Positions 1 through 41,636 of a stretch of 41,636 nt of DNA are shown piece by piece; the stretch's first letter is position 1; the number at the start of each line of letters is the position of its first letter. The position numbers and the translations under genes were made by a program. Below the pieces are notes generated by a model. The model was not told where the DNA came from. It did no database searches and saw nothing but the letters and a program-made list of their open reading frames with translations. The DNA is from Rhodocyclaceae bacterium. GTDB taxonomy: Bacteria; Pseudomonadota; Gammaproteobacteria; Burkholderiales; Rhodocyclaceae. The stretch is from NCBI GenBank assembly GCA_020445665.1, contig JAGRGD010000062.1:1-41636 (forward strand), given 5' to 3'.

Positions 1-126
1 CAGCATGTTCATGGTGATCATCCTCGATAGACCCGCTCAAGAAACGAGCAGGCGAGTGAATCACCCTGGTCAATTTTCGGCGCACATCACCCCCGAAAAC
101 TGCTCAATTTTCAACGCGCAGCAACA
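1..126 (-). mobile_element. Terminal part of an IS21-like insertion sequence, running off the left edge
   Basis: Two copies of a (G/C)TCAATTTTC-(A/G)-rich motif lie at about 69-84 and 104-120, the arrangement of multiple terminal repeats typical of IS21-family ends. Read on the minus strand the element begins TGTTGCTGCGCG at 126, fitting a TG..CA terminus. About 110 bases further in, a minus-strand ATG (near 15-17 or 10-12) opens a reading frame (M-I-T-M-N-M-L) that leaves the window and would be the IstA-type transposase start. Only the end is visible, so the family call rests on the repeats and layout. No transposase domain can be checked here. Confidence 0.55.
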
Positions 127-507
127 CTCAGAGCGCTGTGGCGCACCCGAGACTGGGAATGCCCGGCCCTTGGCCGCACTGCACGCGACGGAATCCTGAC
201 CTATGTTGGCGCAAGTCTTTTCTGCGAAGTGGAAAAGACATACGTTGCCGCGAGCCATGCACGTCCTCTTGTCAAAGGCTTGATTGAGGATTGGCTGCTC
301 TCAATGGTCGAGGCGCTGCTCGAAGGAACTCCGGTGGAGACGGCCATCCGATTCCATGCGCCGCTGCCGAGCAAATTTCCACCAGAATGGTCTGTGGCCG
401 AGGAAGGCCTCCGCCTGAAGACTTGCATTAGCAAACGCCATCAGCGCTCTTTACGAGTGCGCCTTCAGCGGCGGTGTAAAAGTAGCCCCCACGACGAAGA
501 GCAATAA
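127..507 (+). pseudogene. Possible gene fragment cut by the IS21-like element
   Basis: An open frame continues from the IS boundary to a TAA at 507 without a convincing start or ribosome binding site. An internal GTG at 229 would give 92 residues. The stretch around ILTYVGASLF and LVKGLIEDWLLSMVEALLEG reads like real protein, while the last 30 residues are arginine-rich and look out of frame or degenerate. I do not recognise the family. It is most simply the 3' remnant of a gene interrupted by the insertion. Confidence 0.25.
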
Positions 508-945
508 CCCAGAAGTGCTGTGAAAATTCCCCACGAAAATGTGCGGATTCTCGGGCTCGCAGAAGGGCGGACGTAATCTGAGTCTAGTGCTACCGCGGGG
601 ACGTAACTTTGGTCTAGTCCTACCCCTAGTCAGCGGATGACGTCCAAAGTAGGGCCTCTCAAGAATTTAGACATCCCATGACGTCCACTCCCAGCGATGC
701 GCATCCAGGTAAACACTAGGGTTTACTTAATACACATTATACGCAGGCCAACATACCCACGCGGGGGCACTTCTCGAGATTGCGGCCGCCTCGATCCTGT
801 ACCAGCCCACCTGGCACGCCAGGCCACTAAACCCTCATCCGTTCGTTCGCCCACGTCGACCGCCCGCAGGCCCATTGCTGGAATCCTTGCGCGTGCACGG
901 GCAACGTAAGCCCGTTTGCATTGCCCGCGACGCATGCGGCCACCC
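508..945. other. Non-coding stretch with IS-like repeats and a small dyad
   Basis: No credible gene is seen. The stretch holds the repeats described at 567-655 and a perfect 6-base dyad GTAAAC-N6-GTTTAC at 709-726. The short open frame at 697-909 has no recognisable protein signature and its dense arginine/proline content is typical of spurious frames in GC-rich DNA. Confidence 0.4.
567..655. repeat. Direct and inverted GGACGTAA/TAGTCCTACC repeats, probable IS-end remnant
   Basis: A unit of the form GACGTAA-TCTGA/CTTTG-GTCTAGT-CCTACC occurs twice in tandem (567-594 and 597-624). A partly inverted match GACGTCCAAAGTAGG follows at 641-655, and another GACGTCC lies near 680. Clustered direct plus inverted short repeats outside genes are typical of transposase-binding ends. 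No transposase is attached, so the element is unidentified. Confidence 0.4.
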
Positions 946-3261
946 ATGACCGGACGACACCACGCCGCGCCGCCGCGCGAGCCAGCCCCTTACACCCGCA
1001 TCGCCCGTGGAACGCGCCGCCTCGCAACCGGCGCCATCCTGCTCACGCTGGCCGCCGCTGCGGTGGCCCGAACAGTGCCGTTCCACCTGCAACTGGTCGA
1101 CGCCGAATGCCGTCCGGTGCCCGGCCATTCCGTCGCCTTCATAGAGAGCCGACGGGCCAGCGGCTACTACGGCGTCGGCAAACGAAATACCGTCGAACAG
1201 CGGGCCGTTTCCGATGCCGACGGCCGACTCGAGCTGCGCATCGATCCGGAGAGTGTGCACCTGCGCTTTGTGTCCGTTGTGGACGGCCGCGAACCGCAGG
1301 ACATGCCCTTGCTGCGGGAATTCTCGATCCACGATTTCATCTGGCACGACCGCGGCCGCAACTACCCGGAGAGCCCGCTGGCGCCGCTGGCGCGCACCAC
1401 GCTCGAGCGCCCCCTGAAGCTCTATCCCGATCTGCAGCGACGCACCCGCGACGACGCCGTCCACCGCATCGGAACCCTGCAGTTCGGCCAGGTCTGGCAG
1501 CGGCTCGAGCTGCCCTGGCAGATTGGCGGCGGCAACATCGCCAGCTTGCGCTATCGCCTGGTCGACGGCGTGCCGCGCCTCGAGCTGCGCGCCGAGGGCC
1601 CGAGCGGCGTGGTCCGGGTCGCCGACATCGACGGCACGGATGACCTCGCCAGCCTCACCGGCCACGCACCGGTCCTTGCCTTCGACCTGCCGCCCGGCCG
1701 GACACGGCACGTCTTTCACCTGTTCGGCCCGGATCAGCGCTGGTCCACCCAGATCAGCCTGGAAGCGCTGCTCGGGGCCGATGGGCGGACCGCGCACTAT
1801 GCCCTGTCGGCCGACACCCGCGTCCCGCGCGACATCGTCCGCCCGTCGGCCAGTGACCCATCCGTCGGGAGCGAACCCGTGCGCCACCATCCGGTGGAGC
1901 GCTGCGGCGGTGTCATGGACCGATCGCCCACCGGCGCCCTGGCCAGCCTGACGACCGAGATACTGGCGTTTCTTCGCAGCCGGATGGACGGATCCCTACC
2001 CGGCAGCACGCCTGTCGCGCTCGCGATGGCGCTGGAAAAGCGCCTCGCCGATCCCGCCTTGTCCCTCGACGAAGTCAGCGCGATGCTCCCCCCGCGCGAC
2101 GACCTGGCCGGACTGGACCGCAACTGGCAGGCGCGCCTCTACCTGGCCGCCATCGACAACAACGCACCGGTGCCCGGGCGACACGCACTGGTTTACGACG
2201 CGGCCCGCGAGTACCGCTTCCCGGACCTCCTGCGACGGCTGGCCGGCGACCCGCGCACACCGCTCCCCATTCTCGAAGCCATCTGGGCCGCCGAGCCCGG
2301 CTTGGCGCCAGTCCTGATCGCCAATCCGGGCATCGACGAAGCCTTCGTGTCGCGCTTGCTCGACGACGCCGAATCGGGTGCCGGGGAGAAGCCGGCATGG
2401 GGAGCGGAAGCGGCCCGCCACCCGAGCGCCGGCCCGGCGACCCACGAACGGCTCATTCGCTGGCTGGAGTCCGGCACCGAAGGCCTCCGCGACGACGCCA
2501 CGCCCCCCGACGCCCTGACCGAGCGGCTGATATGGGCAATGGCCCCCCTCGCCGACCGCCCCGACCTGCGGGATGACCATCGCGACCGCATCACCGCCCT
2601 CTTCGTCCGCCTCGACGACGTGCCGGTCGACGCCTGGCTGGTGCGACGACTCATCGACAACGCACAGTTTCGCAACACGTGGCGGCAACAACTCGACGCC
2701 ACCCTGTCGACAAGCGCGCCGACCCATAACCAGAAAAGAAGAATTGCCAGGGTCTGGGAGGGCTTCCTGGCGAGCGGCCAGCCGAATCCCGCCGAACGGA
2801 AGACCATTGAAGCGTGGATGCGGTCCGCCGGCTTGTCGAATATCGCCGTGCCCTGGCGGCTACCCGAGCACGAGCGCCAGCGCTCCCTTGAGCGGGTCCT
2901 CGGCAAGGACTGGGTCGAACCGCCCGATGGCGCGCCCTACTTTGACCCCGCCTGGTCTGACGACCGCCGCCATTTCCTCGCCGGAAATCTCGCCGCGCCG
3001 CCGGCAATTCTGGCCGGCCTGTTCGAGCACGACCCACGGGAGCGCATCATCAAGGCTCTTGCGGGCCACCCGAACACGCCGGCGCGAACGCTCGACACCC
3101 TCGCCGACACCTACTGGTCTCGGGACGCCAACCCCTCCCCTTCTCCCTGGATCGCGACCGGCCTCTATTGCAACCCGAACTTCCCGGACGCCCGACGCGG
3201 GCGCCTGCCCTATCGGATGGATACGGATTGCGAGGCGTATCGGTTACAGACCTTCAGATAG
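946..3261 (+). CDS. Secreted protein with leucine-rich-variant (LRV)-like repeats
   Basis: The 771-residue product has an arginine-rich N-terminus followed by a hydrophobic segment ending ALA-type (LLTLAAAAVA), so export is likely. Residues about 30-290 are a beta-rich region without a recognised family. From about residue 360 on, several units read like LRV repeats, for example RLAGDPRTPLPILEAIW, FLAGNLAAPPAILAGLF and ALAGHPNTPARTLDTLA. The usual LRV consensus is LA-x-NP-x-TP-x3-L-x2-LA. Upstream ATGs at 916 and 934 are possible starts. The start at 946 is preferred because it leaves the shortest basic n-region, but no clear Shine-Dalgarno supports any of them. The gene stands alone between mobile-element debris and a low-GC island. 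Function is unknown. Confidence 0.75.
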   Translation: MTGRHHAAPPREPAPYTRIARGTRRLATGAILLTLAAAAVARTVPFHLQLVDAECRPVPGHSVAFIESRRASGYYGVGKRNTVEQRAVSDADGRLELRIDPESVHLRFVSVVDGREPQDMPLLREFSIHDFIWHDRGRNYPESPLAPLARTTLERPLKLYPDLQRRTRDDAVHRIGTLQFGQVWQRLELPWQIGGGNIASLRYRLVDGVPRLELRAEGPSGVVRVADIDGTDDLASLTGHAPVLAFDLPPGRTRHVFHLFGPDQRWSTQISLEALLGADGRTAHYALSADTRVPRDIVRPSASDPSVGSEPVRHHPVERCGGVMDRSPTGALASLTTEILAFLRSRMDGSLPGSTPVALAMALEKRLADPALSLDEVSAMLPPRDDLAGLDRNWQARLYLAAIDNNAPVPGRHALVYDAAREYRFPDLLRRLAGDPRTPLPILEAIWAAEPGLAPVLIANPGIDEAFVSRLLDDAESGAGEKPAWGAEAARHPSAGPATHERLIRWLESGTEGLRDDATPPDALTERLIWAMAPLADRPDLRDDHRDRITALFVRLDDVPVDAWLVRRLIDNAQFRNTWRQQLDATLSTSAPTHNQKRRIARVWEGFLASGQPNPAERKTIEAWMRSAGLSNIAVPWRLPEHERQRSLERVLGKDWVEPPDGAPYFDPAWSDDRRHFLAGNLAAPPAILAGLFEHDPRERIIKALAGHPNTPARTLDTLADTYWSRDANPSPSPWIATGLYCNPNFPDARRGRLPYRMDTDCEAYRLQTFR

Positions 3262-3775
3262 CGGAGGTCGGTGAGCCTCCGGGACGCGCTTGCCACACGC
3301 GGTACCCGATCAAAACGGATGTCAGAAGGGTTCTTTCACTCAGAGAACCGTCCGAACCCCGGTGGCAGCAACTCGGCCCGAGCGGCCGATGGACGTTTTC
3401 CGCGGACGCAGACGTTGAGGCGGACCGCACACCGGTAAGCCGCCATTCGCCTTGCTGCGCCACTTCTCCCGGACGACGGGCAGCATTCTGAGCGCTTCCG
3501 AGGTTGGCCCGAGACTTGGCGAGGTCTCTGTACGGCCACATCCGGCCGTTCGAGGCACAAGCCGTATAGCGGGCGTTCGGGACGTGCGTTATGCTACACG
3601 CCTAGATGCAAATGGCACTTCAATTAAATCGGATTGACGAAGGTTGAACGCGGTCGTTTCTGTCGGTTCACTTTACTAGACAATAAATTCACGCATTAAA
3701 ACAGACACCTGCGCGGGATTTTGCTCCGCATATCAGTGTTATCAAGCGATTTTTCGGCCTATACAAGTTAGGCGA
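3262..3775. other. Intergenic stretch at the edge of the low-GC island
   Basis: No gene is supported. An inverted repeat GGTTCT-N9-AGAACC lies at 3329-3349. Base composition shifts from GC-rich to AT-rich after about 3600. Two sequences fitting the integron core-site consensus GTTRRRY, or its GTTATGC variant known from Vibrio cholerae repeats, occur at 3588-3594 (GTTATGC) and 3767-3773 (GTTAGGC). See the matching finding. Confidence 0.35.
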
Positions 3776-5632
3776 TTGCATGACTCTCCAGACACAACAC
3801 TTTCTATGACAAAAAAATTACAGTTGACTCGAAATCTATTTCTGGAATGCAACTGGACTTATGATGTCGCCGCAGATGACCGCCTCGGGTATTCTTCCGT
3901 TATGGGGTGCCTGCAGAAGCATTCAAAGGAAATGTTAGATCAGGGTAAGAAGGAGCATTCCGAAGCTCTCGATCTGCTAGCACGGTCTGCATCAATGACG
4001 TTAGTGCCGAACAGTATCAACGAACCCTTTTAAGCGTACTTTCAAGACTTTCAGGCAGGGCGTAGATCGGCTCTGCCTGATGACTTTACGCAAGATGAGC
4101 TGGCGTTCTTTGAGGAAATTCTGAATGACATCAAAGAGCCATGGCTAAAGGCAAGACTTGCCGATCTGCTGTGGCTGTTAAGAACACCAAAAAACCCAGA
4201 GCATGCGAAGGTGGCAATAGATTCATATGTTTCCCAGCCGATTGATGATGAAACGTGGCATCGTGATGTAAACGTTTGCTGGGAACGTGCTGTACGACTG
4301 TGCATGCAAATCAGAGACTTTTATCGCTTGAGCGCGGTAAAGAGGCAGCTATTTTCAGCCTTTTGTTCTGAATATCCAAGAAGCAAATTTATGGCATTTT
4401 GGATAGCAGATTTGTTGGATAATCTTAAAATTGATGGTGACTTTAGAGAGGATATAGCGGCTTCCCTCCACAGCAAGGCAAAAGACTTACTTAAAGATGG
4501 TGACTTCCACTCTGCCAGATCGTACTTTGAGTTGGCTTCAAAGAAGTATCAGCAATGCGATGATGAGAATAGCTGGCTGGAATCTCTAATTGCGATAGCT
4601 GAGTGTTTTGAGCTAGAGGCAGATTCGCGATCTAGCGGAAGCAATGTGGTGGCTAACTTCTTCTTTGAGAACGCTATTCAAGCATATCGCCGCATTCCTA
4701 CAAAGCATCGAGCCGCTTATGGCGTCGAGGAAAAGATCGTATCGATTCGTGACAAAGTAGTAGTCTCAGGAAAAGCTTCCCTAGCCGAAATGGATATGCT
4801 CGAGACCCCAGAGATCGACATTTCAGATATTGTGAAGCAATCTATTGCGCATGTCTCTGGGAGGCGGAGTTCAGAAGAAGCACTGCTCTCTTTCACGAGT
4901 TTGTTTAGCGGGCCAAAATACAAGGACCTTAGTGAAAGCGCGAAAGAAGTAATGCAGAAAAGCCTGTTTAGCAACTTGTTTGGATCAAGCCATATGAGCA
5001 GTGATGGGCGTGTTATCGCAAAAACCCCTGCCATGAATCTGGGGGCAGGTGAAGATGATCCTGCCAATAAAGCAGCGCTCCATAGGCAAATTCAGCAACA
5101 GCTTTCTATTCAAATTCAGCTTGTGGTTGAAGGTCAAATATTGCCAGCACTTGGGCAGTTGCTTATGGAGCATAGGTTTAGAAAGGAATTTATGGTGGCC
5201 GTTTGTCATCACTCGCCGATAGTTCCACAGGGGCGAGAACAGCTTCTTGGGTATGCGCTATGGCTAGGTTTTGAGTACGAATTCGGAGCCGCAATCCACC
5301 TACTTTGCCCGCAGATCGAACATATTGTGCGTTCACAGCTAAAGGGAGCTGGCGCCCATACGACTAATATTGACAGGGAAGGCATTGAAAATGAAAATGG
5401 ATTAAGCACACTGATGGAAATGGAAGAGGCGCTTAATTTATTCGGTGAAGACGCATCATTTGAGATGAAGAGTGTTTTTACCGATGCTCTTGGATTTAAT
5501 TTGCGCAATGAGGTAGCCCATGGTTTGCTAGATGACAATGCCTCGTCATCAATACATAGCATTTATGCATGGTGGATGCTTCTTAGAATTGTTATTCGCT
5601 CACTAATGGATGGAAATTCCAAGGGTTCATAG
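3776..5632 (+). pseudogene. DUF4209/HEPN-like gene interrupted by an in-frame TAA
   Basis: One continuous reading frame runs from a TTG at 3776 (or a more ordinary ATG at 3806) to the stop at 5632, broken only by TAA at 4031-4033. Protein-like sequence continues in the same frame directly after the stop (AYFQDFQAGRR..DDFTQDELAFFEEIL), so this is a nonsense change in one gene, not two genes. A single C-to-T change from CAA would explain it. Without the stop the product would be about 608 residues from the ATG. The C-terminal third matches the DUF4209 type, and NLRNEVAHG carries an R-x4-H motif as in HEPN domains, many of which are RNases in toxins and defence systems. The region is much more AT-rich than the flanks, which indicates transfer. 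A sequencing error is the main alternative. Confidence 0.7.
4211..5632 (+). CDS. C-terminal DUF4209-domain reading frame that stays open after the TAA
   Basis: If translation restarts downstream of the TAA, the best candidate is GTG at 4211, giving 473 residues. It would contain the helical middle region and the complete C-terminal DUF4209-like domain (about residues 340-465) with the RNEVAH motif near residue 430. It would lack the N-terminal domain that normally precedes DUF4209. No good ribosome binding site is seen before the GTG, and the coding sequence clearly extends upstream to 4034, so this start is unlikely to be native. The entry marks the intact part of the broken gene. Confidence 0.5.
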   Translation: MAIDSYVSQPIDDETWHRDVNVCWERAVRLCMQIRDFYRLSAVKRQLFSAFCSEYPRSKFMAFWIADLLDNLKIDGDFREDIAASLHSKAKDLLKDGDFHSARSYFELASKKYQQCDDENSWLESLIAIAECFELEADSRSSGSNVVANFFFENAIQAYRRIPTKHRAAYGVEEKIVSIRDKVVVSGKASLAEMDMLETPEIDISDIVKQSIAHVSGRRSSEEALLSFTSLFSGPKYKDLSESAKEVMQKSLFSNLFGSSHMSSDGRVIAKTPAMNLGAGEDDPANKAALHRQIQQQLSIQIQLVVEGQILPALGQLLMEHRFRKEFMVAVCHHSPIVPQGREQLLGYALWLGFEYEFGAAIHLLCPQIEHIVRSQLKGAGAHTTNIDREGIENENGLSTLMEMEEALNLFGEDASFEMKSVFTDALGFNLRNEVAHGLLDDNASSSIHSIYAWWMLLRIVIRSLMDGNSKGS

Positions 5633-6135
5633 CTTATTCAGACTCAAAGAATGCTAAGGCGCATAACAAGCGGCTGCACCGGACAAGTGCTCACTGTTTC
5701 CTCTTGTGAAACAAACGTATAAAAGCCCGCCATCAAAGAAAGTGCTCGGAGAGCCGGGCGTCGAGCGGCTGCTTTGCTCGCGGCTTACAGACCTCCTAGG
5801 TTCGAGGACGCCAGGCCACTTGAATTAGTTGGGCGACCGCTTTCTGAGTGCTGCAGACTTTGGCACTGATGGTTCGCCACGCGACTGTCTGGTGGACCGC
5901 TATATGCAAAAAGGGAGCCGCCGGGGCGCAATGCTCGGGGAACAGCCACCGGCGCAAAGGGCCCGTCAGCCTATTGAAAAGCTGCCACCCTGCCGCCAAG
6001 TTGAGCGGTGTTCAGCATGGAGCGACCGCTCGGACAACAATGGCGAGTCCATGCCCCAGCGTGCGCGGGGTGCCGAACGACCAAATGAGGAACAAAGCGA
6101 CGAACTTCTTGACCAACTTGGTGGGCCCTGATCGC
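5633..6135. other. Intergenic stretch after the DUF4209 gene
   Basis: No gene is supported. GCATAAC at 5661-5667 followed by AAGCGGCTGCACCGGAC resembles the 5' half of an integron attC site, and GTTGGGC at 5828-5834 fits the 3' core consensus. Their 174-base spacing is longer than usual and no convincing long stem was found by eye. The short open frames in 5829-6213 have no protein signature. Confidence 0.3.
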
Positions 6136-6681
6136 TCATTCCTGAACTTCGCGAACCAACTTCGAGGACCAAGGACACCAGTGGTTGCCGGGAAGGAATG
6201 CACCACCAACTGAGTCGAGGTCTTCCTCAACGAGGCTAGCTGCTGCATCGCATACCTCAATCGCAAACTCGAAGAAGCCGATTGAGCTCGGCTCGAGATG
6301 AAAACTCCAGTTCGGATTGTAGCTCTCAGCAGATTTGACGATCAAGCCCTGTACGTGGACCTTACTCTTTTCCGTTCCGTTGATTACCTTTCGTGCATGC
6401 GCAATTTTTTCAGCTTCTACGAGCATTATGATGAAAGGCTTGTTACTCGAATCAATCACCTCAAAATACGCCACTTCGCTAGCCTCGATTTCTGGAGATG
6501 TTACGCGTATTAGCACTTCTAGACTATTAACTTGAATAAATCCACCGTTTTCCCCTCTGACGCTGACAAGTTCCCAGCCAACAAGAGAACTCGGCAAGGA
6601 CTCTTTTGCTGTCGCGATTGCAGCCTGCAGGGCCTCATGAAAGTCACCACGTTCCGATACTCCTCGGTACTCTTTGCTCAT
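6136..6681 (-). CDS. BP74-domain protein with extra N-terminal domain
   Basis: The 181-residue product has two parts. Residues 1-65 form a small alpha/beta region containing GWELVSVRGENGGF and a beta strand (LEVLIRV). I do not recognise it with certainty. Residues about 70-181 match the BP74 type domain: AYFEVID.., a KIAHARKVINGTEKSKVHVQG segment, YNPNWSFHLEPSSIGFFEFAIEVCD, and the C-terminal GGAFLPGNHWCPWSSKLV. BP74-type domains were named from Dictyostelium and also occur in actinobacterial secreted proteins. Their biochemical role in bacteria is not established. No signal peptide is seen here. The gene lies 142 bases downstream of the Schlafen-like gene on the same strand and shares its moderate GC content, so the two may be co-transferred. 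Confidence 0.72.
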   Translation of the reverse strand: MSKEYRGVSERGDFHEALQAAIATAKESLPSSLVGWELVSVRGENGGFIQVNSLEVLIRVTSPEIEASEVAYFEVIDSSNKPFIIMLVEAEKIAHARKVINGTEKSKVHVQGLIVKSAESYNPNWSFHLEPSSIGFFEFAIEVCDAAASLVEEDLDSVGGAFLPGNHWCPWSSKLVREVQE

Positions 6682-6823
6682 GATCTTCGTCCTTGTGACT
6701 ATACTGAAGGGCTCCTTCTCGAAGCCCGGCGCCCACGATCGGGCGCGTTCGAGGGGATGACGGCTTTTGCGACAACAATAGTGGACGGCGGGTCGAACGT
6801 CGCCTGCTATTTGTTCGTATTTT

Positions 6824-7855
6824 TCATTCCTTCCCAGCCTTTCCTTTCAGAACATTGGCCAAGAACTCGACAGCGGCGTGATTGTAGATGCTGGGAGTTG
6901 CTGCCGGAATCTTTCCGCTTTCGCGATAGGCGTCTTCTTGCTTCTTATTTCGAAAATTGTACGCAGAATAGTCCGTGTTGTTCTTGAGGTCGTTGTCCTG
7001 GATGCATCGCCACACGTCATTGCGTCCCACACCAGGTAACTGCTTCCCTACTTCATCGGCAAGCTCGAATGCGGATAAGGGGTAGTTCTTGATGAGGTTT
7101 TCCTTGACCTTCTTGATGATTTCGATCTGATCAACAGGCACAACATCACCAACAAGTTGCAGAGCCGTTGCGCCGCCCTTCTCGACAAACTCGCCTTGCT
7201 TAATGAATTTGAGCTTCGACGCCAACCCTTCGTCCAAGACCATAATTCTTGAATCGTCTTTCTCGATCAGAGCCTTTTCCGTATCTAGAATTGCGGCGTT
7301 CTGAGGGCCGGCGCGGCCGATCTTAGACATGAGGTCGAGCCAGTGCTGGTTATTCTGTTCGATCCTGTGATTGATGATGCTTTCCAGTTCTGCACTTCGT
7401 ATTTTTTGGGTTCGACCACCGTACCGATAGTAGATCTCGCCGTTCTTAATGATTTGATCCTTCCCTTCATCCTTGCGTGCGATCACAGGCTTTGTCTGAG
7501 CCGAATATATCCGTAGGACTCCGAATTGCAGTCCATCTAATTCAACGTTGGCTTGAGCCCACTCAATGTCTGAGGAAAAAATTTCAAGTAGGAATCCAGT
7601 TATCTTCTCGGGATCAACCCTTTCAAACTGTTTGATGGACTTGTCGGACATGCCGATCAAGATTCGAGGAGCGTCCTTCACGCCAAAAATCAGGTAGCCA
7701 CCGCGATTGTTTGCGAAGGCAGCAAAATCGCGAAAATAGTCGGCAAGTGCTGCTAAGTTGAACTGCTCCTTGAACTCGAGTTCCTGACCCTCTCTATGGA
7801 ACAGACGTTCACCGTTCAGTCGGAGAAGCTCCTTAACCACCTCCACATCAATCAT
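6824..7855 (-). CDS. Schlafen/AlbA_2-type putative nucleic-acid-binding protein
   Basis: The 343-residue product opens with a short helix and then the AlbA_2 signature: EGQELEFKEQFN at about 23-34, FAAFANNRGGYLIFGVKD at about 44-61, and the strand-rich stretch ending YYRYGGRTQKI near 150. This domain is shared with the catalytic core of Schlafen proteins and with many bacterial proteins first annotated as ATP-dependent regulators. The C-terminal half (about 200-343) is helical, with a region around LSAFELADEVGKQLPGVGRNDVW that could be a winged-helix DNA-binding part. ATG at 7855 is the first in-frame ATG, and its Shine-Dalgarno is weak. The gene sits in the AT-richer island and may be a defence or stress gene. 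That role is inferred from the family and place only. Confidence 0.72.
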   Translation of the reverse strand: MIDVEVVKELLRLNGERLFHREGQELEFKEQFNLAALADYFRDFAAFANNRGGYLIFGVKDAPRILIGMSDKSIKQFERVDPEKITGFLLEIFSSDIEWAQANVELDGLQFGVLRIYSAQTKPVIARKDEGKDQIIKNGEIYYRYGGRTQKIRSAELESIINHRIEQNNQHWLDLMSKIGRAGPQNAAILDTEKALIEKDDSRIMVLDEGLASKLKFIKQGEFVEKGGATALQLVGDVVPVDQIEIIKKVKENLIKNYPLSAFELADEVGKQLPGVGRNDVWRCIQDNDLKNNTDYSAYNFRNKKQEDAYRESGKIPAATPSIYNHAAVEFLANVLKGKAGKE

Positions 7856-8305
7856 AGGCAGGGCCTTTCATGGGACTCGTAATCGGGTGCGAAATCGCCT
7901 GCTAACAATGGCATGCAGAATATCAGGCCAGGAAGGATGTGGATTTCTTGCGCCGATTTCAGGTTGAGAAAATTAAACCGACAGAAAAGATCGCACTCAA
8001 CCGTTGTTGATCCGGCTAGCTTGAATCCATGTCTGGATCTAGGCTTAAAGCATAACGCGTCTCTCGCACTGCAGCTATACGGCTGATTGTTCAACCTGCG
8101 GGACACGGCCGGACAGGGATCTTGCCAAGTTGCTGGCCAACGTCGGAAGCGCTCGAAAGTTTGGGGTAGGTCTAGCAAAGTAGCACTTTTCTACGATTAC
8201 AAATGGCCGCTTCGGCCGAGTAGCCGTCGTTACCCAGCAGCGACTGGCTCTCGAAACGTCGCGGCCAGCCTCCACCGAGAGAAGCCCCCTTCCCTACCCC
8301 ATTGA
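7856..8305. other. Intergenic stretch between island and LysR gene
   Basis: No gene is supported. The only structure noted is a small stem GGCCG-CTT-CGGCC at 8206-8218. The GC content rises again across this stretch, so the right edge of the acquired region is probably inside it. Confidence 0.35.
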
Positions 8306-9199
8306 TCACGAACCCCGCTCCGCCACCATGAAGTCAATAAAGGCCCTGACCAGTGGCCGGGTGGCGGCTGCGGCGGTCCAGACCATGTAGATCTCGCCGG
8401 TCGGGTGTTCGGTCAGCGACGCTTGCCAGTCGGGCAGCAGCGCCACCAGACGGCCCTCAAGCAGGTCCTTGTCGACAAAGTAGCGGTTCAACAGCGCGAC
8501 GCCCTGCCCTTCGCGGCACCAGAGGAGAAGTGGCGTGCCACCGGGTGATGACAGCACCGGCTTGATGCGTACCTTCTGCCGCTGATCGCCCTTGCTGAAA
8601 TGCCAGTAGGTGTATTGCCGCTGCCGGAAGAAGGCGAGGCAGTCGTGCTGACAGAGGTCACCGGGCACCTCGGGCGGCGGATGGCGCTGGAGGTAGGCCG
8701 GGCTGGCCATCAGGACGGCGGTGGTCGAATGGAGTGGCCGATAGCAGAGGCCGGAGTCCGAAGGCCGCCCGAAGCGAATGGCGACATCGAACGGGCTCTG
8801 GTACAGATCGACCAGTTGATTGTCGAGCGACAGGGATACCGTGGCGTCGGGGTACAGGGCGCGGAACCTGGGCAGGAGCGGCACCAGCGTCTCACGGCCA
8901 TAGGTATCGAACGCGTTGATGGCCAGATGGCCGCCGACTACCCGCTTGCGTCGCCCGATGCGGGTCTGGATCGCCTCGAGCGACGCCAGCACCTCCAGCG
9001 CCTGGGAATAGAACTGCTCGCCGTCTGCCGTCAGCTCCAGCCGCCGCGTCGAGCGGATCATCAGCTTCGCACCCAGCTCATGCTCCAGCTGATCGATGCG
9101 CCGCGTCAGTGAGCTCGGGTTGCGCCCCAGCAGCTCGGCCGCCGCGCTGAACGACCCGGCATCCACCACCCGCACAAACACCCGTATCGCTTCGATCAT
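8306..9199 (-). CDS. LysR-family transcriptional regulator
   Basis: A 297-residue LysR protein. The start is placed at ATG 9197-9199 because the family HTH begins at once (MIEAIRVFVRVVDAGSFSAA, then LGRNPSSLTRRIDQLEHELG at about 27-46). The longer open frame up to 9331 would add 44 non-homologous residues. The effector-binding domain follows from about residue 90. The closest subtype by eye is the CrgA/DsdC-like LTTR group with FDVAIRFGRPSDS. It is transcribed divergently from a nitroreductase gene 212 bases away. LTTRs commonly control such a neighbour, and a dyad suited to that role lies between them. Confidence 0.88.
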   Translation of the reverse strand: MIEAIRVFVRVVDAGSFSAAAELLGRNPSSLTRRIDQLEHELGAKLMIRSTRRLELTADGEQFYSQALEVLASLEAIQTRIGRRKRVVGGHLAINAFDTYGRETLVPLLPRFRALYPDATVSLSLDNQLVDLYQSPFDVAIRFGRPSDSGLCYRPLHSTTAVLMASPAYLQRHPPPEVPGDLCQHDCLAFFRQRQYTYWHFSKGDQRQKVRIKPVLSSPGGTPLLLWCREGQGVALLNRYFVDKDLLEGRLVALLPDWQASLTEHPTGEIYMVWTAAAATRPLVRAFIDFMVAERGS

Positions 9200-9315
9200 C
9201 TGCCACCCGTTCGTCGGCTGGGCGCCCGGAGCGCGCGTCTCCAGGCGCCGTGCCCGCTGAATGCGCCACTCGCCTGCGGCATGCCCCTGCCGGTTCTGTT
9301 CCGCGGGCCCCTGGC

Positions 9316-9332
9316 TTTGCAGAAACTGCAAA
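9316..9332. promoter_or_regulatory. Perfect dyad TTTGCAG-AAA-CTGCAAA, candidate LysR operator
   Basis: Seven-base perfect inverted repeat with a 3-base centre, inside the LysR/nitroreductase divergent region. It contains a T-N11-A core as expected of LTTR sites. It lies 80 bases before the nitroreductase ATG. Assignment to this LysR protein is inferred from position. Confidence 0.5.
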
Positions 9333-9411
9333 ACCGGAAGTCAATACTATCCATGTTCTCAAAAAACAGAAGCAGCGGAACAATGCTGGCACCCAACATG
9401 AGGAGAGCAAC

Positions 9412-10014
9412 ATGGATCTATTCGACACCATCGACAGCCGCCGCTCCGTCAAGCATTACGACGCCAATGCCAGCCTGCCCGAGACGGATTTTCAACGGAT
9501 CATGGAGGCGGCGATCAAGGCGCCGACGTCGTTCAACATCCAGCACTGGCGCTTTGTTCGGGTTCGCGATGGCGCCCTGCGCCAGCAGATTCGCGCCGCC
9601 GCCTGGAACCAGGCGCAGGTCACCGATGCGTCCGAGTTGCTGGTGATCGTTGGCGACGCCCGCGCCTGGGCCAGGCAGCCGGAACGCTACTGGCGCCACG
9701 CCGATGCCGCCACCCGGGATGCCCTGGTGCCGATGCTGCAGGACTTCTATCGCGACCGCGACTGGCTGCAGAGGGACGAAGCCATCCGCTCGGGGGCAAT
9801 GGCGGCCCAGAACATCATGCTCAGCGCAAAGGCGCTGGGCTATGACAGCAACCCGATGATCGGCTTCGACATCGACGAGGTCGGCAGATTGCTGAAACTG
9901 CCGGAAGACCACGTGATCGTCATGATGCTGGCGATCGGCACTGCGACGAGTCCCGCCTGGCCACGGAGTGGGCAACTGGCGCTGGACGAGCTCGTGGTGG
10001 CGGATCACTTCTGA
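9412..10014 (+). CDS. Nitroreductase-family flavoprotein
   Basis: The 200-residue product has the nitroreductase FMN-binding start SRRSVKHYD at about 8-16 and the AAIKAPTSFNIQHWRFV segment at about 33-49. It also has a mid-protein helix GAMAAQNIMLSAKALGYDSNPMIGFD. Such enzymes are FMN-dependent homodimers that reduce nitroaromatics, quinones or enones with NAD(P)H in the cytoplasm. The physiological substrate cannot be read from sequence. The start is well supported: ATG at 9412 is preceded by GAGGAGAG at the right spacing. An upstream in-frame ATG at 9250 lies in the divergent promoter region and is unlikely. Expression is probably under the divergent LysR regulator. Confidence 0.9.
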   Translation: MDLFDTIDSRRSVKHYDANASLPETDFQRIMEAAIKAPTSFNIQHWRFVRVRDGALRQQIRAAAWNQAQVTDASELLVIVGDARAWARQPERYWRHADAATRDALVPMLQDFYRDRDWLQRDEAIRSGAMAAQNIMLSAKALGYDSNPMIGFDIDEVGRLLKLPEDHVIVMMLAIGTATSPAWPRSGQLALDELVVADHF

Positions 10015-10261
10015 GTCGGGGGCTGCGGGCCGGCTCGACTGCGGGGCCGGCCGGTGGCGACGGAGCAGGGTCAGCGCGGATGGCCTTCCCGGACGACGGC
10101 AGTGTGATGTGATACGCGCGGAAGCGACACGGCACGGCCATGTCCTGAAGGGTCGCGACGGAACCACTGGATGGATGGCCGCTTCCCCATGACCTCCCGC
10201 GTGGCCATGGGGATTCACGCGGCAATCAATGTCGCGATTCCAGTTCAGGCACTACGCGGTC

Positions 10262-10470
10262 CCCTCGCTCCCTCCCCCTTCATTGGTGCGTGAAGCGGGG
10301 ACTTCGCGCCCGCGGAACGGACTGGCTGTGCAAAGCCAGTCCTGGACGGCCAGGGGGGGGATGGGGTTGAGCTACACGACCTGCCCCATCCCCACCCCAG
10401 CCCTCCCCTTGAAGGGGAGGGAGACCTTCCCGCAATCGGTAACTGTTTGTTTGCCGGGTCAATAGCGCCC
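10262..10470 (+). repeat. Dispersed intergenic repeat, copy A
   Basis: The copy contains a hairpin ACTGGCT-GTGCAA-AGCCAGT (10321-10340), the complementary pair GGATGGGG..CCCCATCC, and an end part CCTCCCCTTGAAGGGGAGGG..TTCCCGCAATCGGTAACTGTTTG. Nearly the same series of blocks appears in inverse orientation at 41330-41636, and the end part also at 24487-24570. The copies are confined to intergenic DNA. Confidence 0.75.
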
Positions 10471-10718
10471 TTGTTTGGTGGTTCGCCTTGTTGGACGTCG
10501 GTGCCGGCGGAGCGTCCGACACCGGGCATCCAATGGCCGCTGCAGAGGCGCCACGTCGGCTGACCGAGCCGCCCACTACGCCAACCGCCCAAGGCCACAA
10601 GCTGCCTGGTTCGCGCGGCGTGCATCGCATTTCCGACATCCAACCGTTCTTCCTTGCCATCAAGGGCATCTGCCGAGGCCCGGGGCTGCACAGCGCAGCG
10701 CAACATCTTCTTGCGAGT

Positions 10719-10737
10719 GAGAATGTTTCGCATTAGC
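10719..10737 (+). promoter_or_regulatory. Putative Fur box upstream of the imelysin operon
   Basis: The 19-mer starting GAGAATG and ending CATTAGC matches 13 of 19 positions of the classical Fur consensus GATAATGATAATCATTATC. It ends 51 bases before the imelysin ATG, a normal place for a Fur operator. Imelysin-type genes are known to be iron-regulated in several bacteria, which fits. Confidence 0.5.
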
Positions 10738-10788
10738 ATTCGCAATATTGAGATTTTCGCCTGCCACCCTTCCCCCGGAGTTTTCTCG

Positions 10789-11940
10789 ATGACGTCCTTG
10801 CGCACCGTGGTGACTGCCTGTGCGATCGCCCTGATTCCCGCATTTGCCGCCTCCGCCGCCCCAACCGATGCCGGCGCCGTCCTCGCCCAGTACGGGCGGC
10901 TGGTGCATGCCAGCTATACGGACGCCACGGCGGCCGCGGCGGACCTGAAGCGTGCCGTCGACCGCTTCCTCGAGCGGCCGGACGAGGCGCGCCTCGGCGC
11001 GGCGCGGCGGGCGTGGCTGGCCGCGCGGGACTGGTATGGGCAGACGGAGGCCTTCCGCTTCTATGGCGGGCCGATCGATGGGGAGGACGGGCCGGAGGGG
11101 CGGATCAATGCCTGGCCGATGGACGAGGCCTACGTGGATGGCGTCGTCGGCTCGCCGGAGGCGGGCCTGATCAACCGGCCGGACGTGCCGATCACCGCCG
11201 ACAGCCTGTCGGCGCTGAACGAGAAGGACGGCGAGGAGAACATCTCCACCGGCTGGCACGCCATCGAGTTCATGCTGTGGGGGCAGGATCTCAGCGCCGA
11301 TGGCCCCGGCCAGCGCCCCTACACGGATTTCGTCGACGGCCGGGCGCCTCATGCCGACCGGCGCCGCGCCTATCTGCGGGTGGTGACGGACCTGCTGATC
11401 GAAGACCTCACCTCGGTGCGGGACGCCTGGGCGCCGGACGCCGACAACTACCGCCGGCGCTTCGAGGCCGACCCGGCCAACCTCGCGCGGATGATCTCCG
11501 CCCTGGGCATCCTCAGCCGCGGTGAGCTGGCCGGCGAGCGGATCGAGGTCGCGCTCGACTCCCAGAGCCAGGAGGACGAGCACTCCTGCTTCTCGGACAA
11601 CACCCACCGCGACGTCGTCGCCAACGTCCGCGGCATCCGCAACGTCTGGCTGGGTACATTCAAGCGGCGCGACGGCAGCGTGGTCGAGGGGCCCTCGCTG
11701 CACGATCTGGTGCACGACAAGGACGCGGCGATTGCCGACCAGCTGGACCGGGACATGGCGGCGTCCCTCGCGGCGGCCGAGGCGATCCCGGCGCCCTTCG
11801 ACCAGGCCATCCTCGCCGGCAGCGCCGGGCGGCCGAAGGTGGAAGCGACGGTGAGCCGCCTCAAGACCCAGACCACCAGCATCGTCGCCGCGGCGGCTGC
11901 GCTGGGCATCCGCCGCCTCAACACGACGATGCCCGAGTGA
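10789..11940 (+). CDS. Imelysin-family (IrpA-like, M75) periplasmic protein
   Basis: A 383-residue exported protein. Residues 1-23 form a signal peptide (SLRTVVTACAIALIPAFAASA). The imelysin signature GxHxxE is seen as GWHAIEFMLWG at about 155-165. The imelysin fold is a helical bundle related to the EfeO C-terminal domain and is thought to bind metal in the periplasm. Protease activity is not supported for this family. The ATG at 10789 is chosen because it starts the signal peptide, and the open frame extends upstream only through the promoter and Fur box. It is the first gene of a four-gene unit with overlapping or nearly touching reading frames. Confidence 0.9.
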   Translation: MTSLRTVVTACAIALIPAFAASAAPTDAGAVLAQYGRLVHASYTDATAAAADLKRAVDRFLERPDEARLGAARRAWLAARDWYGQTEAFRFYGGPIDGEDGPEGRINAWPMDEAYVDGVVGSPEAGLINRPDVPITADSLSALNEKDGEENISTGWHAIEFMLWGQDLSADGPGQRPYTDFVDGRAPHADRRRAYLRVVTDLLIEDLTSVRDAWAPDADNYRRRFEADPANLARMISALGILSRGELAGERIEVALDSQSQEDEHSCFSDNTHRDVVANVRGIRNVWLGTFKRRDGSVVEGPSLHDLVHDKDAAIADQLDRDMAASLAAAEAIPAPFDQAILAGSAGRPKVEATVSRLKTQTTSIVAAAAALGIRRLNTTMPE

Positions 11941-11951
11941 GGGGCCAGCGT

Positions 11952-13384
<1,433 letters not shown>

Positions 13385-13388
<4 letters not shown>

Positions 13389-14413
13389 GCACCATGCGCA
13401 CAGCCCTCGCGCTCTGGCTCGCCGCCGTGGCCCTGTCGGCGAGTGCCGCCGCGCCGGCACCGATGCTCGCGCCGAGCGCGTGGCTGGCCTCCCTCGGCGA
13501 AACGGTGCTCGCGCCCCGCTATGTGCGGCTGCACCCGGCTGCGGGCGCGCCCGCCGCCGCTGCCGATGCCCGTTGCCGGGGCGCAACCGACCCGGCCACC
13601 GTGCTGGCCGCGTGGCGCGACGCGAGCCGCGCGCTGCGGCAGGTCAGCGCCCTGCCCTTCGGCCCCGCCCTCAGCAGCCGGGTGCTGCGCCGGATCGACT
13701 TCTGGCCGACCCGACCGAAGCTGATCGGCGCAGGCATCCGCCGCTTTAGCGCCGACCCGAGCGACACCGCGCGGATCGGCCTGCCCGCCCGGGGCCTGCC
13801 GGCCATCGAGGCGCTGGTTTTCGATGCGGCGGGGCGGCCAGCCTCGCTGCCGCGGAAATCCTGCGACTACCTGGTGTGGCTCGCGACCGATGTGGCCCAG
13901 GTGCTGGAGCCGATGCCCGAGGCGTACCGCGCCTGGGTCGCCGGCCTGCGGGCGGAGGAGGCGCCGGACGAGGGCGCGCTGCTGGTCGAGGCCCTGAACA
14001 TCCTGATCGGCAGCACCGAGAGCTTCCGGCTCAAGTACGTGGACAAGCCGGCCGAGCGCGGCCTCGAGGCCGCCGACGCGTGGCGCAGTGGCGCCACCAC
14101 CGCCCACCTGAAGGCCTACGCGGACGGACTCGCCCAGGCGCTGCTTGGCGACGCCGACCACCGCGGCTTCTACGACTTCCTGCGCGGCCTGGGCCACCTG
14201 GCGCTGGCCGGGCGGCTGACCGCTTCGGTCGGCGCGGTGTCCACGGCGCTGGACCACCTACCCCAGCCCCTCTCCGCGGCCAGGGTCGAGACCACGCAGG
14301 CCCGCCTGCGCGCCCTGAGCGAGGCGCTGCTGACGCTGCAGCGGCTGCTCGCCGAGGATGTGGCCGACGCGCTGGAGGTGGCCGTGGGCTTCGGAGAGAG
14401 CGATGGCGACTGA
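13385..14413 (+). CDS. Second imelysin-like exported protein
   Basis: A 342-residue product with signal peptide (LALWLAAVALSASAAA). It resembles the second, shorter imelysin paralogue usual in this operon: helical, with the segments RVLRRIDFWPTRPKLI and SCDYLVWLATD, and NILIGSTESFRLKYVDKP near residue 205. The GxHxxE motif of the first imelysin is not evident, so the metal site may differ. The start codon overlaps the stop of the cytochrome gene (ATGA), indicating translational coupling. The same frame is open far upstream, but that part is a shadow of the cytochrome gene. Confidence 0.82.
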
Positions 14414-15482
14414 TCGCAGCCGCCGCCGGCTGCTGGCCGCGCTGCCGCTGGTGGCGATGGCGACCCGTCTGCGTGCCGGCGACGACGCCGCGCCGGCGCT
14501 GCTGACCTGCTGGGCCGACGACCCGAAGCGCCCGCGCCGGTTCCACGCGGGTCGCCCCGATCGGCCGGACACCGCGCTGGCCCTGCCCGCCCGCGGCCAC
14601 GACGTCCTGTGGCACCCGTCCGGCGATGGCAGCGCGGTGGTGGTCGCCCGTCGCCCGGGCCGCTTCCTGATGCGCTGGCAGGTGGCCACGGGCGAAACGC
14701 TCGCCCGCTTCGACACCGACGACGCGGGCGACGACATCCGCCTCGAAGGCCACCTGTGCGCGAGTGCGGACGGGCAGCGGCTGTTCGTGACCGAGAGCGA
14801 GCTGATCGCTGGCCTGGGCCGCCTCGGCGTCTACGATGCCGCGACCCTCGAGCGCCTGACGGCCTGGCCCTGCGGCGGCATCGGCCCCCACGCGGTCAAG
14901 CGCCTTGGCGACGGGTGGGTGGCGGTCGCCAACGGCGGCGTCCTGACGCTGCCGGAGACCGGTCGGCTGAAGCGGAACCTGGACCGGATGGACCCGTCGC
15001 TTACGCTGATCGACGACACGGACGGCCGCATCATCGCCCAGCTGCGCCTGCCGGACCCGTGGATGAGCATCCGCCACATCGCCGAGGGGGCGGACGGCCG
15101 CCTCGCGGTGGCGCTGCAGAACGAGGGCGGGCCGAGCCGGCCGCTGCTGGCGCTGGCCGAGCGCGGTGGGCCGCTGCGCTATGCCGACGCCAATGCCGAA
15201 CAACAGGCGCGCTGCGGTGGCTATGCCGGCGACGTGCTCGCCCTGCCGGGTGGCTTCGCGGTCAGCTGCACGACCGCCGGTACCACGGCGATCTGGGCGG
15301 CCGATGGTCGCTTTCTGGCCGCGCATGCCACGCCTCGGGTGTGCGCGCTGACGCGCGCCGGCGACCGTTGGATGGCCACCGGCGATGGCGGCGATGTCTG
15401 GCTGGGCGGCGCGGACCTCATGGCAGCTCCGCGCCACTGGCGGCGCACCGAAGCCCTGGACAACCACGCCGTACCGGCCTGA
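14403..15482 (+). CDS. DUF1513 Tat-exported beta-propeller-like protein
   Basis: A 359-residue product whose N-terminus carries a twin-arginine motif (DRSRRRLLAALPL), so export in folded form is likely. The body has repeated WD/YVTN-like strands, including GHDVLWHPSGDGSAVVVARRPG, HLCASADGQRLFVTE, GPHAVKRLGDGWVAVANGG and PWMSIRHIAEG. These are the landmarks of DUF1513, the usual fourth gene after imelysin, di-heme cytochrome and imelysin. The ATG overlaps the previous gene by 11 bases. Function is unknown, and co-occurrence implies a part in periplasmic metal handling. It ends 16 bases before the convergent ankyrin gene with no strong terminator visible. Confidence 0.87.
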   Translation: MATDRSRRRLLAALPLVAMATRLRAGDDAAPALLTCWADDPKRPRRFHAGRPDRPDTALALPARGHDVLWHPSGDGSAVVVARRPGRFLMRWQVATGETLARFDTDDAGDDIRLEGHLCASADGQRLFVTESELIAGLGRLGVYDAATLERLTAWPCGGIGPHAVKRLGDGWVAVANGGVLTLPETGRLKRNLDRMDPSLTLIDDTDGRIIAQLRLPDPWMSIRHIAEGADGRLAVALQNEGGPSRPLLALAERGGPLRYADANAEQQARCGGYAGDVLALPGGFAVSCTTAGTTAIWAADGRFLAAHATPRVCALTRAGDRWMATGDGGDVWLGGADLMAAPRHWRRTEALDNHAVPA

Positions 15483-15498
15483 GCCGGCCGCCCGACGC

Positions 15499-16122
15499 TC
15501 AGCCTTTGATCAGCAGGCGGGCGATGTCGGTGTTGCCCTTCTCGAGGGCCCAGTCGGCGGCGGATTGGCCGCGGTCGTTCTTCAGCGACTGGTCGGCGCC
15601 GGCGGCGAGCAGGGCCCGCACCACGTCGATGTGGCCGTTGCGCGCGGCCAGCATCAGCGGCGTGGCCTTGTTGGGCGCCCGTGCGTTGAGGCTGGCACCG
15701 GCCGCGATCAGGTCCTGGGCGATGCCGGCGTGGCCCTCGAAGGCGGCGTACATCAGCGGGGTCCAGCCGTCGGACTCCAGCGGCCGGCCCGAGGCGATCA
15801 GCTTCTGGATGACCTCGCGGTGACCGCGCAGCGCGGCGAGCATCGGCGCCGAGTCGCCCATCAGGTTGCGGTGGAGGGTGCTGGCCCGGTATTTCAGCAG
15901 CACCTCGACCACATCAGCGTGACCATCCCGCGCTGCAAGGATCAGCAGCGTGTTGCCGTTCTGGTCGGTGGTGTCCGGGTCGATGCCGCGCGCCAGCAGC
16001 TGCGACAAGGCGGCGGCCTGGCCATTGGTGGCCGCATCGAGGGCGTCCTCGTAGCTGCCCGCCCAGGCCGCGCCGCCGGCCAGCAGGGCCAGGCTCGCGC
16101 ACACGGAAATCAGGAATCGCAC
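15499..16122 (-). CDS. Exported ankyrin-repeat protein
   Basis: A 207-residue product with signal peptide ending GGAAWA at about residue 21. About five ankyrin repeats follow, with typical NGNTLLILAARDGHADVVEVLL (about 54-75), SAPMLAALRGHREVIQKLI, WTPLMYAAFEGHAGIAQDLI, ATPLMLAARNGHIDVVRALL and QSAADWALEKGNTDIARLL. The start is GTG at 16120-16122, one base after the tatD stop, so it is the last gene of the mltG-tmk-holB-pilZ-tatD string. A periplasmic protein-interaction role is likely, and the partner is unknown. Confidence 0.9.
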   Translation of the reverse strand: MRFLISVCASLALLAGGAAWAGSYEDALDAATNGQAAALSQLLARGIDPDTTDQNGNTLLILAARDGHADVVEVLLKYRASTLHRNLMGDSAPMLAALRGHREVIQKLIASGRPLESDGWTPLMYAAFEGHAGIAQDLIAAGASLNARAPNKATPLMLAARNGHIDVVRALLAAGADQSLKNDRGQSAADWALEKGNTDIARLLIKG

Positions 16123-16123
16123 G

Positions 16124-16891
16124 TCAGTCTTCCTTCAGGAAAAGACGGTTGAAGTTATGGGTGGTCGCCTCGGCCACGACCTCCACCGGCAGCTCGCGCA
16201 GGCGGGCGATTTCTTCGGCCACATGGACCACGTAGGCCGGCTGGTTGGTCTTGCCCCGGTACGGCGTGGGCGCCAGGTAGGGCGAGTCGGTCTCGATCAG
16301 CATGCGCTCGAGGGGCACCTGTTTCGCCACTTCCTTGAGATCCCTGGCGTTGCGGAAGGTGACGATGCCGGAGAACGAGATGTGAAAGCCCAGCTCGAGG
16401 GCCGCGTCGGCCACCGCCTGGGTCTCGGTGAAGCAGTGCATGACGCCGCCGACCTCGTCCGCCCGCTCCTCGCGCATCAGGCGCAGCGTGTCCTCGGCGG
16501 AATCGCGGGTATGGATGACCAGCGGCTTGCCGCAGGCCCGGGCGGCGCGGATGTGAACCCGGAAGCGCTCCCGTTGCCACTCGGGGCGATCCTTGTGCCA
16601 GTAGTAGTCGAGGCCGGTCTCGCCGATGCCGAGCACCTTCGGGTGGTCGGCGAGGGCGAGCAGGCGGTCCTCGTCCGGCTCCTCGACGTCGGCCCCGTCC
16701 GGGTGCACCCCGACCGTGGCGTAGAGGTGGTCGTGGCGCTCGGCGAGGCCGATCACCCGGTCGATGTGTTCGAGCTTGACCCCGATGCACATGGCGCGCC
16801 CGACGCCGGCCTCGGCCATCGCGGCGAGGACCTCGTCTTCACGTTCCAGCAGGTCGGGGAAATCGAGATGGCAGTGGGAGTCGATGTACAT
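16124..16891 (-). CDS. tatD: TatD-family metal-dependent DNase/hydrolase
   Basis: A 255-residue amidohydrolase-like TIM barrel. The metal-binding HxH is in DSHCHLDF at residues 4-11. The conserved Glu is in GIGETGLDYYW near 92-102, followed by VIHTRD near 128 and the family-typical LIETDSPYLAPTPYRG at about 200-215. TatD enzymes are cytoplasmic 3'-5' exonucleases or related hydrolases. The ATG shares one base with the stop of the upstream pilZ gene. Position after holB and pilZ is typical of beta- and gammaproteobacteria. Confidence 0.94.
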   Translation of the reverse strand: MYIDSHCHLDFPDLLEREDEVLAAMAEAGVGRAMCIGVKLEHIDRVIGLAERHDHLYATVGVHPDGADVEEPDEDRLLALADHPKVLGIGETGLDYYWHKDRPEWQRERFRVHIRAARACGKPLVIHTRDSAEDTLRLMREERADEVGGVMHCFTETQAVADAALELGFHISFSGIVTFRNARDLKEVAKQVPLERMLIETDSPYLAPTPYRGKTNQPAYVVHVAEEIARLRELPVEVVAEATTHNFNRLFLKED

Positions 16892-17241
16892 CAGAGCGTG
16901 TGGGTGGGTCGGCTCGAGCCCAGGTGGCCGGCGAGGATCTTCTCGATGCTGCCGCGCACCACCTTGGCGGTGTCGTCTTCGTTGAAGTGGACGCCGATGC
17001 CGATGGTGCGGTTCCCCTGGGCACCCTGCGGCGTGATCCACACCACCTGCCCGGCCACCGGGTGCTTGGCCGGATCGTCCATCAGCTGCAGCAGCATGAA
17101 GACCTCGTCGCCGAGCTGGTAGGCCTTGGTGGTGGGCACGAACATGCCGCCATTCTTGAGGAAGGGCATGTAGGCCGCATACAGGGCCGACTTGGAGTTG
17201 ATGTTGAGGGAGACGACGGCGGGACGGGACGGTTTGGTCAT
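16891..17241 (-). CDS. pilZ: PilZ-domain protein (type IV pilus PilZ type)
   Basis: A 116-residue protein. The PilZ fold is recognised from LNINSKSALYAAYMPFLKNG (about 12-31), GDEVFMLLQLMDD, the central VAGQVVWITPQGAQGNRTIGIGVHF and a C-terminal helix. The N-terminal RxxxR c-di-GMP-binding motif is absent, as in Pseudomonas/Xanthomonas PilZ proper, which works in type IV pilus assembly without binding c-di-GMP. It overlaps holB (ATGA) and tatD by a few bases, so it is co-translated with them. Confidence 0.9.
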   Translation of the reverse strand: MTKPSRPAVVSLNINSKSALYAAYMPFLKNGGMFVPTTKAYQLGDEVFMLLQLMDDPAKHPVAGQVVWITPQGAQGNRTIGIGVHFNEDDTAKVVRGSIEKILAGHLGSSRPTHTL

Positions 17242-18284
17242 GGTCGGTTTCCACTCGAAAGGCATCGCTGGTAGCGCAGCAGCATGTCCTCGAGGGCGAG
17301 GCGCATGTTGAGCGGATGGCTCGCGCTGCGACGTACCTGACTGATTTGATTGTAACAGTCGAACAGCTGCGCCAAGGGCACCCGCTCGACCAGGCGCGCC
17401 ATCATCTGGCGCTGTCCGTCGAAATAACGGACGCCGACGCCACATTTTGAGGCCACCAGGTCCCAGCTCCAGCGCAGCATCCAGTCGCTGAGGCGCGGCA
17501 TGTCGATACCGGCGGCGAGTCCGTCCCTGGCTTTCGTCCAGCCTTCCCAGCTGCCGGCCAGGGCGATCACGTCGGAATTCGGCCCGATCGCGCCCACCTC
17601 CCGCTCGAAGCGCTGCAGGGCCTCGCCCACCCCCTGCCCGGCCAGCCGCGCGGCCTCCAGCGGCGAACCGCCCAGCAACTGGGAGAGGCGCGTCGCGCCG
17701 GCGCCGCCGGCCTCTGCCAGCCAGGCGCCCGCGGCGTCGGCCTCGGGCTGCGGGATGGCCCAGGCCTGGCAGCGGCTGCGCAGGGTCGGCAGCAGGCGCC
17801 GGGGCGCGCTGGTGACGAGCAGCAGATGCGTCGCCCGGGGCGGCTCCTCGAGCAGCTTGAGGAGGGCGTTGGCGGTGAAGGGGTTCATCGCGTCGGCGGG
17901 GTCGATCACCACCACGCGCCGCCCCCCCATGTGGGCGGTGAGCTCCAGCGACGACTGCAGCGCGCGGATCTGCTCGATCAGGATCTGGGTCGACGGCTTG
18001 CCGGACTTGCGGGCCGGCGCGGTCTCCTCGGGCATGTCGGCCTCCGGCACCACGACATGGAGGTCGGGGTGGGTGCCGGCGAGCCGCAGCCGGCAGCCGG
18101 TGCAGCTGCCGCAGGCCGGCGCCCCGTCCTTCGCATCGGTGCACAGCAGCCGGGCCGCCAGCGCTTCGGCCAGCAGGCGCTTGCCGACGCCGACCGGGCC
18201 GGACAGCAAGATGCCGTGGGGCAGCCGCTCGAGCCGCGCGGTGAGGTCGCCCCAGGGCTTGTCGAGCCAGGCCGGCAGCGTCAC
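17238..18284 (-). CDS. holB: DNA polymerase III delta' subunit
   Basis: A 348-residue AAA+ clamp-loader subunit. P-loop [10 protein letters not shown] lies near residue 26, four cysteines of the zinc module at about 50-70 (C..CGSCTGC), and [26 protein letters not shown] at about 120-145. It belongs to the replisome clamp loader. The start is GTG 18282-18284 overlapping the tmk stop (GTGA). Its zinc ribbon and SRC-like region (LRSRCQAW near 170) are intact. The C-terminal 100 residues are the helical collar domain. Confidence 0.94.
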
Positions 18285-18898
18285 AGGGCGTCCACCTCGG
18301 CCAGCACCGCGGCCCGCAGCGCCTCGATCGGGCGCGCCGCATCGAGCACCCTGACGCGGCCGCCGGCGGCGTCGGCGCGGCGCAGGTAGGCGTCGCGGAC
18401 GCGGGCGAAGAAGTCGACCTGCTCCCGCTCGAAGCGGTCGGGCGCCTGGCCAGTGCCGGCCAGGCGGCGGGCCGCCTCGGTCGGGTCGAGGTCGAAGAGC
18501 AGCGTCAGGTCGGGCTGCAGGCCCCCATGCACCCACTGCTCGAGGGTGTCGAAGCGGGGCTCGGCCAGGCCGCGACCGCCCACCTGGTAGGCGTAGGTGG
18601 CGTCGGTGAAGCGGTCGGAAACGACCCACGCGCCCCGCGCCAGCGCGGGTTCGATCACCACGGCGAGGTGCTCGCGGCGGGCCGCGAACATCAGAATGGC
18701 CTCGGTCTCGAGGTGCATCGGCTCGTGCAGCAGCAGCTCGCGCAGGCGCTCGCCCAGCGGCGTACCGCCCGGCTCGCGGGTCTGCACCACCTCGCGCCCG
18801 GCGGCCCGCAAGCGCTCGACGGCCGCGGCGATCTGGCTGCTCTTGCCGGCACCGTCGATGCCCTCGAAGGTGATGAAGCGGCCCCGTGGCGTCGTCAC
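18281..18898 (-). CDS. tmk: Thymidylate kinase
   Basis: A 205-residue product with P-loop [12 protein letters not shown] at about 10-21, [11 protein letters not shown] at about 40-50, the DRF motif [14 protein letters not shown] near 95, and a LID-type region. It converts dTMP to dTDP in the cytoplasm. GTG 18896-18898 overlaps the mltG stop (GTGA), and the 3' end overlaps holB in the same way, so translation is coupled along the string. Confidence 0.95.
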
Positions 18899-19899
18899 TG
18901 ACGGGATCTCCCCAACTGGTAGCGGGCCACGGCGCGGTTGTGGTCTCGCAGATTGGTCGAAAACAGGCTGGTGCCGTCGCCCTTGGCGACAAAATACAGG
19001 TACTTCGAGTCGGCCGGGGCGAGCGCCGCCTCGAGCGAGGCCTGGCCGGGCATCGCGATCGGGGTCGGGGGCAGGCCGGCACGGGTATACGTGTTGTAAG
19101 GGGTGTCCCGCTCCAGGTCGCGACGGCGCAGGTTGCCGTCGAAGCTCGGGCCGATGCCGTAGATGACGGTCGGGTCGGTCTGCAGGCGCATGCCGATCCG
19201 CAGCCGGTTGATGAACACCGAGGCAACCAGGCCGCGGTCGGACGGATGGCCGGTCTCCTTCTCGACGATCGAGGCCAGGATCAACGCCTCGTAGGGGGAC
19301 TCGAGGGGCAGTTGTGGCGCCCGCGCCGCCCACGCGGCGTCGAGCCGCTTCTGCATCTCGCGGTAGGCCCGTCGGTACAGGTCGAGGTCGCTCGAGCGCA
19401 GGTCGAAGAGATAGGTGTCGGGGAAGAACAGCCCCTCGGGCTGCGTTTCGCTGGCACCGATGCGCTGCAGGATCTCCTCGGCGCTGAGGTCGCGGCTGTC
19501 ATGGACCAGGTCGGGATGCGCATCGACGGCGACGCGCATCTGGGCGAAGGTCCAGCCTTCGATCAGGCGCAGCTCGCGCAGCGACACATCACCGGCGGTC
19601 AGCTTCTCGAGCAGATCGACGGTGCTGATCGGGCTGCTGATCTCGTAGCTGCCGGCCTTGATGTGACGCGCCCGGTCGGTCAGGCGGGCCAGCCAGTAGA
19701 ACAGCTCCGGCTCGACCTCGATGCCGGCCTCGCGCATGACGCGGGCGACGCCGCGGGCGGTGCTGCCCGGGCTGACCGTGAAGTCCACCTGGCCCGCCGG
19801 GATCGGCACCGGGCGCTGGGCCAGCCACCAGCCGGCCGAGAGGCCCAGGAGGCACAGGCACAGGACCAGCAGGCAAGTCTTGAGGAGCAGCCGGATCAT
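18895..19899 (-). CDS. mltG: Endolytic peptidoglycan transglycosylase MltG
   Basis: A 334-residue membrane protein. One N-terminal transmembrane helix (about 5-26) is followed by a LysM-like region and the YceG/MltG domain. The catalytic motif [11 protein letters not shown] lies near residue 217, followed by [28 protein letters not shown] and [18 protein letters not shown]. It cleaves nascent glycan strands at the inner membrane. ATG 19897-19899 begins the membrane anchor. It is the first gene of the minus-strand housekeeping operon and is divergent from ygfZ. Confidence 0.95.
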
Positions 19900-19991
19900 G
19901 GCAGGTGAAGGTTGGCGCGTGCGCCCCAGAAAGACGAAAAAACCCAGCGGCGGCAAGCCCCACGGGGTGCCGTGGCCGGGTGGAGGCGCCC

Positions 19992-19997
19992 TATAAT
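19992..19997 (+). promoter_or_regulatory. Candidate -10 box TATAAT for ygfZ
   Basis: A perfect TATAAT hexamer 45 bases before the ygfZ ATG in the mltG/ygfZ divergent gap. The matching -35 (around 19968-19973, TGCCGT) is poor, so this is a partial promoter call. Confidence 0.5.
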
Positions 19998-20042
19998 ACT
20001 GCATCGCATGCGGCCCAACCCCAATCCGGAAATCGACAAGAA

Positions 20043-21071
20043 ATGACAACCCCCTACCCCTTCCTCGACGCCTGGCATGCCGCCGGGCAGCCCGCCACCT
20101 TCGAGTTCGAAAACGCCGAATCCTCTGCCCGCCTGGCGGATTCTGGCACCGTGGCGGTGCCCCTCGTGCACTGGCGCCTGATCCGCATTCGCGGGGAGGA
20201 GCGCATCACCTTTCTTCACAATCTGGTTTCAAACGATGTCCAGAAGCTCGCCACCGGCGCCCTGCAGTGGAACAGCCTGAACAGCCCCAAGGGCCGGATG
20301 ATTGCCAGCTTCCTGCTGTGGAAGGAGGCCGACAGCCTGATGATGGCCCTGTCCGCCGACCTGCACGCCCAGATCCTGAAGAAGCTGCGCATGTACGTCC
20401 TGCGCAGCAAGGTCACCCTCGAGGACGCCAGCGGCGAGTTCTCGCTGATCGGCCTTGCCGGCCCGAAAGCGGCAGATGTCCTCGCCCACGCCGCCTGCGA
20501 TCTCCCGGCCGCCGCCATGACCGGCGCGCCCCAGGACGCTCCCCGCACCCTCTCGCTCGATCACGACATGTTCGTGATCCTGGCGCCGGCCGATGCGGAC
20601 GCGCGGCTGTGGCAGGCCTGCCAGGCCGGCGGCGCCACGCCCGCCGGGACCGCGGCCTGGCACCTGCGCCAGATCCGCGCCGGGGTGCCCCAGGTCACCG
20701 CGCCGGTGCAGGAGGAGTTCGTTGCCCAGATGCTCAACTTCGAGCTGATCGGCGGCGTGAGCTTCACCAAGGGCTGCTACCCGGGCCAGGAGATCGTGGC
20801 CCGCACCCAGTACCTGGGCAAGCTGAAGAAGCGCATGTACCACCTGCACGCCAGCGCCGAGCCGGCGGTGGGTGCCGACCTGTTCGGCCAGGGTTTCGGT
20901 GAGCAGGCGGTCGGCAAGGTCGTCCTCGCTGCGCCGTCGCCGAGGGGCGGCTGGGAGTGCCTGGCGGTGGCCCAGACAGCCGCTGTCGAAGCCGGTGAGC
21001 TGCGACTCGGCGGGACCGACGGCGTGGCCCTCGACGTACTCGAGCTGCCCTACTCCCTGGCCGCCGCGTGA
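20043..21071 (+). CDS. ygfZ: YgfZ/GcvT-like folate-binding Fe-S maintenance protein
   Basis: A 342-residue protein of the GcvT-like family. The hallmark K-G-C-Y-x-G-Q-E motif is present as FTKGCYPGQEIVAR near residue 242. Earlier family landmarks are FLHNLVSNDVQKL near 58 and NSPKGRMIASFLLW near 80. YgfZ binds tetrahydrofolate and helps assemble or repair certain iron-sulfur enzymes in the cytoplasm. ATG 20043 is the first start after the promoter. It overlaps the DUF4936 gene by GTGA. Confidence 0.93.
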   Translation: MTTPYPFLDAWHAAGQPATFEFENAESSARLADSGTVAVPLVHWRLIRIRGEERITFLHNLVSNDVQKLATGALQWNSLNSPKGRMIASFLLWKEADSLMMALSADLHAQILKKLRMYVLRSKVTLEDASGEFSLIGLAGPKAADVLAHAACDLPAAAMTGAPQDAPRTLSLDHDMFVILAPADADARLWQACQAGGATPAGTAAWHLRQIRAGVPQVTAPVQEEFVAQMLNFELIGGVSFTKGCYPGQEIVARTQYLGKLKKRMYHLHASAEPAVGADLFGQGFGEQAVGKVVLAAPSPRGGWECLAVAQTAAVEAGELRLGGTDGVALDVLELPYSLAAA

Positions 21072-21355
21072 GCCCAGGCGGCGCGCTCTACATCTACTAT
21101 CGCCTTGGCGAGGACCGACTCGAGGTGCTGAAACCGGCCCTGCGGGCCATGCAGGCGGCGCTGGCAGCGCAGTTCGGGTGTGACGCCGGCCTGATGCGCC
21201 GGCCGGAGGGCGATACGGTGATGGAGGTGTATCGCGGCGTCGCCGACCCGGCGCCGCTGCAGGCCGCGATGGCGCGACATCTTTCCGCCATGGACTTCGA
21301 CCATCATCTGGCCTCCGGATCCCAGCGACACGTGGAGTTCTTTGTATGTGTCTGA
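21068..21355 (+). CDS. DUF4936 family protein
   Basis: A 95-residue protein starting with GTG 21068 over the ygfZ stop. The sequence (ALYIYYRLGED, MRRPEGDTVMEVYRGV, RHVEFFVCV) fits DUF4936, a small alpha/beta family common in betaproteobacteria and often next to ygfZ. Its first strand and the final beta strand suggest a ferredoxin-like fold. Function is unknown. It overlaps the next gene by 10 bases. Confidence 0.82.
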   Translation: MSPGGALYIYYRLGEDRLEVLKPALRAMQAALAAQFGCDAGLMRRPEGDTVMEVYRGVADPAPLQAAMARHLSAMDFDHHLASGSQRHVEFFVCV

Positions 21356-22110
21356 TTGCTTTCGCGTGGCAGCAGCACCCTGCCTTTCCCCTCATCATCG
21401 CCGCCAACCGGGACGAGTTCTTCGTCCGGCCCGCCCGGGCAGCCCGCTGGTGGGAGCACAACGGCCGCTCGCTCTTCGCCGGCCAGGACGAGCAGGCCGG
21501 CGGCACCTGGATGGGCGTCAGCGGCGACGGCCGCTTCGCCGCCCTCACCAACCACCGGGACCCGGCCAGCGTGCGCAGCAACGCGCCGTCCCGCGGCGCG
21601 CTGGTGCCCCATTTCCTGGCCGCCACCGGCACCACCGCCGACGCCTTCGAGGAACTCCAGCAGAACGCCCGCCACTTCAACGGCTTCAACCTGCTCGGCT
21701 TCGATGGCGACACCCTCGGCATGCTGGAGAGCCGCGACGCCCGGCGCACCGTCCTCGAGCCCGGCATCTATGCCCTCTCCAATGCCAGCCTCGAGGCGCC
21801 ATGGCCAAAGCAGCAGCGTGCGCGGGCAGCCCTGGCCGCCGCCCTCGGCGACGAGCCCGATGTGGATGGCCTCTTCGCGATGCTCCGCTGCGACCGCCCG
21901 GCCGGCGATGCCGAGCTGCCGGTGACGGGTGTCGGCGTGCAGTGGGAACGGATGCTCTCGAGCGCCTTCATCCGGGCGCCCGGCTATGGCACGCGCTGCT
22001 CGAGCGTGGTGCTGTTCGGGGCCGATGGCCGGATACGCTTCGAGGAGCGGACCTGGGACGCGCTCGGCGTCGCGTCAGGGCGCGTCGTCGAGACCCTGCA
22101 GGTGCAGTGA
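21346..22110 (+). CDS. NRDE (TANGO2-like) family protein
   Basis: A 254-residue protein beginning MCLIAFAW and containing the name-giving Asn-Arg-Asp-Glu in ANRDEFF at about 19-25. GGTWMGVSGDGRFAALTNHRDP follows at about 49-70, and TRCSSVVLFGADGRI.. lies near the end. The Cys2 nucleophile position is kept. The family relates to TANGO2, linked to heme or lipid handling in other organisms. The bacterial role is not settled. The start overlaps the DUF4936 stop, and the 3' end overlaps the convergent GNAT gene by 36 bases. Confidence 0.9.
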   Translation: MCLIAFAWQQHPAFPLIIAANRDEFFVRPARAARWWEHNGRSLFAGQDEQAGGTWMGVSGDGRFAALTNHRDPASVRSNAPSRGALVPHFLAATGTTADAFEELQQNARHFNGFNLLGFDGDTLGMLESRDARRTVLEPGIYALSNASLEAPWPKQQRARAALAAALGDEPDVDGLFAMLRCDRPAGDAELPVTGVGVQWERMLSSAFIRAPGYGTRCSSVVLFGADGRIRFEERTWDALGVASGRVVETLQVQ

Positions 22111-22518
22111 CATGGGCAGGTGGGCAATGCCCGCCTCCATGAAGACGGCGCCGCTGGCGACGAAGCCGTGGCGCCGGTAGAACGCCTCGGCGTCGGCCTG
22201 GGCATTGAGGCGCACGACGCGAGCCCCGCGCCGGTAGGCGGCGCTCACCAGCGCCGTGAGCGCCAGACTGCCAAGTCCCTTTCCGCGCACCGAGGCGAGC
22301 ACGGCGAGGCGGCCGATGTGGTCGTCAGGCAGCAGGCGGCCCGTGGCCAGCGCCTGGCCGGCCCCGTCGCGCACCAGCACGTGCAGGCACGTGGGATCGC
22401 GGCCGTCCCGCTCGAGCACCACATCCACGCCCTGCTCTTGGACGAACACCGCCGTTCGGATGGCCTGCGCTTCGCTGGCCGCAGTCTTCCAGGCAGACAC
22501 CTCCGTGTGGTACGCCAC
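22075..22518 (-). CDS. GNAT-family N-acetyltransferase
   Basis: A 147-residue GNAT protein. Acetyl-CoA binding motif A is seen as LAVLASVRGKGLGSLALTALV at about 68-88, with the later AEAFYRRHGFVASG at about 109-122. The N-terminal half (IRTAVFVQEQGVDVVLERDG, LATGRLLPDDHIGR) places it in the ElaA/YjcF-like subgroup. The substrate is unknown. GTG 22516-22518 directly follows the stop of the L,D-transpeptidase gene, so the two are coupled. It runs into the NRDE gene tail by tail. Confidence 0.9.
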   Translation of the reverse strand: MAYHTEVSAWKTAASEAQAIRTAVFVQEQGVDVVLERDGRDPTCLHVLVRDGAGQALATGRLLPDDHIGRLAVLASVRGKGLGSLALTALVSAAYRRGARVVRLNAQADAEAFYRRHGFVASGAVFMEAGIAHLPMSLHLQGLDDAP

Positions 22519-22995
22519 TCAGCGGATCTCCACCGGCGTGCCGGCCGGCACCAGCTCGAACAGCTCGACCACATCCGCCACCCGCATCCGCACACAGCCG
22601 TGGGAGTGCGGCTCGCCCATGGGCTGGTCGTCGCCGGTGCCATGGATGTAGATGTAGCGGCGCATCGAATCCACCGCGCCGAGACGGTTCCGGCCGGGCT
22701 CACAGCCCGACAGCCACAGGATGCGGCCGAGGATCCAGTCTCGATCAGGCGAGGCGTCGGCGAGCGACGGGCTCCAGTGTTCGCCGGTCGGGCGGCGCCC
22801 GCGGAACACCGTGTAGGGGTCGCGGCCGGCGCCGATGCGCGCCCGGACCACGTGCCGGCCGCGGGGCGTGCAGCCTGAATCCTGCTGTTCGCCCGGCCCG
22901 TTGAGGGCCGTCGAGACCGGATAGCGGCGTTGCCGCACGCCGGCGTCGTCCACCAGATCGAGCGCCTGCGCCGCCAGGTCGATTTCGAGCCGCAC
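22519..22995 (-). CDS. L,D-transpeptidase (YkuD domain)
   Basis: A 158-residue product with the YkuD signature: His in YIYIHGTGDDQPMGEPH and the catalytic Ser-His-Gly-Cys in HSHGCVRM near residue 135. Such enzymes form 3-3 peptidoglycan cross-links or attach proteins to peptidoglycan. A signal peptide is not visible from GTG 22993-22995, which lies just beyond the tadA stop. An export signal is thus missing or the start is further upstream inside tadA. The closest relatives by eye are the small single-domain YkuD proteins that lack a leader. Confidence 0.87.
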   Translation of the reverse strand: MRLEIDLAAQALDLVDDAGVRQRRYPVSTALNGPGEQQDSGCTPRGRHVVRARIGAGRDPYTVFRGRRPTGEHWSPSLADASPDRDWILGRILWLSGCEPGRNRLGAVDSMRRYIYIHGTGDDQPMGEPHSHGCVRMRVADVVELFELVPAGTPVEIR

Positions 22996-22997
22996 GG

Positions 22998-23693
<696 letters not shown>

Positions 23694-23695
23694 TC

Positions 23696-24343
23696 ATGGC
23701 ACGCCCGATCTCGCACCGACTCAGACACGTCACGCTGGCCACGCTGCTGGCGTCAGGCGCCCTCATCGCCGTAGCGGCCGATGGAAGTGACGCCAGGCCT
23801 GCCCCGCCCGATCTCGCCGAATTGAAATCCCTGGTCGAGACCGGGCGTAGCGTCGCCAGCTTCTGCGCCAACTGCCATGGCGCGGCCGGCATCAGCAAGT
23901 ATCCCGACGTGCCCAACCTCGCCGGCCAGAACCCCGGCTACCTGCTTCGCCAGGTCGAGGCCTTCGCCAGCGGCCAGCGCAAGAGCGAATTCATGAACGG
24001 CCTGATGAAGCTGCTCTCGCCCCGCGAGCGGGCCGGCATCGCCAACTACTACGCGAGCCTCAACGTCGTCCCGAGCATGCCGAAGCCTGCCTCCGGCGTC
24101 GCCGGCGGCGCAGCCCGCTTCGAACAGATCTGCGCCCGCTGCCATGGCGACGATGCCCTCGGCGACGAGAAGCACCCGCGCCTGGCCGGCCAGAAGCCCG
24201 AGTACCTGCGCATCAACATGGAGCGCTACTACACGCCCACCAAGGTGCGCTTCTACGCCCCGATGACCGCCGCGATGACGCGCCTCGGGCGGGACAACAT
24301 GGAAGACATGATCCAGTACCTGTCGAGCCTCGACACCAACTGA
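23696..24343 (+). CDS. Di-heme cytochrome c4/c553-type protein
   Basis: A 215-residue exported cytochrome with signal peptide (LATLLASGALIAVAADG). It has two class I heme domains with FCANCHGAAGIS at about 60-71 and ICARCHGDDALG at about 143-154. Each domain ends with an M-containing sixth-ligand region (SEFMNGLMKLLS and APMTAAMTRL). It probably carries electrons in the periplasm between the bc1 complex and terminal oxidases or reductases. ATG 23696 has a strong GGAGG Shine-Dalgarno nine bases upstream. It stands alone, divergent from tadA. Confidence 0.9.
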   Translation: MARPISHRLRHVTLATLLASGALIAVAADGSDARPAPPDLAELKSLVETGRSVASFCANCHGAAGISKYPDVPNLAGQNPGYLLRQVEAFASGQRKSEFMNGLMKLLSPRERAGIANYYASLNVVPSMPKPASGVAGGAARFEQICARCHGDDALGDEKHPRLAGQKPEYLRINMERYYTPTKVRFYAPMTAAMTRLGRDNMEDMIQYLSSLDTN

Positions 24344-24904
24344 GTCACCGGCCGGCAGCCACGACAATGCCTGGGCGGGACACCCGCGCGGTGATGTGCT
24401 TCCGGAGCGCGGTCTATGCCAGGGCGCGACCCGCGGCACCTTTCGGCATGCCGTTCACCCCGTGATGAGCCTCCACCGCAGGCCGAGCAATTGTTAGCCC
24501 GGCAAGCAAACAGGCAACGATTGCGGGCAGGTCTTCCTCCCCCTTGAGGGGAGGGAGCGAGGGGGCCGCGAGGAGTCCGAACTGGAACCGCCCAATTGGT
24601 TTCCGGGTTGATAGAAGGTTCTGGTTGGACGGTCCGGACGCTTCAGATGCCAGAGCGCGGCCGCTATCGGCTGCTCCCATGGCGCGCTCGGTTGGGCGTC
24701 GACAAACTTTACAAAGTGTGACGCGGAGCGCCGCCATCCTTCCGCAAACACCTGTCAGGACATAACTTTCTATATATGGGCGCGATTCCTGCTTCTGGCC
24801 GAGCGACACGCCCGTTGGCGGCGCTGCAAGGCCGAGCCTCACACGCTGCAGCCTGCGCCGACGGAAAAACAGATCACGTATTGCCGCCTTCAGGAGACCA
24901 CACC
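24344..24904. other. Intergenic stretch with dispersed repeat copy B
   Basis: No gene is supported in 561 bases. A partial copy of the dispersed repeat sits at 24487-24570. The remainder holds the upstream region of the PEP-CTERM gene, with a TATATATG stretch near 24770 and CAGGAGACC just before its ATG. Confidence 0.5.
24487..24570 (-). repeat. Dispersed intergenic repeat, partial copy B
   Basis: GTTAGCCCGGCAAGCAAACAG..CGATTGCGGGCAGGTCTTCCTCCCCCTTGAGGGGAGGG repeats, in inverse orientation, the distal part of the copy at 10262-10470 (GGGAGACCTTCCCGCAATCGG..CTGTTTGTTTGCCGGG). The hairpin part is missing. Confidence 0.65.
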
Positions 24905-25510
24905 ATGACACCTTCCCGCCGCCACCTCGCGAGTGCAGTTCTCGCCCTCGGCCTCGTCGCCAGCGCGCCTGCCAGCGCCGATATCGCATTCAGCGGAACC
25001 GGCCTGTTTGGTACGCTCGCCAGCCCGGGCGAGACTTGGCAGTGGGGCACGCCCCCGAGCTGGAGCAGCCCGGGCGTAGGCGCGGGCCTTGCCATCTATG
25101 GCGGAACGGAGGACGCCATCGGTTTCCGTATCGCCTTTCAGGCCGAGAACGGGACGACACCGACCATTGATCCCGCGTCGATCGCCACCGGCAACACTTC
25201 AGCCTGCGCGGGCGGCAGTTTAGGGGGAACGACCTTCTGTGGCCAACCCCTCGGCACGCCCTGGGTGGCAACCCTCATCAATGACCTGACCATCGAGTTT
25301 CTTGCCCCGGCAAGCGATCCGCTCAGCCTCGGCGGGAGCTATTTCGTCAATATCTTCTTTACGGGTGACGATGCGCCGATCGCGTTCACTGGGGCCTGGC
25401 TGACCGAAGTCGTGACGCCGCCGCCGGGCGTCCCCGAGCCGGGCACCGTGGCGCTGCTGGCCGCCGCTCTGGCCGGTGCCGGTTTTGTGGGGCGCCGACG
25501 CGCCAACTGA
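24905..25510 (+). CDS. PEP-CTERM sorting-signal protein
   Basis: A 201-residue exported protein. The signal peptide (residues 1-25, ending PASA) is followed by a beta-rich region of low similarity to anything known to me. The C-terminus is a complete PEP-CTERM signal: VPEPGTVALLAAALAG, a hydrophobic helix, then RRR near the end. Such proteins are recognised by exosortase (EpsH-type) and are usually part of exopolysaccharide-linked surface material. No exosortase gene lies in this window. ATG 24905 has a CAGGAGACC ribosome binding site. A terminator follows directly. Confidence 0.9.
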   Translation: MTPSRRHLASAVLALGLVASAPASADIAFSGTGLFGTLASPGETWQWGTPPSWSSPGVGAGLAIYGGTEDAIGFRIAFQAENGTTPTIDPASIATGNTSACAGGSLGGTTFCGQPLGTPWVATLINDLTIEFLAPASDPLSLGGSYFVNIFFTGDDAPIAFTGAWLTEVVTPPPGVPEPGTVALLAAALAGAGFVGRRRAN

Positions 25511-25530
25511 GCGGGCCCGGCAAATCAATC

Positions 25531-25554
25531 ACGGCGGCTTCGGCCGCCGTTTTT
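25531..25554 (+). terminator. Rho-independent terminator after the PEP-CTERM gene
   Basis: Perfect 8-bp stem ACGGCGGC-TTCG-GCCGCCGT with a stable TTCG loop followed by a T run. It lies 20 bases after the PEP-CTERM stop and also separates it from the convergent RND gene. Confidence 0.92.
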
Positions 25555-25585
25555 CATTGCAAGCCCCGGCGCGTGCCGGGCGATG

Positions 25586-27925
25586 TCAGTGGGTGTCGAC
25601 CACGAATCGCGGCTGGAAGATGCGCACCACAGCAGGCATCAGGAACAGCGAGCAGGCCGCCGAGATCGACAGCCAGACGGCGATCAGCACGCCCATCTCG
25701 GCCTGCAGGCGCAGCGACGAGAGGGTCCATAGCATCACCCCGACGACCAGCGTGGCGGCGGTGATCAGCACGCCGCGGCCGGCGCTGAAGAGCGACTCGC
25801 GGATCGCCTCGTCCAGGGTCGTGCCGCCCCGGTGCAGGGCTTCGCGGATGCCGTCCACGATGTAGAAGGTGTAATCGACGCCCAGGCCGATGCCGAGCGC
25901 GACCACCGGCAGCGTGTTGATGTTCATGCCGATGCCCTTCCAGGCCATGTAGCTGAAGGTCAGGGTGTTGGAGAGCATCACCGGGATCATGAAGAAGATG
26001 CCGGCCGAGAGGCTGCGGTAGGTCACCGCGCAGCACACCACCACCACCAGCAGCCCCAGCGCGATGGCCTCGATCTGGCCGGCGAGGATCACCTCGTTGG
26101 CCGCCGCGAGCACGCCGATCAGCCCGCCGGCGAGCAGGATCTCGCCGCCGGGAAGCGGGTTGTCGTCCACGTAGTCCTTGATCCGCGCCACCGCGCTGCG
26201 GATCGTCTCGCCCTTGTGGTCGCGGAAGTAGAAGGTCACCGCGCCGTTCTTCGCCTCCGGGTCCACGAAGCGGTTGATGTCGCCCGGGTCGGCGCCCGAT
26301 ACCAGCAGGTGGAGCAGCTCGCCGTTGTGGATCGCGTCGCCCCCCAGCTCCTGGTAGCGCGGGTTGCCCTCGCGGATCACCCGGTTCACGTTGGGCAGCA
26401 CGTCGGCCAGCGAGAGGGAGCCGCCGATCTCCGGCAGCGCCGTCATGGTCCGCTGCAGGCCGTCCATGGCACCCAGCACGTCGGGCGCCTTGATACCGCC
26501 GTAGGCCTCGGTGGAGAACACCACGAACATCCGGTCGGCGCCCTGGAAGCGGGCATTCACCGCGGCCGCGTCCTGGTTGTAGGTGGCGTCGGGCCACAGG
26601 ATCGGCGAGCCCGGGTTCTCGTCGCCGACCTTCAGGTTCAGGGCGTAGAGGCCCGATGCGAGGAAGATTGCGCCGACCACCGCCACCAGCGGCCCGGCCG
26701 CGCGGGAGGTGACCAGCCGGGCGGCAAAGGCCAGCACCCGGTCGAACAGCGGCATGACGTCGATGGGGTGGATCGCCCGCCGCACCGGCCGCTGCCAGGA
26801 CAGCAGCGGCGGCATCGTCACCAGCACGCCGATGACCAGGGTCGAGATCCAGATCGTGCCGACCACCGCGATGCTCTGGATCAGCGGGATCGGGGTCAGG
26901 TACACCACCAGCACGCAGCCGGCGTCAGCCACCACCGACAGCAGGCTCGGCTTGAAGAGGTTGAGAAAGCTGATGCGTGCCGCGTCCCGCGCCGAGGTCG
27001 TGCCCCGATCCAGTTCGGCGTCGAAGCGGGAGATGAGCTGCACCGAGTTGGAGATGGCGCGGCCGGTGATCAGGAAGGCCACGACGATGATCAGCGGGTC
27101 CAGGTGATAGCCGAGGGCGCGGGCGAAGAACAGCGCCCAGGCGCCGCTGATCAGGCCGGCCAGCAGCGGCAGAAACGTGCCGTAGCCGCTGCGGTTGATC
27201 AGGCACAGCAGCGCCGCGAGGGCGACGATGGTGGTCAGGAAGATGCCCAGGGTCTCGTCGAGGAAGTGGTCCACCCAGCCGTAGAGGATCGGCTCACCGA
27301 CCACCCGCACTCGCACCCCGTCGCCCCGCACCGAATCGGCGATGGCGTTGATCTCGCGGAACACGGTCGGGTAGTCGATCAGGTGATCGTAGAAGTCCAC
27401 GGTGACCTGGGTCGCCATCAGGTCCGGCGAGACCAGCACACCGTAGATCAGCGGGTTCTGCAGCACCGACTGACGCAGCGCGGCGAGCTCGGCCGGGCTG
27501 TCGGGCACCTCCGGATACATCACCGGCCGGTTCTCGATTCCCTCGGTCGAGGCCCGCACCTCCTTGGCCTTGCGCGAGGCCAGCGAATTGATCTGGAACG
27601 GGTCCACCGCCGAGACCGTGCGCAGCGCCTCGGTGACCCGCTTCAGCCGGGCCAGCACGTCGTGGCGGAAGATGTCCCCCTCATCCACCTCGAGCATGAT
27701 GCTGACCACGTTGGAGCCACCGAAGCTCTCCTTGAAGCGCTCATTGACCTGGACGTAGGCGTGATCGCGCGGCAGCAGGTCCACGAACACCGTGCGGATC
27801 GGGATCTGGGCGGCGTAGGCGAGCATCGCAAGACTGGCCGCCAACACGACGCCGACCACGCCAAGCCGGTGCGCGATGAGCCAGTCCACGCCGCGGCACA
27901 GGGCGTGGTAGGTACGGTCCTTCAT
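25586..27925 (-). CDS. RND/MMPL-type exporter (COG1033)
   Basis: A 779-residue membrane protein with the RND layout: TM1 near 18-38, a large periplasmic loop (about 40-215), and a group of about five TM helices (220-390). TM7 lies near 420, with a second periplasmic loop and a second TM group (about 610-765). Landmarks include LINRSGYGTFLPLLAGLISGAW, FLITGRAISNSVQL and VALGIGLGVDYTFYIVDG. It belongs to the single-subunit MmpL/HpnN-like branch. No HlyD-type adaptor or outer membrane factor gene lies nearby. It starts 12 bases after the YCF48-like gene with GGAG before the ATG, and is the last gene of the carboxylase cluster. The likely substrate is hydrophobic, which is inferred. Confidence 0.9.
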   Translation of the reverse strand: MKDRTYHALCRGVDWLIAHRLGVVGVVLAASLAMLAYAAQIPIRTVFVDLLPRDHAYVQVNERFKESFGGSNVVSIMLEVDEGDIFRHDVLARLKRVTEALRTVSAVDPFQINSLASRKAKEVRASTEGIENRPVMYPEVPDSPAELAALRQSVLQNPLIYGVLVSPDLMATQVTVDFYDHLIDYPTVFREINAIADSVRGDGVRVRVVGEPILYGWVDHFLDETLGIFLTTIVALAALLCLINRSGYGTFLPLLAGLISGAWALFFARALGYHLDPLIIVVAFLITGRAISNSVQLISRFDAELDRGTTSARDAARISFLNLFKPSLLSVVADAGCVLVVYLTPIPLIQSIAVVGTIWISTLVIGVLVTMPPLLSWQRPVRRAIHPIDVMPLFDRVLAFAARLVTSRAAGPLVAVVGAIFLASGLYALNLKVGDENPGSPILWPDATYNQDAAAVNARFQGADRMFVVFSTEAYGGIKAPDVLGAMDGLQRTMTALPEIGGSLSLADVLPNVNRVIREGNPRYQELGGDAIHNGELLHLLVSGADPGDINRFVDPEAKNGAVTFYFRDHKGETIRSAVARIKDYVDDNPLPGGEILLAGGLIGVLAAANEVILAGQIEAIALGLLVVVVCCAVTYRSLSAGIFFMIPVMLSNTLTFSYMAWKGIGMNINTLPVVALGIGLGVDYTFYIVDGIREALHRGGTTLDEAIRESLFSAGRGVLITAATLVVGVMLWTLSSLRLQAEMGVLIAVWLSISAACSLFLMPAVVRIFQPRFVVDTH

Positions 27926-27937
27926 GTCGGTCTCCGC

Positions 27938-28918
27938 TCAGGTGCCGGGTGGGTGGATGGGCCCCAGGCGCTGGCCGGCGGCCACCCAGTGACCGTCGCT
28001 GCGGGCCAGCGAGGTACGCCAGGCGAAGTCGCTGTCGGTCGCCCGGCCGGCCTGCCAGCGGGTGCCGTCGGCCGAGCCGCGCAGGACCACGCCCCGGTTG
28101 CCGACGGCGACGAAGCCGCCCTCCCCCGGTTCGATCGAGAACAGGTGCTCGCGGGTGCCCGAGGGCACCGGCTGCCAGCTGGCGCCGCCGTCGGTGGAGC
28201 GCAGCACGTGGCCGTCGAGGCCGACCGCCAGGGCCAGGCCCGGGCCGAGCCACACCGAGGTCAGGCTCGACTCGACGCCGGAGGGCACGTCCTGCCACTG
28301 GCCGCCGCCGTCGGAGCGGGCGATGCGGCCGAACTCGCCTACCACCAGGATCCGCCCGTCGCGCACCGCGACGTCGTTCCAGCCCACGTCCTCGGCAGGC
28401 ATCATCTCCTGCCAGCTGTGGCCGTAGTCGGTGCTGGAGAGGACCATGCCGTACTCCCCGGTGGCCCACGCCACGCCCGGCTCGAATGCCCGCACCCGCA
28501 GGAACTTGCGCCCGTCCGCGGCCGGCGTGTCCACCGCCTCCCAGCGGGCGCCGCCGTCGGCGCTGACCAGCACCGCGCCGGCGTTGCCGACCGCCACCAG
28601 GCGCCGGGCGTCCCACGCCGCGATGCCCTGCAGGTGGGTGCGCAGGGGCGTGGGCTGGACGCGCCAGCGCGTTCCCCCATCGTCGCTCGTGACGACCTTG
28701 CCGAGCGCACCGACGGCCCAAAGCTGGCCGTCGATGGCGGTGACCCCGTAGAAGCGGTCCCGCGGGCCGACCGCGGGCTGCTCGACGGCCGGCAGTTCGG
28801 GCGCCACCTGGACGAAGAACGCGGCGTAGAGCAGCCCGCCGATGATCACGATCGGCGCCAGGCTGGCGAGCCAGCCGGCCAGGGGCCGCGCGGCCGGCCG
28901 GTGCTGTCCGATGGGCAT
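27938..28918 (-). CDS. YCF48-like beta-propeller protein with Asp-box repeats
   Basis: A 326-residue product with one N-terminal membrane helix (about 14-34, WLASLAPIVIIGGLLYAAFF). At least six Asp-box/BNR-like turns follow: VTSDDGGTRW, LVSADGGARW, LSSTDYGHSW, ARSDGGGQW, LRSTDGGASW and LRGSADGTRW. This is the pattern of YCF48/HCF136-type propellers. In non-photosynthetic bacteria such proteins are often next to an RND exporter, as here. A periplasmic, membrane-anchored partner of the exporter is the simplest idea. ATG 28916-28918 has a strong GGAGGAG ribosome binding site. The frame is open further upstream only as a shadow of the neighbour. Confidence 0.87.
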   Translation of the reverse strand: MPIGQHRPAARPLAGWLASLAPIVIIGGLLYAAFFVQVAPELPAVEQPAVGPRDRFYGVTAIDGQLWAVGALGKVVTSDDGGTRWRVQPTPLRTHLQGIAAWDARRLVAVGNAGAVLVSADGGARWEAVDTPAADGRKFLRVRAFEPGVAWATGEYGMVLSSTDYGHSWQEMMPAEDVGWNDVAVRDGRILVVGEFGRIARSDGGGQWQDVPSGVESSLTSVWLGPGLALAVGLDGHVLRSTDGGASWQPVPSGTREHLFSIEPGEGGFVAVGNRGVVLRGSADGTRWQAGRATDSDFAWRTSLARSDGHWVAAGQRLGPIHPPGT

Positions 28919-28931
28919 CCGCTCCTCCACC

Positions 28932-29738
28932 TCAGCGTCCGCCGCCGCGCAGGCCCGCGAGCCGCTCGAGTACCGCCTCGGGCTCGGCGTCGGCGGGAAC
29001 CTGCTGAAGGTAGAAGGCGGCCGGCGGCGGCGGGACGTCGAGGCGGTCCAGCCGGGCGCCCCGGGCGCCGTCGCGGTCGATGCACAGATCGTAGATGCCG
29101 TCGTCCCACCCGGCCGGGCCACCCAGCAGGGCGCAGTCCCAGCGGTAGTGGCGCGCCTGGTTCACCAGCGGCCCGTGGGGGTCCGCCCCGGCGCCGTCGG
29201 CGCCTGCGGCATCCACCAGCAGGCCGCCAGGGCCCGCGTCGGCCAGCGTGCGCAGGAAGTCCGCGACGTACATCGCGGCGCGCTCGCCCGCCTCCGGGTC
29301 GCTCGCGGGCGGCTCGCCCAGCGCCAGGGCGTGGGCCTCGGCCAGCCAGTGCGCCGCGTCGGGCAGCACCAGCACCACCGGCGCCCGCGACTGGCGCGCC
29401 AGGGCCGAGACCAGCTCGGCCAGGGCCGCGCGGGCGGGCCCGTCGGCCAGCATCGTCTTGAGGGCGTAGCCGCTGCGTCGCCTGGCCGCCATGGCGGTGC
29501 GCAGGCTGCCGTCGGCGGCGACCCGTGCGCGGAAGAAGGCACCCACCGGCAGCCACTGCACGTCCGAGCGCAGCAGGCGGTCGAGCTGGCCGAAGAAGGC
29601 GACGCAGGCGGTGGTGTCCCCCCAGGGCACCGCGCCGCCGCCGAGCAGGCGGGCGCGGGCGTAGTCGACTCCGTCGACCCAGACGCCATGCCCGCTCGTC
29701 TCCCGCGCGCCGTCCACCCGGTCGATCAGGGCGCCCAT
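28932..29738 (-). CDS. Putative fifth (epsilon-like) subunit of the ketone carboxylase
   Basis: A 268-residue, alanine-rich soluble protein without a signal peptide or recognised motif. It starts two bases after the beta-subunit stop and is followed closely by the YCF48-like gene. Its place and size compare with ApcE (34 kDa in Aromatoleum), the loosely bound subunit of acetophenone carboxylase. Visible segments are WVDGVDYARARLLGGGAVPWGDT, VVLVLPDAAHWLAEAHALAL and RHYRWDCALLGGPAGWDDGIYDLCIDRDG. Homology to ApcE is not certain from reading alone, and an unrelated accessory protein is the alternative. Confidence 0.6.
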   Translation of the reverse strand: MGALIDRVDGARETSGHGVWVDGVDYARARLLGGGAVPWGDTTACVAFFGQLDRLLRSDVQWLPVGAFFRARVAADGSLRTAMAARRRSGYALKTMLADGPARAALAELVSALARQSRAPVVLVLPDAAHWLAEAHALALGEPPASDPEAGERAAMYVADFLRTLADAGPGGLLVDAAGADGAGADPHGPLVNQARHYRWDCALLGGPAGWDDGIYDLCIDRDGARGARLDRLDVPPPPAAFYLQQVPADAEPEAVLERLAGLRGGGR

Positions 29739-29739
29739 C

Positions 29740-32016
29740 TCAGGCCCCCGCCTGGCGGCGCTTCAGTTCGGCGATCTCCGCCTCCAGCTCGGCGATCCGC
29801 AGGTCCTTCGGGTTGGGCATCATGATGCCGGCCAGCGTGTCGGCGTCGAGCTGGCGACGGGTCTCGCCCTGCCCCGCCCAGATCACCTTCGGGTCGTCCC
29901 AGCTGCCGTAGTACGGCAGGTCTTCCGGCGGCTCGGCGGTACACCAGTCGGCCACGAACTCGGCGTAGGGCCGGCCTCGGGCGAGGCGGGCCTTCCGCTC
30001 GGCATCCCGCGCCGCCGCCGTCGCGGCGGCATCGACGATCAGGGTCGCCTCGTCGAAGACCACGAAGTACAGCTCCCGCGCCAGGTCCGGCGACAGCAAC
30101 TCCTCTTCCACGTCCTTCATCACCAGCTCGGGATCGCGCTCTAGCACGTCGCCGTAACCGCCGCCCGAGCCCTGGCAGATCATGTAGACCTCGCCCTGGG
30201 CGGCCGGCTCGAAGGTCATGCCCATGTGGTAGGTGCCGTAGGTGGCGCCCTCGAGCGCCTGCTCGTTCATCAGCTCGACCATGTCGAAGCGGAACTGGCG
30301 CGGGTTGCTCTTGAGCACATCGAAGACATTCACGTCCTTGACCTTGGCGAGGGGATAGGCGGGCGAGCCGTAGCCACCGAACAGGCCGTAGGCGCTGGGG
30401 TGGAAGGAGCCGGTGCCGCCGGTCATGAAGCCCCACACGTCGCTGTCGCGGGCGGTGATCATCTGCTCGTAGCCGAGCCCGCCGCGATACTTGCCGAAGC
30501 CCATGCGGTCCTTCGACAGGTGCTGCGAGACGAGCCGCAGCACCGGCAGCTCCTCCTCGTTGAACTCCTGCTCGCCGGTGTCGCACATGTAGCCGAAGAT
30601 CGGCGACACCGCGTGCTCGCCGTCCCGGTCGAAGCGCGCCCCGCCGCCGTTGCCGTTGATGTCGGCGCAGAAGTTGCCGGTCACCTCCGAGTGCTGGGTG
30701 ATGCCGCCATAGACGAAGGTGAAGGGCTGGTTGAAGTGCGAGGCATACACCGAGGTGTAGCGCTTGGGCGCGCTGTAGAGGAACTTGGCCATCGCGTAGA
30801 TGGGCATGCTGAAGGACTTGAAGAGCGGCGTCAGGCTCATCGCGTTGGGCGCGTCGAAGGACGCGTCGAGCAGCGAGTTCTCGTCGGTCAGCACCTCGAT
30901 CGGCGAGAACACCGCCATGTTGTGGGGCAGGTCCGGCCAGATGTAGATCAGGTAGCTGGTCGCGAGGCAGGTCTTGAGCGAGGCCAGTGTGGTGTTGATC
31001 GAGCGGTTGGTGAATTCGGGGCACGAGCCGCGGCAGTCGAGGATCATCTTCTCGCCCTTGACGGTGACCGAGAAGTTCCACTTCATCAGGCAGTTCTCGC
31101 GCAGGGTGCCGTCGATGAAGGCCTGGACCCGCACGGTGCCGTCCGGCATCTCGCGGATGCGGCGCCGCACCTCGGCGTCCACGTCCTCGATGTTCTTGCG
31201 CAGGCAGCCGACGAAGGCGTCCTTGCCGTACTTGGCGATCACCGCCCGGATGCGCTCGATCAGCCGCACGCAGGCGTGCAGCTTGACCTTGATGTCCTCG
31301 TACTGGAGCTTGGGATCACGCACCGAGTTCTGCAGGTAGGTCAGCAGGTCGCGGCGGATCTGGAAATCCTCGACGATGCGGAAGGGGCTCATCTTCAGCC
31401 CCTCGTCCCACTTGCTCTCGGCCGCGGCCGGCATGCCGCCGGGCTCGCAGGCGCCGTTCTCGCCCTCGTGGATCGTGGACGACACCCAGCAGATCAGCTC
31501 GCCCTCGTGGAACACCGGCATGATCATGCTCTGGTCGGTGTTGTGGATGTTGCCGTAGCGGGAGTCGTTGTGGATGAAGCCGTCGCCCTCCGACAGACCC
31601 ACGGTGGGGTCCTTGGCCCAGTACTTGGCGATGAACTTGATCGGGTAGTGGCAGATGCCGGAGAACACCACCACGCCCTTCGGGCTGATCGCCGACAGGT
31701 CGCCCCGCGCGGTGTAGATGCCGGTGACCAGGTCGCCCCACTTGGCGCCCGGCGCGGTGCCCATCTGCTCGACCATGTCGTAGGTCTCGTCGAGCGCCGC
31801 GTAGAGCCGCCCGCGCACCAGGTTCAGGGCGTGGGGGTCGGGCTCGCCCGACAGCACCCGCTCCTCGTCCCGGCTGCGCGGCCCGTGGGCGTGGTTGCGC
31901 ATGATCTCCCGGTCCGGCGCCAGGAACAGCGTGTTGTCGCGCAGGAAGTCATCCACCAGCGCGCGCTCGTCGTCGCTCAGCGACTCCGCCGCGATGTCGA
32001 TCGTCTGTTGCGTCAT
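29740..32016 (-). CDS. HyuB-like beta subunit of an ATP-dependent ketone carboxylase
   Basis: The 758-residue product (about 85 kDa) is of the hydantoinase B/acetone carboxylase alpha/Apc beta type. Landmarks are GVVVFSGICHYPIKFIAKYW near 124, MIMPVFHEGELICWVSSTIHEGENGA near 175, a DCRGSCPEFTNRSINT region near 330, and glycine-rich segments near the C-terminus (QGSGGGYGDVLERDPE). The last 25 residues form a short coiled coil (LRIAELEAEIAELKRR). In the Apc structure this subunit carries the carboxylation site of the complex. ATG 32016 is preceded by GGGGAG. Its size equals that of the 87-kDa Apc subunit and differs from simple hydantoinase B (about 550-600 residues). Confidence 0.85.
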   Translation of the reverse strand: MTQQTIDIAAESLSDDERALVDDFLRDNTLFLAPDREIMRNHAHGPRSRDEERVLSGEPDPHALNLVRGRLYAALDETYDMVEQMGTAPGAKWGDLVTGIYTARGDLSAISPKGVVVFSGICHYPIKFIAKYWAKDPTVGLSEGDGFIHNDSRYGNIHNTDQSMIMPVFHEGELICWVSSTIHEGENGACEPGGMPAAAESKWDEGLKMSPFRIVEDFQIRRDLLTYLQNSVRDPKLQYEDIKVKLHACVRLIERIRAVIAKYGKDAFVGCLRKNIEDVDAEVRRRIREMPDGTVRVQAFIDGTLRENCLMKWNFSVTVKGEKMILDCRGSCPEFTNRSINTTLASLKTCLATSYLIYIWPDLPHNMAVFSPIEVLTDENSLLDASFDAPNAMSLTPLFKSFSMPIYAMAKFLYSAPKRYTSVYASHFNQPFTFVYGGITQHSEVTGNFCADINGNGGGARFDRDGEHAVSPIFGYMCDTGEQEFNEEELPVLRLVSQHLSKDRMGFGKYRGGLGYEQMITARDSDVWGFMTGGTGSFHPSAYGLFGGYGSPAYPLAKVKDVNVFDVLKSNPRQFRFDMVELMNEQALEGATYGTYHMGMTFEPAAQGEVYMICQGSGGGYGDVLERDPELVMKDVEEELLSPDLARELYFVVFDEATLIVDAAATAAARDAERKARLARGRPYAEFVADWCTAEPPEDLPYYGSWDDPKVIWAGQGETRRQLDADTLAGIMMPNPKDLRIAELEAEIAELKRRQAGA

Positions 32017-32044
32017 CGTCTCCCCCAGGGAATCTCGTTGTCCG

Positions 32045-34189
32045 TCAGGCCGCGGCCCGCTCGCCGCGCAGGAACCACACCGCGCCCTGCCCGGCTGCGC
32101 GGTACTGCCAGCCGGGCTCCACCAGGTAGGTGGTGAAGCGGGTCGTGACCACGGCCGGGCCGTTTATGGTGGTGCCGGGCCGCAGCGCGGCCTCGTCGTA
32201 GATCGGTGTCGCCAGCGCGCCTTCGACGCCGACGAAATGGCAGGCGCGCTCGCCGACCGCCTCGGGCGGCGGCAGGCGCGCGTCGCCGGGCAGGATGTCG
32301 CTGAAGTCCACCGTGTCGAGGGAGACCGAGGCCCGCACCCGGATGGTGTTGATGCGCACGCCGGCCTCGGGGGCCTGGCTGCCCTCGCCGAAGCGCTGGC
32401 CGTAGCTGCGGTGGAACTGCTCCATCAGGCGCAGCACGTCCGAGACCGACTCCAGCCTCGACAGCTCGGTGGCGACCGCCGTCTCGACCCGCTGGTTGCC
32501 GTAGCGCATGTCGAGCTCCAGGCGGTACTCGATGGCCGACTCGGGCATGCCCTGGCGCAGCAGGTCTTCGCGGCCGCGCGCCTCGAGGGCCTCGACGATG
32601 CCGTTGAAGCGGCGGAAGTCGGAAAACACCGCCTGGGCCACCGAATCGAACAGCACCAGGTAGGTGGACATCTCGTGGATGTGCATCTGGTGCATGTTGC
32701 CGGCGCCGCAGGCCGAGAACACCGACGAGAACGGCGGCGCCAGGATCGCGTCGATGTCGAGGTTTCGCGCCACGCCGCAGGCATGCAGCGGGCCGTTGCC
32801 GCCATAGGCGAGCATCGTGAAATCGCGCGGGTCATAGCCCCGCGCCCGCAGCTCGGCAGCGATCCCGTTGGCCATGTTGGCATCGACGGTCTGCTTGACC
32901 AGCCGCGCGGCATCCACCGGATCCACGTCCAGCTCGTCGCACAGGCCATCCTCAAAGGCCATCGTCGCCCGTCTGGCATTCAAGCGGATGTGGCCGTCGG
33001 CGTAGTTGTCCGGGTCGAGGTAGCCGAGCATCAGGTCGGCGTCGGTCACGGTCGGGTTGAGGCCGCCCCGGTCGTAGCAGGCGGGACCCGGGTCGGAGCC
33101 GGCACTCTCGGGGCCGATCCGCACCGTGTCGTACATGCGGTCGAAGCTGGCGATGGAGCCGCCGCCGGCGCCCAGCGTCACCAGGTGCACCATCGGCACG
33201 CTGACCATCCAGCGCTCGATCACCGGGTTGAAGTCGTAGTGCTTGACGCCCCCCTCGACGACGATGCCGATGTCGAAGCTGGTGCCGCCCATGTCGGTCG
33301 CCACCACGTTGCCGAGCAGCCCCTGGGCCGCCAGGTGCTCCGACGCGGCGATGCCCGAGACCGGCCCCGAGTGCACCGTCTGCAGCGCGTCGGTGGAGTT
33401 GAGCTGGGCCATCCCGCCGGAGTTGTGCACCACCAGCATCGGGCGACGATAGCCCGCATTGCGGAGGTTGAGCTCCAGGCTGCCGAGGCCGTGGTACATC
33501 ACCTTGTGCAGGAAGGCGTCGATGATCGCCGACATGCCGCGCACGTACTCGCCCTTGCGGCCCGCCACCTGGTGCGAGAGCACCATCGGGATCGCGCCGA
33601 GCATGTGGGCCGGGTAGTCCTCCAGGAAGACCTCGCGCACCCGCAGCTCGTGGGACGGGTTGACCACGCTGTTGGTCAGCAGCACCACCAGCGCCTCGGC
33701 GCCGGCATCCACCAGGCTGCGCACCTGGCAGCGCAGGTCGTCCTCGTCGAGGCCCATCACCACCGCGCCCTTGTAGTCGATGCGCTCGCGCACCTGGCGG
33801 ATCATCGGGATCGGCACCAGCGGGTCCGGGCGGTCGGCGTTGGGGATGTCCATCTGCGCGACCGGGTCGAGGCCCTCGCCGTAGCCCCGGCCGCGGGCAA
33901 TCGGCACCGTGCTCTTGAAGCCGGCGGTCACCAGCAGGCCCACCTTCGGCCCCTTGCGCTCGATCAGCGCGTTGGTGCCCAGGGTGGTGGCGTAGCGCAC
34001 CGAATCGACCTCGGAGAGCAGCGCCTCGCGACCCACCGCGAGCTCCTGGCAGGCGGTGTCGAGGGCCTCGTTGAAGCCCAGCGCGAGGTTGTGGTGCGTG
34101 GTCAGCGCCTTGCGCTGCACGCTGCGGTCGCCCCACACGACGAAGCAGTCGGTGAAGGTCCCGCCGATATCTACGGCAACCCGTTTCAT
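32045..34189 (-). CDS. HyuA-like ASKHA subunit (alpha') of an ATP-dependent ketone carboxylase
   Basis: The 714-residue product (about 75 kDa) has the ASKHA ATP-binding module. Phosphate-1 motif VDIGGTFTD lies at residues 6-14, phosphate-2 TDMGGTSFDIG near 297, and the C-terminal MLAYGGNGPLHACG near 460. The hydantoinase A landmarks TTLGTNALIERKGPKVGLLVT (about 68-88) and VHNSGGMAQL are present. In acetophenone carboxylase two such subunits are thought to phosphorylate the ketone enolate and bicarbonate respectively. Which one this is cannot be told by eye. It follows the gamma gene by 19 bases. Confidence 0.87.
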   Translation of the reverse strand: MKRVAVDIGGTFTDCFVVWGDRSVQRKALTTHHNLALGFNEALDTACQELAVGREALLSEVDSVRYATTLGTNALIERKGPKVGLLVTAGFKSTVPIARGRGYGEGLDPVAQMDIPNADRPDPLVPIPMIRQVRERIDYKGAVVMGLDEDDLRCQVRSLVDAGAEALVVLLTNSVVNPSHELRVREVFLEDYPAHMLGAIPMVLSHQVAGRKGEYVRGMSAIIDAFLHKVMYHGLGSLELNLRNAGYRRPMLVVHNSGGMAQLNSTDALQTVHSGPVSGIAASEHLAAQGLLGNVVATDMGGTSFDIGIVVEGGVKHYDFNPVIERWMVSVPMVHLVTLGAGGGSIASFDRMYDTVRIGPESAGSDPGPACYDRGGLNPTVTDADLMLGYLDPDNYADGHIRLNARRATMAFEDGLCDELDVDPVDAARLVKQTVDANMANGIAAELRARGYDPRDFTMLAYGGNGPLHACGVARNLDIDAILAPPFSSVFSACGAGNMHQMHIHEMSTYLVLFDSVAQAVFSDFRRFNGIVEALEARGREDLLRQGMPESAIEYRLELDMRYGNQRVETAVATELSRLESVSDVLRLMEQFHRSYGQRFGEGSQAPEAGVRINTIRVRASVSLDTVDFSDILPGDARLPPPEAVGERACHFVGVEGALATPIYDEAALRPGTTINGPAVVTTRFTTYLVEPGWQYRAAGQGAVWFLRGERAAA

Positions 34190-34208
34190 GCGGTTCGGCT
34201 CCGGTCGG

Positions 34209-34622
34209 TCAATGGGAATGGCCGTGACAGTGGCGCTTGAGGGGCGGCTCGTCGGCCGGTGCCGGCGCCGGCTCGTGCATCGGCGGCCGGTCCTTCCACT
34301 GGGCCTTGAGGGCGTCGATGTCGAAGTCCATGTCGTGCAGCGGCGGATGCCCCGGGACGGTGTATTCGGTCTCCACCAGGGTGCCGCAGCCCGGACAGTA
34401 GAACTCCAGGATCCGGCACCAGCGGGGGTGCGGCGAGAAGGTCAGGCGGTACTTGGCCGGATCGAGCAGGGGCCGGTGGATCTCCCGCGGGTCGCGGTCA
34501 TACACCAGCAGGCCCTCCTTGTAGTTGCCCCGCGCCGGGCCGATCTCGTGATCGCAGCGGCGGCACTGCCACAGCTCGCGCGCCAGGTCGATGGCGAGGT
34601 ATTCGGTCATGAAGACTTTCAT
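34209..34622 (-). CDS. Small zinc-ribbon-like gamma subunit of the ketone carboxylase
   Basis: The 137-residue product (about 15.5 kDa) equals the 15-kDa Apc gamma subunit in size and resembles acetone carboxylase gamma. Two CxxC pairs, WQCRRCDHEIG near 19 and FYCPGCGTLVETEY near 76, would bind a zinc ion. The conserved GNYKEGLLVYDRDPREIHRPL and the C-terminal PLHDMDFDID region are typical of this family. The C-terminus ends in a His-rich tail (HCHGHSH). ATG 34622 has GGAG six bases before it. It lies between the MDR reductase and the alpha' gene on the same strand. Confidence 0.85.
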   Translation of the reverse strand: MKVFMTEYLAIDLARELWQCRRCDHEIGPARGNYKEGLLVYDRDPREIHRPLLDPAKYRLTFSPHPRWCRILEFYCPGCGTLVETEYTVPGHPPLHDMDFDIDALKAQWKDRPPMHEPAPAPADEPPLKRHCHGHSH

Positions 34623-34663
34623 GGGTTTCTCCGCGCTGGGTGTCTGGGTCCGGGGGGTGGCCG

Positions 34664-35665
34664 TCAGCCGACCCGCACCACGACCTTGCCGTGGTGGTTG
34701 CCGTCGAACAGGGTGTTGATGGCGTCAGGGATGCGGGCCAGGCCGTCGAAGGCATGGACCCGGTACTGGATGCGCCCGGCCGCGGCCCACTCGAGCAGCG
34801 CCCGGTAGGCGGCGGGACCGTCGTGGCGGGCGTCGAGGATGACGAAGCCCTCCATCCGCAGCCGCCGCGTCACCACATTCAGCAGGTTGCGGGGGGCCGC
34901 CTGGTCGTCGCGGTTGTAGGCGCTGATCATGCCGCAGGCGACGATCCGGCCGAACAGCGCCATGTGCTCGAGGGCGGCCTCGAGGATGGCGCCGCCGACG
35001 TTGTCGAAATAGACGTCGATGCTGTCCGGGCACAGTGCCCCGAGCCGCGCCGCGACGTCCTCGCTGCGATAGTCGATGGCCGCGTCGATGCCGAGCACCT
35101 CGGTGAGGTGGCGGCACTTGTCGGCGCCGCCGGCGATGCCGATGACGCGGCAGCCCAGCAGCTTGCCCACCTGCACCGCCAGCGAGCCCACCGCGCCGGC
35201 GGCGGCCGACACCACCAGGGTCTCGCCGGCCTTCAGCTGGCCGATCTCGGTCAGCCCGCACCAGGCGGTCATGCCGATGTGGCCGAGCAGGCCGAAGTGG
35301 GCGTCGAGGGGCAGCGGGCCGATGTCCGGCAGGGCCTGCAGCGACGCCGCCGGGACGGTCGCCCGGGTGCGGCAGCCGGTCAGGCCGAGGACGAGGGTGC
35401 CGACGGGCAGCGCGTCGCTGCGCGAGGCCTCGACCTCACCGATCGCGATGGCCCGCATCACGTCGCCCGGGGCGAGGCGGTCCATGTAGGTGCGCGCGTC
35501 GTCGAGCCACACCCGCATCGTCGGGTCGATGGAGATCAGCCGGCTGGCCACGGTCACTTCGCCGTCGGCGGGCGCGGCCACCGGCGCGCTCACCACCTCG
35601 AAGGTGTCGTCGCCGATCCGCCCCTGCGGGAACTGCCGCAGCACCAGGGTTTCGCTCGTTGTCAT
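34664..35665 (-). CDS. MDR-superfamily NADPH-dependent reductase (CurA/leukotriene B4 dehydrogenase-like)
   Basis: A 333-residue medium-chain dehydrogenase/reductase. A Rossmann dinucleotide motif is present as VVSAAAGAVGSLAVQVGKLLG near 153, followed by GIAGGADKCRHL, IDYRSED and DVYFDNVGG. Zinc ligands of alcohol dehydrogenases are absent, placing it with curcumin/enone reductases of the zinc-independent branch. It reduces C=C bonds of alpha,beta-unsaturated ketones in known cases. It starts at the alpha stop with one base between, and its place inside the carboxylase operon suggests that it prepares or finishes the ketone substrate. That is inference. Confidence 0.88.
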   Translation of the reverse strand: MTTSETLVLRQFPQGRIGDDTFEVVSAPVAAPADGEVTVASRLISIDPTMRVWLDDARTYMDRLAPGDVMRAIAIGEVEASRSDALPVGTLVLGLTGCRTRATVPAASLQALPDIGPLPLDAHFGLLGHIGMTAWCGLTEIGQLKAGETLVVSAAAGAVGSLAVQVGKLLGCRVIGIAGGADKCRHLTEVLGIDAAIDYRSEDVAARLGALCPDSIDVYFDNVGGAILEAALEHMALFGRIVACGMISAYNRDDQAAPRNLLNVVTRRLRMEGFVILDARHDGPAAYRALLEWAAAGRIQYRVHAFDGLARIPDAINTLFDGNHHGKVVVRVG

Positions 35666-35666
35666 G

Positions 35667-37592
35667 TCAGGACTCCCGGACGAGTTCGATGTCGCCACCG
35701 GCCGTGAAGCGGTAGCGCCAGCCGGCCGGGACGCGGCAGGTGAAGAAGTCCTCCTCGAGCACCGCCGGACCGGTTCCGGTGGCGCCGGGCGGGTTGTCCG
35801 CCAGACGCACCAGGGGCACCGGCCGGGCCTCGCCCACCGCATCCCGAAGCATGCGCTCGCCGGCGGTGATGGGCGACACCTCCGCGGGCGTGCCGGTGCT
35901 GCCGAAGCGCGCGTGGCGGATCGGGCGGGTGGCGCTGAGGGTCGCGCTGCAGCGGGCGTCGGGGTCGAGCCCGGCAGGCAGGCGCCCGTCCGGCAGGGCC
36001 GTCTCGTGCTCCTGCCCGTCTGCCTGGCGCACGAGGCCAGGTGCCAGCTGGCAATCGTCGAGGGAGAAACCCTCGGCGAACATGTCGCGGCGGGCCTGCT
36101 CGGTGAGGCCCGCGATGGCCGCGTCGTAGGCCGCCTGGCTGGCCTCCGGCAGGGCCACTTCGTAATGGTGGGCGATGTCCGAGAACGACAGCCCGTAGGC
36201 CGAGAACACGGCGGCCAGGCGTGGCACCAGCACCCGCCCGACGCCCAGCGCCTCGGCCACGGTGCAGATCGCCAGCGGTCCGCCGCCGCCGAAGGCGGCC
36301 AGCACCGTGTCGGGGCCGATGTCACAGTGCTCCCGGATGCCGGCCGCGACCCGCTCGACCCAGGCCGCCTCCATCGCCGCCAGGGCCCGGCCGACGCTCA
36401 TGTCCAGCGGCCGGGCGACGTTCTCGAGCACCGCCGCGCGGGCCCGCTCCACGTCCAGCGCCAGGTCGCCGCCGAAGAAGGCCTCGGGGTCGAGCACCCC
36501 CATCAGCAGGAACACATCGGTAATCGTTGCGTGCTTGCCGCCGAGGCCGAAGCAGGCCGGCCCGGGCTGGGCGCCGACGCTCTCCGGTCCGACCCGGATC
36601 TCGCCGCCCTGGGCACGGATCACCGAGCCGCCGCCGACGCCGACGCTGTGGATGTCCACCAGCGGGAAGGACACCCGCACGCCCTCGACCCGGCCACGCC
36701 GTTCGCTCTCGATGTGCCCGCCCCGGGTCGCGCCGATGTCGGTCGTGGTGCCGCCCACGTCCACCGACACCAGATGGCCGACACCGTAGTGGGCGGCCAG
36801 CGCCCGCGCGCCCTCCATGCCGCCGCGCGGGCCGGAGCTGTAGGTCTTCAGCGCGATGGTCTTGGCCACCCGGGCCGAGTCGCCGTCGTTGCGGAAGATC
36901 AGCAGCGGGCTGCGGAAGCGCGCGTCGCGCAGCTTGTGCTCGGCGTGGTAGAGGAAGGTCTCCATCGCCGGATGCAGGAAGGCATTGAGCAGGGCCGACC
37001 AGATGCGGCGGCCGTCGTCGGCGTCGCCGGCGATCTGGTGCGAGAACAGCACCGGCACCGCGCCCAGCAGGTGGGGCGGAAACTTGGCCAGCACGATGCG
37101 GCGCAGGCGTGCCTCGGCCTCGGCGCCGGCCTCGCCAGCCATGCCGACCACGATGCGGTTGGCGCCACCGGCCGTCAGGGCGTTGACCGCCGCGACCAGC
37201 CGGCCGTCCAGGTCGCCGTCGTCGGCCGGATCCACCGCCGCCACGCGCTCGCCCACCAGCGCCGAGAAGAGCTCGCGGGTCGACGCGGAATCCTGTAGCG
37301 CCCCTGCCCCGGCGGCGTCCGCGAGGATCAGGCCGACGCGAGGCCCCTTGCGCTCGACCAGGGCGTTGGTGCCCTGGGTCGTCGAGTAGCGGATGTAGTC
37401 CGTGTCGCGCAGCAGGCCGACCACGTCCTCTTTCCCGTAGATCGCCTGGCTGACCTTGCGGAGCCCCTCGAAGAAGCACTTCGACAGGTCGTACGGCGTG
37501 GTCAGGGTCTTGGTCCGGACCACGTCGTCGCCGTCCACCACGACGATGTCGGTCAGGGTCCCGCCGTTGTCGATGTTGATCAGTTTGCCCAC
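35667..37592 (-). CDS. ASKHA subunit (alpha) of an ATP-dependent ketone carboxylase
   Basis: The 641-residue product (about 67 kDa) is HyuA-like, matching the 70-kDa ApcA in size and first position. The start is GTG 37590-37592, since the phosphate-1 motif NIDNGGTLTD begins at residue 5. Upstream ATG frames add non-homologous residues. Phosphate-2 VDVGGTTTDIGA lies near 275, and the C-terminal AAFGGGGPLAI near 430. The first motif has Asn where the alpha' subunit has Ile (DNGGT versus DIGGT), so the two kinase-like subunits differ in their sites. It is the first gene of the cluster, and the divergent LAL regulator starts 285 bases away. Confidence 0.87.
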   Translation of the reverse strand: MGKLINIDNGGTLTDIVVVDGDDVVRTKTLTTPYDLSKCFFEGLRKVSQAIYGKEDVVGLLRDTDYIRYSTTQGTNALVERKGPRVGLILADAAGAGALQDSASTRELFSALVGERVAAVDPADDGDLDGRLVAAVNALTAGGANRIVVGMAGEAGAEAEARLRRIVLAKFPPHLLGAVPVLFSHQIAGDADDGRRIWSALLNAFLHPAMETFLYHAEHKLRDARFRSPLLIFRNDGDSARVAKTIALKTYSSGPRGGMEGARALAAHYGVGHLVSVDVGGTTTDIGATRGGHIESERRGRVEGVRVSFPLVDIHSVGVGGGSVIRAQGGEIRVGPESVGAQPGPACFGLGGKHATITDVFLLMGVLDPEAFFGGDLALDVERARAAVLENVARPLDMSVGRALAAMEAAWVERVAAGIREHCDIGPDTVLAAFGGGGPLAICTVAEALGVGRVLVPRLAAVFSAYGLSFSDIAHHYEVALPEASQAAYDAAIAGLTEQARRDMFAEGFSLDDCQLAPGLVRQADGQEHETALPDGRLPAGLDPDARCSATLSATRPIRHARFGSTGTPAEVSPITAGERMLRDAVGEARPVPLVRLADNPPGATGTGPAVLEEDFFTCRVPAGWRYRFTAGGDIELVRES

Positions 37593-37741
37593 GGATCGGC
37601 CTCGTCCCGTTCGGTCTGCGTTGAACACAGGCCGAATCTTGGGCATGGCCCCGGTCGCGGACATCGTCAAAAGGGCTGATTTTGGGCAGAGGCCGCTCTT
37701 CCGACCCCGGCGCACGAATCATCCTTTGGGAGGAGGCGGAA

Positions 37742-37759
37742 CTACGCCCTATGGAGTAG
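37742..37759. promoter_or_regulatory. Dyad CTACGCCCTATGGAGTAG, candidate operator of the ketone-carboxylase cluster
   Basis: The 18-mer is symmetric at 14 of 18 positions (CTAC-n-CC-n-TA-n-GG-n-GTAG). It lies in the gap between the divergent alpha gene and the LuxR-type regulator gene, about 150 bases before the former and 118 before the latter. No clear sigma-54 -24/-12 element was found here. Binding by the neighbouring regulator is a guess from position. Confidence 0.5.
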
Positions 37760-37877
37760 CGTGCAGGCTGACCGATCATTCATCCACGCCGCGCCCACCG
37801 CAGCCGGCGTGCGACATCGGAGATGCGGACGCGGCCGGCAACGGACCGGCTGCGCCGCCTGCGGAGGAGACTGAGAC

Positions 37878-40550
37878 GTGGGATCACCCGACACCGGCGC
37901 TGCCATCGGCACCCCCGAAGGCATTCGCCTGACCCGAGCCAAGCTGACGCCGCCGAGCCGCGTCGCGCACGCCATCGACCGCGCCGCGCCGCGCCTCTCC
38001 GACGGCGTGCCCCGGGGCACCCGCCTGGTGCTGTGCAACGCGCCGGCGGGCTTCGGCAAGACCAGCGTGATGCTGCAGTGGCGCGAGCAGCTCGAGCAGG
38101 CCGGCATGGCCACCGCGTGGCTCACCTTCGACCCGCAGGACAACGACCTCTCGCGCTTCCTCACCTACCTGGCGGCGGCCCTCGGCGACATCGGCCGCGC
38201 CAGCGACGTGCCGCCCCTGCCCGCCTCGCTGTTCGATTCGCAGATCGTCCCGTCCGGCGTGGTGCTCGACCTGCTGGAGCGGCTGTCGGGCTGCGGCCAG
38301 CCCTTCGCCCTCTTCCTCGACGACTACGAGTGCGTGAGCAACGAGGCCATCCACGCCATCGTGCGCCAGCTCATCGACCACCAGCCACCGGGCTGCCGGC
38401 TCGTGATCGGCAGCCGCAGCACGCCGCCACTGGGGCTCGGGCGCCTGCGGGTGCGGGAGCAGCTGGTGGAGCTGGGCATCGAGCAGCTGCGCTTCAGCCT
38501 CGCCGAGACCACCACCTACCTCAACACCCGGCGCGAGCTGCCGGTGCCGGAGCGGGACATCCAGGCCCTGCACCAGTGCACCGAGGGCTGGGCCACGGCC
38601 CTGCAGCTGGCGACGCTGTCGCTCACCGGTGCGCGCAACCCGGGCGAGCTGCTGGCCGGGGTGTCCGGCAGCAACGCCGGCATCGCCGACTACCTGGCCG
38701 AGGACGTCCTCTCCCGCCTCGAGGCCGGGGTGCGGGATTTCCTGCTCGACGTCTGCGTGCTCGATACCCTCACCGTGCCCCTGTGCGAGGCAGTCAGCGG
38801 ACGACCCGACTGCGCCGGCCAGCTCGAGGCGATCGAGCGGGCCAACCTGTTCCTGATCCCCCTCGACGCCGAGCGCACCACCTGGCGCTTCCACAACCTG
38901 TTTGCCGACTTCCTGCGCGCCCAGCTCGAGCGGCGCCAGCCCGGCCGCTCGACCGAGCTGCACCGGCGCGCGGCCCACGCCTACCTGGCCCAGAACCGGG
39001 TGGTGCCGGCGGTGGAGCACACCCTGGCCGCCGGCGACACGCGGATGGCCGCCGAGCTGCTCGACGCCCACGCCGAGACCCTGCTCTACGCGGGGCGCGT
39101 GGACACCCTCGCCCGCTGGGTCGAGACCCTGCCGCCCGACTGCCTCGACGACCTGCCCCACCTGCGCCTGTCCTACACCTGGGCGCTGACCTTCCTCCAC
39201 CGTTATCAGGAGGCCCGCTCGGTCCTCGACGAGTTCCGCCACGCCGGCGAGCGCCAGCTCACGGCGCGGGAGAAGGACGAGGTGCTGACCCTCGGCCCGG
39301 CCATCCAGATCTTCTCGGACCGCATCGACGAGTGCCAGCACGCGGCCACCCACAACCTGCCGCGGCTGTCGGGCAAGGGGGACTTCGCCCACGGCGCGCT
39401 GTGCAACATCGCCGCCTTCTGCCTCGGCACCGAGTCCCGCTTCGACGAGGCCGCCGAGCTGCTGGCCACCGCCAAGCGCCTGTTCCTGCGCGCCGGCTCC
39501 ACCTACGGATGGACCTACTCCCAGTGCCTGGAGGGCTCGATGGAGTTCGCCCAGGGCCGCAGCGCCGGCGCCCAGGCCATCTACGCCAACGCCTTCCAGC
39601 GCGCCACCGGCGGTACCCGCTACTCCAGCGCCAGCGCCGTCGCGGCGGTGCACCTGGCGGAGCTGCTGTATCTGAACGAAGACCCCAGCGGCGCCGAGGA
39701 GCTGCTCCACGACTACCTGCCGATCATCGAGCAGACCGGCCTGCCGGACCACATCATCGTCGCCAACCGCATCCTCGCCCGCCTGTCCCTCGCGCGCCAC
39801 GACGTCGAGGCCGCCCAGCGCCGCCTCAACGACATGGAGTACCTCGGCATCGCCCGCGAGGCGCCGCGCATCGTCGCCACCTCACGCATCGAGCGGGCCT
39901 GGCTGGCGATGGCCATCGGCGACCTGGAGCAGGCCAGCCGCCTGCTCGAACAGGCCCGCCGGCAGGCCCACTGGGCCGGCTTCGGCCACCGCATCTACCA
40001 CGGCAATGAGACTGAAGACCTCGAGCTGCACCGGGCGCGCCTCGCCCTGCGCCTGCACCAGCCCCGCGACGCGGCCGACATCCTCGCCGCCCAGCTGACC
40101 GCCCTCGGCGGTACCCGGCGGCACCGCCGGCGCCTGCTGCTGCAGATGCTCGAGGCCCGCGCCCTGCTCGACCTGGACCAGCACGCCCGGGCCCAGCAGC
40201 AGTTCGCCACCGCGTGGGAGGAGGCCCAGGCCCTCGGCCTCGCCGGCCAGATCCAGGACGACCGCGCCCAGCTCCAGCCGCTGATGGCACGCCTCACGCC
40301 CGGCACCCACACCGGCCCGACGGAACTGCCGCCGCTGCCCAGCCGCAGTGACGACCCGGATGCCCTCACCGAGCGCGAACTGCAGGTGCTTCGCCTGGTG
40401 GCCGAGGGGCTCTCCAACCGGGCCATGGCCGAGACGCTGTTCGTGTCGGAAGCCACCGTCAAGACCCACCTGCGCAGCATCAACGGCAAGCTCGGCGCCC
40501 ACAGCCGCACCCAGGCGGTGGCGCTGGCAAGGGCCAAGCGCATCCTCTGA
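37878..40550 (+). CDS. Large ATP-binding LuxR (LAL/MalT-like) transcriptional activator
   Basis: An 890-residue regulator. The N-terminal STAND NTPase part has Walker A as NAPAGFGKTSVML near 55 and Walker B-like FALFLDDYE near 147. A long helical TPR-like middle follows. The C-terminal LuxR HTH reads LTERELQVLRLVAEGLSNR, then LFVSEATVKTHLRSI and KLGAHSRTQAVALA (about 825-885). The family acts as ligand- and ATP-dependent activators, with MalT as the model. GTG 37878 has GGAGGAG at a spacing of about 9. Its divergent place next to the alpha gene makes it the likely regulator of the carboxylase cluster. Related LAL proteins control PQQ-alcohol, alkane and steroid pathways in other proteobacteria. 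Confidence 0.92.
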   Translation: MGSPDTGAAIGTPEGIRLTRAKLTPPSRVAHAIDRAAPRLSDGVPRGTRLVLCNAPAGFGKTSVMLQWREQLEQAGMATAWLTFDPQDNDLSRFLTYLAAALGDIGRASDVPPLPASLFDSQIVPSGVVLDLLERLSGCGQPFALFLDDYECVSNEAIHAIVRQLIDHQPPGCRLVIGSRSTPPLGLGRLRVREQLVELGIEQLRFSLAETTTYLNTRRELPVPERDIQALHQCTEGWATALQLATLSLTGARNPGELLAGVSGSNAGIADYLAEDVLSRLEAGVRDFLLDVCVLDTLTVPLCEAVSGRPDCAGQLEAIERANLFLIPLDAERTTWRFHNLFADFLRAQLERRQPGRSTELHRRAAHAYLAQNRVVPAVEHTLAAGDTRMAAELLDAHAETLLYAGRVDTLARWVETLPPDCLDDLPHLRLSYTWALTFLHRYQEARSVLDEFRHAGERQLTAREKDEVLTLGPAIQIFSDRIDECQHAATHNLPRLSGKGDFAHGALCNIAAFCLGTESRFDEAAELLATAKRLFLRAGSTYGWTYSQCLEGSMEFAQGRSAGAQAIYANAFQRATGGTRYSSASAVAAVHLAELLYLNEDPSGAEELLHDYLPIIEQTGLPDHIIVANRILARLSLARHDVEAAQRRLNDMEYLGIAREAPRIVATSRIERAWLAMAIGDLEQASRLLEQARRQAHWAGFGHRIYHGNETEDLELHRARLALRLHQPRDAADILAAQLTALGGTRRHRRRLLLQMLEARALLDLDQHARAQQQFATAWEEAQALGLAGQIQDDRAQLQPLMARLTPGTHTGPTELPPLPSRSDDPDALTERELQVLRLVAEGLSNRAMAETLFVSEATVKTHLRSINGKLGAHSRTQAVALARAKRIL

Positions 40551-40561
40551 GGTGCCGGTTC

Positions 40562-40589
40562 GGCACGGGCTTCACGCGATGCCCGTGCC
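40562..40589. terminator. Strong hairpin between convergent LAL and cytochrome P460 genes
   Basis: Perfect 9-bp stem GGCACGGGC / GCCCGTGCC with a 10-base loop. It starts 11 bases after the LAL stop and lies 14 bases before the convergent stop. There is no T run on either strand, so it is an imperfect intrinsic terminator at best. Confidence 0.5.
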
Positions 40590-40603
40590 AGCGGCGCGGC
40601 CAC

Positions 40604-41170
40604 TCACCGCATGCCGAAGTGCTCGTCGTAACGGGCGATGTAGTCGGTCGTGGCAAGCGGTGCATGGCACGCCCGGCAGGCCTTGAAGTCCACCTTCGCC
40701 GCGCTGCGGCCATCGGCCTCCCAGGCGCCATACACCCAGTCCCCGTTGTCGAGGGTGCCCGCCGGCTGCGCGGCACCCCAGCCGGCGCCCTTCTGCATCA
40801 CGAAGATCTTCGACAGGCTGCCTTTCACGAGCCGGCCCTGCGCATCTGTGAGCGGCTTGTCGCCCGGCCCCTTGCGCGCCGCATGAATTTCCATCACCGC
40901 GATGGTGCCTGACGGGAAGGCCTCGCCCTTCGCTGCGCGCATGCCCTCCGCGTTGATGTAGATCTCCCGCACCTGCCCTGCGGCCGCCTTGTCCACCGTG
41001 CCGACGAACCGCGGCCAGCTGCGGTAGCCCTCGGGCACCGGGACCTCACCGTCCACGGGTTTGGCGGCCATCGTGTCGCCCTTCTCAGGCATGCCACCAC
41101 AAGCGCCGAGCACCAGCCCGGCGGCCAGGGCCGCAAGGCCCGCCTTGTTCGTCATGGGGATCATCCGCAT
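40604..41170 (-). CDS. Cytochrome P460-family lipoprotein
   Basis: A 188-residue product with a lipoprotein signal: hydrophobic helix then lipobox LGAC at about residue 24. The mature part has VPEGYRSWPRFVGTVDK, VREIYINAEGMRA, GTIAVMEIHAARKG and KIFVMQKGAGWG, the features of the cytochrome P460 family. A single CxxCH (CRACHAP) lies near 167. P460 proteins and the related c'-beta group handle hydroxylamine or NO in the periplasm. A cross-linking lysine cannot be verified without alignment. ATG 41170 follows GAGGAG, and the M at residue 6 is an alternative. Confidence 0.87.
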   Translation of the reverse strand: MRMIPMTNKAGLAALAAGLVLGACGGMPEKGDTMAAKPVDGEVPVPEGYRSWPRFVGTVDKAAAGQVREIYINAEGMRAAKGEAFPSGTIAVMEIHAARKGPGDKPLTDAQGRLVKGSLSKIFVMQKGAGWGAAQPAGTLDNGDWVYGAWEADGRSAAKVDFKACRACHAPLATTDYIARYDEHFGMR

Positions 41171-41329
41171 CTGTCGCTCCTCAGGGTTGGCTTGTCGCGT
41201 GGGGTCTACGTGACGACGGGCCCTGCAGATGCATTGGCTTGCGAAATGCACCCAGCCGCGAGCGGCTCCGGGAGCAGAGCGAACACCACTGGGGCGGCGG
41301 CAGTGACCACTCACCTGGCAATCAGTCAG

Positions 41330-41636
41330 GTAACAATTGCGGGCGGAGATTCCTCCCCTTCAAGGGGGGTGAAGCTGTGCTTCGCGGCCCCCTCGCCCCC
41401 TCCCCTCAAGGGGGCGAGGGCGGGAATTCGCAAGGTATTCCTTGCGCCGCCAGAGCGGGCCGGCTGTGCAAAGCCGGCACTGGACGGGCCGGGGTGGGGA
41501 TGGGGTACATCGCGTGACTCAACCCCATCCCCCTCCTGGCCGCCCAGGACTGGCTTTGCACAGCCAGTCCGTTCAGCGGGCGCGAAGCCATGCTTCGCGA
41601 ATTCCCCGCTTCACCCCCCTTGAGGGGGAGGGAGAC
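41330..41636 (-). repeat. Dispersed intergenic repeat, copy C, running to the right edge
   Basis: Inverse copy of the element at 10262-10470, longer and with extra modules. ACTGGCT-TTGCAC-AGCCAGT (41549-41568), GGATGGGG..CCCCATCC, and two CCCCTTGAGGGG-type modules near 41370 and 41625 are present, together with GGCTGTGCAAAGCC near 41462. The order of blocks agrees with copy A read backward. Confidence 0.75.

Follow-up and report, generated by a model that had tools for sequence, protein, structure and literature searches.

An eight-gene operon encoding a putative ketone carboxylase of acetophenone carboxylase architecture, with an embedded MDR reductase, in a Rhodocyclaceae bacterium

Acetophenone carboxylase of Aromatoleum aromaticum EbN1 (ApcABCDE; PDB 5l9w, 9fou) was the one characterised enzyme of its branch as of the structure paper, in which apcA encodes alpha' (70 kDa) and apcC alpha (80 kDa), the kinase roles of both subunits are tentative, and no substrate-site consensus was found that separates acetophenone carboxylase, acetone carboxylase and hydantoinase (PMC5214803). 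Acetone carboxylase (5svb, 5m45) has three subunits with a single kinase among them, no epsilon subunit and a gamma subunit of 168 amino acids. A third system, AmeABCD of Castellaniella defragrans, includes a YCF48-type protein, AmeC (PMC6394551).

Here we compare these systems with a locus in a 41,636-nt stretch of DNA from a Rhodocyclaceae bacterium (hereafter the window). We consider it likely that the locus encodes an ATP-dependent ketone carboxylase with the Apc architecture, belonging to a distinct subfamily and working in the manner proposed below.

Gene content of the operon

Eight genes form an operon on the minus strand that runs from 37592 to 25586, with the subunit part at 37592-28932. 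The features of the region are:

35667..37592, minus strand: alpha' subunit (ApcA-like, second ASKHA kinase), 641 aa, GTG start
34664..35665, minus strand: MDR reductase (ADH_N_2 / CurA-like NADPH enone reductase family), 333 aa
34209..34622, minus strand: gamma subunit (ApcB-like), 137 aa, PF08882
32045..34189, minus strand: alpha subunit (ApcC-like, ASKHA kinase), 714 aa
29740..32016, minus strand: beta subunit (ApcD-like), 758 aa
28932..29738, minus strand: epsilon subunit (ApcE-like, URO-D-like TIM barrel), 268 aa
27938..28918, minus strand: AmeC-like YCF48/BNR protein, 326 aa from the ATG at 28918, PSII_BNR
25586..27925, minus strand: AmeD-like RND/MMPL inner-membrane transporter, HAE3-like, 779 aa, MMPL
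37878..40550, plus strand: MalT-type LuxR regulator, divergent, 890 aa, GerE and TPR_MalT (Pfam)
25531..25550, no strand: possible terminator hairpin (terminator scan) in the interval between the operon end and a convergent PEP-CTERM gene

The first-pass annotation had described alpha, gamma, alpha', beta and a fifth protein, with an enone-reductase-like gene inserted between the first kinase and gamma genes, in one minus-strand run. All six genes were recovered at the coordinates above, the first kinase being alpha'. Its labels for alpha and alpha' were swapped relative to apcA/apcC usage (PMC5214803), and the end it gave for the unit, 28932, falls short, since the YCF48-like and MMPL/HAE3-like genes continue the operon to 25586. 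The gaps from alpha' to epsilon are, in order, 1, 41, 19, 28 and 1 nt, the YCF48-like gene starts 13 nt past epsilon, and the transporter gene follows 12 nt further on. Pfam domains in the subunit part comprise two Hydantoinase_A, Hydantoinase_B, Acetone_carb_G and ADH_N_2.

Judging by its position, the divergent MalT-type gene is likely to encode the regulator of the operon. It is 92% identical in the near twin locus L002, and LuxR/MalT-type genes also occur in six of 23 other loci at 27-33% identity. The hairpin is weak evidence for a terminator, because the scan of the region returned six sites where 2.6 were expected. A tblastn search of the 41.6-kb window with reference proteins (E up to 1e-12) found no AMP-ligase, acetoacetate-CoA-ligase, CoA-transferase, SDR or zinc-ADH genes. 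The earlier remark that neither a CoA ligase nor an alcohol dehydrogenase is nearby therefore stands for the window. Outside it, the genome does carry a candidate ligase and thiolases.

Subunit similarity and subfamily

The locus shares with EbN1 ApcABCDE the set and order of subunits (alpha', gamma, alpha, beta, epsilon), and solved acetophenone carboxylase is the top-scoring match for each of the four core subunits. In phmmer comparisons, alpha' reached 288.5 bits with 5l9w ApcA (next best, ApcC, 212.2). Alpha reached 524.6 bits with ApcC (hydantoinases 279 and 269.1, acetone carboxylase 263.6), and beta 268.7 bits with ApcD (acetone carboxylase 141.6, hydantoinases 104.6 and 102.1). Gamma matches Acetone_carb_G (PF08882) at 128.7 bits (cut-off 21), the only such match in the genome. 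As the first-pass annotation had supposed, it is related to Apc gamma (108.3 bits to 5l9w versus 43.1 to acetone carboxylase gamma, 5svb), and its Cys20/23/76/79 match the Apc gamma zinc site.

ASKHA ATP motifs are present in both kinases (in alpha', DNGGTLTD / DVGGTTTD / SVGAQPGP), and the R/KERiDsxG fingerprint is carried by alpha as RERIDYKG, as in EbN1, with ERID missing from alpha' by eye. For epsilon, family sequence searches of Pfam and PDB gave no convincing match; its similarity to ApcE comes from the fold search, in which 9fou ApcE took Foldseek ranks 1-3 (E 9.5e-5 to 1.6e-4). The metal-site residues D/H/D/H of beta are conserved and shared with acetone carboxylase (in L070, Glu replaces the first Asp). 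They were dropped as proof of a carboxylase, since hydantoinases share them.

There are also differences from EbN1. Beta exceeds the 684 aa of solved ApcD by 74 aa, the MDR gene lies between alpha' and gamma, AmeC/D-type genes stand behind the subunits, and no CoA ligase adjoins. Every NCBIfam equivalog cut-off was missed (ApcA 341 of 1250 bits, ApcB 127.9 of 250, ApcC 562.8 of 1500, ApcD 316.8 of 1500). The ketone pocket of alpha reads T-V-H-P-I-H-L versus L-F-N-P-I-Q-T in EbN1, so that five of seven positions differ, Phe281 among them.

In the beta tree the window falls inside a 22-row clade (100/100), and five hydantoinase rows split off at 100/98. In a quick tree the alpha and alpha' clades are likewise separate from hydantoinases. 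To enter a tree, a row needed at least 350 matched residues for alpha and 300 for beta, and one partial alpha row was excluded as well. In the beta tree acetone carboxylase separates from the Apc-like rows at only 84/69, with a long-branch warning for the hydantoinase and acetone carboxylase rows. Members of the clade come from Proteobacteria, Rhodococcus and Sulfobacillus; 21 of 23 of its alpha rows carry the pocket T-V/I-H-P-I-H-L, a signature common to unrelated bacteria. On these sequence comparisons, the complex belongs to a separate, well-supported subfamily apart from acetophenone carboxylase proper, an identity that the missed equivalog cut-offs, the separate subfamily and the pocket together rule out.

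The DNGGT variant in alpha' had been reported earlier as a deviation of this locus. The motif is there, but the subfamily has it in 21 of 22 alpha' rows. It is therefore a mark of the subfamily rather than peculiar to the window, and the idea that it betrays an inactive kinase was dropped.

Acetone carboxylase is more distant. Homologues of its three subunits are encoded in the window, and relatives have ligase and CoA-transferase partners, but it scores below Apc in every subunit compared, and its three-subunit, single-kinase make-up with a longer gamma differs from what the window encodes.

Reductase, Ame-type genes and partners elsewhere in the genome

The MDR gene begins 1 nt after alpha', between the ApcA- and ApcB-like genes. 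Its product belongs to the general family (Pfam ADH_N_2, 97.9 bits) and resembles CurA / leukotriene B4 12-hydroxydehydrogenase-type reductases in domain make-up, best NCBIfam matches and the family of its best PDB matches (closest solved structure 4b7c, 286 bits). It differs from them in scoring below both NCBIfam cut-offs (CurA, NF058644, 302.6 bits versus 440; a second model, 197.3 versus 579.85) and in being embedded in a carboxylase operon.

Only two of the loci examined have the reductase inside the carboxylase operon, and two other lineages have MDR genes of the same family near the carboxylase. Enrichment of MDR genes near Apc was rejected, since the count was not above background (1/23 loci versus 0/16 controls, with the Zavarzinia MDR lying outside the counted stretch). 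Because relatives without the reductase have the same ketone pocket, its presence is a poor guide to the ketone accepted. The first-pass annotation had read this gene as a substrate clue; gene and family are as described, but it does not mark a special pocket.

The two last genes of the operon match PSII_BNR (40.3 bits, cut-off 27, scanned on a longer frame from 29122) and MMPL (91 bits, cut-off 20.5), the latter also HAE3 (TIGR00921) at 109 bits, below its cut-off of 351.9. With C. defragrans AmeABCD (PMC6394551) the genome shares adjacent YCF48- and HAE3-type genes in the window and AmeA (DUF1302) and AmeB (DUF1329) types on contig C239. The set is divided between two contigs and was compared by domain type only. 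The window does not hold the single cassette of DUF1302, DUF1329, YCF48-like and HAE3 genes but the last two. By sequence, the operon appears to carry one half of a pump system in the membrane whose type is associated with hydrophobic compounds.

AmeD homologues of at least 60% identity adjoin a carboxylase in all four loci (the window, L002 at 92%, L042 and L070 at 60-61%), whereas all eight loci at 47-54% (L071, L090-L096) are carboxylase-free, several of these stretches being ended by contig ends. The Ame genes are therefore not carboxylase-specific, and the type was rejected as a carboxylase marker, holding only at 60% identity or above.

Contig C239 also carries a run of a VanA_C Rieske oxygenase and reductase, an acetoacetate-CoA-ligase-family (AACS) gene and two thiolases, with a divergent XylR_N/V4R regulator. 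Its AACS groups with the Apc-adjacent AACS of L014 (91/93) and is excluded from the group containing the C5 AACS of the same genome (91/90). In G132, Apc, AmeC, AmeD, AmeA, AmeB, a thiolase and a ligase stand in a single run (AmeA 49% identical to that of C239), and the Zavarzinia cluster has Apc, AACS and LuxR followed by an LTP-type thiolase (65% to that of C239), an MDR (37%) and an SDR.

An AACS, AMP-ligase or CoA-transferase match lies near the carboxylase in 13 of 23 other clade loci versus one of 16 control loci, raw counts over several gene families with controls picked for AmeD rather than at random. The 23 loci omit the near twin L002, the short L011 and L019, L110, whose contig is exactly as long as that of L003, and L020-L023, which fall outside the subfamily. 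For several of the neighbour counts the reference protein was drawn from one of the counted loci (L006 for SDR, L008 for AMP ligase, L004 for CobW, L010 for Fis, L026 for CoA transferase), so these five score by construction.

The C239 Rieske gene was found in none of the 23 loci within the stretches covered and was rejected as a general partner. The genome of the closest relative (L002, G399; completeness not stated) has no match to it (E up to 1e-30) or to the C239 AmeA (E up to 1e-20), a single weak DUF1302-family gene (38.7 bits) and a best AACS of just 46%. Since these AmeA and Rieske genes are absent there, we tie C239 to the operon only tentatively. A beta-keto acid cleavage enzyme on C209, beside a partial AACS that also falls outside the C5 group, is a possible alternative outlet for the product.

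Proposed function and alternatives

We hypothesize that the MDR protein, as its family suggests, would yield a saturated ketone from its alpha,beta-unsaturated form. By analogy with Apc, alpha would act as a ketone kinase forming the enol phosphate and alpha' as a bicarbonate kinase; the two phosphorylated intermediates would be united inside the complex, which might become active on binding of epsilon to the core. The beta-keto acid could then be activated to the CoA ester by the AACS-family enzyme and cleaved by thiolase, both encoded on C239, while the AmeC/D-like proteins and the AmeA/B types of C239 might deal with a hydrophobic compound at the cell envelope. As had been guessed from the sequence, a ketone different from acetophenone is the probable substrate, and an aliphatic or alicyclic one above acetone in size seems to us the best candidate. 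A literature search (mostly of non-subscription sources, and largely of titles and abstract openings) found neither a tested activity for subfamily members nor a published precedent for isophorone carboxylation.

The whole subfamily might instead be an alternative acetone or butanone carboxylase, with the reductase and Ame genes as side additions. Acetoacetate-CoA-ligase-type genes stand beside Apc in L003, L005, L006, L014 and L030 (53-58% to the C239 AACS; that of L003 scores 802.8 bits, above the TIGR01217 cut-off of 520.9), L010 and L026 have a CoA transferase and a sigma-54/Fis-type activator, and in Aromatoleum toluclasticum an AmeD of the same type (60%) belongs to an operon for genuine acetone carboxylase (1157 bits to 5m45). 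Such neighbours fit acetone or butanone equally well, and the spread of the pocket over unrelated bacteria and the lack of a second carboxylase gamma in the genome also suit a short-chain ketone. However, the LTP-type thiolases of C239 and several relatives' loci differ from plain acetoacetyl-CoA thiolases, the pocket is unlike that of acetone carboxylase too (L-I-V-P-M-A-M, L070), and acetone carboxylases lack a second kinase and epsilon, and we regard a short-chain substrate as rather unlikely. It is less probable still that the complex carboxylates an aryl ketone, in a pathway akin to acetophenone degradation that would receive its substrate from the VanA-type Rieske oxygenase under the XylR-type regulator. 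The composition of the C239 run would suit such a pathway, but Phe281 and four more EbN1 pocket residues are lost, the Apc cut-offs are missed, and the Rieske gene is missing from the stretches covered at the other clade loci and from the closest relative's genome.

An ATP-dependent amidohydrolase acting on a lactam, hydantoin or oxoproline, with additional subunits, is very improbable. Alpha reaches 414 bits with the caprolactamase CapA profile (cut-off 1000), and the general family consists of HyuA/HyuB relatives, hydantoinases among them having the same metal site. Nevertheless, gamma, alpha' and epsilon are all encoded, the trees set the window apart from hydantoinases, and relatives' neighbours are acid-CoA ligases and thiolases. 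We rejected a hydantoinase or lactamase because the locus is not limited to two subunits and does not group with hydantoinases, and the first-pass reading of an ATP-dependent carboxylase of Apc architecture is borne out by the beta tree, the gamma match and the epsilon fold.

A separate idea concerns the chemistry of the reductase. MDR hydride transfer to an enone would give an enolate, which could be captured as enol phosphate or react directly with CO2 from carboxyphosphate. Crotonyl-CoA carboxylase/reductase, an MDR enzyme, is a precedent for reductive carboxylation. That the MDR and the carboxylase form such a unit, in which the Apc-type complex would capture the enone-derived enolate and carboxylate its alpha-carbon with the free ketone unreleased, has in our view only the slimmest chance of being correct.

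For the preferred ketone carboxylase, the finding places a whole subfamily, including the culturable genera Azotobacter (A. vinelandii, L016) and Solimonas, under one non-acetophenone pocket signature. Because this signature is single across the subfamily and unlike that of the acetophenone enzyme, the substrate is directly testable, and the operon's reductase, together with its C239 partner genes, hints at the ketones most worth assaying at the start.

Organization of the operon and its surroundings

Eight tightly packed genes occupy the minus strand from 37592 to 25586, with successive gaps of 1, 41, 19, 28, 1, 13, and 12 nt, and a regulator gene diverges from them.

Genes of the operon, in order, and the divergent regulator gene
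Gene 1, minus strand, ApcA-like alpha', 641 aa
Gene 2, minus strand, MDR reductase (enone-reductase family), 333 aa
Gene 3, minus strand, ApcB-like gamma, 137 aa
Gene 4, minus strand, ApcC-like alpha, 714 aa
Gene 5, minus strand, ApcD-like beta, 758 aa
Gene 6, minus strand, ApcE-like fifth protein (epsilon), 268 aa
Gene 7, minus strand, YCF48-like protein (AmeC type), 326 aa
Gene 8, minus strand, MMPL/HAE3-like transporter (AmeD type), 779 aa
37878-40550, divergent from the operon, MalT-type LuxR gene

The five-subunit minus-strand run proposed in the first-pass annotation stands, but its alpha and alpha' have to be exchanged, since the paper on acetophenone carboxylase (Apc) assigns apcA to alpha' and apcC to alpha (PMC5214803). 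A PEP-CTERM protein gene (24776-25510) is convergent with the operon, and a cytochrome P460 gene (40604-41314) lies near the LuxR gene, as does a homologue in L002, a near twin of the operon. Elsewhere in the window, G+C is about 0.47-0.56 between 3000 and 8500, vs. about 0.70, in a stretch that encodes DUF4209, BP74_N, and Schlafen AlbA_2 proteins and is probably an acquired island. Imelysin (Peptidase_M75), di-haem oxidoreductase, and DUF1513 genes stand together on the plus strand at 10654-15482 as an iron-uptake-like cassette.

Family assignment and active-site signatures

The operon encodes a variant within a known enzyme kind, and the first-pass interpretation was largely right, as was the observation behind it. 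Among solved structures, the best match of beta was ApcD (268.7 bits), ahead of acetone carboxylase (141.6) and hydantoinases (104.6 at most); alpha scored 524.6 with ApcC (all others at most 279), alpha' 288.5 with ApcA (all others at most 212.2), and gamma 108.3 with Apc gamma vs. 43.1 with that of acetone carboxylase, confirming the gamma kinship. All four core subunits stayed below the NCBIfam equivalog cut-offs for Apc. In a carefully built beta tree (32 rows, two of them typed references), the window protein falls inside a 22-row clade (support 100/100) apart from five hydantoinase-side rows (100/98), so that beta does not group with hydantoinases; support for separating it from the single acetone carboxylase row is lower (84/69), in a region for which the tree carries a long-branch warning. 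Alpha and alpha' each form their own clade in a quick tree of 60 rows with three references. By domain content, the MDR protein is an ADH_N_2 family member, with CurA as its best NCBIfam match (302.6 bits, below the cut-off of 440) and 4b7c, a "probable oxidoreductase", as its best PDB match (286 bits).

The phosphate-1 motif DNGGT, previously singled out as a difference, is indeed present, but it is no peculiarity of this operon, since within the subfamily (the distinct Apc-like branch holding the operon) 21 of 22 alpha' rows share it, while DTGGT occurs in the haloarchaeal outlier L029 and in Aromatoleum aromaticum EbN1. At the seven pocket positions named for EbN1 alpha (L81, F281, N282, P285, I333, Q344, and T345), T-V/I-H-P-I-H-L is found in 21 of 23 alpha rows, with deviations at one position in L017 and three in L029. 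The pocket is identical in loci with and without the MDR reductase, and therefore the presence of the reductase does not signal a pocket of a special kind. In beta, D/H/D/H is retained at the positions equivalent to the Mn ligands of acetone carboxylase, Glu89, His150, Asp153, and His175 (PMC5543143); the hydantoinase rows of the alignment keep D/H/D/H too.

Relatives and neighboring genes

A gamma-query search returned 22 loci, of which L020-L023 lie outside the subfamily, and plasmid records added five. When genomes were searched for beta, 2 of 399 from the same order (E up to 1e-100) and 4 of 398 from the same phylum (E up to 1e-150) had it, own genome included in both. Among the loci seen, only L002, from a Rhodocyclaceae MAG, has a reductase at the same operon position; its identities are 84% (alpha'), 86% (MDR), 94% (gamma), 95% (alpha), 97% (beta), 68% (epsilon), 70% (AmeC), and 92% (AmeD). 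Rhodococcus ruber Chol-4 has a cluster resembling this one that is listed as a putative anaerobic acetophenone carboxylase (PMC6498646). Several clusters vary in composition. L012 and L013 have gamma, alpha, and beta and lack an adjoining alpha', with a molybdopterin oxidoreductase gene in its place in L012; L014 (Solimonas terrae) carries the carboxylase genes in two adjacent copies with an acetoacetate-CoA-ligase-family (AACS) gene in between; and an Apc-like cluster of Haloterrigena has alpha' and gamma separated by a gene of the URO-D family (L088:2380-3348) that is perhaps its epsilon.

Neighbors of 23 other subfamily loci were compared with those of 16 AmeD-centered control loci. AACS of the type on contig C239 of the window's genome occurred in 5/23 subfamily loci, an AMP ligase in 7/23, and a CoA transferase in 2/23; their union covers 13/23 vs. 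1/16 controls, rising to 14/23 with L042's own ligase as added reference, where L008 and L026 (of the 13) and L042 (of the 14) are partly counted by construction as source loci of references. Also nearby were LuxR (6/23 vs. 0/16), SDR (7/23 vs. 1/16), LTP-type thiolase (5/23 vs. 0/16), and MDR (1/23 vs. 0/16) genes.

AmeABCD were described in Castellaniella monoterpene metabolism (PMC6394551). A ketone carboxylase lies alongside AmeD homologs of at least 60% identity in all four loci (window and L002 included), one being a true acetone carboxylase operon of Aromatoleum toluclasticum (1157 bits to 5m45), and alongside none of eight at 47-54%; the transporter is thus a weak argument for a ketone pathway and none for a particular ketone. 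In A. toluclasticum (L070, genome G405), a single run begins with the acetone carboxylase genes, behind which lie AmeC, AmeD, AmeA, and AmeB types together with genes for an AACS-like ligase, CoA transferase, and Fis-type activator.

Candidate partners and the proposed reaction

In the genome that carries the window (4.79 Mb in 341 contigs, 93.65% complete), the operon gamma is the sole protein matching Acetone_carb_G. Candidate partners lie on C239, in a run of reductase, VanA-type Rieske oxygenase, DUF1302 (AmeA type), DUF1329 (AmeB type), LTP-type thiolase, AACS-family (800.2 bits, cut-off 520.9), and thiolase genes, with a divergent XylR-type regulator gene. In a genome from the same order, G132, the genes for Apc, AmeC, AmeD, AmeA, AmeB, an LTP-type thiolase, and a ligase are contiguous; among 16 genomes searched, C239 AmeA matched elsewhere only in G132 (49%) and G405 (two AmeA, 45% and 43%). 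Zavarzinia (G801, taken as the L003 genome) has Apc, AACS, and LuxR, then LTP-type thiolase (65% to that of C239), MDR (37%), and SDR genes, and Solimonas aquatica (L012) likewise carries LTP-type thiolase (36%), MDR (41%), and LuxR genes. The C239 AACS groups with the Apc-adjacent AACS of L014 (91/93), outside the group of the AACS on contig C5 (91/90); branching in the rest of the C239 side, which includes the AACS of contig C209 and one without Apc, is not settled. The L002 genome counts against the C239 genes as operon partners: neither AmeA nor the Rieske gene of C239 had a match there, the one DUF1302-family gene was weak, and its AACS reached only 46%. Elsewhere in the window's genome, C209 (L047) combines a BKACE gene (beta-keto acid cleavage enzyme, 214 bits) with genes for a partial AACS, TauD dioxygenase, and DUF1302, and may thereby offer another route for beta-keto acids. 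A further VanA-type Rieske oxygenase, 67% identical to the C239 one, is encoded on contig C74 (L069) beside a reductase and an XylR-type regulator of its own.

All reactions of the operon proteins are ones that we infer. By analogy with Apc, alpha would convert the ketone to an enol phosphate, alpha' would make carboxyphosphate, and binding of epsilon would close the complex, the beta-keto acid then being released; an AACS-type ligase may activate this acid for thiolysis, and the MDR protein may supply the ketone from an enone. Small ketones fit the ligase and CoA-transferase neighbors, larger ones the LTP-type thiolases, MDR, and Ame genes, and we lean toward a larger rather than a small ketone. 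The substrate question for this Apc-like variant is testable.
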